The position numbers and the translations under genes are program-made. Below, piece after piece: positions 1 to 64,000 of a stretch of DNA of 64,000 nucleotides; position 1 is the stretch's first letter; the number at the start of each line of letters is the position of its first letter. The DNA comes from Microbacterium limosum (GTDB lineage: Bacteria > Actinomycetota > Actinomycetes > Actinomycetales > Microbacteriaceae). The stretch is taken from assembly GCF_036324365.1 (NCBI RefSeq), contig NZ_CP137080.1:1488001-1552000 (forward strand), written 5' to 3'. Below the pieces are notes generated by a model. That model was not told the DNA's origin, ran no database searches, and saw only the letters and a program-made list of their open reading frames with translations.

Positions 1-447
1 ACGTCGAGGCTGAAAGCTGCGGAACATGGCGATCTCCTTCGCCGTCGTCGCGTCGACGTCTCCGTGGTCATCGAGCAGGTCGACCGACCACCTCCTGCCA
101 TAGAGCGCCTTACCCACCGCTGTCGTCCCGCCACGGCGAAAGGCCTCGGCGGTCGGGGAGAGAAGGTCCGGCACCAGGTTCCCCGCCGCCGGCTCATGGA
201 GGACGAATCCATGGCACGCGGCACCCATGCCCGCGAGCGCGAGACCGAGGGTTGCCCCGCCTGACATCCCCACGATGACCGCGCCCGCCGCATACTCGGC
301 CAGCCACTCGATCTCGTCCTCCAACCGACCGGTCTTCGGGCGACGAAGCGCCCGGAGCTGTGGAATCAAGCGCTTCAGAGGATCCCAGACGGCAGGTGAG
401 GCCGCGACCCCGTGAACCGCGAGGATCGGGACGTCGTCAGCTGGCAT
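1..447 (-). CDS. alpha/beta hydrolase, 3' end beyond the window
   Basis: A frame with an ATG at 447 stays open to the window edge (149 codons visible). Near the N-terminus VHGVAASP looks like the HG oxyanion motif of alpha/beta hydrolases, and GMSGG around residue 62 is a GxSxG nucleophile elbow. The Asp and His of the triad would lie in the missing part. Its start codon sits inside the last codons of the allophanate hydrolase gene (11-nt overlap), so it is probably translated with the triazine/biuret operon. Its substrate cannot be told from sequence; it may act on a side chain or ester feeding the pathway. Family assignment is fairly sure, role is not. Confidence 0.75.
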   Translation of the reverse strand, partial: MPADDVPILAVHGVAASPAVWDPLKRLIPQLRALRRPKTGRLEDEIEWLAEYAAGAVIVGMSGGATLGLALAGMGAACHGFVLHEPAAGNLVPDLLSPTAEAFRRGGTTAVGKALYGRRWSVDLLDDHGDVDATTAKEIAMFRSFQPRR

Positions 448-2203
448 CGGCCGCCCTGTTGAGATCATCGGCCGCCGCGGCCATATACGAGCGCCACCCG
501 CCGTACGCGGTGATGTCACGCGCTCCCTCGAGCGCCGTCGGATCGCAGACGAATCCGTGGACGGCGGTGCCGTCGTCGAGCTCGAGCGTGCCGATCGCCA
601 ACGGTGCACTCACACCGCGGAGAAAGGACCCGACGGTAGCAGTCGGAAGCCGATAGACCTCGACCTCGATACGAGCGCCTTCTCGTAGATCGGTCACCAG
701 CCCGGGACGTCGCGGCTCGTCGCCGGGGAGCGCGTAGAGCCGGTACCGGGGTGCGGTCATCGTGCGCCGGCTCAGGAGCCCGCCGCGATCGGTGATTTGG
801 TGATGAAGTCCGAACCCCTCGAGATGGGCGCCGACGACGGCGACCTCCATCAGCGAGTCCTGGTCGACCGCATCCGCGAGCGCCGACGCCAGCCCTGCGA
901 GTTCCTGGTCGGCACCGGAAGGCCCATGAAGGGTGACACCGAAGGGGACGTGCGCCGCCGTACTCCCCGCCGGGACCGCGATGGCGCACATGTCGAGCAG
1001 GTTGGTAAAGGTCGTGTAGGTACCCAATTGCGCGTTGAGTTCGACGGGGTCAGCGCGCATCTGCTCGACCGTGTAGGTCTTCGTCACCGTGGGAGTGAGC
1101 AGAGCATCGACCGAACGGAGGATGTCATCCGCCTCCCGCCGCAACTCCCACACGCGGTGCATACTCGACCAGACCTGTGCGGCCGACATCGCACCGGCGC
1201 CCGCCAAGATCTGGCGCACGACCGGGTCGACGTCGTCTCGGTCCTCCTCGAGCGCGACCGAGACGGCGGTCGCGCGCTCAGCAAGCCACGCACCGCCATA
1301 CAGGTGACGACCTGCCTCGAGAAGCGGGGTGTAGTCGATCTCAACCAGTTCGGCTCCGGCTCGGACGAGGTCGGCACGGACCCGACTCCACGCGTCCTCC
1401 TCGCCACGCTCGCCCCATCCGGCGACAACCTCAGGCACGCCCAGGCGGACTCCGGCGAGCGAGACCGAAGCAACCCGGGCGGAAGGAACCGGGAGCGGGC
1501 GCGACCAGGGGTCCTGATCATCGAAGCCGGCGATCACCTGAGCCACGATGGCTGCGTCGGCAACCGAGTTCGCCATCACCGAAACGCAATCGAGCGACCG
1601 GCACGCCGGCACGACACCGCGAGTGCTGACAAGGCCCACACTCGGCTTGAGACCGACGACCCCGTTCAACGCCGCGGGAACGCGCCCGGACCCCGCGGTA
1701 TCGGTCGCCAGAGAAAACGCAACCAGGCCCGCCGCAACAGCTACCGCGGATCCTGATGACGACCCGCCGGAGATGAGGGAGCTATCGTGGGCCGAGGAGG
1801 GCGTCCCGTAAGGAGAACGGGTACCGTTCAGACCGGTAGCGAACTGGTCCAGGTTGGTCTTGCCGACGAGGATCGCGCCTGCCGCGATCAGGTCGCGAAC
1901 CACGGGTGCCGACTGCTGGGGGCTGTAGGCGAAAGACGGGCACGCCGCCGTCGTCGCCCACCCCTCGACGTCCATGTTGTCTTTGACCGCGAAGGGGATG
2001 CCCCAGAGCGGAAGACGATCGCGATCGGCAGGATCGAGTGCTTCAGCATCTCGGACGAGTCGATCGGAGACCGAGATCCAGACTCCGTCACGTCCTCGCG
2101 CATCGATCGCAGCCAGAGTGCGCTCCGCCACATCGCGAGGTGTGCAGGTTCCCCGCCGGTACGCGGAGTGGAGGCGGGCGATCTCCATGCGAGGAGAGAT
2201 CAC
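437..2203 (-). CDS. atzF: allophanate hydrolase (AtzF type)
   Basis: This cytoplasmic amidase-signature enzyme should hydrolyse allophanate to two ammonia and CO2, the last step of cyanuric acid and biuret breakdown. The predicted catalytic set is K74 (VKDN), cis-Ser S148 (GGSSSGS) and nucleophile S172 (TAGSGR); the 74- and 24-residue spacings match the Lys-Ser-Ser set known for AtzF. Residues from about 480 form the extra C-terminal domain (LYALPGD, then a GWRSY-like end) that separates allophanate hydrolases from plain amidases. At 588 aa it is the usual family length. GTG at 2203 overlaps the biuret hydrolase stop (GTGA), implying coupled translation. It is not the urea amidolyase fusion type, since no biotin carboxylase part is attached. 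Confidence 0.93.
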
Positions 2204-2904
2204 CGCGCGGATCCCTTACCGAACGCGTCATCCAGCGCCGACGACTCCGCGACCGCACCGAAAACACCCCCCTGCATGGTGATCATCTTCAGCGCCGCCT
2301 CGTAGTTTCCGTGATCGGTGGCGCCTGTGCAGTCACTGAGCAGAAGGCACTCGTAGCCGCGATCGTTCGCCTCCCGCATCGTCGTGTGCACGCAGACGTC
2401 GGTTGTGATCCCCGTCAGAATCAGATGAGTGATCCCCCGAGTGCGCAAGATCACGTCGAGATCGGTTCCGTAGAACGCCCCCTTGCCAGGCTTGTCGATG
2501 ACGATCTCGCCCACGAGAGGTGCCACTTCGGGCACAATCTGCCACCCGGGTTCCCCGCGTACGAGGATGCGTCCTCCCGGTCCTGACGACCCGATCTCGG
2601 CACCGATCTGCTGCGAGCGCCAGAGTTTGTTGGGCGGGCAGTCCGAGAGATCCGCCCGATGACCCTCGCGAGTATGGATCACCTGGAGGCCTGCCGCGCG
2701 AGCGGAACCGAGGATCCGCGCTGTGGGCGCGAGTCCGCGTCGGGTGAGTGTGAGGTCGTACCCCATGCGGTCGACGTAGCCACCGACCCCGCAGAAGTCC
2801 ACCTGCCAGTCGATACACAGGAGCGCGGTCGACTGGGCGGAGAACGTTCCGTCGAACGGCCACGCGTACGGTGTGGCCGCTACCGGCCCGAATCTGCTCG
2901 TCAT
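2200..2904 (-). CDS. biuH: biuret hydrolase, copy 1 (cysteine hydrolase family)
   Basis: Predicted to convert biuret to allophanate and ammonia. It is an isochorismatase-fold cysteine hydrolase of 234 aa with D32 (CIDWQ), K138 (IDKPGKG) and C171 (TTDVCV). The 106- and 33-residue spacings equal those of the characterised Rhizobium BiuH triad (D36, K142, C175, from memory of that enzyme). Other BiuH-like stretches are TREGHR, RGEPGW and [11 protein letters not shown]. It lies between the cyanuric acid hydrolase (upstream, ATGA overlap) and allophanate hydrolase (downstream, GTGA overlap), exactly where biuret would be handled. A second related copy sits on the other side of the cyanuric acid hydrolase gene. 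Confidence 0.92.
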
Positions 2905-3920
2905 CGCCTCGTCTCACCTCCGCCCGTGGGTTCCTGCCACACCACCGTCACCGGACCTCCTCCAGGTGGCCCTTGGTTCTCGGCGCCTCCGGAGACGTAG
3001 ATCGATGTGCGCCCGAACACCCCCGCTAGAAGGCCTCCTACGGCCGCGCGCGCGTGTCGTGTCGACGAGAGGTCGGTGTCGGTGAGCATCGTGTGCCGTA
3101 ACCCTCGGATCCGCCCGTCCGGACTCGCCTCGGCCTTCGCGAAGACCTGCACGATGGTGCCGCCGGCGGCTCGGATGCGATCGCGGAGCGCGACGATCTC
3201 CTCCACGTCGATCGCGTCGTGCATGACCACCGTCTCAGCGTTCAGCTGTCCGCCGGGGTCGAGTCGAGACCCGAACGCCAGCACGAGGCACCGGTCGAGC
3301 TCGATACCGGCGGAAGCCGAAGCGACCGCCGACCAGACAGAAGGATCGCCTGCGAGGCCTTGGTCCGCTTCGACTCCGCCGATCTCTCCGCACGCGAGCG
3401 CGACGCCCAGCGAGCTAGCCGCTCGGGATCGCGCCATCGATAGGTAGGGATCATCCGTCACGGCCCCGCCTCTCGCTGACACGATCTGCTCGGTCGTCAG
3501 CAAAGGGCATTTCACGAGCACCATGTGGGCGTTGCGTGGATCAAAGCCTCCGTTGCGGCACGCTTCGAGCGTCGCCGCAGCGACCGCGTCGACCTGCTCT
3601 CGGCGCCCGAGCCCTTCGACAGATAACCGAGGGGTCTGCGCGAACCCCGCCGCAAGTCGCCCGTTGCCTGATGTCGAACCCTCCGAAACCACGGTGACAT
3701 GCGGGCTGAGGACTCCCTCAGTGCCGCCCGACATGACGGTCAACGCCGGTTCCGAGAGCCCCTCGGTCCAGGCGCGAGTCGCGAGAGCCCGGCTGAAGTC
3801 GTTAACGCCGCCGTTCCCCTCCGTCTTTCCGATGACGGCAAGGACCCTTCGCCCGAACACCCTGTCGACCGGGGCGTCGTCGGGGGCAGCAACCGGCACG
3901 ACCGTCAGATCGACATACAT
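2901..3920 (-). CDS. atzD: cyanuric acid amidohydrolase (AtzD/TrzD family)
   Basis: Ring-opening amidohydrolase of the AtzD/TrzD/barbiturase fold, 339 aa from ATG 3920, close to the family's 355-370. Three internal repeats each carry a Lys and a Ser as in this family: K32 (GKTEGNGG) with S64 ([12 protein letters not shown]), K137 (VKCPLLT) with a Ser near 201-203 (ASASAG), and K262 (FAKAEAS) with S310 ([11 protein letters not shown]). Expected reaction: cyanuric acid to carboxybiuret, which decarboxylates to biuret. The flanking biuret and allophanate hydrolases favour cyanuric acid over barbiturate as substrate. A longer frame reaches 4070, but ATG 3920 overlaps the upstream stop (TGATG) and starts the conserved part, so it was chosen. 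Confidence 0.93.
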
Positions 3921-4645
3921 CAGCGCGTCCGGTCGTCGGCCGGGAGCGATTCCGCACCCAGCGCGGCGAGGACGGAGTCCGATGAAGCGACAGCCGCGAA
4001 CAAGCCGCCCTGCATCGTGAGGATCTCGATCGTCTGCAAGTGCCGGGCGCGATCGGTCGCGGCCGTGCAATCCGACAGCACGAGTACCTCGAACCCGCGA
4101 TCGTTGGCCTCCCTGATTGTGGTCGACACGCAGACATCGGTGGTCAACCCCGTAATCAGCAGATCGGTAATCCCCGCCATGCGCAGAATGTGCTCGAGGT
4201 CGGTGGCGTAGAACGCACCTTTGCCGGGCTTGTCGATGACCGTCTCACCCGCAAGCGGGGCCAACTCGGGGATGATCTCCCACCCAGCCTCGCCTCGAAT
4301 CAGCACGCGTCCCAGAGGCCCGACGGACCCGATCTCGACCCCCTGACTGGCGGAACGCCACCTCTTGGTGTCGGGCAGATCAGAGAGATCGGGGCGGTGC
4401 CCTTCTCGCGTGTGGATCACCGTCAGCCCGAGTTCGCGCGCCCGCCCAAGCACTCTTTGGGTGGGTTCTATCGCCGCACGGGTCAGGCTGATGTCATAGC
4501 CCAGCGAATCAATGAATCCACCGCTGCCGCAGAAGTCGACCTGCCAGTCGATGCAGAGCAGAGCCGTGCGCGTGAGATCGAGTTGACCGTGCCACGGCCA
4601 GGCATAGGGATCCGCCTGGATCGCCTGCGGTGTTGTCGTGGTCAC
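3920..4645 (-). CDS. biuret hydrolase paralogue, copy 2
   Basis: Second cysteine hydrolase of the BiuH type, 241 aa, clearly related to copy 1 along its whole length. The triad is D33, K139 and C172 with the same 106/33 spacing. It differs in loops around the active site (GSGGFIDS for [15 protein letters not shown] for LILTGITT) and in the C-terminal 15 residues, so it may prefer another amide such as carboxybiuret, a ureide or N-alkyl biuret; that is inference. GTG 4645 was chosen over GTG 4663 because AAGGGAG lies five bases upstream of it and the N-terminus then aligns with copy 1. First gene of its unit, 24 bases downstream of a palindromic site. Confidence 0.88.
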
Positions 4646-4668
4646 TATGACTCCCTTGCTCACCTCGA

Positions 4669-4678
4669 TCGTATACGA
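4669..4678. promoter_or_regulatory. putative GntR operator, perfect palindrome TCGTATACGA
   Basis: A perfect 10-bp palindrome lies in the 79-bp gap between the GntR gene and the biuret hydrolase unit. The same GTATACGA core occurs in front of the importer operon at 11327. FCD-type GntR regulators commonly bind short palindromes with a GT-(N)-AC core, so this is a reasonable operator for the neighbouring regulator. No binding data exist here. Confidence 0.55.
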
Positions 4679-4724
4679 CCTACCGGAGAGGGCCGGCGTC
4701 GGAGTGTTACCGCCGTGTTAAACC

Positions 4725-5366
4725 TCAGCGACGGATGAGCTCGTCGAAGAACGCAAGGTCGCCGAGGACGTGCTCGCGCATGAGATGAGCCGCGGCCTCC
4801 TCGCCGCCGAGAATCGACGCGCAGATGTCGCGATGCTCATCCCACGACCCGGCAGCGCGCGCAGCCAGCTCCGCTCCGAATATCCAACTGAGGCGGCTGC
4901 GCAGCGTCCTCAGCATCTCGACGAGTTCTCGATTTCCGGAAGCAATCGCCACCGTGTCGTGGAATCGCTCCACCAGCTCCGAATGGCGCTCGGGTTCGGT
5001 CACCGGGTCGAGGGTGCTGCCCTCTTCTGTAAGAGATCGAAGTTCGCGTGCCATCGCCCCTCCGTGGGCAGCCGCGGCAAGCCGCGCCGCCATCGCCTCG
5101 AGTTCGGCGCGGATCGCGATGAGCTCGCGGGTGCCCGATGACTCGGGCTGGGCGACTATTGCACCCTTGTATTTGCGCAACTCGAGAAAGCGCTGCTGCT
5201 CCAGCACCTGAAAGGCCTCGCGCACGGGTACTCGGGAGACGTCGAAATCGGAAGCAATCTCCTCCTCGCGAAGCCGGCTGCCGGGAACGTACGAGCCATC
5301 GATGATCCGTCCCCGGATCGCGGCGGCAATCACGTCGCGCAGGGGAAGCCCAGCACGAGAAGCCAT
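4725..5366 (-). CDS. GntR family regulator, FadR/FCD subfamily
   Basis: A 213-aa transcription factor. Residues 10-75 form a winged helix (LRDVIAAAIRGRI, then SRVPVREAFQVLE typical of GntR). Residues 90-210 look like the all-helical FCD ligand domain, with the RFHDTVAIASGN signature and later His residues that usually bind a metal and an acid ligand. It sits between the importer/deaminase operon and the ring-cleavage unit, both with a GTATACGA palindrome upstream, so it probably controls both, with a pathway intermediate such as cyanuric acid or biuret as inducer (inference). ATG 5366 is used; GAGGAG is only 1-2 bases away, so GTG 5375 or TTG 5387 remain possible starts. Confidence 0.85.
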   Translation of the reverse strand: MASRAGLPLRDVIAAAIRGRIIDGSYVPGSRLREEEIASDFDVSRVPVREAFQVLEQQRFLELRKYKGAIVAQPESSGTRELIAIRAELEAMAARLAAAAHGGAMARELRSLTEEGSTLDPVTEPERHSELVERFHDTVAIASGNRELVEMLRTLRSRLSWIFGAELAARAAGSWDEHRDICASILGGEEAAAHLMREHVLGDLAFFDELIRR

Positions 5367-5415
5367 GCTCCTCACTCTAGGGACCAACCCCGCCAGATGC
5401 CGAGTTCCGGTCGCC

Positions 5416-6231
5416 TCAGCTGGATGCTCCCCCGCTTGCGGACGATTCCGCCTCCGTCGCGTCCAGTCGCGCGTTCAGCCCGTCGACGATGCGATGCAAG
5501 CGATCATCCCGCAGCAGATCCGGCTCACGGGGTCGCTCGAACCCCACTTCGACGACATCGGCGACCTGCGCCGGTCTGGCGCTCAGCACGACGACTCGGT
5601 CGGCGAGGAACACCGCCTCCTCGACGCTGTGCGTGACGAGGAGCGTCGTGATGCGCAACCGCGTCCACACCGCCTGCAGCTCCACATTGAGTCGTCGTCG
5701 CGTCACCGCGTCGAGCGCTCCGAACGGCTCGTCCAGAAGCAGAACGGAGGGATCCAGAGCCAGAGCCCGCGCGATCGAGACTCGTTGACGCATCCCGCCG
5801 GAAAGCTGGGACGGGCGCGCATCGGCGAAGCCCCGGAGTCCGACCAAGTCGATCAGATCATCTACCTGGTGCCGATCGACGTCACGGCCCGCGACTCGGA
5901 AAGGGAGCTCAATGTTCTTGCGCACCGTCAACCACGGCAGCAGTGCGTGGTCCTGGAACGCGACACCCAGGCGATGATCGCGCGCGAGGACTCGCGGATG
6001 CTCACCGGCGATCGTCACGGACCCCGAAGTCGGCTCGTCAAGTCCGGCAATCATCCGCAAGATCGTCGACTTCCCCGAGCCCGACGGGCCGATGAGCGCG
6101 ACGAACTCCCCCTCGGCGATCTCCAGGTCTACCCGCTTGATCGCCTGGACCGACGCTCCGCGCTTCAGCCGGAACGACTTCGAGACCGCCTCGACCCGCA
6201 CGCTGCGCCCGAGAGGCGCGCCGGCGTTCAT
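5416..6231 (-). CDS. ABC importer ATPase (nitrate/sulfonate/taurine type)
   Basis: ATP-binding subunit, 271 aa. Walker A GPSGSGKS at 48-55, signature LSGGMRQR at 143-150, Walker B plus D-loop LLLDEPFGALD at 164-174 and the switch His in VTHSVEEA. It belongs to the SsuB/TauB/NrtD/ThiZ group that energises uptake of small organic nitrogen or sulfur compounds, consistent with the NMT1-like binding protein and two TauC-like permeases upstream. Its ATG overlaps the stop of the amidohydrolase gene (ATGA). Likely cargo is the ring compound degraded by the cluster (inference). Confidence 0.93.
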   Translation of the reverse strand: MNAGAPLGRSVRVEAVSKSFRLKRGASVQAIKRVDLEIAEGEFVALIGPSGSGKSTILRMIAGLDEPTSGSVTIAGEHPRVLARDHRLGVAFQDHALLPWLTVRKNIELPFRVAGRDVDRHQVDDLIDLVGLRGFADARPSQLSGGMRQRVSIARALALDPSVLLLDEPFGALDAVTRRRLNVELQAVWTRLRITTLLVTHSVEEAVFLADRVVVLSARPAQVADVVEVGFERPREPDLLRDDRLHRIVDGLNARLDATEAESSASGGASS

Positions 6232-7640
6232 CGGCCCACCTGGAGTCGTGCGCGGTCCGCGATGCCGCGGGAACGCTCCGAGGCCTCCCGCACCAGGGCC
6301 GCGAGGTCGCCGTCAGCGCCAAGGAAGGTAGGAACGCCGCGTTCGACGACGACCCGACCGTCGACTATCACGGTACGTACCGCGACCGTGGGTTGCAAGA
6401 ATACGAGCGCCGCGTACAAGTCGGCCGCGGGCGTCATCCGCGGCTCCTCCAGATCAAGGATGACGAGGTCGGCGCGCTTGCCGACCTCGATCGATCCGAT
6501 CAGGTCATCCATACCCAGAACCCGCGCTCCCTCGATCGTTGCCATTTCCACGACCCGCTGCGGACTGATCGCCCCCGGGTCACGACTCACCGCGCGGTGC
6601 AGGAGCGCCAGGAGCTTCATCGAACCGAAGAGATCGACCGCATCCGAGCAGTTCGCATCGTCCGTGCCGATCCCCATCGGGATGCCCGCCCGGAGCATTC
6701 GCGGAACCGGCGCGACCCCGGCGCCTAGAAAGGCGTTGCTCGCCGGCTGCGTCGATACCCGGGTGCCCGATTCTGCGAGCAACCGGATCTCACGATCGGA
6801 GACGTCGATGCAGTGCGCCGCGAGCAACCTCTCATCGAGCGCACCGACGCTGTCGAGATACTCGACCGCGCCCATCATGTGCTGCACGCGCTCCCGCTCG
6901 TCCTCGGCGACGTGCATCGTCCACATGGTTCCGCGCTCGCGCGCGATCTGTCGGCTCCGCTGCAGGGCGCGTCGGGAGACGATTCCGGGGATCGCCGGCG
7001 ACGGCCACACTCGGATCCGACCCTCACCGGCCCTGTCGTACCTCCGCACGATCTCATCGAGGTCGGCCAAGACGCGATCGGTGTCGACGAAGATGTCGCT
7101 GTCCGGAACGTCCGGGGCCTTCGCACGGACCGCGCCGAGATAATCCTCGAAACCCGGCGCAGGCTGGTCGGCGAACATGCGAGCGTATACAGCGCGGATG
7201 CCGCTCTCGACGAGGGCCTCGACAGTGCTCGCCGCGGTGGAGACCATGGAACGCGTTCCAGCATCCTCGTTGTCAACGATCGTCGTCACACCGTTCATCA
7301 ACGCCTCCGTCGCGAACAGCAAGGTCGCGCACCGGATGTCGTCGTTCTCGTACACGCTCAGGCCCGGGTACAGCACGTTGTAGAGCCACTCGTAGAGTGG
7401 CCGATCGTGGGAGTAGCCGCCGCGAAGCAGGATCTGCGGCACATGGGTGTGCGCGTTCACGAGTCCCGGGATCACCGCGCGCCCCGCCGCCTCGATCACC
7501 CGCGAGCCGACGGGAATCTCGACGTTCGATCCCACTGCGACGATCTCGCCGTCCTCGACCAACACGGTCGCCCGCTCGAGGTCGCGGCGCTCATCGTCCA
7601 TCGTCAGCACTCGCGCGTCAACGATCGCCACCGCGCTCAT
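6228..7640 (-). CDS. amidohydrolase, TrzN/AtzB/guanine deaminase-like
   Basis: Metal-dependent TIM-barrel hydrolase of 470 aa. Ligands are visible: H64 and H66 (NAHTH), H243 (TMHVAE), H276 (AAHCID) and D327 (GTDD). The family includes guanine, cytosine, MTA/SAH deaminases and the triazine enzymes TrzN and AtzB, and length alone does not separate them. Because the next unit encodes a cyanuric acid pathway, removal of an amino, alkylamino or chloro group from an s-triazine is a good hypothesis; purine or pterin deamination is the alternative. It lies inside the importer operon with ATGA overlaps on both sides, so it is made together with the transporter. Confidence 0.88.
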   Translation of the reverse strand: MSAVAIVDARVLTMDDERRDLERATVLVEDGEIVAVGSNVEIPVGSRVIEAAGRAVIPGLVNAHTHVPQILLRGGYSHDRPLYEWLYNVLYPGLSVYENDDIRCATLLFATEALMNGVTTIVDNEDAGTRSMVSTAASTVEALVESGIRAVYARMFADQPAPGFEDYLGAVRAKAPDVPDSDIFVDTDRVLADLDEIVRRYDRAGEGRIRVWPSPAIPGIVSRRALQRSRQIARERGTMWTMHVAEDERERVQHMMGAVEYLDSVGALDERLLAAHCIDVSDREIRLLAESGTRVSTQPASNAFLGAGVAPVPRMLRAGIPMGIGTDDANCSDAVDLFGSMKLLALLHRAVSRDPGAISPQRVVEMATIEGARVLGMDDLIGSIEVGKRADLVILDLEEPRMTPAADLYAALVFLQPTVAVRTVIVDGRVVVERGVPTFLGADGDLAALVREASERSRGIADRARLQVGR

Positions 7641-8671
7641 GCCCGCGCCTCCTCGCCGGCTGCCACCGCATCGAGCTCCGCGAGCAGCGCGCTACGACGG
7701 TCATCGTCGCAGAAGGCCGACTCGATCGATGTTCGCGCGATGGCGAGAAGGTCATCGCGCTGCCAGCCGAACGCCCGCGCGGTCGCGGCGTACTCCTGGT
7801 CGAGAATCGATCCCAGGGCAGTGCCGTCGTCGGTGTTGAGGCTGATCCGCACCCCGGCTTGCCGCAACTCCTCGACTGGATGCGCGGCCCGGCTCTCGGT
7901 AAATCCAAGAGCGACGTTCGACCCCGGGCAGATGCCGAGCGGGATGCCTCGGTCGGCGATCTCGGCGACCAGCGCCGGTTCCTCGATCGCGCGGAAGCCG
8001 TGATCGATACGATCGGCCATCAGGAGGTCGATCGCATCGCGGACACCCTCGGGACCACTGGACTCCCCTGCGTGAACGGTCCGGTAAATGCCACGGGATG
8101 CCGCGCGGCGGAAAGTGTCGGCGAACCTTGCGGACACACGCCCGGCAACCGCTTCGTCGCCGTCGATCGACAGGGCGACCACCCGCGGATGGTCCCGCTC
8201 CAGCATCCAATCCAGCAGTTCATCGGCCTCAGCGGCGGATTGCTGGCGCAACAAGCTCAGGCACAGGCCAGTCGACGGGAGTCCGTCCTGTTCCGCCTCT
8301 CGCCATCCGGCGTCGAGGGCGTCGACGAGTCCCGCGATATTTCCGCGCCAGGCCTCCCAGTGGGTCGGGTTGATGATCACGTCGGTGTAGCGGATGCCGC
8401 TGGCCGCCTGCCTCTGGGCGAACCGATAGGCGACGGATGCCGCGTCGTCGGCGGTCCTGACCAGCGACGCACCCCAGTCGAGGAACTGGAGAAATTCGGT
8501 GAGTCCGTCGAAATCGAAGAGCTGCTCGGCCGGTCGGCGAAGGGGCACCCCGTACTTGCCGGCCAGTCGCATCAGCTCCTCCCGGTCGATGCATCCGTCC
8601 AGGTGCACGTGGACCTCGGCTTTGGGTACCGTCCGTACCCAAGCCTCGTCGATGTTGTCGTTCACGATCAT
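7637..8671 (-). CDS. adenosine deaminase-like aminohydrolase
   Basis: A 344-aa protein of the adenosine/AMP deaminase family. Zinc and catalytic residues are present: H21 and H23 (EVHVHLDG), H200 with E203 (VHAGES), H224 (DHG) and D281/D282 (NTDD). The position after NTDD is Gly rather than the usual Pro, and the first 60 residues differ from housekeeping Add, so the substrate may not be adenosine. Members of this family deaminate adenine, guanine, 6-aminodeoxyfutalosine and other aminated heterocycles. Sitting in an importer operon next to a TrzN-like amidohydrolase, it could strip an amino group from an aminotriazine or a purine. ATG overlaps the permease stop (ATGA). Confidence 0.87.
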   Translation of the reverse strand: MIVNDNIDEAWVRTVPKAEVHVHLDGCIDREELMRLAGKYGVPLRRPAEQLFDFDGLTEFLQFLDWGASLVRTADDAASVAYRFAQRQAASGIRYTDVIINPTHWEAWRGNIAGLVDALDAGWREAEQDGLPSTGLCLSLLRQQSAAEADELLDWMLERDHPRVVALSIDGDEAVAGRVSARFADTFRRAASRGIYRTVHAGESSGPEGVRDAIDLLMADRIDHGFRAIEEPALVAEIADRGIPLGICPGSNVALGFTESRAAHPVEELRQAGVRISLNTDDGTALGSILDQEYAATARAFGWQRDDLLAIARTSIESAFCDDDRRSALLAELDAVAAGEEARA

Positions 8672-9459
8672 CCCTTCCCATTACTGCCGTCGTGATAAGC
8701 CGCTTCGAGCCACCGCGTCACGGCCGAAGCCAGCCCGAAGAATGCGAGAGAGAGCACTGTGGCGACGATGGCGGCACCCCAGGATCGCGACATGTCGTAG
8801 GAGACCCGCGACACCACGAAGAGCTGCCCGAGACCCGACGACCCGACGACGAACTCGGCGAGCAGCACCCCGACCACCGACCCGACCGCAGAGAGCCGGA
8901 ACGCCTCCAAGAGCGAAGGGACCGCGGCCGGGAGATCGAGCCGCCGGAACCTCGTCCATCTCGAGGCTCCCAGCACCGTCAGCAGGTCCTGCTTGCTGCG
9001 CGAGGCGGAGGCCAGACCGCGCGACACCAGGACGAACGCTGGAAAATACGCGACCAGTGTGGCGACGACCAGCACGGTCGGCGTTCCGTAACCGACAATC
9101 CGCGCGAAGATCGGAACCATCGCCACCATGGGAACAGCGCGGACGATCAGCACCGCGGGCCGCACCGCCGCACGCACGACTCCTGAGAGATGGGCCGCGA
9201 TGGCGAGTCCGATGCCAAGCAGTTGTCCCAGGACGAGACCCGTCGCGGCCAGCCCGGCGCTCACCGTGAGGTCGGGAAGATACGCATCCGGATGTCCGAC
9301 CAGGTCGGCGAGAACACTCGCCGGGGAGGGCATGACGACCCGGTTGACCTGCCCGATCACGACCCACAGCGCCCACGCGGCGACGATCGCCACGACCGCC
9401 ACGTTGTCCCAGGCGAACCGGGCGACCGCTCGCCCGATAGCCGTCACGCGCGCGTTCAC
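8668..9459 (-). CDS. ABC importer permease, second copy
   Basis: Inner-membrane permease, 263 aa from GTG 9459, which overlaps the upstream permease stop (GTGA). The frame is open much further upstream, but that part is antisense-like and lies over the first permease gene. About six hydrophobic segments are visible (for example VAVVAIVAAWALWVVIG), with the coupling loop LGASRWTRFRRLDLPAAVPSLLEAFR that contacts the ATPase, and GVLLAEFVVGSSGLG typical of the SsuC/TauC group. Partner of the other permease in a hetero-dimeric channel. Confidence 0.92.
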   Translation of the reverse strand: MNARVTAIGRAVARFAWDNVAVVAIVAAWALWVVIGQVNRVVMPSPASVLADLVGHPDAYLPDLTVSAGLAATGLVLGQLLGIGLAIAAHLSGVVRAAVRPAVLIVRAVPMVAMVPIFARIVGYGTPTVLVVATLVAYFPAFVLVSRGLASASRSKQDLLTVLGASRWTRFRRLDLPAAVPSLLEAFRLSAVGSVVGVLLAEFVVGSSGLGQLFVVSRVSYDMSRSWGAAIVATVLSLAFFGLASAVTRWLEAAYHDGSNGKG

Positions 9460-10238
9460 AGCCCGAACCTCGCCGCGCTCCGCCGGGCGAGTGACGCAGC
9501 GCCGCCGTAGACGATGCTGGCGGGCACTGCGGTCAGGACCCCCGCCGCCCACAGCAACGGGATGTCGTAGTTCTGCATCGAGTTGATCAGCAGGGGCCCG
9601 ATGCCCCGGGCGGAGCCGAACCACTCGCCGATCACCGCCCCCAACAGGGCCGCGGGAATCGCCAGCTGAAGAGCCGCGAACACCGCTGGGAGCGCCGCGG
9701 GCGCTTCCAGCTGCGCGAGCACCGCGATCCGCCGGGCACCCAGTACGGCAAACAGGTCCTCCTGCGCCGCCCGTCGGGTCCACAGCGCGGAGCAGATGAC
9801 GACAAAGGCAGCGAAGTAGGCCGCTGTCGCCGCCAGCGCCGCGGGCACGACGGCGCGGGGCAGAAGGACCATGAGCAGCGGGCCGAGGGCGACGACCGGA
9901 ACCGCCTCGACGAGAACCGCGAAGCGCTCCGCCGGGCGACGCGTGACCGGCATCAGGCGGGAGAGCACCGCGGTCGCCACCGCGGCGCTGATTCCGATCA
10001 CGCCGCCGAGAAGCCCCTCCTGGACGGTCACCCCGAGCGCCCCCCACAACCTCGGCGCACGCGCGGGATCGACGATCACCCACAACACGTCGGTGAGGGG
10101 TGGCCAGGAGGTGGAGAGGACCCCGGTCCGGCCGATGATCTCCCACGCCGAGGCGAAGAGGAGCACGCCGATCACGATCTCGATGGTCTTTCGGGACCGC
10201 GTCGCCGTGCCGACCGGACCGAGGTCCTGCACAGTCAT
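9456..10238 (-). CDS. ABC importer permease, first copy
   Basis: Inner-membrane permease of 260 aa, TauC/SsuC type, about six membrane segments. The coupling loop is LGARRIAVLAQLEAPAALPAVFAAL, followed by GAVIGEWFGSARGIG, which fits the conserved EWxGxxxGLG end of this subfamily. ATG 10238 overlaps the stop of the binding-protein gene (ATGA). Two different permease genes instead of one homodimeric permease are typical of pyrimidine-precursor (ThiX/RutG-like) and riboflavin-type importers, which suits a heterocyclic cargo. Confidence 0.92.
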   Translation of the reverse strand: MTVQDLGPVGTATRSRKTIEIVIGVLLFASAWEIIGRTGVLSTSWPPLTDVLWVIVDPARAPRLWGALGVTVQEGLLGGVIGISAAVATAVLSRLMPVTRRPAERFAVLVEAVPVVALGPLLMVLLPRAVVPAALAATAAYFAAFVVICSALWTRRAAQEDLFAVLGARRIAVLAQLEAPAALPAVFAALQLAIPAALLGAVIGEWFGSARGIGPLLINSMQNYDIPLLWAAGVLTAVPASIVYGGAASLARRSAARFGL

Positions 10239-11281
10239 CGGAGCAGGGTTGCCGATCCGCCGAAGACCTCGTCGAGCAGCGATTCGTCAACGTAAGTCGC
10301 GACATCAGGAAGATCGGTCATGCCCGCAGCCCGCAGGATCGGGTACATCTTCTGCTCGATGTCCTCCGCCGAGATCCGCAACAGACCCGACTCCGCGGTG
10401 AGATCGCTCGTCGTCATCGGGATCTGATTGATGTTCTCCTTGATCTGCTGGCTCAGCGAGAGTCCCAGGTCGGCTCCCCACACGTCGACCGCGAGCTGCG
10501 CGGCCACTTCGGGGTCGTCGGCGTTCTTCTCCCAGCCCTTCACGGTAGCCCGCAACCAGGCGACAACCAGGTCGCGGTTCTCTTCCAGGTAGGTGCGGTC
10601 GACGAAGATCATGTTGGAGTAGACATCCAGACCCAGGTCCTGCCACGACACGCTGGTGTAGTCCACACCCTGCTCTTCGAGGATGAGTCCCTGGTTGGTG
10701 GCGAAGGCGGTGATCCCGTCGACGTCTCCGTTCACGAGCGCTTGCACGTCGTAGCCGATCGGCACGAACTCGTAATCCGGCTCTAGCCCGTTGATGGTGA
10801 AGATGGCATCCAGTTCACGCTGCTGCCCCTGGGGGCTTCCGATGCGCTTGCCGATCATGTCCTCGACCGAGTTGATCGGGTTCTCGGAGAGCGACAGGAT
10901 TGCCAATGGGCTCTCCTGGTAGACAGCACCGACGAGCACCACGTCGGCTCCCTCCGACACGGCGTCGATGAACGAGGTGAAGTTCGTATCGAGTCCGATC
11001 GGTGCGTCACCGGATGCGACGATCTGAACGGTGTTGGAGACGTTGGGGCCGCCCGGCAGCCATTCGGCGACGATGCCCTCCTCCGCGTAGTAGCCCTCGC
11101 TCTCGGCGATCCACATTCCGGCGAACTCCACGTTGGTGACCCAGTTCAGCTGTGTCGCCACGACCGGAAGGGACTCTTCCTCGGTCGATGGCTCCGCCGC
11201 ACAACCGGCGATCGTCAGCATCCCCACCATGGTCGCACCCGCCCAGGCGAGACGCCTATCGCGGTGGCTTGAAGTCTTCAT
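10235..11281 (-). CDS. ABC substrate-binding lipoprotein, NMT1/THI5-like
   Basis: Extracytoplasmic solute receptor of 348 aa. From ATG 11281 there is a basic start, a hydrophobic run and a lipobox LTIAGC (Cys near residue 26), so it should be lipid-anchored. The mature part has the NMT1/SsuA-like fold signs: TQLNWVTNVEFAGMW near the N-terminus, EGYYAEEGI, then GGPNVSNTVQIVASGDAPIG. This class (ThiY-like) binds pyrimidines, ureides, nitrate or sulfonates. A longer frame to 11461 was rejected because GAGAGG lies just upstream of ATG 11281 and the signal peptide starts there. First gene of a six-gene, translationally coupled operon. Confidence 0.92.
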   Translation of the reverse strand: MKTSSHRDRRLAWAGATMVGMLTIAGCAAEPSTEEESLPVVATQLNWVTNVEFAGMWIAESEGYYAEEGIVAEWLPGGPNVSNTVQIVASGDAPIGLDTNFTSFIDAVSEGADVVLVGAVYQESPLAILSLSENPINSVEDMIGKRIGSPQGQQRELDAIFTINGLEPDYEFVPIGYDVQALVNGDVDGITAFATNQGLILEEQGVDYTSVSWQDLGLDVYSNMIFVDRTYLEENRDLVVAWLRATVKGWEKNADDPEVAAQLAVDVWGADLGLSLSQQIKENINQIPMTTSDLTAESGLLRISAEDIEQKMYPILRAAGMTDLPDVATYVDESLLDEVFGGSATLLR

Positions 11282-11326
11282 AAGCCTCTCAATTCTCGCG
11301 GCAATCATGACGCGATCTCTCGCGTT

Positions 11327-11336
11327 TTGTATACGA
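11327..11336. promoter_or_regulatory. putative GntR operator TTGTATACGA
   Basis: Near-palindrome sharing the eight bases GTATACGA with the perfect palindrome at 4669-4678. It overlaps the -10 hexamer proposed for the importer operon, so a bound repressor would block transcription. Assignment to the GntR protein at 4725-5366 is inferred from this pairing. Confidence 0.55.
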
Positions 11337-11357
11337 TCCATGCTCGCTGGCTGTCGT
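11328..11357 (-). promoter_or_regulatory. probable promoter of the importer/deaminase operon
   Basis: On the minus strand a good -10 box TATACA (11333-11328) is preceded by ACGACA (11357-11352) at 18-bp spacing, four of six bases matching the -35 consensus. Transcription would start near 11321, leaving about 40 nt of leader with a GAGAGG ribosome site before ATG 11281. Confidence 0.5.
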
Positions 11358-11677
11358 TGCGCGGGCATGGCCTGAACATTTCCAGCGTGTAAAAGATGCT
11401 GCGCCGCCCGCAGGGGCGGGTCACCGGCGCCGTTCCCGGCACTGAAGCGTTCGGCGAGCACCCCGAAGTCAGGCGGTCGCTGCGATCCTCAGGATCACAA
11501 CGCCGACGATCGACGACCCCCGCGATCCGGGAATTCGCGCGGCGATACCTGGGCGTGCTGCCGTGGCGCCTCGCCCACCGGGCGCGGTTCCTCCTGCTGG
11601 TGGCGCCCGTGAGGCTCGTCGTCGTGGGCTCCGGGGCGGTCTGGACCCGTGGTCGGCGTGATCGGTGCCTTCACGTC
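11358..11677. other. intergenic DNA with gene debris
   Basis: No intact gene is seen. At about 11476-11512, on the minus strand, a short stretch reads VGVVILRIAA and then stops; it closely matches the last residues of the small membrane protein encoded at 12277-12594, so it is probably the tail of a decayed second copy. The rest is without recognisable features. Confidence 0.4.
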
Positions 11678-12101
11678 ATGATCGTCGCGTTCATCCGGCA
11701 TTGTCAGGCCGACTGGAACGCCGAGGGACTCATCCAGGGATCGAGCGACATCCGGCTCAACAACACCGGACACCGATAGGTGGCGGATACCCCGATGACC
11801 CTGCGCTCACTGCCGTGGATGCGGTCGTGAACTTCCCGCTCCTGCGCGCCCGCGAGACGGCCCGCATCATCGCGGAAGGGCTGAACACCCCGTTCGGCAC
11901 CGCGTATCCGAAGCTCGCCGAACGCGACTACGGCGAGCTGGAGGGCACCTCGGCCGCCGCCGCGATCGCGCGCTGGCCCGACCGGGAGTATCCGGGCGCA
12001 GCGTCGCTCGACTCCGTCGCTGTGCACGGGGTCGTGGCCCTGACCCGCATCGCCACCGACTTCCCGGCAAGGCGGTGCTCGTGGTCTGCCACGGCACGCG
12101 A
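11678..12101 (+). pseudogene. histidine phosphatase (phosphoglycerate mutase-like) remnant
   Basis: The first frame starts MIVAFIRHCQADWN, the RHG motif region of histidine phosphatases with Gly replaced by Cys, and stops at 11779. The next frame continues with FPLLRARETARIIAEGL and LAERDYGELEGT, both typical of the family, and a third frame carries VLVVCHGTR, the second catalytic His region. At least two frameshifts and one stop separate them. The 3' end runs directly into a fragment of an unrelated gene. Not expected to make a working enzyme. Confidence 0.75.
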
Positions 12102-12280
12102 GGTGGTGGTGCTCGAGGGGCACGATCGTGCCGCCGCAGTCGCTCGTCGCGGGCATCCCGGGCAAGGTGCGCCGCGAGCTCACTGACGAGGAGGTCGCGG
12201 GGTTGCTCGGCAACTCCGCGCGCTATGTGCCGCGGTCGAAGGTGTACAAGGCGGCGGAGGGTCAGGACGCCGCGGGTTAG
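12102..12280 (+). pseudogene. gamma-carbonic anhydrase family C-terminal fragment
   Basis: About 55 residues in frame from 12119 read GTIVPPQSLVAGIPGKVRREL and end YVPRSKVYKAAEG before TAG at 12280. This resembles the last turn and C-terminal helix of left-handed beta-helix gamma-carbonic anhydrase/acetyltransferase-like proteins. The preceding VVVLEG is in another frame, with the shift in a GGGG run at 12117-12120. The N-terminal two thirds are absent, so this is a fragment fused to the phosphatase debris. Confidence 0.65.
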
Positions 12281-12594
12281 GACACCGCCGCGATCCGCAG
12301 GATCACGACGCCGACGACCGGCACCAGCGCGACGACCAGCGCCAGGATCGCGATGCCGCGCGCGAGACCGCGCACGAGGCAGACGATCGAGATCACCAGC
12401 GCCGCCAGCACGAGCGCGGCTCCGGCGAGGAACAGCACGATGAATCCACCCGCTCCGCTGCCGCTGCCGTCGAGGGCGGCGGGAACCCCGAGCACGAAGC
12501 CGGCGTACATGGCGGCGGTGCCAAGCACGGCGAGCAGGAGGGCGATGCCGGCAGGGACGCGGGTGGGGCTGACGTAGACGTCGCTGTCACTCAT
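12277..12594 (-). CDS. small membrane protein of unknown function
   Basis: A 105-aa protein from ATG 12594 (GTG 12603 is also in frame). Three hydrophobic segments are visible at about 13-38, 46-71 and 77-102; the N-terminus MSDSDVYVSPTR is polar. No family is recognised. The stop codon overlaps the TAG of the gamma-carbonic anhydrase fragment on the other strand. An IS481-type insertion begins 10-15 bases upstream of the start, so its native promoter has probably been cut off. Confidence 0.55.
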   Translation of the reverse strand: MSDSDVYVSPTRVPAGIALLLAVLGTAAMYAGFVLGVPAALDGSGSGAGGFIVLFLAGAALVLAALVISIVCLVRGLARGIAILALVVALVPVVGVVILRIAAVS

Positions 12595-12604
12595 GGCGAC
12601 CACC

Positions 12605-13567
12605 CTAGGTGTAGCGACCCGTGAGGTTGTGAAGGCGGCAGGTGGGGGTGTGGCCTCCGAGGGCGGTGTGGGGTCGTCGGTGATTGTATTCCTCGAGCCA
12701 GTCGGCGTAGGTGGCTGATCTTGCCGCGTTCGAGAGGTAGGTCGATGCGTAGGCCCACTCGGCGGCGAGGGTGCGGTTGAATCTCTCCACTTTCCCGTTC
12801 GTCTGTGGCCGGTAGGGGCGGGTGCGGATGTGCCGGACTCCCTCGCCGAGGGCCGCGGCGAAGTCGTGGGAGCGGTAGCAGGAGCCGTTGTCGGTCATGA
12901 CGGCTTTGACGGTGAGGCCGGCTTCGGCGAAGTGAGCGCGGGCGCGGATCCAGAACCCGGCGGCGGTGTCCTTCTGTTCGTCGTCGAGCTCTTCGGAGTA
13001 GGCCAGGCGGGTGCAGTCATCGACCGCGTGGTGCAGGAACGAGTAGCCGGTCCCGGCGCGGCGGTTGCGGCGTCCGGCGTGACGGCCGAGCATCCGGTGG
13101 CCGCCACCGTCAGGGATCCGACCCAGTTTCTTGATATCGACATGCACGATATCGCCCGGCGCGGCCGCCTCGTACCGGATCGGTTTCGGCTTCCGAACGG
13201 GCAGCCCGGTGTTGCGGTCCAGATGCGACAGCCGCGGCATCCGATAGCGGGCAAGCACCCGACCCACGGTCGCCGGGTTCAACCCCAGATGCCAGGCGAT
13301 CCGCCGAGCACCCCACCGCCGGTTGAAGCGGATCGCGACGATCCGCCGCTCCGTGCGACGGTCAAGCTGGGTCGGCGATCGATACGGACGGGAACTGCGA
13401 TCAGTCATCGGCTGACCCGCCCGGTATCGATCGGCCCACTTCTTCGCCGTCGCCTGCGAACACTGGAACCGTTCCCCAGCCCGGGCGAGCGACCAGCCGC
13501 CGACAACGACCGCACGAGCAAGCCGAAGCCGCCCCCTCGGCGTCAAATGAGCATTAGCGTGAACCAC
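12605..13567 (-). CDS. IS481 family transposase
   Basis: A 320-aa DDE transposase. The N-terminal part has a helix-turn-helix (ARAVVVGGWSLARAGERF, SQATAKKWADRYR) and a second HTH near residue 90 (NPATVGRVLARYRMPRLS). The catalytic core has D near DIVHVDIKKLG, D in VMTDNGSCYRS and E in NGKVERFNRTLAAEW. The TAG stop codon is formed with the CTAG inside the target duplication at 12604-12609, so the gene is completed only by insertion into a CTAG site. Full family length and no frameshift: likely active. Confidence 0.95.
   Translation of the reverse strand: MVHANAHLTPRGRLRLARAVVVGGWSLARAGERFQCSQATAKKWADRYRAGQPMTDRSSRPYRSPTQLDRRTERRIVAIRFNRRWGARRIAWHLGLNPATVGRVLARYRMPRLSHLDRNTGLPVRKPKPIRYEAAAPGDIVHVDIKKLGRIPDGGGHRMLGRHAGRRNRRAGTGYSFLHHAVDDCTRLAYSEELDDEQKDTAAGFWIRARAHFAEAGLTVKAVMTDNGSCYRSHDFAAALGEGVRHIRTRPYRPQTNGKVERFNRTLAAEWAYASTYLSNAARSATYADWLEEYNHRRPHTALGGHTPTCRLHNLTGRYT
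12610..12631. repeat. IS481 left inverted repeat
   Basis: 22 bp beginning TGTAGCGACCCG and ending GTTGTG; matches the right end at 13642-13663 with two mismatches (positions 13 and 16). Confidence 0.9.
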
Positions 13568-13641
13568 GAAGACCTCCGGTCACCGATGCGAGTTGTCAGA
13601 TACCCACATCGTCCCGGAGGTCTTCACCTACCCGCGACGCA

Positions 13642-13663
13642 CACAACGTCCCGGGTCGCTACA
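13642..13663. repeat. IS481 right inverted repeat
   Basis: Reverse complement of the left end with two mismatches in 22 bp; directly followed by the CCTAGG duplicate. Confidence 0.9.
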
Positions 13664-13823
13664 CCTAGGTCGCGGCCCAGCAGTTATCACCGCATGCAGG
13701 CACATCTCTCTGAGATCCTCACCACTGTCCACTCTCCCCAACTCTTGACCCTCTGACGTTCGCTGATCCGCCAACCGGACCCCGGACTCGCTCATTTCTG
13801 ACTTCTTCACAAGAATGGACGTA

Positions 13824-13859
13824 TCCTACCTGATATGGTAGCTGTTATCTTAGGTAGGA
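13824..13859. promoter_or_regulatory. inverted repeat over the relaxase ribosome site
   Basis: TCCTACCT (13824-13831) and AGGTAGGA (13852-13859) are perfect 8-bp arms with a 20-base loop. The right arm merges with the AGGAGG ribosome site seven bases before ATG 13869. It could be an operator for an element-encoded repressor or an RNA hairpin that hides the ribosome site; sequence alone does not decide. The remaining flank 13670-13823 shows no gene. Confidence 0.45.
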
Positions 13860-13868
13860 GGCGAAGGC

Positions 13869-16800
13869 ATGAAAGGTGGCGTGATCCCGTTCCGGGGCAC
13901 AGGCTCGGATGCCCTGCGCTATCTGGAGTCCGACCGCGCGCGGGCGGACGAGTATTACCTGGAGGCGGGGACCGCCCTGGCCGAGTTCACGGCGGTCGAC
14001 GCCGAGGGCCGAGTGATCGGCGAGCTCGGGCTGACCGCCGAGGAGTACCGCCAGTGGGTTGGCTGGATCAACCCGCTCACCGGGGAGTCGATGGGCCGAC
14101 CCCGGCTGCGGGGCGAGGGTGGCCGGGGGTCGCCCCGGTTCATGGAGATGGTCGTGAACGTCCCGAAGTCCCTGTCGGTCGCCGCCGGCCTGCACCCGGA
14201 GGTGTCCGAGGCCCTGGACGCCGCCCAGCGGGACGCGGTTGCGGAGATCCGGTCCTGGCTCGGCCAGCACTCGGTCACCCGCGTCGGCGCGCGCGGGAAG
14301 CAGGAGGTCGTGCCGATCGAGCAGCTCGAAACCGTGGCCGTGTCGCACAAGACCTCCCGTGCGGGCGACCCGCACCGGCATATCCACTTCCAGATCGGGA
14401 CGCGCGTGTGGGCGGCCGGTCGCTGGCGCGGGCTCTACACCGCGGCGCTGTTCCGGCAGCAGGGCGCGATCCGCGCCCTCGGCACGGCGGTCATCGCCGC
14501 GCACCCGCAGCTCGCCGCGGTGCTCGACGCGCACGGTCTCACCCTTGACCCGGTGACCGGGGAGGTCGCGGAGCTGGTGCCGTGGAAAGCGGTCATGTCC
14601 AAGCGCGGGCAGCAGGTGGCGCGCAACCTCGCCAAGTTCGAGGCCGAGTGGGAGGCCGCGCATCCCGGCCAGGAGACGGGGCCGGTGGTGCGCGCCAGGT
14701 TGCACGCGAAGGCGTGGGATCATGAGCGGCCGAGCAAGAAGCCCAGCGTGCTCGGCTCCGAGGCCGGCTGGTTGCGCGAGTTGCAGGAGGCTGGCTACAC
14801 CCCGGACCTGCCGCGCGCCACCGTGCAACCCCTGCGCACGCTGGACGAGCTGGCCGTGCAACAGGTCGCCTCCCGTGCGCTCGACCGCTGCGCGGCTGCT
14901 GCATCCGCATGGACCGTGCATGACGTGCAGGAGCAGGTGGCGCACATCGTCACCGAGGCCGGTGTGCGCGCCACCCGCGAGGAGCTGCGCGAGTTCATCA
15001 CCATCACGACCCGGCTCGCGGCGGACGACTGCCTCTCGATCCTGCCGCCGGATGCGCCACGGCTGGAGCATGTTGCGCACCTCACGACGCTGCACGTAGT
15101 GGCCGTCGAGACGGAGCTGCGCGACCGACTGGCTGCACGCGCCACCCGGCCGGTGCACGGCGCAACCCCGCGCGTGCAGGAGCCGGGGCTGGATGCGGAC
15201 CAGGCGCGCGCCGCCGCCGCGCTCGCCTCCACCCGGCCGCTCGTCGTGGTCGAGGGCGCGGCGGGCGCGGGCAAGACGACCATGCTCGGTGCTGCGATCC
15301 GCGCCGCCGGACAGGAGGGTCGTTCGGTGCGGGTGGTGACCCCGACGAAGAAGGCCGCCGACGTCGCCGCCGCCGAGCTGGGCGTGCCGACCGACTCGGT
15401 AGCGGCACTCGTCTACGACCACGGGTTCCGGTGGAACGCCGATGGTGTCTGGACCCGGCTGGCCGTGGGCGACACGGACCCGGTGACGGGCGCGACCTAC
15501 CGCGGCCCGGCGAAGGAGAACCGACTGGCCGCCGCCGAGCGGGTTGTGGTGGACGAGGCGGGGATGCTCGACCAGGACACCGCCCTCGCCCTGCTGACCG
15601 TCGCGGACGAGGCCGGCGCGACGCTCGCACTCGTCGGGGACCGGGCGCAGCTCCCCGCCGTGGGGCGCGGCGGGGTGCTCGACATCGCGGCCGCGCTCGT
15701 CCCCCGCGTCTACTCGCTGACGAGCCTGCACCGCTTCGCGGACCCCGACTACGCGCAGCTCACCCTCGCCCTGCGGACCGGCCGCGACCCGGCCGAGTTG
15801 TTCGACCGGCTCCACGCGCTCGGACTCGTGCGGCTCCACGAGGACACCGAGGCGCTGCGCGCCGCGGTCGCCGCCGAGCGGATCGACGGAGCCGCGATCA
15901 CCGCGGCGACCAACGACGAGGCGCGCGAACTGAACACTCTGATCCGAGAGGACCGGGTGCGCGCGGGCGCGGTCGACGACGCCCGCACCATCGACGGCGC
16001 GGACGGCCTGAGCATCGGCGCCGGCGACCTCATCCAGACCCGCCGCAACGACTCGGAGATGGGCGTGGCGAACCGGCAGACCTGGATCGTCCAGCACGTC
16101 AGCGGCGACGGCAGCCTGTGGGTGCGGGACGCCGCGAGCCAGCGGAAGCAGCAGCGCACCGTGCATCTGCCCGCCGAGTACGTCGCCGAGCACGCGCACC
16201 TGGCCTACGCCGCGACCGCCTACGGCGTCCAGGGCATGACTGCCCCCGCGTCGCACACCGTCCTGTCGGACGCGCTCGACGCGGCCGGCGTCTACGTCGG
16301 CCTCACCCGCGGGCAGGAGGAGAACAGGCTGCACGTCGTCGCCGCGGACCTCGGGGACGCGCGCGAGCAGTTCCAGGCCGCGCTCGAGCGGGACCGCGCC
16401 GACCGCGGACTGCGCGAGGCCACCGAGCGGGCGCAGGCCGCCGTCGCGGGCATCGTCGCGGACGGGCCGGTGCGCGTCGTGAACGCCGAGCGCACCCGAC
16501 TGCGGCAGAGCATCGAGCAGGCCGAGCGCCAGGCGGCACGGTGGGCGGAGGCGGCCGAGGCGATGGAGCGCCAGTCGGCCGCGCACCGCGTCGAGGCCGA
16601 GGCGCTGCTGGCCGAGGTCGAGGCCGCCGCCCAGCAGGTCGAGGCGGCACGGGCCGAGGCCGTCCCGCCGCTGGTCGAGCAGGCCGGCACGGACGCCGCC
16701 GCGGTCCTCGCGGTCAGGGAGCGCCACGAGACGGCGATCGCCGCCAGGAGCCGTGCCGGGGCGCTGAGGCGTCGGAGCGCCGACCGGGCGCTGACCGAGG

Positions 16801-17288
16801 CCGAGCGCCAGCGCCACGAGGCCGAGCACCTGACCCGGCAGCGGTGGGGCTCGATCCCGCGTACGCCGGAGCAGGCGCCGGCGTGGGCGCAGGCGGCGGC
16901 CGAGCAACAGGCCGAGGCCGACCCGCGGCTGGCCGACGCCATGCGCACGCACGCGCAGGCCCGGCAGGAGCAGCGCCGTGCCGGGGACCGGCAGGAGCGG
17001 CAGCGGGCCATGCTGCACACGCGGCTGTTCAGCAAGCCGTACAGCACCGGCAGCCCGCGCCGCCAGGCCGAGAGCGCCCAGCAGCAGGCCGAGGCGCTGC
17101 GACGCCAGCTCGCGGAGCTGGAAGCCCTGCCGGTCGCCGAGGCCGCAGCCCAGGTCGAGGCCCGAGCCGAGGCCGAGCGCGTCGCAGCCGAGGCCCTGGC
17201 GCGGCGTGCCGCAGAGCTGCACGACTTCACCCGCGACCAGCACCGTCCGAGCCCGAGCAGCGGACCCGACTTCGGGCCGAGCCTGTAG
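13869..17288 (+). CDS. MobF relaxase-helicase (TrwC/TraA-like)
   Basis: A 1139-aa conjugative relaxase fused to a RecD-type helicase. The N-terminal HUH domain has candidate nicking tyrosines Y29/Y30 (ADEYYLE) and a metal-binding triad H160, H171, H173 within the SRAGDPHRHIHF region, the TrwC pattern. The helicase has Walker A GAAGAGKT at 463-470, DEAG at 562-565, VGDRAQLPAVGRGG, and late motifs TAYGVQGMTA and YVGLTRG. From about 830 a long Ala/Glu/Arg-rich coiled coil fills the C-terminus. It should nick oriT, bind the 5' end and unwind DNA for transfer. No coupling ATPase or pilus genes are present, so the element is mobilisable at most within this window. A long antisense frame over it is a GC artefact. 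Confidence 0.93.
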   Translation: MKGGVIPFRGTGSDALRYLESDRARADEYYLEAGTALAEFTAVDAEGRVIGELGLTAEEYRQWVGWINPLTGESMGRPRLRGEGGRGSPRFMEMVVNVPKSLSVAAGLHPEVSEALDAAQRDAVAEIRSWLGQHSVTRVGARGKQEVVPIEQLETVAVSHKTSRAGDPHRHIHFQIGTRVWAAGRWRGLYTAALFRQQGAIRALGTAVIAAHPQLAAVLDAHGLTLDPVTGEVAELVPWKAVMSKRGQQVARNLAKFEAEWEAAHPGQETGPVVRARLHAKAWDHERPSKKPSVLGSEAGWLRELQEAGYTPDLPRATVQPLRTLDELAVQQVASRALDRCAAAASAWTVHDVQEQVAHIVTEAGVRATREELREFITITTRLAADDCLSILPPDAPRLEHVAHLTTLHVVAVETELRDRLAARATRPVHGATPRVQEPGLDADQARAAAALASTRPLVVVEGAAGAGKTTMLGAAIRAAGQEGRSVRVVTPTKKAADVAAAELGVPTDSVAALVYDHGFRWNADGVWTRLAVGDTDPVTGATYRGPAKENRLAAAERVVVDEAGMLDQDTALALLTVADEAGATLALVGDRAQLPAVGRGGVLDIAAALVPRVYSLTSLHRFADPDYAQLTLALRTGRDPAELFDRLHALGLVRLHEDTEALRAAVAAERIDGAAITAATNDEARELNTLIREDRVRAGAVDDARTIDGADGLSIGAGDLIQTRRNDSEMGVANRQTWIVQHVSGDGSLWVRDAASQRKQQRTVHLPAEYVAEHAHLAYAATAYGVQGMTAPASHTVLSDALDAAGVYVGLTRGQEENRLHVVAADLGDAREQFQAALERDRADRGLREATERAQAAVAGIVADGPVRVVNAERTRLRQSIEQAERQAARWAEAAEAMERQSAAHRVEAEALLAEVEAAAQQVEAARAEAVPPLVEQAGTDAAAVLAVRERHETAIAARSRAGALRRRSADRALTEAERQRHEAEHLTRQRWGSIPRTPEQAPAWAQAAAEQQAEADPRLADAMRTHAQARQEQRRAGDRQERQRAMLHTRLFSKPYSTGSPRRQAESAQQQAEALRRQLAELEALPVAEAAAQVEARAEAERVAAEALARRAAELHDFTRDQHRPSPSSGPDFGPSL

Positions 17289-17328
17289 CGACGCGCTCGG
17301 GGGCAAGTGCGCGCCGCTCCCCCGACGA

Positions 17329-18030
17329 CTACCCGCGGCGGCCCGGCGGGAGCAGTCCGCGCGAGCGGGTGCGCACGAGCCAGCCCTGCGCGGTGGCGTG
17401 GGCGACGCCGTTGATCTTCGCCATCGTGACAGCAGGCGCCGCGTCCCCCTGCGCCGAGAGCTTGCCGTACTGGAGGGCGACCAGCTCGTAGAAGTCGGGC
17501 GTGCGCTTCGGGTTCCCGAGCGGCTTGAGCAGATCCCGCTCGCTGATCTTCCGGCCGGAGGGCAGCACGATCTTCCCGCCGGTGATGGTCACCGTGCGCT
17601 TCATGGCGAACAGGCGCTCGTTGATCGCCGCCTCGATGCGCGCGGTCGGCAGGGTGCGGAGGTCTTGGCTGGACACGGGATCGCCCGGCCGCCACGGGAG
17701 GTAGACGACGCCGGTGATGCGCACCTCCTCGGGCACGGCGAACTGCTGGCGCTGGAGCCGGATGAACACGCGGGTCGCCGTGGCTGTGTGCTCGATGTAG
17801 CGCCAGCGGCCGTCGATCGTCTCGTTCTGCTCCGAGTCGAGCTGCGCCTGCCGGTCGGCCTCGGTCGTCACCTGATCGTTGTAGCCCAGGATCGCGTCGA
17901 TCTGCGCGCTGGCGTCGTCGTCGCGCTCGCCGGGGAACCGGCTCGGCAGATGCCAGCCGTCCGGCAGGTCGGCCGAGACGATCAGGCCGTCATAGGACTG
18001 ATCGCCGGGTCTGCGCGGGGCTGCGGTCAC
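17329..18030 (-). CDS. unknown mobile-element protein with HTH-like C-terminus
   Basis: A 233-aa soluble protein from GTG 18030; the frame stays open upstream across the integrase genes but only by antisense codon bias. I do not recognise a named family. The last 35 residues (AKINGVAHATAQGWLVRTRS, then RGLLPPGRRG) resemble the HTH-like ends of many actinobacterial element proteins, in which a TARWI-x-RARxxGLLPP pattern recurs. The middle has KISERDLLKPLGNP and FYELVALQYGKL. Located between the relaxase and the excisionase on the opposite strand, it may be a regulator of the element. No clear ribosome site, so it may be leaderless. Confidence 0.6.
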   Translation of the reverse strand: MTAAPRRPGDQSYDGLIVSADLPDGWHLPSRFPGERDDDASAQIDAILGYNDQVTTEADRQAQLDSEQNETIDGRWRYIEHTATATRVFIRLQRQQFAVPEEVRITGVVYLPWRPGDPVSSQDLRTLPTARIEAAINERLFAMKRTVTITGGKIVLPSGRKISERDLLKPLGNPKRTPDFYELVALQYGKLSAQGDAAPAVTMAKINGVAHATAQGWLVRTRSRGLLPPGRRG

Positions 18031-18150
18031 ATCCCGAGTGTACCGAGCGACACGAGCAACTAAAACTCTTGCTGTGATTGGCGTGTTGTGGTCTAATCTA
18101 AGACGACAGCAGCAATCGCGGCTGTGATCGTAGATGCGAAGGAGGCCGTG

Positions 18151-18363
18151 ATGGGTCAGAGCGCATCGCCCCTCGACGCTCGGGAGCCCGAGCGCCTGTT
18201 CTACTCCGAGGAGGAGACAGCGGCGCTGCTCGGCATCCACCGCACGACCCTGCGCACCCTCGCCCTGGAGGGCCAGGCCCCGGTGGAGCCGATTCGGCTC
18301 ACCCGGCACAAGCGCGTCTACCGCCGCATCGACGTGCAGCGCCTCGCGGGGCTGGAGCAGTAG
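18151..18363 (+). CDS. excisionase-like HTH protein
   Basis: A 70-aa MerR/excisionase-fold DNA-binding protein. FYSEEETAALLGIHRTTLR is the helix-turn-helix and KRVYRRIDVQRL the wing. Start ATG 18151 has GAAGGAGG five bases upstream, better than a GTG at 18124. It lies nine bases before the integrase start, the usual xis-int order, so it should direct excision of the element. A TAATCT hexamer at 18094-18099 may be the -10 of the pair. Confidence 0.8.
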   Translation: MGQSASPLDAREPERLFYSEEETAALLGIHRTTLRTLALEGQAPVEPIRLTRHKRVYRRIDVQRLAGLEQ

Positions 18364-18372
18364 GAGCCAGTC

Positions 18373-19501
18373 ATGGGAAGCATCGAGTCCTACGACACGG
18401 CCAAGGGCCGTCGCTACCGGGCGCTCTACCGACGCCCGGACAAGAAGCAGACGCAGAAGCGCGGCTTCACCACCAAGAAGGCCGCCGAGCTGTTCCTGGC
18501 GACCACGGAGGTCGACATCGCCCAGGGCCGCTACCTCGACCCGTCGCGTGCGCGGGTGACCGTGGCCGAATGGCTCCAGACCTGGATCGCCGCCCGCGGC
18601 GACCTCCGGGCGACGACCCGCAGCCGGGTCGAGAACATCATCGCCAAGCACATCGTCCCCGAGTTGGGGAAGATCCCGATCGGCGACCTCACCCGCCTGC
18701 GGGTGCAGGAGTGGGCCTCGGCCCTCCCCGGTGCCCCGGCGACCGTCCGCAAGATCGTCAACGTCCTCTCCGGTTCGCTCCGATTCGCGGTCGAGGACGA
18801 GCGCCTGCCGTCCAACCCCGCCGCCCGGCTCAAACTCCCCAAGCCCACCAAGTCCCGCAAGCGGTATCTGTCCCACAATCAGGTCGCCGCGCTCGCCCAG
18901 GCCATTGACGAGATGAAGGATGGGCGCGAGTACGGCTACGGCCTCGTCGTCCTCGTGCTCGCCTACTGCGGCCTGCGCTGGGGCGAGCTGTCCGGGCTCC
19001 GCATCCGTGACCTCGACCTCGACGCGAAGCACCCGCGCCTCACCGTCGAGCAGACCGTCGTGGCCGACAAGGGCTACCAGCGCATCGAGCCGCCGAAGGA
19101 CTACGAGCACCGCAGTATCCCCGATCCCGGCGTTCCTCGTCGGGCTGCTCCGCGCGCAGATCGCCGGGCGCCCGGCCTACGCCCCGGTGTTCTACGGCAT
19201 CCGCACCGGCACCTGGCTTCGCAACCACGTCTACCGGGTCGGCTGGTTCGACACCGCGGCCGAGGCGGTCGGGATCAAGGGCCTCACCCCGCACGAGCTG
19301 CGGCACACCGCTGCCTCGCTCGCCGTCAGCGCCGGCGCGAACGTGAAGGCCGTCCAGCGGATGCTCGGGCACGCCTCGGCCGCGGTGACCCTCGACGTGT
19401 ACGCCGACCTGTTCGATGACGACCTGGACGGTGTTGCCACGGCGCTGAACCTCGCGGCCATGCAATCAGATGTTGCCAATCTGTTGCCAAAAGCGGCATA
19501 G
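18373..19501 (+). pseudogene. int: tyrosine-recombinase integrase, frameshifted
   Basis: Two overlapping frames together encode one ~375-aa phage/ICE-type integrase. The first has the SAM-like arm domain and catalytic Arg in CGLRWGEL; the second has HELRHTA, LGHASAA and the tyrosine in LDVYADLF. Between them the frame changes at a CCCC run (19119-19122): with CCC the text would read HRSIPIPAFLVGLL continuously. Either the integrase is inactivated, locking the element in place, or this is a one-base sequencing error. It ends 62 bases from the 3' end of tRNA-Glu, the normal place for a tRNA-targeting integrase. Confidence 0.88.
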
Positions 19502-19534
19502 CGCCCGTTCGAGCCTTTCGGCAGGAACAAGAAA

Positions 19535-19554
19535 ACCCCCGGCTGACCGGGGGT
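19535..19554 (-). terminator. terminator after tRNA-Glu
   Basis: Perfect 8-bp stem ACCCCCGG/CCGGGGGT with a CTGA loop; on the minus strand it is followed by TTTTCTT. It lies just downstream of tRNA-Glu and also at the 3' end of the integrase gene on the other strand. Confidence 0.8.
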
Positions 19555-19562
19555 CTTCTTGT

Positions 19563-19638
19563 TGGTGACCCCAGCGGGATTCGAACCCGCGTTACCGCCG
19601 TGAGAGGGCGGCGTACTAGGCCGCTATACGATGGGGCC
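19563..19638 (-). tRNA. tRNA-Glu (anticodon CTC)
   Basis: Cloverleaf visible: acceptor GGCCCCA pairs with TGGGGTC, then discriminator A and an encoded CCA. Anticodon stem CCGCC/GGCGG holds loop CTCTCAC, anticodon CTC. The T-arm contains GGTTCGAATCC. The adjacent integrase gene suggests this tRNA as attachment site, but no second copy of its 3' end was seen in the window. Confidence 0.95.
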
Positions 19639-19747
19639 TCGCTGACAACCGTTCAAGTATGCCACGGCGTGCACGGGACGGACAAATCGAGGCCACCCGA
19701 GTGCAGTGGCCTTGCCGGAACCTGCGCCGAAGCGCTTGAGTGATCGC

Positions 19748-20386
19748 ATGCGCCTGACCAAACACGAGCACGCCGCCCTCCTCCTCGAGCACGAGGGCAA
19801 GGGCCTGATCATCGATCCGGGGTCCTTCACGACGCCGTTCCCCGAGATGGGCCACGTCGTCGCGGTCGTCGTGACGCACGAGCACGCGGACCACTGGACG
19901 CCCGAGCACCTGGACCGCATCCGCAAGGCTGCGCCCGGCGTGCCGATCTACGGGCCCGCGGGGGTCGAGGCCGCGGCATCCGATCACGGCATAACCGTCG
20001 TCGAACCGGGCGACACCGTGACGATCGAGCCCTTCACTCTCCGCTTCTTCCCGGCAGAGCACGAGGTCATCCACGAGTCACTCCCGCGTGTGCAGAACGT
20101 GGGCGTCCTCGTCAACGACCAGCTGTACTACCCCGGCGACTCGTACGCCGTGCCGGAGGGCGTCGACGTGAACGTCCTCGCCGCGCCCATCGGCGCCCCC
20201 TGGCTGCGTATCGGCGATGCCATGGACTTCGTGCTCGCCGTCAAGCCGCGGAGGGCGTTCGGCACCCACGACATGACCCTGTCGGTCATCGGCCGCGACA
20301 TGCACCGCGCGCGCCTGCAGTGGGCGACGGCGCAGAACGGCGGCGAGTTCCTCGCCCTCGACCCCGGCGACACGATGGACATCTGA
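19748..20386 (+). CDS. metallo-beta-lactamase fold hydrolase
   Basis: A 212-aa MBL-fold protein. THEHADHW near residue 45 is the metal-binding HxHxDH motif, PAEHEVIH carries another His, PGDSY an Asp, and FGTHDM a late His. Similar to the UlaG-like or small RNase-Z-like actinobacterial MBL hydrolases of unknown substrate. ATG 19748 starts the MRLTKHEHAALL strand typical of the group; the longer frame from 19706 overlaps the tRNA-proximal spacer and was not used. It stands alone and ends at a strong bidirectional hairpin. Confidence 0.85.
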   Translation: MRLTKHEHAALLLEHEGKGLIIDPGSFTTPFPEMGHVVAVVVTHEHADHWTPEHLDRIRKAAPGVPIYGPAGVEAAASDHGITVVEPGDTVTIEPFTLRFFPAEHEVIHESLPRVQNVGVLVNDQLYYPGDSYAVPEGVDVNVLAAPIGAPWLRIGDAMDFVLAVKPRRAFGTHDMTLSVIGRDMHRARLQWATAQNGGEFLALDPGDTMDI

Positions 20387-20395
20387 TACCCACAG

Positions 20396-20440
20396 AACGG
20401 CGGATGCCGCGGCCTGAGAGGCGCCGCGGCATCCGCCGTT
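20396..20440. terminator. long bidirectional terminator hairpin
   Basis: Arms 20396-20412 and 20424-20440 pair perfectly over 17 bp around an 11-base loop, followed by TTT on the plus strand. It lies between the convergent MBL and fruA genes. The arms contain the GGATGCC/GGCATCC motif that is frequent across this genome. Confidence 0.75.
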
Positions 20441-20475
20441 TCGGCCGGGGTCCCGCCGGTCCCCGGGGTCTGGGA

Positions 20476-22536
20476 TCAGGCGGCGACGGTCGCGCCGACC
20501 GGAGTCAGCGCCGCCTCCTCCTGGGCGCCCTTCTTGTGCACCCACTTCTTCAGGGCGACCACGACGAGGGCCGCGACGACCGCTCCCGCGGCGATCGAGA
20601 CGGCGAAGCCCCAGAACGGGTTGATCGCGAAGAACACGAAGATGCCGCCGTGGGGGGCGAGCGACGAGACCCCGAACGCCATGCTGAGTGCGCCCGTGAC
20701 GGCGCCGCCGACCATCGACGCGGGGATGACGCGAAGCGGGTCCACGGCCGCGAACGGGATAGCCCCCTCCGAGATGAAGGCCGCGCCCAGCAGCCACGCC
20801 GCCTTGCCGTTCTCCCGCTCGACGGGGTTGAACAGGCCGCGCGCGAGGACCGTGGAGGCCAGAGCCATCGCCAGCGGCGGCACCATCCCCGCCGCCATGA
20901 CCGCGGCCATGATGAGGAACGGCGTCGAGGAGAGGTCGCTCGTGGACGCGGCGGCGAGGCCCGTGGTCGCGAACGTGTACGCCACCTTGTTGACGGGCCC
21001 GCCGAGGTCGAAGCACATCATGAGGCCGAGGATCACGCCGAGACCGATGATCGACGCACCGGTCAGGCTGTTGAGCCAGTCGGTGAGGCCCAGCATCAGT
21101 TCCGCGATGGGGCGACCGAGGAAGAGGACCATGAGGCCGGATGCGACGACCGACCCGATCAGCGGGATGATGACGGTGGGCATGAGTCCGCGCAGCCAGC
21201 GGGGCGCCGGCAGCCGGCCCAGCCACCAGGCGATGAAGCCGGCGAGCACGCCGCCGATGAGGCCGCCGATGAAGCCCGCGCTCATGAGCACGGCGACGGC
21301 GCCCGCGACGAATCCGGGGGCGATGCCCGGCCGGTCCGCGATCGCGAAGGCTATGAAGCCCGCAAGCACGGGGACGAGGAAATTCATCGACGTGGCGCCG
21401 ATCATGAACGCGACGGAGCCGAGGTACTGCCCCAGCGGACCGAGCGGCGACGTGATCCCCTCGGTCGGAAGATCCCACAGCGAGTTCTGGATGATGACGT
21501 TCGCCGCGTTTGCCGTGACCTCGTAACCGCCGAGGAGGAACCCCAGCGCGATCAGCAGACCGCCGCCGGCGACGAACGGAATCATGTACGACACGCCCGT
21601 GAGCAGCCAGCGCTTGATGCGCGAGCCGACGGACTCCTGTGCGGCGGTGGTCGAGGAGGCCTGTGCCGCGCCGGGGACCCGCTCGGCCTTCGGGTCCTTC
21701 GCCGCGGCGACGGCCTCCGCGATGAGCCGGTCGGGCTGATCGATGCCGCGCTTGACGCTCGCTCGCACGACGGGCTTCCCTGCGAAGCGCTGCGGCTCGC
21801 GCACGTCGACGTCGACGGCGAAGATCACGGCATCCGCCGCCGCGATCTCGTCGGCGGGAAGCGCCTTGTATCCGCTGGAGCCCTGAGGCTCAACGACGAT
21901 GTCGACATCGTTCTTGGCGGCTGCGGCCGTCAGCGCGTCGGCCGCCATGAACGTGTGCGCGATGCCCGTGGCGCACGCCGTCACGGCGACGATCTTCGGG
22001 CGCGGGCCGGATGCCGCGGGCGTCGGAGCGGCGTCGGACTCCCCTGCCGGCGGGGTGGGGGGTGCCGAGTGCGCGGCGGCGGAGCCCTCACCGATCGCCT
22101 CCTGCACGATCCGCACGACGTCGTCCTTCGAGGATGCGGCGCGCAGCGCGCCGGTGAACTCGTCGTCCATGAGGCTGCGGGCGAGCTTCGAGAGGACGGC
22201 GAGGTGCTCCTCGGCGGCATCGGCGGGGGCGGCGATCAGGAAGACGAGGTCGGCGGGGCCGTCGTCCGCGCCGAAGTCGACTCCGGGCTTCAGGCGCGCG
22301 AACGCGAGGGACGGCTGGGAGACGGCGGTGCTCTTCGCGTGCGGGATCGCGATGCCGCCGGGAAGCCCTGTCTCGTCCTTCTGCTCGCGCGCCCACGCGT
22401 CGGCGTAGAGCGCGTCGGCGTCGGTCGCGCGACCCTGCGCGACGACCCGCTGAGCGAGGGCGCGGATGACGGCGCTCTTGTCGGCGCCGAGCGGCTCGTC
22501 AAGGCTGACGAGCCCGCTGGTGATGGTGTCAGACAC
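20476..22536 (-). CDS. fruA: fructose PTS transporter, EIIABC fusion
   Basis: A 686-aa phosphotransferase permease that imports fructose as fructose-1-phosphate. EIIA (1-150) has phospho-acceptor H66 in AIPHAKS; EIIB (180-280) has C188 in TACATGIAHTF; EIIC (310-670) has about nine to ten membrane helices and the conserved SEGAIPFAA and GGPVNKVAY signatures. Domain order A-B-C is the actinobacterial form. GTG 22536 has AGAGGAGG six bases upstream. It follows fruK by 27 bases in a fruR-fruK-fruA operon. Confidence 0.96.
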   Translation of the reverse strand: MSDTITSGLVSLDEPLGADKSAVIRALAQRVVAQGRATDADALYADAWAREQKDETGLPGGIAIPHAKSTAVSQPSLAFARLKPGVDFGADDGPADLVFLIAAPADAAEEHLAVLSKLARSLMDDEFTGALRAASSKDDVVRIVQEAIGEGSAAAHSAPPTPPAGESDAAPTPAASGPRPKIVAVTACATGIAHTFMAADALTAAAAKNDVDIVVEPQGSSGYKALPADEIAAADAVIFAVDVDVREPQRFAGKPVVRASVKRGIDQPDRLIAEAVAAAKDPKAERVPGAAQASSTTAAQESVGSRIKRWLLTGVSYMIPFVAGGGLLIALGFLLGGYEVTANAANVIIQNSLWDLPTEGITSPLGPLGQYLGSVAFMIGATSMNFLVPVLAGFIAFAIADRPGIAPGFVAGAVAVLMSAGFIGGLIGGVLAGFIAWWLGRLPAPRWLRGLMPTVIIPLIGSVVASGLMVLFLGRPIAELMLGLTDWLNSLTGASIIGLGVILGLMMCFDLGGPVNKVAYTFATTGLAAASTSDLSSTPFLIMAAVMAAGMVPPLAMALASTVLARGLFNPVERENGKAAWLLGAAFISEGAIPFAAVDPLRVIPASMVGGAVTGALSMAFGVSSLAPHGGIFVFFAINPFWGFAVSIAAGAVVAALVVVALKKWVHKKGAQEEAALTPVGATVAA

Positions 22537-22563
22537 GGAAGACCTCCTCTGGTCCTGCTGTGT

Positions 22564-23523
22564 TCACACGCCCGAAAGGGCGAGAGGGGTGAGTACGACC
22601 TCGCCGGCGGGCAGGTCGTGGGGGGTGGGGATCTGGGTGCCCGGCAGAGCGGCGGCTGCGGAGCCGTACCGGACGGCGTGACGCAGGCGTTCGGCTGGGG
22701 TGGCATCGGCAAGGTCGGCGAGCAGATAGCCGGCGAGCGAGCTGTCGCCAGCGCCGACGGTGCTCCTGACCCGGATGGGCGGGGGCGCCGCGTGGAACGC
22801 GTCATCGGCCGTGACGAGCACGGCACCGTCTCCCCCGAGCGTGATCAGGGCGGCCGCGACACGGGAGGGAACGAACGAGCGGGCGATGCGGACGATGTCC
22901 GCGAGACGACCCCCGACGTCCTCGAGGGTGACGCCGGCGAGCTCCGCGAGCTCGTCGTCGTTGGGCTTGACGAGGTCGGCGATGCCCGCGTCCACGACCG
23001 CCCGCAGCGCCGGTCCGGACGTGTCGACCGCGATCCTCGGGGCCGCGTCGCCGAGCTCGCCGCGGATGGCGCGCGCGACGTCGACGTAGAAGTCGTCGCC
23101 GGGGCCGAGGGGAAGCGATCCGGCCAGCACCGTCCAGGAACCGTCGCGGGACGCTTCCACCACCGCCGCGATGAGGGCGCGTCGTTCGCCGGGGTCGAGC
23201 TCGACGCCCGGAAGGTTGATCTTCGTCGTCGTGCCGGCGGCATCCGTCAGCGCGATGTTCGCGCGGACATGACCGTGGACGGCGACAGTCCGGGTCGGCA
23301 GGCCCGTCGCGCGCAGGATCGGCCCGTAGGGGTCGTCCTCCGACAGGGGAAGCACCGCCAGCGTGGGAACTCCCGCCGACGCGACCGCACGGGCGACGTT
23401 GATGCCCTTGCCCCCCGCATCCTCCCGCGCCGACAGGGCCTGCTGCACGTCGCCGGGCACGAGCGGCGCCTCGAGGGCGATCGTGCGGTCGAGGGCGGGG
23501 TTGGCCGTGAGGGTGACGATCAT
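22564..23523 (-). CDS. fruK: 1-phosphofructokinase
   Basis: PfkB-family sugar kinase, 319 aa, converting fructose-1-phosphate to fructose-1,6-bisphosphate. TANPALD at the N-terminus, GGKGINVARA (substrate loop) near residue 40, VKPNDDELAEL, and the catalytic GAGDSSLAGYL near 250. ATG 23523 overlaps the stop of the upstream DeoR-type regulator (ATGA). Confidence 0.95.
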   Translation of the reverse strand: MIVTLTANPALDRTIALEAPLVPGDVQQALSAREDAGGKGINVARAVASAGVPTLAVLPLSEDDPYGPILRATGLPTRTVAVHGHVRANIALTDAAGTTTKINLPGVELDPGERRALIAAVVEASRDGSWTVLAGSLPLGPGDDFYVDVARAIRGELGDAAPRIAVDTSGPALRAVVDAGIADLVKPNDDELAELAGVTLEDVGGRLADIVRIARSFVPSRVAAALITLGGDGAVLVTADDAFHAAPPPIRVRSTVGAGDSSLAGYLLADLADATPAERLRHAVRYGSAAAALPGTQIPTPHDLPAGEVVLTPLALSGV

Positions 23524-24305
23524 GCCGTCCACACCTCCACGTCGGCGGCGGCGGCGGCATCCGCCACGGAGACCGGCACTGGAGCGTCCGTCACGATGAC
23601 GTCGACCTCGTCGATCCCGGCGAAGCGCACGAGGAACTCGTCCCCGATCTTGCTGGCGTCGGCGAGCACGACGACGCGGCGGGCCGCACTCACGATCGCC
23701 CGCTTGACGGCCGCTTCGTCGGGGTCCGGCGTGCTGAGGCCGAATTCGGCGGAGAGCCCGTTGGTGCCGAGGATGGCGACGTCGGGCCGGAGCTGTTCGA
23801 TCGCGCGCACGGTCTGCGAACCCACGGCGGCGGCCGTGAGCCCGCGCACCCGCCCGCCGATGATCGTCACGGGCACGTCGCTGCGCGCTCCGAGTTCGAA
23901 CGCGACCGGCACCGAATGCGTCACGACCTCGGCCCGCGCCCCACGCTCCCGCAGGTGGGCGCCGAGTTCCCGGGCGAGGGCTGCCGTCGTCGTCCCCGCG
24001 TCGATGTACACCGAACCGCGGAACCCGTCGGCGATCGCATCCAGCGCGCGGCGGGCGATCTGCAGCTTCTCCGCGCCGCGCACCTGATCGCGGTCGGTCA
24101 CGGCGGTCTCGTTCGTGCTGCCGCGCTCCGCGGAGACTGCTCCTCCGTGCACCCGTCGGAGCGACCCGGATCGCTCCATCGCGTCGAGGTCACGACGGAT
24201 GGTCTCGGTGGTGACCCCGAACGAGCGCGCGAGGGAGACGACGGAGACCCGCCCGTCCTGCGAGAGCTGGCGCTCGATCGCCTCGTGGCGCTCCGTCGCG
24301 TACAC
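23520..24305 (-). CDS. fruR: DeoR family regulator of the fructose operon
   Basis: A 261-aa DeoR-type repressor. Residues 5-60 form the HTH (QLSQDGRVSVVSLARSFGV, then TTETIRRDLDAME), followed by the sugar-phosphate-sensing domain with DAGTTTAAL, GTNGLSAEFG and ADASKIG. GTG 24305 has AGAAGAGG five bases upstream; the frame is open much further but without a plausible start signal. As first gene of fruR-fruK-fruA it probably senses fructose-1-phosphate and represses its own operon. fruR is assigned by context. Confidence 0.88.
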   Translation of the reverse strand: MYATERHEAIERQLSQDGRVSVVSLARSFGVTTETIRRDLDAMERSGSLRRVHGGAVSAERGSTNETAVTDRDQVRGAEKLQIARRALDAIADGFRGSVYIDAGTTTAALARELGAHLRERGARAEVVTHSVPVAFELGARSDVPVTIIGGRVRGLTAAAVGSQTVRAIEQLRPDVAILGTNGLSAEFGLSTPDPDEAAVKRAIVSAARRVVVLADASKIGDEFLVRFAGIDEVDVIVTDAPVPVSVADAAAAADVEVWTA

Positions 24306-24340
24306 ACCGACCTCTTCTCTGCGGCTTCGTGGTTGCCCAC

Positions 24341-24369
24341 ACGGTACAACACAGTCCAACAGAAAACAA
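24341..24369 (-). promoter_or_regulatory. probable fru operon promoter
   Basis: On the minus strand TTGTTT (24369-24364) and TACCGT (24346-24341) are separated by 17 bases, about 35 bases before the fruR start. The spacer contains two TGTT-rich steps (TCTGTTGG, TGTGTTG) that could be DeoR-type operator half-sites. Confidence 0.4.
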
Positions 24370-24481
24370 CGACGCAAACCAAGATCGATGAATAGACGCC
24401 GCGCACCGCGGCGCGGCCGGACACCGCGGCGTTGCGGAGTGGTGGTCGGACGGACGCACCGGACGGGGGCCTTCGTCGCGA

Positions 24482-25297
24482 TTACGCGGCGGCGTCCGTC
24501 CCGTCGCCGGATGCCGGGGCGACCGTCACCTCCACGACGTCGCCGGCGAGCCTCAGTCGAACGATGCTGCGCTCCGGGAGATCGGGGAACTCGTCGGGCA
24601 GTCGGATGCCGGGGAAGATCGGGATGTCGAGGATGACGTCCAGTCCGGGCGGCGCGCACTGCAGGGCCCACAGCTGACGCTCGGATGCGACGGCGAGGCA
24701 TCGGCCCGCGCCGTCCGCCGTGCGCGCCGAGAGAATCTCCAACCCGCCGAACGTCTCGTGCGAACGCACAGAGGCGGGGTCGATGGCGTAGAAGTCACGC
24801 GGGTTCGTGTTCAACTGGTCCACCACCGCGGCCGACGGCTCGCCCGCCGGGCGGAGGACGGCGGTGGAACCGAGCCCCGTGAGCGAGGGCAGAACCGCGC
24901 CGCCGACCACCACGATCGCAAGCGTCACGACCGCCGCGACGACGACGCGCCCGCCGATCCGGTCGATCAGCCCGCGCTTCGCCGGGGCCGGGGACGCCGG
25001 CTCCGGCTCCGGCTCCGGCTCCTCGACGGTCGAGCCGGCGTCGTCCCGGGTGTCCTCGATGGGCTCGCCGTCCGATCGCCCGCTCTCCGGGGCGGATGCC
25101 GCGCCGGCGTCGCTTGCGGGCGTCGACGCGTCGACGCGTCCACCGCCCGCCCCTGTGTCGGCGGCGCGGAGGGCCGCCTCCAGTCGGGAGAGCCGCTCCT
25201 GCGCCGCCGGGTCGTCGAGGATATCGGCATCCGGTCCGTAGGCGCGGGCGCGCAGCTCGGCGAGCTCCTCGCGCTCGCTGCGAACCCCGTCATCCAT
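24482..25297 (-). CDS. single-pass membrane protein of unknown function
   Basis: 271 aa. Residues 1-50 are helical and charged (EREELAELRARAYG, AQERLSRLEAALRAA), 55-105 are acidic and Pro-rich (EEPEPEPEPASP), 118-138 form one membrane helix (VVVAAVVTLAIVVVGGAV), and the remaining 130 residues should be extracytoplasmic. The outer part has two Cys (GRCLAV, WALQCAP) that could form a disulfide. This cytoplasmic-TM-exported layout recurs in actinobacteria, but no function can be given. It lies just upstream of the fru operon on the same strand, 176 bases apart. Confidence 0.7.
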   Translation of the reverse strand: MDDGVRSEREELAELRARAYGPDADILDDPAAQERLSRLEAALRAADTGAGGGRVDASTPASDAGAASAPESGRSDGEPIEDTRDDAGSTVEEPEPEPEPASPAPAKRGLIDRIGGRVVVAAVVTLAIVVVGGAVLPSLTGLGSTAVLRPAGEPSAAVVDQLNTNPRDFYAIDPASVRSHETFGGLEILSARTADGAGRCLAVASERQLWALQCAPPGLDVILDIPIFPGIRLPDEFPDLPERSIVRLRLAGDVVEVTVAPASGDGTDAAA

Positions 25298-25311
25298 CGC
25301 GCCCCATTATT

Positions 25312-25337
25312 CCCGCCCGTGCCGGCGCACGGGCGGG
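25312..25337 (-). terminator. hairpin terminator after surface-protein remnant
   Basis: Perfect 10-bp stem CCCGCCCGTG/CACGGGCGGG with a six-base loop, just downstream (minus strand) of the TGA at 25344 and ahead of the next gene. Confidence 0.6.
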
Positions 25338-25343
25338 AAGGGG

Positions 25344-26066
25344 TCACTTCGCCGCGGACTCCGGCTGCGTCCGACGGTGCCGCGCCAGGATCAGCCCCGC
25401 GCCGGACACCAAACCGACAGCCGCTTGCCGAGCAAATGGTCGGTGAGCGTGAGAGACGCACCCGTCGCACCGGCGAGCTTCTCGCCGTCCGCGAGCCACT
25501 GATACTCGTACAAATCGGGTCCCGGAGCGGGCCCCCGCAGGATCGTGGCCGACAGGGTCTCGCCGACGAGCGGCTGCCCCGTGACCGACACCTGCACCGT
25601 GGTCGCGAACGTCCCGAGCACGACACCGGTCGGTAGGACTCCGAGACGGCTCCGTCGATCGGCGCGCCGTCGGCGTACCACTGATAGGCGTAGCTCGCCG
25701 GAAGAGGCGTCGCCTCCTGAGTCACCTCGGCGGAGAGACCCGCACCCACCGCCGCCTCGCCCGCGATCCGCACCGCAGACGGTGTGCGGTACTCGCCGGG
25801 GGAGATGTGCGAGGCACCGCCCGCCGTGCCCACGCCGCTCGCACTGTCATATCCGGCACGAACGGCGGTGACGCGCACCGTGACCTCTGCGCCCACCAGT
25901 TCCGACGGTACGTCGAATACCGAGCTCGTCTCGCCCGGAATCTCCTCGCCGTCGGCCATCCACTGATACGAGTAGGAGTCGGCGACCGGATCGGCGTGCC
26001 CGGAGATCGCCGCCGTCAGGGTGGCGCCCACCGACGGCTCTCCCCCGACGATGACCTCGCCCACAC
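25344..26066 (-). pseudogene. remnant of an Ig-like-repeat cell-surface protein
   Basis: Three frames together show repeats of about 85-90 residues with the pattern YQWxADGxxIxG (YSYQWMADGEEIPG, YAYQWYADGAPIDG, YEYQWLADGEKLAG), as in secreted Ig-like adhesins or wall proteins. A final frame reads GLVSGAGLILARHRRTQ and stops, like the hydrophobic-plus-basic tail of a sortase substrate, but no LPxTG is left. Frameshifts lie near 25630 and 25415. The 5' part is cut at about 26066, where a plus-strand kinase fragment begins, so a deletion or rearrangement joined the two. Confidence 0.7.
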
Positions 26067-26450
26067 CCTCCACGGCAGCGTCCAGAGCGCCTTCATCGTC
26101 CTCGAGGCCCGGCTCGGGTCCGTTCTGCCGCGCCTCGGAGAGCGGGAGGCGGACGAGGTCGGCGCGATCGTGCAGGACCTGGCGCGCTTGCGCGACGGGG
26201 AGATCCGCACCCTGTCCGCGGCGCTCGCGCTCAAGCACGGCGGGGCGAGCGAGCTCGCAGTGCGGTCTCGGCCGAGGGACGAGAGGTCACGGTGACGGTC
26301 GACAACAACGGCGACGCGCCCCCCGCGGCCTTCGAATCGTCCGGACTCGCCCGCCTTCGGCAGAACCTCCCGTTGGCGGAGGGCCGGATCACGCTGTCAC
26401 CGGGCGGTGACCTCGGCGGCGCCCGGCTGCGCGCGACGCTGACCGTCTGA
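26053..26450 (+). pseudogene. sensor histidine kinase C-terminal remnant
   Basis: The plus frame begins abruptly with DLAHTLHGSVQSAFIVLEARL, the dimerisation and phospho-His region of HisKA_3-type kinases. About 70 residues later the frame shifts near 26262, and the next frame gives VTVTVDNNGDAPPAAFESSGL and then GDLGGARLRATLTV, the N-box and end of a HATPase domain. The sensor part and most of the ATP-binding fold are missing. Not functional. Confidence 0.65.
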
Positions 26451-26551
26451 TTCGGAATCGTGCGGCTGTTCGCCGGCCTCATCCGCCCCACGCTCCTTGC
26501 GTCCCGCCGGGGTGCTCGCGTTCGCGCGGTCCGATAAGGTGGTCATCATCC

Positions 26552-28388
<1,837 letters not shown>

Positions 28389-28446
28389 CCGCCCGCGTCT
28401 TCGCCGAGTACATCGGCGGGATGCTGGAGCGCCCTCGCGCCAAAGA

Positions 28447-28477
28447 GGCTCTTCGGAATCAAGGGTGTAGCGAGGGT
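28447..28477. repeat. ISL3 left inverted repeat
   Basis: About 31 bases imperfectly repeated in inverse at 29841-29872; shared blocks are GGCTCTTCG, AGGGTGTAG and CGAGGGT. Confidence 0.8.
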
Positions 28478-29760
28478 CTGAAACCTCCGGCCTCGAGCAG
28501 GCTCCTGGCTGTGTAGTTCGCGAGGTTGCGGAAGCCGAGCGCGGAGCCGCGGAGATGCTCGAGTCGGCCGTTGATCGCCTCTGTCGGACCGTTGCTCGTG
28601 CCGGGCAGGTCGAAGAACGCGAGGACGTCCGCGGCGCGCTGCTTCAACGTCCGACCGAGCCGGCGAATCTCGGCCAGCATCGCGGGGACGCCGCTGCTGA
28701 CGGAATCGATCACCGACCGCATCATCTCCTTCGCCTTCTTCTTGTCGGGTTCGCGGTAGGCGGCGACGATGCGCTGGTAGATGCCCCAGGTCGCTTCGAC
28801 CTCGACGTGCTCCTCGACCGCGAACACCGCGTCCAGCCGTGCGGTCTGCTTCTCGGTGAGGAAGCTCACGCCGGTGTGGAGGGTGCGGCGGACCCCGTAG
28901 AGCGGGTCCCCGGCGTGACCGCGGTGCCCGAGAGTGTCCTGCTGAACCCTCTGCCGGGTCCGGTCCAGGGCGTCACCGGCGAGCCGGACGACATGGAACG
29001 GATCCATCACCGGGACCGCGTCGGGGAGTTCCTCGGACGCGGCGGTCTTGAACCCACTGAACCCATCCATCGCGACCACTTCGATCTGCTTCGACCACTC
29101 CTTGGGCCGGGCGGCGAGCCACTGCTTGAACACCGCCTTCGACCGACCCTCGACCATGTCCAGCAGCCGTGCGGGACCTGTCTTGTTGCGGGCGGGCGTG
29201 AGGTCGATGATCACGGTCACGTACTTGTCACCGAACCGGGTGTGACGCCAGACGTGCTCGTCGACGCCGATCGTGGTGACGCCGTCGAACCTGGCCGGAT
29301 CGTCGATCAGCCGCCGCTTGCCCTCGGCGAGGATCGCGGTGTTCGCGGTGTGCCACGACACACCCAGGCCTGCCGCGGCGCGGGAGACGGTGAGGTGGTC
29401 GACCACGATCGCCTTCAGCGCCCACCCGACCCCGCCGCGGGAGATCTTCGCCCGCGGCGCCGCCGCGTTCGTCGTGTCCTGCCGCCAGGTGCGGCGGCAG
29501 TGGCCGCACCGGTAGCGGCGCACCCGCACCAGCAGCGTCGTGGGCCGGTGACTGAACGGCTCGTGCGCGAGCGGACGCGTCACGGTGTCGCGCGGCACGC
29601 CCTCGGCGCCGCACTTCCGACACCACGGGTCATCGTCAACGACGCGGCACTCGAGTACCGCCCGGTCGGGCTCGATCAACTGGCCGATGGCTTCGAGGCC
29701 GAGCTCATCGAGACGGCAGAACGTGGTCAGGTCAGGGGTCGCGAACGTAGGGTGGTGCAA
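28459..29760 (-). CDS. ISL3 family transposase
   Basis: 433 aa. N-terminal zinc-ribbon-like Cys pairs (CRKCGAEG, CGHCRRTW), an HTH (SRAAAGLGVSWHTANTAI), and a DDE core with D in GVDEHVW, D in VAMDGFSGFK and the conserved YQRIVAAYRE and TSNGPTEAINGRL ends. Full length for ISL3 and uninterrupted. Confidence 0.95.
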   Translation of the reverse strand: MHHPTFATPDLTTFCRLDELGLEAIGQLIEPDRAVLECRVVDDDPWCRKCGAEGVPRDTVTRPLAHEPFSHRPTTLLVRVRRYRCGHCRRTWRQDTTNAAAPRAKISRGGVGWALKAIVVDHLTVSRAAAGLGVSWHTANTAILAEGKRRLIDDPARFDGVTTIGVDEHVWRHTRFGDKYVTVIIDLTPARNKTGPARLLDMVEGRSKAVFKQWLAARPKEWSKQIEVVAMDGFSGFKTAASEELPDAVPVMDPFHVVRLAGDALDRTRQRVQQDTLGHRGHAGDPLYGVRRTLHTGVSFLTEKQTARLDAVFAVEEHVEVEATWGIYQRIVAAYREPDKKKAKEMMRSVIDSVSSGVPAMLAEIRRLGRTLKQRAADVLAFFDLPGTSNGPTEAINGRLEHLRGSALGFRNLANYTARSLLEAGGFRPSLHP

Positions 29761-29840
29761 GTCGAGGTCTTCCGGCAGATGGGCAGTGTGAGAACTTCCA
29801 TCCTGGAAGACCTCGACGTCTATCCACGAACCAGCCGCCG

Positions 29841-29872
29841 ACCCTCGACTACACCCTCAACTGCGAAGAGCC
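29841..29872. repeat. ISL3 right inverted repeat
   Basis: Inverse copy of the left end with one inserted base and a few mismatches; followed directly by the GCCAAAGA duplicate. Confidence 0.8.
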
Positions 29873-30005
29873 GCCAAAGATCCCCTGGTGCGGTGACCGA
29901 CGAACGCCGTCGTCACCGACGTCACCGCGAACGCCCGCCTCGCCATCGGCGCCTCCCCGCGATGGTCGACATCCCCATCGCTGGGAGGCGTTCAGGTCGA
30001 GGTCG

Positions 30006-32185
<2,180 letters not shown>

Positions 32186-32189
<4 letters not shown>

Positions 32190-33376
32190 CGGTGGGTCCC
32201 TTCTGCCGTTTGATCGGCCTGAGTGGTGAATCGATCGGGACGGAACGCGTCCCAGCGGTGATCGGGGTGGCCGTCGATGAGACCCAGGACGATATCCGCC
32301 GCGAGCGGCGCGAGAAGGACCCCGTGGCGGAAGAAACCCGTCGCCACGGTCAGTCCGGCCACGGCGGCGCCGCCTCGGCCCAGAACGCGCCCCAGGAGGG
32401 GTGCATTGTCCGGCGTGCCCTGTCGCGCCCTGGCCGTCGCCTCGATCAGCGACAGCTCCCCCACCGCCGGCACCACCTGCTGTGCATCCCGAAGGAGCCG
32501 GTGAACGGCCCCCGCGGACACCGCATCCACTCCGTCCTCGCGCTGCGTCGCACCGACGACGAGGGTGCCGTCGGCGCGGGGTACCAGGTAGACGCTCTCG
32601 CCGTGGACGAGGGCGCGTACCGTGCTGTGAAGCAGCGGCCGGAGCCGGTCGGGCACCCGGAGCCTGAGGATGTCGCCGTACACGGGTCGCAGCGGCAGGT
32701 CGAGACTCCCCGGAACCCCGTCGACGACGCTCGCTCCAGCACCGTTGGCGAGCACGACCTCCGCCCCGACGACCTCCGTCCCATCCGAGAGCCGGACGCC
32801 GATGACAGGTGAGTCGTCGTCCGCCCGGTCACGATGCAGCAGCGCTACCGCCTGCTCACGCGCGATACCCACCTGACGCCCTTCCCCGTCCTCCCTCTGG
32901 AGCCGGTCGAGCAGGCTGGCCGCGAGCATCCGCGGGTCGACCTGGTGGTCGCCCGCCACGCGGTAGACGCTGCTCACCCGCGGTCCGAGCAGCGGTTCGC
33001 GAGCGCGCGCATCGCGCGTCGTCAGCGGCTCGACGTCGAGCTGAGCACGACGGTGCGCGGCGTGGAGATCGGCCAGGGCCTGACGGTCCCCCTGATCGAC
33101 ACCCACCAGCAGCGTCTCCGTGCGGAGGTAGCCTGCCGCCCCTTCGACGAGTTCCAACTCGCGGATGAACTCGGGGTAGCGTGCGGCGGACTCCCGCATC
33201 GCCGGAAGGAGCGCGTCCTCCTGGTAGGAGTACTCGCTCACCGGCGCGAGCATGCCCGCCGCCGCGAACGTCGCACCCTGGGCGGGGGCGGGGTCGATCA
33301 GCAGCACGGAGCGTCCGGTCTGCGCCGCGCGCCAGGCGATGCTCAATCCGATGACCCCGCCGCCGACAACGATCAC
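32186..33376 (-). CDS. thiO: glycine oxidase
   Basis: FAD-dependent oxidase of 396 aa making iminoglycine for the thiazole ring. Rossmann motif VVGGGVIGLSIAWR at the N-terminus, AAAGMLAPVSEY near 45 and the DAO-family end ATGFFRHGVLLAPL. GTG 33376 puts the Rossmann strand at residue 3 as in other ThiO proteins; upstream frame has no start with a ribosome site. Divergent from thiE, whose start is 52 bases away. Confidence 0.92.
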
Positions 33377-33427
33377 CTCGGCGGTGGGCCGGCCGCGGCG
33401 GGCCGGATCCGCCGATAGGGTGAGCCG

Positions 33428-34092
33428 ATGTCCATCGCCGCTGCACGCCTCTATCTCTGCACCGACGCGCGAGCTCGTCAGGGCGACTTCGCCGATTTCG
33501 TGGATGCGGCGTTCGCGGGCGGCGTCGACATCATCCAGTTGCGCGACAAGTCCTTGGAGGGCGGCGAGCAGCTCGACTTCCTGCGCATCCTCGCCGACGC
33601 CGCGGCCCGTCACGACGCGCTCTGGTCGGTGAACGACCGCGCCGACGTCGCGCGCGTCACCGGCGCCCCCGTCCTGCACCTCGGTCAGAAGGACCTTCCC
33701 GAGCGGCTCGCCCGGACGGTCGTCGGACCGCGGACGATCCTGGGCAAGTCCACCCACACCCCCGAGCAGATCGACGCCGCCGCCGCCGCGGACGACCTCG
33801 ACTACTTCTGCGTCGGGCCCGTCTGGGCGACACCGACCAAGCCCGGCCGCGCTGCGGTCGGGACCGGGCTCGTCCGCTACGCGGCGGGCATCGGCACGCG
33901 GCGGGCATCGGCACGCGGCGGCCGTGGTTCGCCATCGGCGGCATCGATACGTCGAACATCGAGGAGGTCGTCGCCGCAGGCGCAGAGCGTGTCGTCGTCG
34001 TCCGCGCGATCACCGATTCCGACGACCCCGCCGGCAGTGCGCGACGACTCCGCGCCGCGCTGCCCGGGATCGTGCCACCCGGGGCTCCCTGA
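33428..34092 (+). pseudogene. thiE: thiamine-phosphate synthase, disrupted by a 17-bp duplication
   Basis: The first 155 residues are a good Thi[51 protein letters not shown]. Then 17 bases (33884-33900) are repeated exactly at 33901-33917. Removing one copy restores [22 protein letters not shown] and a normal end at TGA 34092 (about 215 aa). As written, the frame shifts before the conserved IGGI and the last 60 residues are nonsense, so coupling of pyrimidine and thiazole phosphates should fail unless a second ThiE exists, the repeat collapses or it is an assembly error. Confidence 0.88.
33884..33917. repeat. 17-bp exact tandem duplication in thiE
   Basis: Two adjacent copies of GCGGGCATCGGCACGCG. 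Not a multiple of three, so it shifts the reading frame. Adjacent short exact repeats arise by slipped-strand replication and can revert. Confidence 0.92.
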
Positions 34093-34227
34093 TATCTCGG
34101 CGTGGCGCGCGACGCGACTTCCGTTCGGGTGAGCCATGCCCGGCGCCTACTGCTCGCGCAGCGCGCGGTGGTCGTGACGTCGGTGCGCACGAACGCGCGA
34201 TGAATGGACGGACTCCATGGGGCGACT

Positions 34228-34316
34228 CCTACTTCCTTCGCCGGCATTACCCGGACAGGTTCGAACGGTCGCGGGCCGCGTCAGCCCGATCTCAGCCCTT
34301 GCGAGGGCACCCGTGT
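34228..34316 (-). promoter_or_regulatory. second TPP riboswitch, no gene downstream
   Basis: Minus-strand copy of the THI-box; from GGGCTGAG to GGAAGTAGGA (about 70 bases) it is identical to the thiC copy, while the flanks differ. Downstream on the minus strand only a 23-codon frame (ATG 34216) follows, then the 3' end of thiE on the other strand. It looks like an orphan left after loss or rearrangement of a regulated gene such as a thiamine transporter. Confidence 0.88.
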
Positions 34317-34432
34317 GGATAGCCGCAACCCTACCGCAGTCGCGCGACGTCAGTCCTCCAGCCCCGCGCCACCGGTCCGCCCCCGTCGGCCTGCCGGGAC
34401 GAAGCTCCCCCACCGACGGGAGCGCAAACGAC

Positions 34433-34458
34433 AAAACCCCCGAACTATCGGGGGTTTT
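34433..34458 (-). terminator. terminator after tRNA-Gln
   Basis: Perfect 11-bp stem AAAACCCCCGA/TCGGGGGTTTT with loop ACTA; T-rich on both strands, so it can stop transcription in either direction. It lies just past the tRNA-Gln 3' end. Confidence 0.85.
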
Positions 34459-34465
34459 CGTCTTG

Positions 34466-34537
34466 CTGGGGTACCTGGACTCGAACCAAGAACAACTGAA
34501 CCAGAATCAGCCGTGTTGCCAATTACACCATACCCCA
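34466..34537 (-). tRNA. tRNA-Gln (anticodon CTG)
   Basis: Acceptor TGGGGTA pairs with TACCCCA, discriminator G, no encoded CCA. Anticodon stem GCTGA/TCAGT with loop TTCTGGT gives CTG. T-arm has GGTTCGAGTCC. It follows gltX on the same strand, a common actinobacterial arrangement. Confidence 0.95.
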
Positions 34538-34607
34538 AGGGGTGTCGGCCGAAGCCGTACCGAGGGTCAAGTCTAGTCGACCGGCAGACCCACACCAAAC
34601 CGGCGCC

Positions 34608-36134
34608 CTACCGGGCGCGCCGCTCCACGAGCGCAGCGAGGCGTCGAAGCGTCTCCGCCTTGCCAAGCAGCTCCATCGACTCGAAGAGCGGCGGCGAGAC
34701 GCGGCGACCGGTCAACGCGACGCGCGGCGGCCCGTACGCCACGCGCGGCTTCAGGCCAAGGCCCTCCACGAGCGCGCTCGCGAGCGCCTCCTGCACGGCC
34801 GCCGCCGTGAACTCCGACTCCGGCACCACCTCGAGCGCGCCGACGCACGCCACGAGCACCTCGTTCGCGTTCTCGGGCAGGCCCTTCAGCGCGTCCTCGT
34901 CATATGCGATCTCGTCGACGAAGAGGAAGCCCAGCATCCCCGGCACGTCGCCGAGCAACTGGACGCGCTCCTGCACGAGGGGGGCGGATGCCGCGATGAG
35001 CGCTCGCTGCGCCTCGGTCGGCGGCTGCGCCACGAGGCCGCCTGCCACGAGGTACGGGACGATGCGCTCCGCGAAGTCGTCGGGGTCCAGCATCCGGATG
35101 TGGTCGCCGTTGATCGACTCCGCCTTCTTCTGGTCGAAGCGCGCGGGGTTGGGGTTGACGTCCGCGATGTCGAAGGCGGCGATGAACTCGTCGAGCGAGA
35201 AGACGTCGCGGTCCGGAGCAATCGACCAGCCGAGCAGGGCGAGGTAGTTGAGCAGGCCCTCGTGGATGAAGCCCTTCTCGCGCTGCAGGAACAGGTCGGC
35301 CCGGGGATCGCGCTTGGAGAGCTTCTTCGTCCCGTCGCCCAGCACGAGCGGCATGTGGCCGAAGCGCGGGATGAACGTCGTCACGCCCGCGTCGATGAGG
35401 GCGCGGTACAGCGACAGCTGCCGGGCCGTCGAGGGCATGAGATCCTCGCCGCGCAGCACGTGCGTGATGCCCATGAGCGCGTCGTCGACCGGGTTGACGA
35501 ATGTGTAGAGCGGGATGCCGCCAGCGCGGACGATCACGAAATCCGGGAAGGATCCCGCCGGGAAGGTCACCTCGCCGCGGATGAGGTCGTGGTACGTGAC
35601 GTCCTCGTCGGGCACGCGCAGGCGCCAGGCGGGCTCCCGCCCCTCGGCGCGGAACGCCGCCTTCTGCTCCTCGGTGAGGGTGCGGTCGAAATTGTCGTAG
35701 CCCAGCTGCTTCGCGCGCCCGTTCGCCTCGTTGCGGGCGTCGATCTCCTCGGCCGTCGAGTAGCTCTCGTATACGGCGCCCGCCTCGATGAGCTTGTCGA
35801 GCACCTCCCGGTAGATCTCGTGCCGCTGCGACTGCCGGTAGGGCGCGTGCGGTCCGCCCTTCTCGACGCCTTCGTCCCAGTCGATCTTGAGCCAGGTGAG
35901 CGCGTCGAGCAGCTGGCGATAGCTCTCCTCGCTGTCGCGCGCGGCATCCGTGTCCTCGATCCGGAAGACCATCGTGCCGCCGTGGTGACGCGCGTACGCC
36001 CAATTGAACAGCGCGGTGCGCACGAGACCCACGTGCGGCAGGCCCGTCGGCGAGGGGCAGAAACGAACACGGACATCCGCACCGACCGCGGTGGTCGTGG
36101 GATACGGGGTGGGGGCAGCGGGGGCGTCAGACAT
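34608..36134 (-). CDS. gltX: glutamyl-tRNA synthetase
   Basis: 508-aa class I synthetase charging tRNA-Glu (and tRNA-Gln in organisms that use GatCAB). The HIGH-like motif is [17 protein letters not shown], and KKLSKRD is the KMSKS loop. FRIEDTD and GWSIAPDRD are further signatures. The N-terminus is extended by about 18 polar residues ([12 protein letters not shown]). Immediately upstream of tRNA-Gln in the direction of transcription. Confidence 0.97.
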
Positions 36135-36202
36135 GGCCGCTCCAGCCTAGTCGCGCACGGGGTGCGCGACGGATGCGCGAGCCCTCGGACGGTGGGCGGC
36201 GG

Positions 36203-37450
36203 TCAGCCCCGCGACGCAGGCCGCCAGACGACCAAGAGACCGACGACGACCGCCGCGACGGCGAGGATCGAGACGAGGGCGAGCCCGCTGTAGCCAATCC
36301 AGCCCAGCACGACTCCCGCCGAGATCGCTCCGCCGGCCCCCACGAGGTTCATCGTCAGGTCACTGCGACCCTGGCGACGCGTGCGCAGCTGCTCCGCCGT
36401 CGCCTCCGTCAGCAGGGCGGACCCCGCCACGGTCGCCGCGCTCCAGCCGAGCCCCAGCAGGACGAGCGAGACGGTAACGGCCGCCTGCGCCTCGGCCCAG
36501 AGCCACGCCGTCAGGAGGGACGCCAGCAGCAGCGCCTGCCCGATCGCGACCGTGTGGACCCGGCCCAGGCGGTCGGCGAGGACGCCGAAGATGGGACTCA
36601 GCGCGTACATGCCCGCGATGTGGAGGCTGATCGTCAATCCGATCACCGTCAGCGCCGCGCCGTGGTGCTGCAGGTGCACCGGCGTCATCGCCATCACCGC
36701 GACCATCACGCCGTGGCTTGCCGCGATGGCGAAGATGGCGAATCGCGCCACGCTCGGCCGATCGGGATGCATGACCGCTCCCGCGGCCGAGTCGGCGGGG
36801 GTGTCCGCACGCAGGCGATCCGCGAGCATCAGCGGGTCGGGCCGCAGGGCGACGAGATACAGCCCGATGGCGAGCAGCTGGGCGACGATCGTGAAGACGT
36901 AAGGCCCCGTCAGCGGCGGCATCCCGAACACCGCCCCGATGCCCTCCCCCGGACCGACGAGGTTGGGGCCCAGCACGGCGCCAACCGTGGTCGCCCATAC
37001 GACGATCGACAGGTCGCGCCCGCGGGTGCGGTCGGTGGCGAGGTCGGTTGCGGCGAATCGTGACTGCAGATTGGCGGCCTGACCGGCCCCGATGAGCGCG
37101 AAGGCGACGAGGAGAAGCGGGAACATGCGGGTGGATGCCGCGGCGATCACGAGGGCGACGCCGACGAGGGCGATCCCCATGCCCGAGGTGAGGGAGATCC
37201 GTCGGCCGCGCCGTCGTGCGAGCGCCGCGAGCGGGATGGCAAGCGCCGCCGCCCCGAGGGTGACGGCGGCCGCGGCGAGACCCGACAGCGCGTCGTCGCC
37301 GGAGATATCCGCCGCGAGCACGGCGCCGAGCGCGATCGTGGCGCCGAACGCGACACCGCCCAGCACCTGCCCGAGCGAGAGCACCCACAGGATTCGCACC
37401 CGTGCGGCGGCGACGACCGATGCGGCGGTCGTCGCCGGACCCTCAGGCAT
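36203..37450 (-). CDS. MFS transporter
   Basis: 415 aa with about twelve hydrophobic segments. The loop after helix 2 is [12 protein letters not shown], and helix 10-11 has [17 protein letters not shown], both MFS signatures. Resembles actinobacterial multidrug-type or sugar-efflux permeases (helix 1 [20 protein letters not shown]). Its ATG overlaps the end of the FAH-family gene by eight bases, so the two are cotranscribed. Substrate unknown. Confidence 0.88.
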
Positions 37451-38207
37451 CCCGTACGGGATTGCGCAGGAGACCGAGCCCGGGGATCTCGATCTCGACG
37501 ACGTCGCCCGCCACGATCGGGCCGACGCCCGCCGGCGTGCCCGTCATGATCAGGTCGCCCGGGAGGAGCGTGAACGCCGCCGAGGCGTACGCGATCACCT
37601 CGGCGACCGAGTGGATCATGTCCGAGACGGGACCGTCCTGCTTGACCTCGCCGTTCACGCGGGTGACGATCCGCGCCTGCGCGAGGTCGAGGTCGGTCTC
37701 GATCGCGGGACCGATCGGGCAGAAAGAGTCGAACCCCTTGGCGCGTGCCCACTGTCCGTCGGACTTCTGCAGATCGCGCGCGGTCACGTCGTTGCCGATC
37801 GTGTATCCGAAGACGTAGCCCGCGGCATCCTCGACCGAGACGTTGCGCGCGACGCGGCCGATCACCGCGACGAGCTCGCCCTCGAAATCCACGCGCTCAC
37901 TGATGCCCGGGCGCACGATCGCATCGCCGGGACCGATCACCGAGGTGTTGGGCTTGAAGAAGAGCAGGGGCTCCGCGGGGGCCTCGTTGCCGAGCTCCGC
38001 CGCGTGATCGCGGTAGTTGCGACCGACGCCGACCACCTTCGAGCGCGGGATCACGGGAGCCAGCAGCTGCACCTCACCCAAGGGGACGCGCTGGCCCGTC
38101 GTGTCGAAACCCGCGAAGAGGGGGTCGCCCGCGAGCACGACGATGTCGGTCTCGTCGACCACGCCGTAGCGGATGGACTCTTCATGGCTGAACCGCACGA
38201 TCTTCAC
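37443..38207 (-). CDS. fumarylacetoacetate hydrolase family protein
   Basis: 254 aa. [14 protein letters not shown] near residue 60 and the metal-binding E-x-E ([10 protein letters not shown]) plus D in [14 protein letters not shown] mark the FAH/hydratase-decarboxylase fold. [14 protein letters not shown] is the conserved late motif. Actinobacterial homologues between ilvE/leuB and gltX are conserved in place but their substrate (acylpyruvate or oxaloacetate-type) is unproven. GTG start at 38207. Confidence 0.9.
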
Positions 38208-38375
38208 CCGGACAGCCTACTGTCGACGCTTCGGCGGGCTACCGCAGCGCGCTTCCTGGCCAACAACAGGAGAACGCCCCGGAACAGGACGATCTGCGGA
38301 GGATCCCCCTGTTTTCGGGCGTTCGCCTGCGTTCGCGCGGGGGGAACCCCGAAGAACGGGCCCGCGGCGGACGCG

Positions 38376-39482
38376 TCAGGCGTCCAGGCGCATCAGCCAG
38401 CCGTGCTTGTCCTCGCGCCGGCCGTACTGGATGTCGGTGAGCTCCTCGCGCAGCGAGAGCGCCAGCTCCCCCGTGGGCTGCTCGTCGAAGAAGTCGCGGC
38501 CCTTCAGCATCCCGATCGGGGTCACGACGGCGGCGGTGCCGCAGGCGAACACCTCGACGATGTCGCCGGATGCCACCCCCTCGCGCCACTCGGCGAGCGA
38601 GACCGCGCGGCCCTCGACCTTGTGCCCGCGATCGCGGGCGAGCTGGAGGATGGAGTCGCGCGTGATCCCCTCGAGGATCGACGGCGACTCGGGCGTCACC
38701 AGCGTGCCGTCCTTGTGGACGAACACGACGTTCATCCCGCCGAGCTCCTCGACGTTGCGGTCGGCGTCGAGGAAGACGACCTGGTCGCACTCGTTCTCGT
38801 ACGCCTCGGACTGCGGCAGCAGGCTCGCAGCGTAGTTGCCGCCGGTCTTCGCCGCACCCGTGCCGCCCTTGCCCGCCCGCGCGTAGTCCTCGCTCAGCCA
38901 GATCGACACCGGCTGCACTCCGCCCTTGAAATAGGCGCCGGCGGGAGAGGCGATGACGTAGTAGGCGACCTTGTGCGCGGGACGCACACCGAGGAACGCC
39001 TCCTTCGCGAACATGAACGGCCGCAGGTAGAGGCTCTGATCCGCGCCCGAGGGCACCCAGTCGCCGTCGACGGAGATCAGCGCGCGCAGCGACTCGATGA
39101 AGTACTCCGCGGGCAACTCCGGCAGCGCGAGCCGGCGCGCCGAGCGCTGGAGGCGGCGCGCGTTCTGGTCGGGGCGGAAGGTGTGGATCGACCCGTCGGC
39201 GTGACGGTACGCCTTGATGCCCTCGAAGATTTCCTGGCCGTAGTGGAGCACCGAGGCCGCCGGGTCGAGGCTGATCGGGCCGTAGGGCTGGATCCGGGGG
39301 CGATGCCAGCCACCGCGCACCGACCAGCAGATGTCGACCATGTGATCGGTGAAGCTCGAGCCGAAGCCGGGGTTGGCGAGGATCTCCTCGCGCTGGGCCG
39401 GGGACTTCGCGGCGAGGTTCTTCGTGACGGCGAACTGCAGCGGCGTGAGTCCGGTGTCGGGGTCGGAGTCGATGAGGGTCAT
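38376..39482 (-). CDS. ilvE: branched-chain amino acid aminotransferase
   Basis: Class IV PLP aminotransferase, 368 aa, last step of Leu, Ile and Val synthesis. The PLP lysine is in AAKTGGNYAASL. YLRPFMFA, EVFACGTAAVVTPIG and the C-terminal TDIQYGRREDKHGW are typical of the long actinobacterial/eukaryotic type. 54 bases after leuB. Confidence 0.96.
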   Translation of the reverse strand: MTLIDSDPDTGLTPLQFAVTKNLAAKSPAQREEILANPGFGSSFTDHMVDICWSVRGGWHRPRIQPYGPISLDPAASVLHYGQEIFEGIKAYRHADGSIHTFRPDQNARRLQRSARRLALPELPAEYFIESLRALISVDGDWVPSGADQSLYLRPFMFAKEAFLGVRPAHKVAYYVIASPAGAYFKGGVQPVSIWLSEDYARAGKGGTGAAKTGGNYAASLLPQSEAYENECDQVVFLDADRNVEELGGMNVVFVHKDGTLVTPESPSILEGITRDSILQLARDRGHKVEGRAVSLAEWREGVASGDIVEVFACGTAAVVTPIGMLKGRDFFDEQPTGELALSLREELTDIQYGRREDKHGWLMRLDA

Positions 39483-39536
39483 GGCTGTCCTGACGGTCGG
39501 TAGGTGGACGGCGCCCGCGTCGCCCTGGGCTCCAGG

Positions 39537-40589
39537 TTACGCCTGCAGCCGGGCGGCGATCGCGTCGCCGATCTCGCTCGTGGTGCGTGCGGCGCCGGTG
39601 CGCGCCGCGATGTCGGCCTCGACGGCGCGGGTGACGCGGGAGGCCTCCTCGGCGAGGCCGAGGTGATCGAGCAGCAGGGCCACGGAGAGGATCGCCGCCG
39701 TCGGGTCGGCCTTCTGCTGCCCGGCGATGTCGGGCGCCGATCCGTGCACCGGCTCGAACATCGAGGGGAACGCGCCGTCGGGGTTGATGTTCCCGGATGC
39801 CGCGAGACCGATCCCCCCGGTGATCGCACCGGCCAGATCGGTCAGGATGTCGCCGAAGAGGTTGTCGGTGACGATGACGTCGAAGCGGGACGGGTTCGTG
39901 ACCAGGAAGATCGTGGCCGCATCGACGTGGAGGTAGTCTACGGCGACATCCGGGTGTTCCGCGGCAACGGCCGCCACGACGCGCTGCCAGATCGATCCCG
40001 CGTGAACGAGCACGTTCGTCTTGTGCACCCACGTCAGCTTCTTCGAGCGTTTCTCGGCGAGGTCGAACGCGTGACGCACGACCCGCTCGACGCCGAAGGC
40101 GGTGTTGACCGAGACCTCGGTCGCCACCTCGTGGGGGGTTCCGCGGCGCAGCGCACCGCCGTTGCCGACGTACGGACCCTCGGTGCCCTCGCGGACGACG
40201 ACGAAGTCGACCGCGCCCGCGTCGGCGAGCGGCCCCGGCACCGAGGGATACAGAACCGACGGACGCAGGTTGACGTAGTGGTCGAGCTCGAACCGCAGCT
40301 TGAGCAGCAGACCGCGCTCGATGTTGGCGCCCTTCAACCGAGGATCGCCCGGGACCCCTCCGACGGCACCCAGCAGGATCGCGTCGTGGCCCTTGATGGC
40401 CGCCAGGTCCTCGTCGGTGAGCGTGTCGCCCGTCTCGAGGAAACGACCGGCGCCGAGCGAGAACCGCGTCTTCTCGACCGTGACCTCCGTGCCGGCCACC
40501 GCGGCATCCAGCACCTTCTCGGCTTCCGTGACGACTTCGGGACCGATGCCGTCACCGGGGATGACGGCGAGTGAGACGACGCGCGACAT
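39537..40589 (-). CDS. leuB: 3-isopropylmalate dehydrogenase
   Basis: 350-aa oxidative decarboxylase of leucine synthesis. Start [13 protein letters not shown], substrate Arg region [13 protein letters not shown], and [11 protein letters not shown] for the metal Asp. Length and C-terminus fit the short actinobacterial LeuB. Starts seven bases after the exporter gene stop, with GGAG inside that stop region. Confidence 0.96.
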
Positions 40590-40596
40590 TGTGCAG

Positions 40597-42147
40597 TTAC
40601 TCCTGGGGGACGATCCGGCGGGACCCTCCCAGGCTAGCGGCCGCGACGATGGCCGCGAGCACGATCAGGCCCGCGCCGATGAGCGACGTGATCACGACTC
40701 CCCCGTCGAAGGCGTGGGCCGCGGCGTCCCGGAGCTGGGCGCCCATCGCGGGCTCGAGCGAATCCGCCGCGTTCACCGCTCCCGCGAGCGTCTCGCGTGC
40801 CGCATCGGCGGCGACGGCGGGGATGCCGACGGGCAGATCCAGCGCGGCGCGGTAGTACGCCGTCAGGATGCCGCCCATGATGGTCGTGCCGAGCACCGCG
40901 CCCAGCTCGTACGCCGTCTCGGAGACGGCGCTCGCCGCTCCCGCCTTCGCGGCGGGCGCGCTCGAGAGGATCAGCTCGTTCGACACCGTCTCGGCCATGC
41001 CGATGCCCGCCCCGAGCGTCATGAACGCGACGATCAGCATCGACAGGCTCTGCGCGTCCGTCGTCAGAGCGACGATCAGGTAGCCGAGCACCGACAGCGA
41101 GAGCGCGGCCGGCACGAGGATGCGGGCCGGGAATCGACGGGCGAGCGGCACGACGCCGAGACCGGCGGCGATCATGACGGCGAGGCCCGGCAGCAGCGCG
41201 ATACCCGCCTCCATGGGGCTGAGCTCGAGGACGAGCTGCAGGTGCTGCGCGACGAAGTAGAGGAAGCCCACCAACCCGATGACGCTCAGGAGGTTCACCA
41301 GGACCGCACCGCTGAAGGTGCCGCGGCGGAAGAGCGCCATGTCGAGCATGGGGTCGGCCGCGCGCAGCTGCCGGCGCACGAAGAGCGCCCCGGCGACGGC
41401 GCCCAGGGCGAGCAGCCAGGGGGCCGGTCCCGTGAAACCCTCGACCGCGAGGGACTTGATCGCGTACACGACGGGCACCATGGTCGCCAGCGACAGCAGG
41501 ATGCTGATCGGGTCGATACGCCCGGGGCGGGGGTCGCGGCTCTCGGGGATGAGCAGCGGAGCGGCGACGAGGAGCGGGATGAGCACGGGCACCGCCAGCA
41601 GGAACACCGAGCCCCACGCGAAGTGCTCGAGGAGGAACCCGCCCACGATCGGCCCCAGGGCCATGCCGGCGCTGAACCCCGCGGCCCACACCGCGATCGC
41701 GAGTCGGCGCTGCTCCCGGTCGCGGAAGATGCTGCGCAGCAGCGACAGCGTCGAGGGCATGAGCATCGCCCCGAAGACGCCGAGACCCGCGCGGGCGGCG
41801 ATCAGCAGCTCCGCCGTCGGCGCGAAGGCGGCCAGCACCGAGAGGATGCCGAACCCCGTCGCACCGATGAGGAGCAGGCGGCGGCGGCCGAAGCGGTCGC
41901 CCAGCGTCCCCATCGTCACGAGCAGGCCCGCGAGCACGAGCGGATAGGCGTCGATGATCCACAGCTGCTGCGCGCTCGTGGGCGCGAGATCCAGCGCGAT
42001 CTGCGGCAGGGCGAAGCTCAGCACCGTGTTGTCGACCGAGACGAGCAGCACGGGGAGCATGAGCACGGCCAGCGATACCCAGCCGCGCCAGCCGACGCGC
42101 TCGGAGGCGCCGGACGCGAGGGAGGTGTCGATCGTGTGAAGAGCCAT
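40597..42147 (-). CDS. DHA2-type MFS drug exporter
   Basis: 516 aa with about fourteen hydrophobic segments. Helix 1 has [20 protein letters not shown], the VDxT motif of the DHA2/QacA group; [13 protein letters not shown] is motif A and [11 protein letters not shown] the antiporter motif C. Likely expels cationic or hydrophobic drugs. Divergent from a TetR gene with an inverted repeat between them. Unusually it lies only seven bases ahead of leuB, so the two may share a transcript. Confidence 0.93.
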
Positions 42148-42163
42148 GATTCCGTCGTTCGTT

Positions 42164-42185
42164 TGTAAACCGTCCAGTCGGTACA
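42164..42185. promoter_or_regulatory. putative TetR operator between exporter and regulator
   Basis: TGTA...TACA ends with inner ACCG/CGGT arms in the 93-base divergent gap, resembling the short palindromes bound by TetR repressors next to MFS exporters. Imperfect symmetry; inferred only. Confidence 0.4.
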
Positions 42186-42240
42186 GTATCAGGATGACCT
42201 CCCCCGCGTCCACGCCGCCACGGCGGATACGATCGAGACC

Positions 42241-42786
42241 ATGAGCCGACCGCCGCGCGCCCGCGAGAGCGTGCTCGACGCCTTCGAGACCCTCGTCATC
42301 GACGAGGGCGAGCGCGCCGCCACGCTGGATGCCACGGCGCGCGCAGCCGGCGTCTCGAAGGGCGGACTGCTCTACCACTTCTCGTCGAAGGACGCCCTCG
42401 TCGAGGGGCTGCTCGAGCGGCTGCGGGTGCTGTCCGCCGACGACATCGAGCAGATCAAGGGCTCCCCCGAAGGCCCCGTCGCGGCCTTCATGCGCACGTC
42501 GATCATGACCGACTCCCCGCTCGACCGTGTGATCGTCGCCGTCTCCCGCCTCGCGCAGAACGGTCATCCCACGGCGGGCGCCGCGATCCGCGAGCTGCGC
42601 GTGCTGTGGGAGGACGCGCTGCGCCCTCACGCCCGCGACGAGACCGCGCTGCAGCTGATCATGCTCGTCAGCGACGGTCTCTACTTCAACAACGCCCTCA
42701 CCGTCGGATCCGTGTCCGGCCCGGTGCCCGAGGGCGCCGAGCTCGACGCGCTCATCGCGCTCGTGGAGTCCTCCGCCGGGCGCTGA
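42241..42786 (+). CDS. TetR family repressor of the adjacent exporter
   Basis: 181 aa. N-terminal HTH: ATLDATARAAGVSKGGLLYHF, followed by SSKDALVEGLL. The C-terminal ligand domain is not conserved enough to name a ligand. Divergent from the DHA2 exporter; the pairing strongly suggests local control of efflux. ATG 42241. Confidence 0.9.
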   Translation: MSRPPRARESVLDAFETLVIDEGERAATLDATARAAGVSKGGLLYHFSSKDALVEGLLERLRVLSADDIEQIKGSPEGPVAAFMRTSIMTDSPLDRVIVAVSRLAQNGHPTAGAAIRELRVLWEDALRPHARDETALQLIMLVSDGLYFNNALTVGSVSGPVPEGAELDALIALVESSAGR

Positions 42787-42906
42787 CCCCGGCATCCACT
42801 GCCTCCGTCACCGTGCGAAACACCACATCCGCGGCGAGCCACCACGTGCCGTTTGGTGCGTCGGCGCGGAAGTGGTGTCTCGCGGGCGGGGAGGACGCGG
42901 GGTGCG

Positions 42907-44511
42907 TCAGGCCTCGGTGATCTCGATCTGGCGGAACAGATCGGCGCCCACGGCCTCGCGCAGCTCGTCGAGGATCTGCTCGGGCACCTGGCTGTCGACC
43001 GTGAGCACGGAGAGGGCGCGCCCACTGGCGTCGGGGTGGGCCACCTGCAGGCTCTCGATGTTGATCTGCGCATCGCCGAGCTTCTTGCCGTAGATCGCGA
43101 CGATCCCCGGGCGGTCGGCGTACCGCATCACCACGTGGTGGCGCGCGATCGGCACCTCGATCTCGTAGCCGTCGATCGAGACGACCTTGGGAACCATGCG
43201 CGTGCCGGCGAGCGTGCCCGCCACCGTCAGGACGCTCCCGTCGGCCAGCGAGCCGCGCAGCACCGTGATGTTGCGGTAGAGCGGGCTCTCGGACTCGACG
43301 ATCATGCGGGTCTCGATGCCGCGCTGTTCGGCGAAGAGCGGAGCGTTCACGTACGAGACGTTCTCGCTGACGATGTTCGTGAAGATCCCCTTGAGCGCCG
43401 CGAGCCGGTACACGCTGACGTCGTAGGCCGCGAGCTCGCCGCGCACCTCGATGTCGAGGCTCGTGAGAGCGCTCGGCGCGAGCGCCGCGAAGAACTGGCC
43501 GAGCTGCTCGACGAGCGCGATCCCGGGGCGCACGAACGGGTCGATCACGCCGCCGGCGACGTTCACGGCATCCGGGACGAGGTCGCCCTCGAGCGCGAGC
43601 TTGACCGACTTGGCGACCGAGACGCCCGCCTTCTCCTGGGCCTCCTCCGTGCTGGCGCCGAGGTGCGGCGTCACGACCACGTTGGGAAGCGAGAGCAGAC
43701 GGCGGGCCGGCGAGTCCTCTGCCGGCGGCTCGGTGGAGAAGACGTCGAGACCCGCACCGGCGATCTGGCCGGTCGTGAGAGCGGTGTACAGCGCCTCTTC
43801 GTCGACCAGGCCGCCGCGAGCGACGTTGACGACGAAGGCGGAGCTCTTCATGGCGGCCATCTGCGGCGCGCCGATCATCCCCGTGGTCTCGGGTGTCTTC
43901 GGCATGTGCACCGTGACGAAGTCGCTCTCGCGCAGGACGTCGTCGAACGAGAGCAGCTCGACCTGCAGGTGCTGCGCCCGCGCCGGGGTGACGTAGGGGT
44001 CGTAACCGACGACCCGCACGCCGAAGGCCCGCAGGCGCTCGGCGACGAGCGCGCCGATGCGGCCGAGTCCGAAGATTCCCACCGTCTTCTCGTAGAGCTC
44101 GGTGCCCGTGAACGAGCTGCGCTTCCACTCTCCGGCGGAGAGCGAACCGTGCGCCGCGGGGATCCGACGGGCGAGGCTCAGGATGTGACCGACGGTCAGC
44201 TCGGCCGCCGAGATCACGTTCGAGGTGGGCGCGTTCACGACCATGACGCCCGCGGCCGTTGCGGCCTTGATGTCGACGTTGTCGAGACCGACCCCGGCAC
44301 GCGCGACGACCTTAAGGGCCGGGGCCGCCGCAAGGGCCTCCGCATCGACCTTCGTCGCGGAGCGCACCAGTACCGCATGCGCCTCCCCGAGCGCCGCGAG
44401 CAGCGCGGCGCGGTCGGTTCCGTCGACGTATCGGACGTCGAAATCGGGACCGAGCGCATCGATCGTCGCGGGCGAGAGTTCTTCGGCGATCAGCACGACA
44501 GGCTTCGTCAC
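42907..44511 (-). CDS. serA: D-3-phosphoglycerate dehydrogenase
   Basis: 534 aa, first step of serine synthesis. NAD-binding motif GIFGLGRIGALVAERL near 150, catalytic Arg in NVARGGLVDEEAL, Glu region and His in TPHLGASTEEA. After 310 comes the intervening ASB domain and a C-terminal ACT domain (RYADRPGIVAIYG) that senses serine, as in the long Mycobacterium type. GTG 44511 has GAAGGA upstream; the longer frame has no ribosome site. Confidence 0.96.
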   Translation of the reverse strand: MTKPVVLIAEELSPATIDALGPDFDVRYVDGTDRAALLAALGEAHAVLVRSATKVDAEALAAAPALKVVARAGVGLDNVDIKAATAAGVMVVNAPTSNVISAAELTVGHILSLARRIPAAHGSLSAGEWKRSSFTGTELYEKTVGIFGLGRIGALVAERLRAFGVRVVGYDPYVTPARAQHLQVELLSFDDVLRESDFVTVHMPKTPETTGMIGAPQMAAMKSSAFVVNVARGGLVDEEALYTALTTGQIAGAGLDVFSTEPPAEDSPARRLLSLPNVVVTPHLGASTEEAQEKAGVSVAKSVKLALEGDLVPDAVNVAGGVIDPFVRPGIALVEQLGQFFAALAPSALTSLDIEVRGELAAYDVSVYRLAALKGIFTNIVSENVSYVNAPLFAEQRGIETRMIVESESPLYRNITVLRGSLADGSVLTVAGTLAGTRMVPKVVSIDGYEIEVPIARHHVVMRYADRPGIVAIYGKKLGDAQINIESLQVAHPDASGRALSVLTVDSQVPEQILDELREAVGADLFRQIEITEA

Positions 44512-44661
44512 GGGGATCCTTCGGGACGCACGCCGGCGGGTGAGCGCGGCGCAGGGCGGTGCAGGGATGCCGCGCCGCACGCCAAGGGGGCGAGGCCTAA
44601 TGAGCCTATCGGCTGCGCCGGGGGGCCGTTGACCGTGTGACGCAGCGCGTGCGACGCGGCC

Positions 44662-45000
44662 TCATCCGATCACGGCCGAGGTGTTCAGACTCGTGTAGGC
44701 GACGACGTTGAGCCAGAACACGCCCACCAGCGCCAGCCCCGTGAGCAGGACGAGCGCGTAGGTGCCGGGGCCGCGGCGCCACGAGAGCGCGAAAGCACAC
44801 GCGAACACGATGGCCGGCATCAGGATCGCGAAGATCCAGATCAGCCAGCCGAGGCCGTTCAACCCGATCTGAGCCGCCGCCACGGTGTTGCCGACCGCCT
44901 GCCAGATCGCGTAGGCGTAGAAGAGGCCGAGCACTCCCCCGATAGCGACGAGGATCCACACCGGGGTGCGGCGCCGGTCGTCCGATCCCACTGCGCTCAT
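44662..45000 (-). CDS. small three-helix membrane protein
   Basis: 112 aa with membrane segments at about 16-34, 44-66 and 76-100. No family recognised. ATG 45000 overlaps the stop of the next membrane protein (ATGA), so the pair is coupled and probably forms a complex. They lie between ilvC and serA on the same strand. Confidence 0.7.
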   Translation of the reverse strand: MSAVGSDDRRRTPVWILVAIGGVLGLFYAYAIWQAVGNTVAAAQIGLNGLGWLIWIFAILMPAIVFACAFALSWRRGPGTYALVLLTGLALVGVFWLNVVAYTSLNTSAVIG

Positions 45001-45545
45001 GCGCCCACCGCTCCGATCATGATGAAGGGCCACGGCACGAGGAGGACCGCTCCCGCGGTCAGCCACGCCCAGCGCGCCCATGCTCGACCGCCGCGCGTGG
45101 CGAACAGGACGGTGCCGAACCAGATGAGGGGCGCCGCCGCGGCGAGCCACAGCGCGCCCTGGTACATCGCGTCGGTAACGAGCACCCGGTACTGCCCCTG
45201 GAGCCGCAGGCCGCCGACGAGCCAGCCCACGGCGAAGAGCAGGTACACCCCGCCCAGCACGCCGAGCGCGACGAGGGACGCATTACCGAGCCCTGCCGGC
45301 TCCTCCGCCTCGGCGGGCGCCGCGGCATCCACCGGGCTCTCCTCGGCGGGCCCCCGGTCCCCGGCGCCGTCGGCGCTCGCGGCACCGTCGCTCCCCGTGC
45401 CCACTGCACGCCAGCCGGCGGGCAGCTCGTCCTCGGGGGCGGCCGGCGAGGCGGACCGGACGGCGTCCTCCCGGGGCGAGGTGACGAGCGTGGGGTCGTC
45501 GTCGCCGTCCCAGGAGAGTGCGTCGTCCTCGCGTCCGGTGATCAC
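44997..45545 (-). CDS. membrane protein with acidic N-terminal domain
   Basis: 182 aa from GTG 45545. The first 85 residues are acidic and Ala/Pro-rich (EDDALSWDGDDDPT, then EESPVDAAAPAEAEE) and should be cytoplasmic; three hydrophobic segments follow at about 90-112, 125-146 and 155-178. No function is known to me; coupled to the next small membrane protein. Confidence 0.7.
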   Translation of the reverse strand: MITGREDDALSWDGDDDPTLVTSPREDAVRSASPAAPEDELPAGWRAVGTGSDGAASADGAGDRGPAEESPVDAAAPAEAEEPAGLGNASLVALGVLGGVYLLFAVGWLVGGLRLQGQYRVLVTDAMYQGALWLAAAAPLIWFGTVLFATRGGRAWARWAWLTAGAVLLVPWPFIMIGAVGA

Positions 45546-45654
45546 GGATCCAGCGTAGCCCGCAACGACAGACCCGGCCGCCCCGCCCCTTGATGCGGGG
45601 ACGGGACGACCGGGCGAAAGCCGTGCCGGATGGGAACGGCTGGTCAGTGTCGGA

Positions 45655-46713
<1,059 letters not shown>

Positions 46714-46764
46714 TTACGTCTCGCCGCGCTCGCCCAACGACCGGTGGGCGGGCGGCGCGGATCC

Positions 46765-47274
46765 TCAGCCGCGAAGGACGCGCTCGGTGATGCTCTTGCC
46801 GCCGCGGCCGATCGCGAGCTGGCCGGACTGCGCCAGCTCCTTCACCCCGAAAGGCTCGACGGCACGCAGGAAGGCCTCGACCTTGCCGCGGTCGCCCGTG
46901 ACCTCGATCACGAGGGCATCCGCCGCGTAGTCCACGATCGACGCGCGGAACAGATTGACGACCTCGATGACGTTGGAGCGCGTCGCGTTGTCGGCGCGCA
47001 CCTTCACCAGCATGTGATCGCGCAGCACCGACGAGGCGGGGTCCAGCTCGACGATCTTGATGACGTTGACAAGCTTGTTGAGCTGCTTCGTCACCTGCTC
47101 GAGCGGCAGCTGATCGACGTCGACGACGACCGTGATGCGCGACAGGCCGGGCACCTCGGTCACCCCGACGGCCAGCGATTCGATGTTGAAGCCGCGGCGG
47201 GCGAACAGCCCCGCCACGCGCGTCAGCAGACCGGGCTTGTCCTCCACGAGGAGGCTCAGGACGTGCGTGCTCAC
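46765..47274 (-). CDS. ilvN: acetolactate synthase small subunit
   Basis: 169-aa regulatory subunit with an N-terminal ACT domain (LSLLVEDKPGLLTRVAGLF, RRGFNIESLAVG) that binds valine for feedback inhibition, and a C-terminal ALS_ss_C domain (GDRGKVEAFLRAVEPFG). GTG 47274 is two bases after the ilvB stop. Confidence 0.96.
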   Translation of the reverse strand: MSTHVLSLLVEDKPGLLTRVAGLFARRGFNIESLAVGVTEVPGLSRITVVVDVDQLPLEQVTKQLNKLVNVIKIVELDPASSVLRDHMLVKVRADNATRSNVIEVVNLFRASIVDYAADALVIEVTGDRGKVEAFLRAVEPFGVKELAQSGQLAIGRGGKSITERVLRG

Positions 47275-47276
47275 GA

Positions 47277-49082
47277 TCAGTCCTCCTGCTCGCCGAAGGA
47301 CGGCGAGTGCTCGCGGGCGTACTGGACGTAGCTGTTGCTGACGCCCTGCGGCACCATCGGCCACACCATGGCGTCGGCACTCACGACGAAGTCGATGACG
47401 ACCGGGCGGTCGTTCGTCTCCAGGGCCGTGCGGATCGCGGCATCCACGTCTTCTTCCCTCTCGACCCTCAACGCGAGACAGCCGTACGCCTCGGCGAGCT
47501 TGACGAAATCCGGGATCCGGATCGAGTCGTGCCCGGTGTTCAGGTCGGTGTTGGAGTAGCGACCGGAGTAGAAGAGCGTCTGCCACTGGCGCACCATGCC
47601 GAGCGAGGAGTTGTTGATCACGGCAACCTTGATCGGGATGTTGTTGATCGCGCAGGTCGCGAGCTCCTGATTGGTCATCTGGAAGCAGCCGTCGCCGTCG
47701 ATCGCCCAGACGACGCGTTCCGGCTCGGCCACCTTCGCGCCCATGGCTGCGGGGACCGCATAGCCCATCGTGCCGGCGCCGCCCGAGTTGAGCCACGCGT
47801 TGGGGCGCTCGTACTTGATGAACTGCGCCGCCCACATCTGGTGCTGGCCGACGCCCGCGGCGTAGACGCCCTCGGGGCCGGTGAGCTCGCCGATGCGCTG
47901 GATCACGTACTGCGGGGCGAGCAGCCCGTCGCTCGTGGGCGAGTATCCCAGGGGGAATTCCTCACGCAGCCCGTCGAGGTACGACCACCACTCGGAGATG
48001 TCGGCGCGGCCCTCGGTCGTGGCGCCCGCGAACGCCGCGTCGAGGTCGACGAGGACGTCCTTCAGGTCGCCCACGATCGGCACGTCCGCCGTACGGATCT
48101 TGGAGATCTCGGCCGGGTCGATGTCGACGTGCACCACCTGCGCCTTGGGGGCGAACAGCGCCGCCTTGCCGGTCACGCGGTCGTCGAAGCGGGCACCGAG
48201 CGAGACCAGCAGGTCCGCCTCCTGCAGGGCGAGCACCGCCGGCACCGTCCCGTGCATGCCCGGCATGCCGAGGTGCTGAGGGTGCGAGTCGGGAAAGGCG
48301 CCGCGGGCCATCAGGGTGGTCACGACCGGCGCACCGGTCGCCTCGGCCAGGCGCAGCAGCTCCTCGGCCGCCCGCGCTCGGACCACCCCGCCCCCGACGT
48401 ACAGCACCGGCTTGCTCGCGGTCGCGAGGAGCTGGGCAGCCGCCTGGATCTGCTTGCCGTGGGCCTTCGTCACGGGGCGGTACCCGGGAAGGTCGATGCG
48501 CGGAGGCCAGACGAAGGGCGCCTCGGCCTGCTGCGCGTCCTTCGTGATGTCGACGAGCACGGGGCCGGGCCGGCCGGTGGAGGCGATCTCGAACGCCGCC
48601 GCGATCGCGCCGGGGATGTCCTCGGCCGTCTTGACGAGGAAGGAGTGCTTCGTGATCGGCATCGTGATGCCGACGATGTCGGCCTCCTGGAAGGCGTCCG
48701 TCCCCATCAGGTTGCTGAAGACCTGACCGGTGATGGCCACGATGGGGACCGAGTCCATGTAGGCGTCGGCGATCGCCGTGACGAGGTTGGTCGCGCCGGG
48801 GCCCGACGTCGCGATCGCGACGCCCACCCGGCCGGATGCCGCGGCGTAGCCCTCGGCGGCGTGCCCTGCGCCCTGCTCATGCCTCACCAGGATGTGGCGC
48901 ACTCCGGTGGAGTCCATGAGCGGGTCGTAGACGGGCAGGATCGCCCCGCCCGGAAGGCCGAAGACATCGGTGACGCCGAGCAGCTCCAGTGAGCGGACGA
49001 CGGCCTCGGCGCCCGTGAGCACGGGCGCGGATGCGGTCCGGGCGGGCGGCCGGGGAACGGCCGTGGCGGATTCGGCGGGCAT
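47277..49082 (-). CDS. ilvB: acetolactate synthase large subunit
   Basis: 601-aa ThDP enzyme joining pyruvate with pyruvate or 2-ketobutyrate. Catalytic Glu in [17 protein letters not shown]-binding middle domain, and the ThDP motif [12 protein letters not shown]...N. The N-terminus has about 20 extra Ala/Pro residues. Follows ilvD by 48 bases; no leader peptide or attenuator was recognised in that gap. Confidence 0.97.
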
Positions 49083-49130
49083 GGTGGGATTCCTCTCCGC
49101 GAGAGATCGAGCGGGATGGGGTGGCCGCGG

Positions 49131-50852
49131 TTACCCCGTGACGGCGCCTTCCGCGGCGGAACGCACGAGCTTGGAGTACTTGGCCAGAACGCCTCGGGTG
49201 TAGCGCGGGGGCAGGGGCTCCCAGCCAGAGCGGCGGGAGCTCAGCTCTGCCTCATCGACGAGTAGGTCGAGAGTGCGAGCCGCGATATCGACCCGTATCA
49301 GATCACCATCGCGCACGAAGGCGATGGGACCGGCGTCCACCGCTTCGGGTGCTATGTGGCCGATGCACAGGCCGGTTGTGCCGCCTGAGAATCGTCCGTC
49401 TGTCAAGAGTAGTACATCTTTCCCGAGACCCGCGCCCTTGATGGCGGCCGTGATGGCGAGCATCTCGCGCATCCCCGGACCGCCCTTCGGGCCCTCGTAC
49501 CGGATGACGACGACGTCGCCGGCCGAGATCTCCCCCGCCTCGAGGGCGTCCATCGCGGCGCGCTCTCGCTCGAACACGCGGGCCGGACCCTCGAACACGC
49601 TCGCGTCGAAGCCAGCGGTCTTGACGACGGCGCCGTCGGGCGCGAACGAGCCGTGCAGGATCGTCAGCCCGCCGGAGGCGTGGATGGGGTCGTCGAAGCG
49701 GTGGATGACCGTGCCGTCGACGGGGTCGGGGTTCAGGTCGGCGAGGTTCTCGGCGAGCGTCTTGCCCGTCACGGTGAGGGCGTCGCCGTGCAGCAGGCCC
49801 TCATCCAGCATCGCCTTCATGACGACCGGGATGCCGCCGTGGCGGTCGACGTCGTTCATGACGTACTTGCCGAACGGCTTCATGTCGGCCACGTGGGGGA
49901 CCTTGTCGCCGATGCGGTTGAAGTCGTGCAGGTCGAGGTCCACCTCGGCCTCGTTCGCGATCGCGAGCAGGTGGAGCACGACGTTGGTCGAGCCGCCGAG
50001 GGCCATCGCGAGGGCGATGGCGTTCTCGAACGCCTCCTTGGTCAGGATGTCGCGCGTCGTGATCCCCTGGCGCAGCAGGTTCACGACCGCCTCGCCGGAG
50101 CGGTGGGCGAAGTAGTCGCGGCGGCGGTCGGCCGAGGGCGGGGCCGCGGAGCCGGGCAGGCTGAGGCCCAGGGCCTCCGCGACGGAGGCCATCGTGTTGG
50201 CCGTGTACATGCCGCCACAGGCACCCTCGCCGGGCGCGAAGGCGCACTCGATGCGCTTGAGGTCGGCCTCGCTCATGCGGCCCGACAGGCACGCACCGAC
50301 ACCCTCGAACGAGTCGATGATCGTGATGTCCTTCTCCGTGCCGTCGCTGAGCTTGACCCAGCCCGGCGCGATCGAGCCGGCGTAGAGGAAGACGCTCGAC
50401 AGATCGAGGCGGGCGCTCGCCATCAGCATGCCGGGGATCGACTTGTCGCAGCCGGCCAGCAGGACGCTGCCGTCGAGACGCTCGGCCATCATGACGGTCT
50501 CGACGGAGTCGGCGATGACCTCGCGCGAGACGAGCGAGAAGTGCATGCCCTCGTGACCCATCGAGATGCCGTCGGAGACGGAGACGGTGCCGAACTGCAG
50601 CGGATATCCGCCACCCGAGTGCACTCCCTCCTTCGCACCCTGCGCGAGGCGGTCGAGGCTCAGGTTACAGGGGGTGATCTCGTTCCAGCTCGACGCGATG
50701 CCGATCTGGGGCTTCTCCCAGTCCGCATCGCCCATTCCGACCGCGCGCAGCATCCCGCGCGAGGTGGTGGCTTCGATGCCGTCGGTCACGACACGGCTGC
50801 GGGGCTTGATGTCGACGGGCGCGCTGGAAGACGGGTCAGAGGGGTGGGCCAT
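49131..50852 (-). CDS. ilvD: dihydroxy-acid dehydratase
   Basis: 573-aa iron-sulfur dehydratase, third step of Val/Ile synthesis. Cluster-associated Cys motifs are [13 protein letters not shown] and [22 protein letters not shown] is at the N-terminus and [11 protein letters not shown] near the end. ATG 50852 is ten bases past the otsB stop region, so it may be read with the ots genes. Confidence 0.96.
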
Positions 50853-50861
50853 GCCCAAAGT

Positions 50862-51680
50862 CTATTCCTGCGCCGCGGAGCGCATTCGCGCCAGCTGCGA
50901 CAAGACCTGGGCGAGTTCTGTGGGGGATGCCACACGTACGGCCGCCGCGGTCTCCCCCGCGCCGACCTTGATCCCGAGGTCGTTATCCCGCAGGCTGCGC
51001 AGCGCGTCCTCGTCGGTGACGTCATCACCCGCGAACAGCACCGCGGTGGCCGCCAGCTGCTCCCGCAGGGCCGCGACCGCGGCATCCTTGCCCTCGTGCC
51101 GCCACGCGAACTCGAGGATGTCGCGTCCCGTGCGCCGGCGCCATGCGGGTGCGCGCTCCGCGACGATCGTGTCGACGGCGCTCGTCGCGCGATCGGTGTC
51201 TGCCGCGTTCGCCAGCCGGGTGTGCAGGCCGAAACCGAACTCCTTGCGCTCGATCCACGCGCCATCGAGCGCCTCGACGGCGGCCTCTACGGCCGCCAGC
51301 ACCTCGTCCGCCACGTCGGGCCGGTCTTCGTCCACCGGCGAGACGCTCGCATCGTCGCGGACGGAGGACCCGCGCGGGTGCCAGAACTCGGCGCCGTGCG
51401 ATCCCGCGAGGTGGAAGGGGGAATCGTCGTCGTGCTCCGCGATCACCCTCAGGTCGCGGAGGGTACGGCCCGAGACGAAGGCGACGTCGGTACCCGGTGC
51501 GGCGGCGAGGGAGCGCACGGCCTCGGCCGCCTCGGGCAGCGCCCGCACGCTCATCGGCTCGTCGCTCAGGTGGGAGAGCGTTCCGTCGAAGTCGAGGGCG
51601 ACGAGCAGGTGCGGTGTCGTCGCTACCCGCGCCAGCAGCGCTCGAGCCTCGGGCGATCCGGCGGGTGCGGCGGCGCTCAC
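50862..51680 (-). CDS. otsB: trehalose-6-phosphate phosphatase
   Basis: HAD-superfamily phosphatase of 272 aa. Motif I LVALDFDGTLS, motif II FVSGRTL, and motif IV LFAGDDVTDEDAL. The GSHGAEFW block is typical of OtsB. GTG 51680 overlaps the otsA stop (GTGA). Confidence 0.94.
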   Translation of the reverse strand: MSAAAPAGSPEARALLARVATTPHLLVALDFDGTLSHLSDEPMSVRALPEAAEAVRSLAAAPGTDVAFVSGRTLRDLRVIAEHDDDSPFHLAGSHGAEFWHPRGSSVRDDASVSPVDEDRPDVADEVLAAVEAAVEALDGAWIERKEFGFGLHTRLANAADTDRATSAVDTIVAERAPAWRRRTGRDILEFAWRHEGKDAAVAALREQLAATAVLFAGDDVTDEDALRSLRDNDLGIKVGAGETAAAVRVASPTELAQVLSQLARMRSAAQE

Positions 51681-53113
51681 GCGTGCGCCGCGCTCTCGGT
51701 GCGTCCCCGGGCCTGCTCCAGGGCCGCGAGGAACGAACGCGACCACGCATCGACGTCGTGCTCGAACACGCGACGTCGGAGCGCGCGCATGCGCCGGCCC
51801 TGCTCGGCGCCGGGCATGTCGATCGCCCGCAGGATCGTGTCCTTCATGCCCACGATGTCGTGAGGGTTGATCAGAAGGGCGCTGCCGAGCTCGTCGGCCG
51901 CGCCGGCGAACTCGCTCAGCACGAGCGCCCCCCGGTTGTCGATCCGGGAGGCGACGTACTCCTTCGCCACGAGGTTCATGCCATCCCGCAGGGCGGTCAC
52001 GAGCATGACGTCGGCGGCGAGGAAGAGCGCGACCATCTCCTCCCGCGGATACCCGTGATGGAGGTACCGGATGACGGTGTGTCCCGTGGTGTCGTAGGTT
52101 CCGTTGATGCGCCCTACGGTGAGCTCGATCTCGTCCCGCAGCTGGGCGTACGCCTCGACGCGCTCGCGGCTGGGACTCGCGACCTGCACGAGCGTCACGT
52201 CGGATGCCTCGATCCGCCCGTCCTCCAGCAGCTCGCCGAACGCCTTCAGCCGGTGGCGAATGCCCTTCGTGTAGTCCAGGCGGTCGACGCCGAGAAGGAT
52301 CTTGCGCGGGTTGCCGAGGCCCTCGCGGATCTCCCGGGCGCGTGCCTGCACCTTCGGGTCCCGGGCGAGCGCGGCGTACGACTCCGCATCGATCGAGATC
52401 GGGAACGCCTTGGCCAGCGCGGTGCGTGTCGTGCCATCGGGCTGCGGGACGGTGATGCCCGACGCCTTCGTGTCGTAGCGCAGCTGACGTCGCACCGCCC
52501 GGGCGAAGTTACCGGCATCCGCCACCCGCTGGAAGCCGATGACGTCGGCACCCAGCAAACCCTCGAGCACCTGACGCCGCCAGGGCAGCTGCGAGTACAG
52601 GCCGTATGCAGGGAACGGAATGTGATGGAAGTACCCGATCGTCAGGTCGGGCCGCAGCTCGCGCAGCATCATGGGAACGAGCTGCAGCTGGTAGTCCTGC
52701 ACCCACACTGTCGCGCCGTCGGCGGCGACGGCTGCGGCCGCCTCCGCGAAGCGACGGTTGACGCGCACATAGGCATCCCACCACTGGCGGCGGTAGCGGG
52801 GCGCGGCGATCACGTCGTGGTAGAGCGGCCAGATCGTGTCGTTGGAGAAGCCCTCGTAGTAGAGCTCGACGTCTTCTTCCGTCAGCGTGATGGGCACGAG
52901 GTGCGTACCGTCGAACTCGAAGGGCTCGACGTCCAGGTCAGGTTTTCCCGGCCAGCCCACCCACGCCCCGTCTGCGCGACGCATCATCGGCTCGAGCGCC
53001 GTGACGAGGCCTCCGGGCGAGCGCTTCCACTCGCCATCGTCACCGCGGTCCACGGGGAGGCGGTTCGCGACGACGACCAGATCGGCGAGGTCGGGGGTCT
53101 GAGCGGAGGTCAC
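51677..53113 (-). CDS. otsA: trehalose-6-phosphate synthase
   Basis: GT20 glycosyltransferase, 478 aa, making trehalose-6-phosphate from UDP- (or ADP-/GDP-) glucose and glucose-6-phosphate. ANRLPVD at the N-terminus, [21 protein letters not shown]-like [21 protein letters not shown] and [10 protein letters not shown] are the GT20 signatures. First gene of otsA-otsB, likely for osmotic and desiccation protection. Confidence 0.96.
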
Positions 53114-53274
53114 GGGTTGCCTCTTTCCGGGGATGGGCGGGATGTCGTGAGCCTCCAGGGTATCGGGCCGCTCCCCCGCATTCCCGGGCTTGCGAGCGGG
53201 AGCGAAGCATGCCAGAGACTGCCCGAGGGCGCCACCGTGGGGCCGCGTGCTGCGTTGCAGGTAGCGTTGCCGTC

Positions 53275-53532
53275 ATGCGCAAGTACGTGTTCGGCACCGG
53301 CATCATCTCGGCCGTCACCGGCGGCATCACCCTGCTGCGGTCGGCGCGCGCGGGCACCTTCACCTGGCGGACGGCCCTTGCGTGGCTCAGCTGGGGCATC
53401 AGTCTGGCGCTCGCGATCGGATCGATCGTCGACACCAGGCGCGCGACCCGTGGTCGCCCCATACCCGACGATTCCCCCGTTCACGGCAAGGAGAAGAAGC
53501 TTCTCCGCGGCCGCGTGCAGGGTGAGCGCTGA
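53275..53532 (+). CDS. small membrane protein of unknown function
   Basis: 85 aa with two hydrophobic segments (about 5-22 and 32-50) and a basic C-terminal tail (KEKKLLRGR). ATG 53275 lies seven bases after TAGCGT, a TANNNT -10 box, so the mRNA is probably leaderless. No family recognised. Confidence 0.6.
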   Translation: MRKYVFGTGIISAVTGGITLLRSARAGTFTWRTALAWLSWGISLALAIGSIVDTRRATRGRPIPDDSPVHGKEKKLLRGRVQGER

Positions 53533-53647
53533 CGCAACGCCCCGCTTTCACCGGGTCAGTAGGGGGCCTCGCGCTCGCCTTCCCCCACGCCCGCGATCAT
53601 CGCGGAAGAGGCAGCCTGAATGCCGGCACCGCGGTATCGTGGACGAG

Positions 53648-54697
53648 ATGCGAGCGACGACGATTCATGCTGCCGGCGATATCCGACTCGAACAGGTGCC
53701 CGACCCCGTGCTCAGCACGGGACGCGACGCGATCGTCAGGGTCGTCGCCGCCTGCGTCTGCGGCTCGGACCTCTGGAGCTATCGCGGCGTGCGCGTGCCC
53801 AAGGCCGGCTCGCGCACCGGCCACGAATTCGTCGGGGTCGTGGAGTCGGTCGGCGACGACGTCGAGCGCGTCTCGGTCGGCGACTTCGTCATCGCGCCCT
53901 TCTACGACTGCGACATGACGTGCGTGAACTGCGCGAACGGCGTCTCGACCTCCTGCCTCGAGCTCTCATGGTGGGGTTCGCGCGACCACTTCGGCGGGTT
54001 CGCCGACGGCGGACAGGGCGAGTTCGTCCGCGTCCCCCACGCCGATGGCACGCTGGTGAAGACCCCTGAGTATCCGTCGGAAGACCTCATCCCGCACCTG
54101 CTGACGCTGTCGGACGTCTTCGGCACCGGTCACCATGCCGCGCTCTCGGGCGGGGTCGGCCCCGGCACCACGGTCGTCGTGATCGGCGACGGAGCCGTCG
54201 GGCTCTGCGCGGTGCTCGCCTCGAAAAGGCTCGGCGCAGAGCGCATCGTGCTGATGTCCCGGCACGAATCCCGCCAGGCGCTCGGGCGTGAATTCGGCGC
54301 GACCGAGGTCGTCGCCGAACGGGGCGAGGCGGGGGTGGACGCGGCGAAGGCGTTGTTCGACGGGATCGGACCCGACGCCGTTCTCGAGTGCGTCGGGACG
54401 AGCGCGAGCATGGAACAGGCCGTCGCGACCGTCCGGCCAGGCGGCACCGTCGGCTTCGTCGGTGTTCCCGCCGAGGGCAACTCCGTCCCCGTGCAGTCGC
54501 TCTTCGGGGCCAACGTCGCCCTGCGCGGTGGCGTGGCGCCCGTCCGCAACTACATCGAGGAACTGCTGCCGGATGTCTGGGGCGGGGTCGTTCAGCCGGG
54601 TCGTGTCTTCGACCTCACCCTACCCCTGGCCGATGTCGCCGAAGCCTACGCCGCGATGGACGAGCGCCGAGCGATCAAGGTGCTGCTGCAGCCCTGA
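53648..54697 (+). CDS. zinc-dependent alcohol dehydrogenase
   Basis: 349-aa medium-chain dehydrogenase. Catalytic zinc ligands CVCGSD and GHEF; structural zinc Cys in [16 protein letters not shown]; Rossmann loop [12 protein letters not shown] near 170. Resembles actinobacterial threonine-dehydrogenase-like proteins of unknown substrate. ATG 53648 follows TATCGT closely, again suggesting a leaderless mRNA. Confidence 0.92.
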
Positions 54698-54733
54698 CGC
54701 CACGGCATCCGCTCGCCCGGCGTTCGGTCGATA

Positions 54734-55528
54734 TCAGTCGTCCCACCCGTTCTGGGGGGGGGTCGCGCACATGTCGCGGAAGACGTACTGCGACGGGAGC
54801 TTGCGCTCGTGACTCGACCAGTCGATCGGAGGCCGCCGGGCGTTCGGGGGCAGGTAGCCGAGGCGGTACACGGCCATCAGGTCGAGCGTGTCCGGCACCT
54901 CGAGCAGCCGCTCGATGCGCTCCCAGTTGCCCGGGACCTCCATAGGAAACGACACGAACTGGATTCCCATTCCGAGCTCGACGGTGGCGAGCCAGACGTT
55001 CTCCATCGCCGCACCCATGCTGAATATCGAGTAGAAGGACGACAGCTCGCCCGTGCGGTTCTCGGCCCGATCGAGCAGCACCGCCATGAGCAGGGATGAT
55101 CCCGCGACGAGCCTCCGGTTTTCCTCCCCCCAGGGTCTGCGGGACCCGCAACGCATTCATCATCTTCTGGCCCCGGCGAGTGAACACCTGGCTCGTGAAC
55201 GGCCGGAGGGGCGCGGGAAGGCGGTCGAAGAGCATCCCGTCGCGACGCCGCTGCATCTCGGCGGCGCTGAATCGGAAGTACCTCTTGTACCTCTCGAAGA
55301 AGTCCCGTTCGACATCGCCGTCGTCATGCTCTCGCCGCTGATCGCAGCGATCGCGTCGATGCTCCCGCGCTGCTCGATGAGCACGAATCGCCATGGTTGG
55401 CTGTTCAGCTGCGAGGGCGCACGCCCGGCGACCTCCATGAGCAGGCGCTGATGCTCCGCCGACACCGGATCCGGCAGGAACGGGCCGCTCGTCGTCTTCC
55501 GGCGACGCACCACATCGAGGAATTCCAT
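54734..55528 (-). pseudogene. nitroreductase family protein, two frameshifts
   Basis: Three frames make one nitroreductase-like protein. The first has [13 protein letters not shown] and [14 protein letters not shown] (FMN contacts), the second [13 protein letters not shown] and [17 protein letters not shown], the third [28 protein letters not shown] and the end. The breaks are near 55320 and in a run of six C (55126-55131). Removing one C joins the last two frames. Either a decayed gene or sequencing errors; the many intact motifs favour recent loss. Confidence 0.82.
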
Positions 55529-55530
55529 TC

Positions 55531-55893
55531 CTACCTCCGAGAAGCGATGATCGCTCCGACGAAGAGCGGCGCCGCCGCCAGGGCGGTCGCGCTGTGGCGC
55601 CAGGTGCGTGTGCCGACGAACGGGATGAGGGCCAGCACGGCCAGCGCCGCGGACAGCGGGGCGACGAGTCAGGGACGGCGGGCGACACCCGCCGTGGCCG
55701 CGGTCACGCTCGTGAGGGCGGCCGTCGCCGCGAACAGGGCATGGTGAACCCAGCGGATCTCGTGCGTGTCTATCAGCCGCGTCGCGACGCTCGTTCCGAG
55801 CGCGCAGTTCGCGATATAGCCGATGGATGCCGCGGCCAGCCATGCGCGAACACCCAGCGGGTCGGCTCGGGTCGGTTTCCGGGTGATCGCCAG
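55531..55893 (-). pseudogene. three-helix membrane protein with in-frame stop
   Basis: One continuous minus frame reads ADPLGVRAWLAAASIGYIAN, then WVHHALFAATAALTSV, then after a TGA reads [15 protein letters not shown] and [16 protein letters not shown] to TAG at 55531. The TGA would be CGA (Arg) after one transition. No good start codon was found; CTG 55893 is the earliest in-frame candidate. It lies three bases upstream of the nitroreductase remnant, so both may have decayed together. Confidence 0.55.
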
Positions 55894-55980
55894 GGGTTCG
55901 GGATTCTACCCGTCGGACATCTCGGGAATCAGCTCGCCCGTCGCGTTCACATGTCGCCCGATCCGGGTCGGAGAACGATG

Positions 55981-56022
55981 GAAGGCCCGGCCACTGATTC
56001 TGCTCAGTGATCCCGGGCCTTC
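55981..56022. terminator. hairpin between tRNA-Lys and the decayed genes
   Basis: GAAGGCCCGG (55981-55990) pairs with CCGGGCCTTC (56013-56022); an inner CACTGA/TCAGTG pair extends it. TTTT follows on the plus strand. It probably ends tRNA-Lys transcription. Confidence 0.6.
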
Positions 56023-56029
56023 CTTTTCG

Positions 56030-56102
56030 TGCACCCCCAGGGACTTGAACCCTGAACCCACTGATTAAGAGTCAGTTGCTCTGCCGATTGAGCTAGAGGT
56101 GC
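56030..56102 (-). tRNA. tRNA-Lys (anticodon CTT)
   Basis: Acceptor GCACCTC pairs with GGGGTGC (one T-G pair), discriminator A, no encoded CCA. Anticodon stem ACTGA/TCAGT holds loop CTCTTAA, anticodon CTT. T-arm GGTTCAAGTCC. Confidence 0.95.
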
Positions 56103-56194
56103 GAGTGGTGCGCCGCGCGCACCGAGGATCAACGTTATCACCCGCGACCGGCTCGCCGCCAATCGGGACGACCACCCGCGGGTATCCTGGGCGG

Positions 56195-57025
56195 GTGACC
56201 CTCCCCGCTTCCCCGACGGGCGCGCTGACGCCCCCTCGCGCCGACGACCTCGCGCTCGCGCTGCGCATGGCGGATGCCGCGGACGCGGTCTCCATGGCTC
56301 GGTTCGACGCCGACGACCTCACGGTCGAGACGAAGCCCGACGCGTCTCCCGTCACCGAGGCCGACCTCGCCACCGAGCGAGCGATCCGCGACATCCTCGC
56401 GGCAGAGCGTCCGCACGACGGCGTGTTCGGCGAGGAATTCGGCCGACAGGGCGACCAGGCGCGGCAGTGGATCATCGACCCCATCGACGGCACCGCCAAC
56501 TACCTGCGCGGCATCCCGATGTGGGGCACGCTGATCTGCCTCGCGGTGGAGGGCCGCCCCGTCGTCGGCGTCGTGAGCGTGCCGGGCATCTCCCGCCGAT
56601 GGTGGGCCGCCGAGGGTCTGGGTGCCTGGACCGTCGATGCGGGCGGCTCCCCCGCTCGCCTGCGCGTCTCGGGGATCGACCGTATCGAGGACGCGAGCGT
56701 GAGCTTCCAGAGCATTCGACAGTGGGATGACGCGGGCCACCTGCCCGCCCTCGTCGCGCTGTCGCGCCGCGTCTGGCGCGACCGCGGCTACGGCGACGTG
56801 TGGCCGTACATGCTCCTCGCGGAGGGCCGGCTCGAGTTCGTCGCGGAGTTCGACGTGAAGGAGTACGACATCGCCGCGGTCGTGCCGATCGTTACCGAGG
56901 CGGGCGGCCGATTCACGTCGTTCGAGGGCGACGAGACGCTGTCGGCGCGCTCCTCGCTCGCCACCAACGGGGTGCTGCACGAAAGCTTCCTCGCCTTCCT
57001 CCATTCCGACCACGTCCCCGTATGA
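56195..57025 (+). CDS. hisN: histidinol-phosphatase, inositol monophosphatase family
   Basis: 276-aa Mg-dependent phosphatase. GEEFGRQG, WIIDPIDGTANYLRG and the late EYDIAAVVPIVTEAGG are the IMPase metal motifs. Actinobacteria use this fold (HisN) for histidinol phosphate, and the YGDVWPYMLLAEGR block fits that group, though inositol phosphatase is possible. GTG 56195 follows TATCCT, so probably leaderless. Confidence 0.88.
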   Translation: MTLPASPTGALTPPRADDLALALRMADAADAVSMARFDADDLTVETKPDASPVTEADLATERAIRDILAAERPHDGVFGEEFGRQGDQARQWIIDPIDGTANYLRGIPMWGTLICLAVEGRPVVGVVSVPGISRRWWAAEGLGAWTVDAGGSPARLRVSGIDRIEDASVSFQSIRQWDDAGHLPALVALSRRVWRDRGYGDVWPYMLLAEGRLEFVAEFDVKEYDIAAVVPIVTEAGGRFTSFEGDETLSARSSLATNGVLHESFLAFLHSDHVPV

Positions 57026-57606
57026 GCCTCATGCCCCGTCGTCCCCTCCTGCCCGCGGTCGCCTTGGTCGGCTCCGTCCTGATCCTGGCCGGGTGCGCGG
57101 GCGAGCAGGCACCCTCGCTAGAGTCCGGTTCTCCTCCGACCCCGACGGCGCCGGTCGAGACGACGACCCCCACCCCGGAACCCGCGCCGACGGTCGACCC
57201 GGCGAGCGTGACGTGCGAGAACCTCATCCCCGCGTCGGTCGTCGAGGCGTTCGGGGAGTCGGGGTGGACCTACCAGGAAGACGTCTTCCGCGTCGGTGCG
57301 CAGGAGATCGAAGACGGCATCTGGTGCACGTGGGGAGACGCCCAGAGCCCAGCCTCCGACAACGTGCAGATCTACGGGTGGACACCGCTCGAGCCCGGAC
57401 TCGCCGCCGATGCGCAGGACGAGCTCGCCGACCAGGGTTGGGTGCGCGAGGATTCCACCGAGGGCGTGTACGTCACCGAGAATCCCGACACCCTCGTGTC
57501 GGCGGATGCCGAGGGCTACGGCATGACCTACCTCTTCGGCGACGGGTGGGTCACGGTGTCCCACGGCAAGTCGAGCCTGCTCGTCATCGAGCGCCCGGGA
57601 GTGTAG
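57022..57606 (+). CDS. lipoprotein of unknown function
   Basis: 194 aa. The N-terminus is a lipoprotein signal with lipobox ILAGC (Cys 25 from ATG 57022), then a Pro/Thr-rich linker to about 60, then an exported domain with two Cys (SVTCENL, IWCTWGD) likely forming a disulfide. Similar small secreted domains are common in Microbacteriaceae but lack a known role. ATGA overlap with hisN. Confidence 0.8.
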   Translation: MSLMPRRPLLPAVALVGSVLILAGCAGEQAPSLESGSPPTPTAPVETTTPTPEPAPTVDPASVTCENLIPASVVEAFGESGWTYQEDVFRVGAQEIEDGIWCTWGDAQSPASDNVQIYGWTPLEPGLAADAQDELADQGWVREDSTEGVYVTENPDTLVSADAEGYGMTYLFGDGWVTVSHGKSSLLVIERPGV

Positions 57607-57679
57607 GCGCCGACCGCCCTCACCCGTCTCCGGCGGGCGTGGCCTTGAACCGTTCAACGGCGAGCGGAGAGGCGGGCCC

Positions 57680-57979
57680 GTCATAAAGATCCCCACGGCC
57701 GCCCGGGTCGTCCAGTACGACCGCACCGGCGGCCCGGATGTGCTGCGGCTGCAGGAGCGGCCCCTGTCGCCGCCCGGGGCCGACCAGGCCGTTATCGAGG
57801 TCGTCACAGCCGGGATCAATCACATCGACGCCTTCATCCGCGAAGGACACGAGACGCAGTGGGACGACCCTTTTCCCCGCGGCGCCGGCAGCGACGCTGT
57901 TCGGGATGACGATCCCGCGGCCCGCCCCTTCGCCTGTCGCGAACCGTCGGGGCGGGGCCGCGTCGACGACGTTTCGTGA
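57680..57979 (+). pseudogene. quinone oxidoreductase N-terminal fragment
   Basis: About 80 residues look like the start of a zinc-independent MDR quinone oxidoreductase: AARVVQYDRTGGPDVLRLQE, then GINHIDAFIREG and FPRGAGSD. No usual start codon is present and the text loses similarity after residue 75, then stops. It ends 88 bases from the tmRNA 3' end, so it may be what remains after an integration or deletion at ssrA. Confidence 0.65.
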
Positions 57980-58003
57980 CAGGCGAGGAGGCGAAACGAC
58001 GAA

Positions 58004-58044
58004 GGCCCGGTCCCCGCGAGCGTCACGCGCGCGGGAACCGGGCC
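58004..58044 (-). terminator. ssrA terminator
   Basis: On the minus strand a long stem starting GGCCCGGT and closing ACCGGGCC, with a CCCGCG/CGCGGG inner part, is followed by TTCGTCGTTT. It is 24 bases past the tmRNA end. Confidence 0.7.
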
Positions 58045-58067
58045 CTGGTCGGTGCGAACCGCGGTCG

Positions 58068-58434
58068 TGGAGATGGGGGGAATCGAACCCCCGTCCATCG
58101 CTGTGTCTCTGGGGCTTCTCCGGGCGCAGTCTGTAAGAGCGTTCTGCTCGGCCCCGACCTTTGTCACAGACACCTAAGTCGACGGGCCCAGCCTGATAAG
58201 AGTCCCGCGCGACGCTCAGGCGTCGTCGCGCAGCAAGATCCCTAGATGACGCCAGGATCCGTGTCGGGATCACCCACGGTCTGACGGACTATCGGGCTCG
58301 CTTAAGCAGCGAGGGCGAAGTCAGTGCGCTTGGATTCGGCACTTATAGTTTTGCAGGGAGCGTTTACGAGATAACCCTGCATCCTCGGCCCGCTTCTCGC
58401 AGATTCGCAGGCGATGTCGAAACCGATCATCCCC
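58068..58434 (-). ncRNA. ssrA: transfer-messenger RNA (tmRNA)
   Basis: The 5' GGGGATG pairs with 3' CATCTCC (one G-T), discriminator A, CCA not encoded. The 3' T-arm has GGTTCGATTCC, the 5' side GGTTTCGACA. The tag frame at 58340-58302 (minus) encodes AESKRTDFALAA then TAA, matching actinobacterial degradation tags ending ALAA. It rescues stalled ribosomes together with SmpB, encoded about 1 kb upstream. Confidence 0.95.
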
Positions 58435-58597
58435 GTGAACCTTCGTCGAAGGAACCGCTGTTCGCACGCTGTGGAGTTGTGTGCCGGGCGGATGCCGCCC
58501 GAGCCCTTCAGCATACAACGATAGCGAACGCCCGACCATTCCCGAGCCGCGAGGACGCGTCGTCCGCCCGGGTTTCGCCGGGCGTAGGCTCGGCCGC

Positions 58598-59266
58598 ATG
58601 AGCGAGGTCATCATCACCGTCCGCGGCGAGCACGAGGCGCGTGTCTCCCCCGAGCGTGCAACGGCTCACCTGAGCGTGCGGTGCGACGGACCGGCCCGCG
58701 GCCCCGTCATCGAGAAGATCGCGGCGCTCACCGCGCCGCTGCGCGAGGAGCTCGACGCGCGTCGCGCCGACGGCGACGTGACGGAATGGTCGAGCCAGCG
58801 CGCAGCCGTCTGGTCGGAACGCCCGTGGAACGCCGAGGGCCGCCAGCTCACGCCCGTCTACCACGCATCCGTCGACCTCCAGGCGACGTTCGCCGACTTC
58901 GCGGCACTGTCGTGGTGGGTCTCCGCCGCGTCCGAACGGGAGGGCGTGCAGATCGGCGGCATCACATGGGAGCTGACCCCCGAGACGCGTCGCGCGGTCG
59001 AGGCGGATGCCGCGGCCCAGGCCGTGCGAGAGGCGCTCGCTCGCGCGACCGCGTATGCCGCCGCGATCGACCGCGGCTCCGTCACACCCCTCGAGATCGC
59101 CGATCAGGGGCTGCTCCTCACGAGGGGCGATCGACCGGAGCGCGCCGAGCCCCGCGCCCTGCGTGCGATGGCGACGTCCGCCGACGGCGGCGGACCTTCG
59201 GTGCAGTTCGAGCCGCAGCCGATCGTCGTGACCGCGAGCGTCGAGGGCCGGTTCTCGGCGCGCTGA
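58598..59266 (+). CDS. SIMPL-domain protein (DUF541)
   Basis: 222 aa. VIITVRGEHEARVSPERATAH at the start and SVDLQATFADF, then VREALARATAYAAAI near 150 and PIVVTASVEGRF at the end, fit the SIMPL/DUF541 fold. No signal peptide, so this one appears cytoplasmic. Function of this class in actinobacteria is unknown. ATG 58598 follows TAGGCT closely, suggesting a leaderless mRNA. Confidence 0.8.
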   Translation: MSEVIITVRGEHEARVSPERATAHLSVRCDGPARGPVIEKIAALTAPLREELDARRADGDVTEWSSQRAAVWSERPWNAEGRQLTPVYHASVDLQATFADFAALSWWVSAASEREGVQIGGITWELTPETRRAVEADAAAQAVREALARATAYAAAIDRGSVTPLEIADQGLLLTRGDRPERAEPRALRAMATSADGGGPSVQFEPQPIVVTASVEGRFSAR

Positions 59267-59361
59267 CGGGCCGCCGGCATGCGCTGACTCGTCACCGGCG
59301 CCTGGTCACGCGCGAACCTTCGGTCGCGCAGTCGTCAGGGTGAGGAGGGAGTCCGCGCCCG

Positions 59362-59853
59362 TCACTCCCCGAGGCGGTTGCGCGTGCGCATGGCGCGCTC
59401 GGCCTCGCGCTTGTCCTCGCGTTCGCGGATCGTCTGGCGCTTCTCGAACTCCCGCTTGCCCTTGGCGATGGCGATCTCGACCTTCGCGCGGCCGTCGGAG
59501 AAGTAGAGCTTCAGCGGCACGAGGGTGTATCCGCCCGCCGAGACGGCGTGGGAGAGCTTGATGATCTCCTCCTTGTGGAGGAGAAGCTTGCGCGTGCGCT
59601 TCGTCGCGTGGTTGGTCCAGTGGCCCTGCGAATACTCCGGGATGTGCACGGCGTCCAGGAAGGCCTCGCCGCCGTCGATGTATGCGTACCCGTCGGTGAG
59701 GTTCGCACGACCCTGCCGCAACGACTTGACCTCGGTGCCCGTGAGCACGAGGCCCGCCTCGTACGTCTTCTCGATCGCGTAGTCGTGGCGGGCACGACGA
59801 TTGGTCGCGACGACCTTCTCCCCGCGTTCCTTCACCATGACGACCTCCGGCAT
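59362..59853 (-). CDS. smpB: tmRNA-binding protein SmpB
   Basis: 163 aa; binds tmRNA and brings it to stalled ribosomes. [30 protein letters not shown] and the basic C-terminal tail (RTRNRLGE) are typical. ATG 59853 may be a few codons too long, since a second Met is at residue 6. Stands in the order prfB-ftsE-ftsX-smpB-ssrA that is conserved in actinobacteria. Confidence 0.96.
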
Positions 59854-59907
59854 CTGCGCCGCGCGGACGCACGGCAGCCTCTCAGTCTAGCGGTTGCGCA
59901 CCTCGGG

Positions 59908-60822
59908 TCAGGCCCGGAGCCAACGCCGGATGGCGAAGCCGGCCGACAGTGCCGCGAGGAATACGCCGACGACGACCATCACCGGGATGACGACGAACAG
60001 CTCCTCCGCGCCCACCCACGTCGTGATGAACGCGACTCGCTCGCGGAGATATCCCTCCACCCCGAAGCGCAGCCCCGCCCAGACGGCGAGGGCGGCAAGA
60101 CCCGAGCCGAGCAGCGCCGCCAGCACGCCCTCGAGGATGAACGGCGTCTGGATGAATCGGTTGGATGCCCCGACCAGCCGCATGATGCCGAGTTCTCGCC
60201 GGCGGGCGTACGCCGAAAGGCGGATGGTCGTCGCGATCAGCAGGACGGCCGCGATCAGCATGAGACCGGCGATGCCGACGGCGATGTACGTCGCCACCGT
60301 CAGGGCCTGGAACAGCGGATCCAGGTACTGCAGCTGATCGGCGACGTCCTCGACGCCCGCTGTGCCGCTGAACGCCTCGATGATCACGTCGGACTGCGTC
60401 TGGTCGACGAGGTTGATCCAGAACGTCTCGTTCATCTGCTCGGGCGCGATGACGCTCGCGTAGTCCTCGCCCATCTGCTCGATGAGGTTGGCGTAGGCCT
60501 CGTCGCGGGTCTCGAAGCGGTACTCCTGCACGAGCGGTCCCAGCGTGTCGGAGTCGAGGGACGCCTGCACCTGTGCGATCTGCTCGGGCGTGGCCGCGCC
60601 GTCGACGCACGTCGCGCTCACCGAGATCGGCGTGCACATGTAGACCGCGACCTGGGCCCGGTCGACCCAGAAGTCCTGCATCTTCGCGATCTGCATCTGC
60701 ATGAGGATCGCGGCGCCGACGAACGTGAGCGACACGAAGGTCACGAGCACGACGGAGATGACCATCGAAGCGTTGCGCCGCAGGCCGCTGAACGCCTCGG
60801 CGAGTATCAGTTGCCACCTCAC
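59908..60822 (-). CDS. ftsX: cell division ABC permease FtsX
   Basis: 304 aa with four membrane helices (about 24-45, 170-200, 220-245, 265-290) and a large extracytoplasmic loop between helices 1 and 2 that should recruit peptidoglycan hydrolases (RipC-like in actinobacteria). The loop has two Cys (YMCTPIS, SATCVDG) that may form a disulfide. ATG overlaps the ftsE stop. Confidence 0.95.
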
Positions 60823-62048
60823 GACGTGGGACCCACCCTGTCGTCCTCGTCGCCTTCGCCGAGGCCCAGGCGGTCGGCGACGCCGACCTCGGGCAGCTCG
60901 GGCAGCTCGATCTCGATGGGTCCGGTCAGGTGCACGCGCGGCGCAGCTCCGGTGTCGTGGGGCGGCGGCGGCATGGGCGGCGAGGGCGCCTCCTCCTCGA
61001 CATGGACGATGGGGTCGAAGGGCGGCGGGCTCACGGCGGCGGCGGCCTGACCCGCGACGGCCGAGAGCGCGGCGTTGGCAACGGCCAGCGCGTCCGCGTC
61101 GGGGATGGCCTCCCCCGCGGGGGCAGCATCCGCTCCGGCGAGGTGCTCGTCGCCGTCGGAGTGGGATGCCGCGTCGGCGCGGTTCTCGGAGGCCTGTGCC
61201 GCCGCGGGTTCCGGTTCGACGTCGGGGGCGAAGACGGGGACGTCGCCCGTCGGGAGCGCCGCGTCGCCCGCGGCGACGCGCTCCTGCAGCTCGAGAACGG
61301 CAGTGAGGGCGGCGATGGCGTCCGCGCCCTTCTCCTTGGCAGGGGCGAGGCTCGGCAGCTGCGATGTGTCGCCGTACCCTCCGTGCACCTCGTCGCGCAC
61401 GATCTCACCGTGCGCGAGCTCGATGACGCGTCGGCGCATCTGGTCGACGAAGCCCGCCTCGTGGGTCGCCATGAGCACGGTCGTGCCGTTCGCGTTGATG
61501 CGGGCGAGGAGCTGCATGATGCCGATCGACGTGGCGGGGTCGAGGTTTCCCGTCGGTTCGTCGGCCAGGAGCACCTGCGGGCGGTTGACGAGCGCGCGCG
61601 CGATCGCGACGCGCTGCTGCTCGCCGCCCGAGAGCTCGTGCGGCATCCGCTTCTCCTTGCCCGCGAGCCCGACGAGCTCGAGCACCTCGGGCACCGCCTG
61701 CTGGATGAACCCGCGCGAGGCTCCCGTGACCTGGAGGGTGAACGCGACGTTCTGGAACACCGTCTTGGAGGTGAGGAGGCGGAAGTCCTGGAAGACCGCG
61801 CCGACGTGCCGGCGGAAGTACGGGACTTTGCGGTTGGAGAGCGTCGTGAGGTCGCGGCCCAGCACGACGACACTGCCCGTCGTGGGCATGTCCTCGCGGA
61901 GGATCAGGCGCAGGCACGTCGACTTGCCCGAGCCCGAGGGGCCGACGAGGAAGACGAACTCGCCGCGGGCGACTTCGAAGTCGACGCCCGAGAGACCCGG
62001 CTTCTGCGAGCCGCGGTAGGTCTTGGTGACGTGTTCGAACCTGATCAT
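60819..62048 (-). CDS. ftsE: cell division ABC ATPase FtsE with long C-terminal extension
   Basis: 409 aa from ATG 62048. The first 225 residues are ordinary FtsE: Walker A GPSGSGKS 36-43, signature ELSGGEQQR about 138-146, Walker [12 protein letters not shown] 160-170, switch H196. A further 185 residues, rich in Ala, Pro and Glu ([15 protein letters not shown], then [13 protein letters not shown]), have no known fold; usual FtsE is about 229 aa. It may be an interaction tail for divisome proteins. ATG 62054 is also in frame. Confidence 0.93.
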
Positions 62049-62114
62049 GGCCATCCGAGCCTAAGCGTGTCGCGGGGGATGCCCCTCAGCGACACCCGGC
62101 TGGCGGCATCCGGA

Positions 62115-63224
62115 TCAGTCGTCGTCCTTGCGCTTGCGCCAGCGGATGCCCGCGGCGATGAAGCCGTCGAGGTCGCCGTCGAACACGACGGCGGGGTTGC
62201 CGACCTCGTGTCCCGTGCGCAGGTCCTTCACGAGCTGCTGGCCGTAGAGGAAGTACGAGCGCATCTGGTCGCCCCAGCTGGCCGTGATGACGCCCGCGAG
62301 CTCCTTCTTCTTCGCCGCCTCCTCCTCGCGCTTGAGCAGCAGGAGCCGGGTCTGCAGCACGCGCATGGCGGCGGCGCGGTTCTGGATCTGCGACTTCTCG
62401 TTCTGCATCGAGACCACGATTCCCGTGGGGAGGTGGGTCAGGCGCACGGCGGAGTCGGTCGTGTTGACCGACTGTCCGCCGGGGCCCGACGAGCGGAAGA
62501 CGTCGACGCGGATGTCGCCCTCGGGGATGTCGACCTCGACGGCCTCCTCCATGACGGGGATCACCTCGACGGCGGCGAAGGACGTCTGGCGCTTGTCGGC
62601 CGAGCCGAATGGGCTGATGCGAGCCAGTCGGTGGGTGCCGGCCTCGACCGAGAGCGTTCCGTAGGCGTAGGGGGCATCGACCTCGAACGTGGCCGACTTG
62701 ATGCCCGCGCCCTCGGCGTAGGAGGTGTCCATGACCTTGACGGGATACTTGTGGCGCTCGGCCCAGCGCAGATACATGCGCATGAGCATCTCGGCGAAGT
62801 CGGTCGCGTCGTCGCCGCCGGCGCCCGAGCGGATCGTCACGACGGCCGAGCGGGAGTCGTACTCGCCGTCGAGCAGGGTCTGCACCTCGAGCTGGCCGAT
62901 CGCCTCGCCGAGGGCGGCGAGCTCGCGGCGCGCCTCGTCGGCTGACTCCTCGTCCTCCATCTCGCGAGCGAGCTCGACGAGCACCTCGAGGTCGTCGAGG
63001 CGACGCTCGATGGCGTCGACGCGCGCGAGGTCGGATTGGCTGTGGCTCAGCGCGCTCGTCACCTTCTGGGCGGCCTCGGGGTCGTCCCACAGGTCGGGAG
63101 CCCCCGCCTGCTCGCTCAGGCGAGCGATGTCGGCACGCAGGCCGTCGACGTCGACGACGGCGCGGATGTCGGAGAAGGTGGAGCGCAGCGCCTGGATGTC
63201 GGCGGACAGATCGAGTTCGAGCAT
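62115..63224 (-). CDS. prfB: peptide chain release factor 2
   Basis: 369 aa, releases at UGA and UAA. SPF anticodon tripeptide in RISPFGSAD and GGQ in [10 protein letters not shown]. The gene reads in one frame from ATG 63224, so it lacks the programmed +1 frameshift found in many bacterial prfB genes. Frame is open further upstream but without a start signal. Confidence 0.97.
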
Positions 63225-63249
63225 GACAGTCCAGACTAACGTGGATACG

Positions 63250-64000
63250 GTGACCCGATCCCCCGTCTCCCCCGCCGACGCCGGCGACAGGGCTCGGATC
63301 GGGGCGGTCGTCGGCCGCCTCGCCCCCATGATCTACGGCCCCACGGTGCTCTTCGCGTTCGGCGAGGGGGCCGTGCTGCCGCTGCTGCCGGTGATGGCAG
63401 CTCGGCTGGGCGCCGACATCGCCGTCGCCGGCCTCGTCGCCTCGGCGCTCGTCGTCGGCCAGCTCGTGGGCAACATCCCCGCCGGCTGGGCAGTGGCGCG
63501 GTTCGGTGAGCGCGCGACGATGGCGGCGGCCGGAGTGGTGGCGCTCGCCGGCGTGGCGGGACTGCTCTGGGCGCCGAACATCGGCGTGCTCGCGGCATCC
63601 GTGCTCATCGTGGGTTTCTGCGCCGCGGCGTTCGGCCTCGCGCGCCACTCGTTCATGGCGACGCGGGTGCCGCTGGTGTTCCGCGCCCGCGCGCTATCGC
63701 TGCTGGGCGGAACGTTCCGGCTCGGGCTGTTCGCCGGCCCGTTCGCGGCGGCCGCCCTGCTGCTGCTCTTCGACGACGAGCGCGCCGCCGTCTGGTTCTT
63801 CGGCGTGTGTCTCATCGCGTGCGTGCTGCTCGTCCTGCTGGGTCCCGATCCGGAAGCGCAGCTCGCCGCGCGCAGCACAGCCACCCCGCCCGCCGGGCAC
63901 TCCCGCTACTCCCGTCACGCCGATGGCGGCGAGGACTCGGGCGAGCCGGTCACGGGATCGATCCCCACGCAGTCGCGCGCCGGGGTGTTCCGCACCATGT
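63250..64000 (+). CDS. MFS transporter, 3' end beyond the window
   Basis: 250 codons visible. Helices alternate as in MFS proteins: [20 protein letters not shown], then [22 protein letters not shown] with [12 protein letters not shown] as motif A, and [19 protein letters not shown]. After six helices comes a long polar linker ([19 protein letters not shown]), the usual mid-loop. GTG 63250 sits seven bases after TAACGT, so it is probably leaderless; GTG 63241 is the alternative. Substrate unknown. Confidence 0.85.

Follow-up and report, generated by a model that had tools for sequence, protein, structure and literature searches.

The left end of a 64,000-nucleotide stretch of Microbacterium limosum DNA (contig NZ_CP137080.1, positions 1,488,001 to 1,552,000; hereafter the window) carries a run of genes in which an importer and two deaminases precede enzymes of cyanuric acid breakdown, and the question is which compound this island consumes. 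We consider it probable that the island is a horizontally acquired operon through which the cell draws on an amino-s-triazine for nitrogen, melamine and/or ammeline being the most likely compounds, and it may hold the genes for melamine breakdown in one piece. Gene classes were confirmed with Pfam and NCBIfam profiles for every island gene. The features, in window coordinates, are:

12605..13567, minus strand: IS481-family transposase, right border
11665..12260, plus strand: junction debris, holding a 159-base repeat and part of a histidine-phosphatase reading frame
10235..11281, minus strand: NMT1/ThiY-type substrate-binding lipoprotein (the lipobox suggests the ATG start; longest reading frame to 11461)
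9456..10238, minus strand: ABC permease A (Pfam)
8668..9459, minus strand: ABC permease B (inferred GTG start, overlapping permease A by 4 bases; Pfam on 8668-9420)
7637..8671, minus strand: ADA-family deaminase with an IDHG.R motif; putative ammelide/ammeline deaminase
6228..7640, minus strand: AtzA/TriA-type amidohydrolase, TriA residues L84 L92 D125 I217 D328 C331; putative melamine/ammeline deaminase
5416..6231, minus strand: ABC ATPase, nitrate/taurine type (Pfam/NCBIfam)
4725..5387, minus strand: GntR/FCD regulator (Pfam/NCBIfam)
3920..4663, minus strand: hydrolase A, a divergent BiuH-type cysteine hydrolase paralogue
2901..3920, minus strand: cyanuric acid hydrolase (CAH), AtzD signature R T R G G
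2200..2904, minus strand: hydrolase B, biuret hydrolase BiuH, a cysteine hydrolase
437..2203, minus strand: AtzF-type allophanate hydrolase with C-terminal domain
1..519, minus strand: alpha/beta hydrolase running beyond the left window edge; place in the operon uncertain

The island comprises 11 minus-strand genes, from 11281 down to 437, all intact open reading frames. With start codons checked, overlaps of 1-4 bases were found at eight of the ten junctions (2200-2203, 2901-2904, 3920, 6228-6231, 7637-7640, 8668-8671, 9456-9459 and 10235-10238), the remaining two being gaps of 61 and 28 bases. The eleven collinear, mostly overlapping genes of the original prediction were therefore upheld, as were its uptake genes and regulator (profile classes NMT1 substrate-binding protein, two BPD_transp_1 permeases, ABC ATPase and GntR/FCD). 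The enzymes fall into the classes A_deaminase, Amidohydro_1, Amido_AtzD_TrzD, isochorismatase family (two genes) and allophanate hydrolase, the first two being the predicted aminohydrolases of different superfamilies. Position 11357, previously given as the limit of the island's genes, had to be abandoned: it is out of the lipoprotein's frame, which makes 11281 (ATG, lipobox LTIAGC) the most likely start. A promoter and terminator scan gave signals at chance level.

In the proposed pathway, the NMT1-type ABC importer would bring the amino-s-triazine into the cell, and the TriA-like amidohydrolase, judged by its relatedness and active-site residues, would strip amino groups, producing ammeline and ammelide. 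Operon position and linkage suggest that the ADA-type deaminase takes off the last amino group to yield cyanuric acid. CAH would then open the ring to carboxybiuret/biuret, BiuH would convert biuret to allophanate (both steps assigned by family and checked by residues), and AtzF, assigned by family, would release ammonia and CO2. The GntR protein presumably controls the operon, and hydrolase A may be a second biuret-type ureide hydrolase.

CAH is homologous to barbiturase, and if the ring opener were a barbiturase, the island would belong to an oxidative pyrimidine pathway. The specificity signature given in PMC3758960 is R195 T321 R325 G345 G346 for AtzD and N195 H321 K325 V345 S/A346 for barbiturase. 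The window protein has the AtzD residue at all five specificity positions, together with three Ser/Lys dyads, while order-level relatives with a PF09663 protein carry the barbiturase set N H K V S in 8/8 cases, which lends the alternative some weight. Among solved structures, a barbiturase scores 184 bits against the window CAH, below the 212-231 bits of five CAHs. To our knowledge, barbiturate breakdown has no place for BiuH or allophanate hydrolase. A barbiturase was rejected on the specificity signature, and the pyrimidine reading of the island is exceedingly improbable. Clustering with barbiturases, which the original prediction had named as an outcome that would refute it, was looked for and the AtzD signature was found instead. 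The protein is a short form (339 aa; its six nearest homologues among the matches listed have 337-342 aa), scoring 344 bits, below the 360-bit cut-off of the NCBIfam AtzD equivalog, and 269 against the 153 of the wider TIGR02714.

Downstream of ring opening, hydrolases B and A both exceed the NCBIfam BiuH equivalog cut-off of 370 (406 and 402 bits, respectively), and both keep the D36/K142/C175 catalytic triad and Q215. Across the triad, Q215 and the BiuH consensus residues, hydrolase B agrees with Rhizobium BiuH at 11/12 positions (A147 differs) and hydrolase A at 9/12 (F47, A147 and L218 differ). The AtzF-type protein reaches 688 bits against the TIGR02713 cut-off of 511, with an AH_C domain at 155 bits. 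The route from cyanuric acid through biuret and allophanate to ammonia is thus supported at family and residue level, and the catalytic residues earlier claimed for CAH and BiuH are present. BiuH had been named once, and the presence of a pair of BiuH-type genes passed over. Triuret hydrolase (TrtA) and BiuH pairs occur in shared operons according to PMC7948467, which raises the alternative that hydrolase A is a TrtA and the island also takes triuret. At the six discriminating positions (TrtA states F35 N41 A134 E160 Y187 I205), hydrolase A has the TrtA state at two, F35 and A134, the latter also found in hydrolase B; against this, it has BiuH residues at 53, 173 and 200 and carries L218, and its identity is 56.7% to a Rhizobium BiuH versus 45.5% to the same cluster's TrtA-type protein. 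With TrtA states at 2/6 positions, TrtA was rejected on residues, and use of triuret by the island is improbable.

For the step that would feed this route, the original prediction had offered a TrzN/AtzB-like enzyme. This label fails: among solved structures the best match of the 6228-7640 product is AtzA at 396 bits, the next scoring 181 and TrzN 116 at best, and the gene is of AtzA/TriA type by score, residues and clade. The metal-binding H/H/H/H/D set is present. At nine AtzA/TriA diagnostic positions taken from PMC4356373, the protein has the TriA residue at six, the AtzA residue at none and neither at three (219, 253 and 255). Identity as AtzA, atrazine chlorohydrolase, was rejected, F84/N328/S331 being absent and replaced by L84, D328 and C331. 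The D328/C331 pair occurs in 112/120 homologues among the matches listed, in which F84 (0/120) and the N328/S331 pair (0/120) were not found. The pair marks a large family. One 45% identical homologue with D328/C331 (G1052) adjoins no triazine gene, and no CAH was found in its genome; since it carries the pair without triazine context, the pair is not proof of a triazine substrate. Three more distant relatives beside molybdenum-hydroxylase genes have N/L, N/L and G/S instead. CAH was not found in 5/5 genomes with more distant family members, in a search whose controls were also silent and for genomes of unstated completeness. The same family search did work in another run.

The 7637-8671 product carries the HxH, HAGE, DHG and TDD motifs of the ADA superfamily in the DHG.R form, in keeping with the ADA-like enzyme predicted; we take DHG.R to mark a base-acting subgroup. 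Its HxHxDG form recurs in 3/119 homologues, HxHxEG being found in 116/119. This protein is a candidate ammelide deaminase outside AtzC/TrzC.

Whether these deaminases accompany CAH elsewhere was approached by listing the top-120 homologues of each gene and comparing exact sizes of metagenome contigs of at least 5 kb. Among the top-120 matches listed, the TriA-like and CAH rows have five exact contig sizes in common, involving six TriA-like rows (shifted-size null mean 0.17; 0/1000 shifts reach 5), and, likewise among the matches listed, the ADA-type and CAH rows have three (null mean 0.10, 0/1000). One size, 9361, is present in all three lists, and the CAH rows behind the shared sizes have the AtzD signature in 7/7. 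The metagenome contigs at issue measure 9361, 8872, 16882, 17395, 17706, 18207 and 219450 bases. TriA-like and CAH metagenome homologues are thus found on equal-sized contigs far above chance, an indirect indication of linkage.

These shared sizes bear on a different division of the island, in which only cyanuric acid and biuret are degraded, while the importer and the pair of deaminases serve a purine- or pyrimidine-like base as a separate module that happens to lie in the operon. ADA-type relatives sit with a nucleoside hydrolase and ribokinase, or with a CDA-type deaminase, and an Acidimicrobiia-class genome joins an NMT1 importer, a TriA-like gene (39%) and an ADA-family gene (31%) within 13 kb, beside molybdenum-hydroxylase and phosphorylase genes of purine type. 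However, at 328/331 that TriA-like protein carries N/L rather than D/C; in the window, overlaps tie the two deaminases, the ATPase and a permease into a single unit lying shortly upstream of the ring-opening genes; and each deaminase has contig sizes in common with CAH elsewhere. AtzT, the importer protein of pADP-1, points both ways, in that PMC6834077 gives guanine as its best ligand but also good binding of ammeline (KD 0.36 µM; melamine over 400 µM). CAH was not found in the Acidimicrobiia-class genome, in a search whose controls were also silent, and because of this set without CAH the pathway might begin from a different aminated heterocycle. We regard the separate base module as unlikely, though deserving of weight, and prefer amino-s-triazine use.

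Beyond the left window edge, the island continues as far as an IS481-type transposase and a gene resembling gamma-carbonic anhydrase, and the 159-base piece within 11665..12260 is an 87% copy of that carbonic-anhydrase-like gene's 3' end. A composite transposon was rejected, since the border IS481-type transposases are different elements (47% protein identity), not two copies of one IS. Megablast against 72,556 plasmid records gave no near copy of the operon (four records match 2-3% of it), and viral contigs gave no match. The host genome alone has the TriA-like gene among 148 genomes searched as relatives (E 1e-60 or better) and, at E 1e-90, among 396 from its phylum, and likewise the ADA-type gene (1/396, E 1e-80). 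Family members of the TriA-like protein occur in 1/301 and 2/247 genomes of two other-group samples (E 1e-110), and these three neighbourhoods gave no CAH, BiuH-type or AtzF match. Genome contigs were also scanned (best 80 of 558 loci, top identity 41%), and partners (AtzF, BiuH, CAH, ADA-type, permeases and substrate-binding protein) were sought with tblastn of window proteins; among these best 80 of 558, matches appeared at two (L043 and L077), both AtzF-homologous amidases at 28%.

A broader proposal, which we hold tentatively and at somewhat less than even odds, is that AtzA/TriA forms a single twig within a natural family of amino-s-triazine deaminases, already partnered with CAH before man-made triazines, with an ADA-type ammelide/ammeline deaminase as a further partner. 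TriA-type residues would be ancestral and AtzA's F84/N328/S331 derived, and the operon would be an intact example, in which an uptake and deamination module of nucleobase type has been coupled to the cyanuric acid route. If true, ammelide/ammeline deamination would be a new activity for the ADA-type family. Which of AtzA and TriA is nearer the ancestral state is called unclear by Noor et al. 2012 (PMC3387218); the 120 listed homologues now provide a broad outgroup for this question, and the evidence for AtzA's residues as the derived state is new. The operon offers a testable natural setting for the AtzA/TriA enzyme family.

Compared with AtzA/TriA of pADP-1 (Pseudomonas sp. ADP) and the Klebsiella plasmids, the window enzyme shares the metal ligands and a large part of the pocket, and with TriA the D328/C331 pair, but it is 44.5% identical to AtzA and 45.8% to the SB610 TriA-type protein and lies in a separate clade. 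The coupling of an importer to the cyanuric acid route had been thought undescribed, but it is known from pADP-1 atzRSTUVW and a Rhizobium leguminosarum plasmid; what is new is a TriA-like enzyme, an ADA-type enzyme and the complete ring route at one locus. In pADP-1 (atzRSTUVW/atzDGEHF) an importer likewise adjoins CAH and allophanate hydrolase with one regulator, but the importer is BMP-type, the regulator LysR, AtzEG/AtzH stand in place of BiuH, and atzA is about 40 kb distant on the plasmid. The R. leguminosarum 4B cyanuric acid/biuret cluster shares a GntR gene, an ABC importer, BiuH, AtzD and a second cysteine hydrolase, but its importer is BMP-type, its second hydrolase TrtA-type, and TriA-like and ADA-type matches are absent in the 17 kb examined. 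Rhizobium tropici CIAT 899 has CAH, BiuH and AtzF homologues inside about 6 kb, but TriA-like and ADA-type matches are absent in the 21 kb examined. The triazine regions of Klebsiella pKqs_SB610_3 and pKp_SB611_5 share a TriA-type enzyme, and the former also GntR, two cysteine hydrolases and AtzF, but the deaminases are CDA-type, with an ADA-type match absent in the stretches examined, and in pKqs_SB610_3 the regions are separate, split by transposases, with a short ring-opener (126 aa). Rhodococcus sp. Mel reportedly converts melamine to ammonia via BiuH, as proposed here, with melamine genes said to be spread over three or more separate regions, whereas the window island is one operon.

On the minus strand of the host's single 2.79-Mb contig, eleven collinear genes run from 11281 to 437 of the window, which covers contig positions 1488001-1552000. 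The host is probably an actinobacterium, judging by G+C and by the plasmids closest to the neighbouring element. Eight of the ten junctions overlap by 1-4 bases and two are gaps of 61 and 28 bases, confirming the collinear, mostly overlapping arrangement of the original prediction. Gene classes were concordant across Pfam, NCBIfam and solved-structure searches. G+C in this region is 0.65-0.685, versus 0.67-0.75 elsewhere in the window. The separate functions are of known kinds, and their combination in one operon appears to be new; in open-licence papers we found no description of an operon combining a TriA-like amidohydrolase and an ADA-type deaminase with cyanuric acid hydrolase (CAH), BiuH and AtzF.

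The amidohydrolase (6228-7640) had been labelled TrzN/AtzB-like, which does not hold: in the solved-structure search AtzA ranked first at 396 bits, followed by a match at 181, versus 116 at best for TrzN. It aligns with AtzA at 44.5% identity, and plasmid tblastn ranked AtzA of pADP-1 and the Klebsiella SB610/SB611 TriA-type proteins highest. At the nine positions that distinguish TriA from AtzA (PMC4356373), it carries L84, L92, D125, I217, G219, Q253, M255, D328 and C331, the TriA state at six and the AtzA state at none. Among 120 listed of 334 homologue matches, own row included, 119 have D328, 112 have C331 and 114 have L84, with neither F84 nor N328 together with S331 in any. In a quick tree of 66 rows, 56 of them homologues (P0005, P0041 and P0060-P0120 were left out), AtzA/TriA fall inside the homologue family; their branch is long and neighbours two homologues, one of which carries a cyanobacterial MAG label (SH-aLRT 94, no bootstrap), and the window protein belongs to a different clade. 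Because they are widespread in homologues and AtzA/TriA is nested inside the family, the TriA residue states would most simply be ancestral, and the operon yields a hypothesis on how AtzA arose that can be put to the test. Outside the listed set the D328/C331 pair is not universal: relatives in Halomarina (N/L), an Acidimicrobiia-class genome (L129, N/L) and a further locus (L128, G/S) are 38-42% identical to AtzA and adjoin molybdenum-hydroxylase genes. One family member with D/C (L130) also comes from a genome in which no CAH was detected. The pair is a mark of a deaminase group and alone is no proof of melamine as substrate.

The ADA-type protein (7637-8671) scored 149.5 and 146 bits against its two best matches, bacterial proteins that we take to be adenine deaminases; mammalian ADA reached 132. 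Its DHG.R motif, presumably base-acting, is common to 116 of 119 homologues, and the D of its HxHxDG motif is found in only three of the 119. It lies within a large metagenome subgroup at about 60% identity.

The top matches of the PF09663 protein (2901-3920) are cyanuric acid hydrolases (five sequences, 212-231 bits; barbiturase, 184). At residues 195, 321, 325, 345 and 346, which discriminate AtzD from barbiturase (PMC3758960), it reads R T R G G, as do 116 of 120 CAH rows among the matches listed, window included, and all six dyad residues are kept; the clustering with barbiturases raised as a counter-indication in the original prediction was thus not seen. PF09663 was found in 10 of the 148 genomes searched as relatives, own genome counted. 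The barbiturase signature N H K V S is found in eight of the other nine, all order-level relatives (L088-L095), and having a PF09663 protein is therefore no indication of cyanuric acid use in this group. The ninth, from a genus mate (L097), is divergent (S T K G A) and of neither type.

At diagnostic positions taken from PMC7948467, hydrolase B (2200-2904) matches Rhizobium BiuH at 11 of 12 and differs at 147, where it has A instead of S. In hydrolase A (3920-4663), which is 61% identical to B, the catalytic residues are conserved and positions 53, 173 and 200 are in the BiuH state, but position 47 is F, 147 is A and 218 is L. The amidase is a complete AtzF-type protein, AH_C domain included. 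A cluster of GntR, TrtA-type, BiuH-type, BMP importer and AtzF genes was also seen on a Klebsiella plasmid from water (L115, 6067-15690), with TriA located elsewhere on the plasmid. Plasmids from water, drains and patients, in Enterobacter, Citrobacter and other hosts, carry a BiuH-type gene at the same 65.7% identity.

The protein database used for metagenomes holds no gene context, and linkage was judged from homologues on contigs of exactly equal length, using entries of at least 5 kb among the matches listed (67 TriA-like, 78 CAH and 41 ADA-type rows; P0062 and P0133, without a stated contig, were dropped) and 1000 shifts of the lengths by up to 500 as the null. TriA-like and CAH rows coincide at 8872 (two TriA-like rows), 9361, 16882, 17395 and 17706 bases; shifts gave a mean of 0.17 and a maximum of 3, none reaching six. 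ADA-type and CAH rows coincide at 9361, 18207 and 219450 bases (shift mean 0.10; 0 of 1000 reach the observed number), 18207 being the weakest because its contig counts differ (2 versus 3). TriA-like and ADA-type rows coincide at 9361 only, which alone is not above chance (85 of 1000 shifts). As counter-evidence, no PF09663 protein was found in five of five genomes with more distant TriA-like members; controls also lacked a match there, though the same search was positive among the 148 relatives. Since cyanuric acid occurs in Paramecium secretions (1.78 ug/L; PMC12342508) and the family is spread over metagenomes, a role before industry is thinkable.

The island was likely acquired by transfer. 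The TriA-like gene occurs in one of the 148 genomes searched as relatives, its own. IS481-family transposases flank it on both sides; at 47% protein identity to each other, they are not one element. The right border also holds a 159-base remnant, 87% identical to the 3' end of a carbonic-anhydrase-like gene, in direct repeat of a fuller copy left of the window. Features on this side are:

11396-12260, right-border debris: this remnant and a partial histidine-phosphatase ORF broken up between frames
13869-17288, large gene for a MobF relaxase/helicase, part of which is about 72% identical in DNA to plasmid genes of Microbacterium and Rhodococcus

The MobF relaxase marks a mobilisable element beside the island, further right than the transposase border.

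The operon's importer is NMT1-type, and similar importers go with nucleobase-like gene sets in several genomes. On a Rhizobium sp. ACO-34A plasmid (L099, 1840-10972), an NMT1 importer (ATPase 52%, substrate-binding protein (SBP) 30%) accompanies ADA-type (52%), cysteine hydrolase (48%) and CDA-type deaminase genes, with no CAH or TriA-like match within the stretch. At the active site of this cysteine hydrolase, Y stands in place of K145 and K in place of Q215. A Polaromonas plasmid has an SBP (38%) together with a nucleoside deaminase, and on a Microvirga lotononidis plasmid (L118, 9118-13825, where the record lists no features) genes for an SBP, an amidohydrolase (30%), an ATPase (60%) and both permeases follow one another. 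The Acidimicrobiia-class locus (L129, 3410-16355) combines an NMT1 importer (ATPase 58%, SBP 36%) with TriA-like (39%, N/L at 328/331) and ADA-family (31%) proteins and adjoins a phosphorylase and flavin subunits of molybdenum hydroxylase; that genome yielded no CAH, and the set is possibly a purine-type forerunner of the window's module. Given these settings, the operon appears to be a nucleobase-type module, for uptake and deamination, combined with the cyanuric acid route.

The original prediction knew of no described arrangement that couples an ABC importer and both aminohydrolases to this route. For the importer there are precedents in atzRSTUVW of pADP-1 and on a Rhizobium leguminosarum plasmid; in both the importer is BMP-type, whereas that of the window is NMT1-type.
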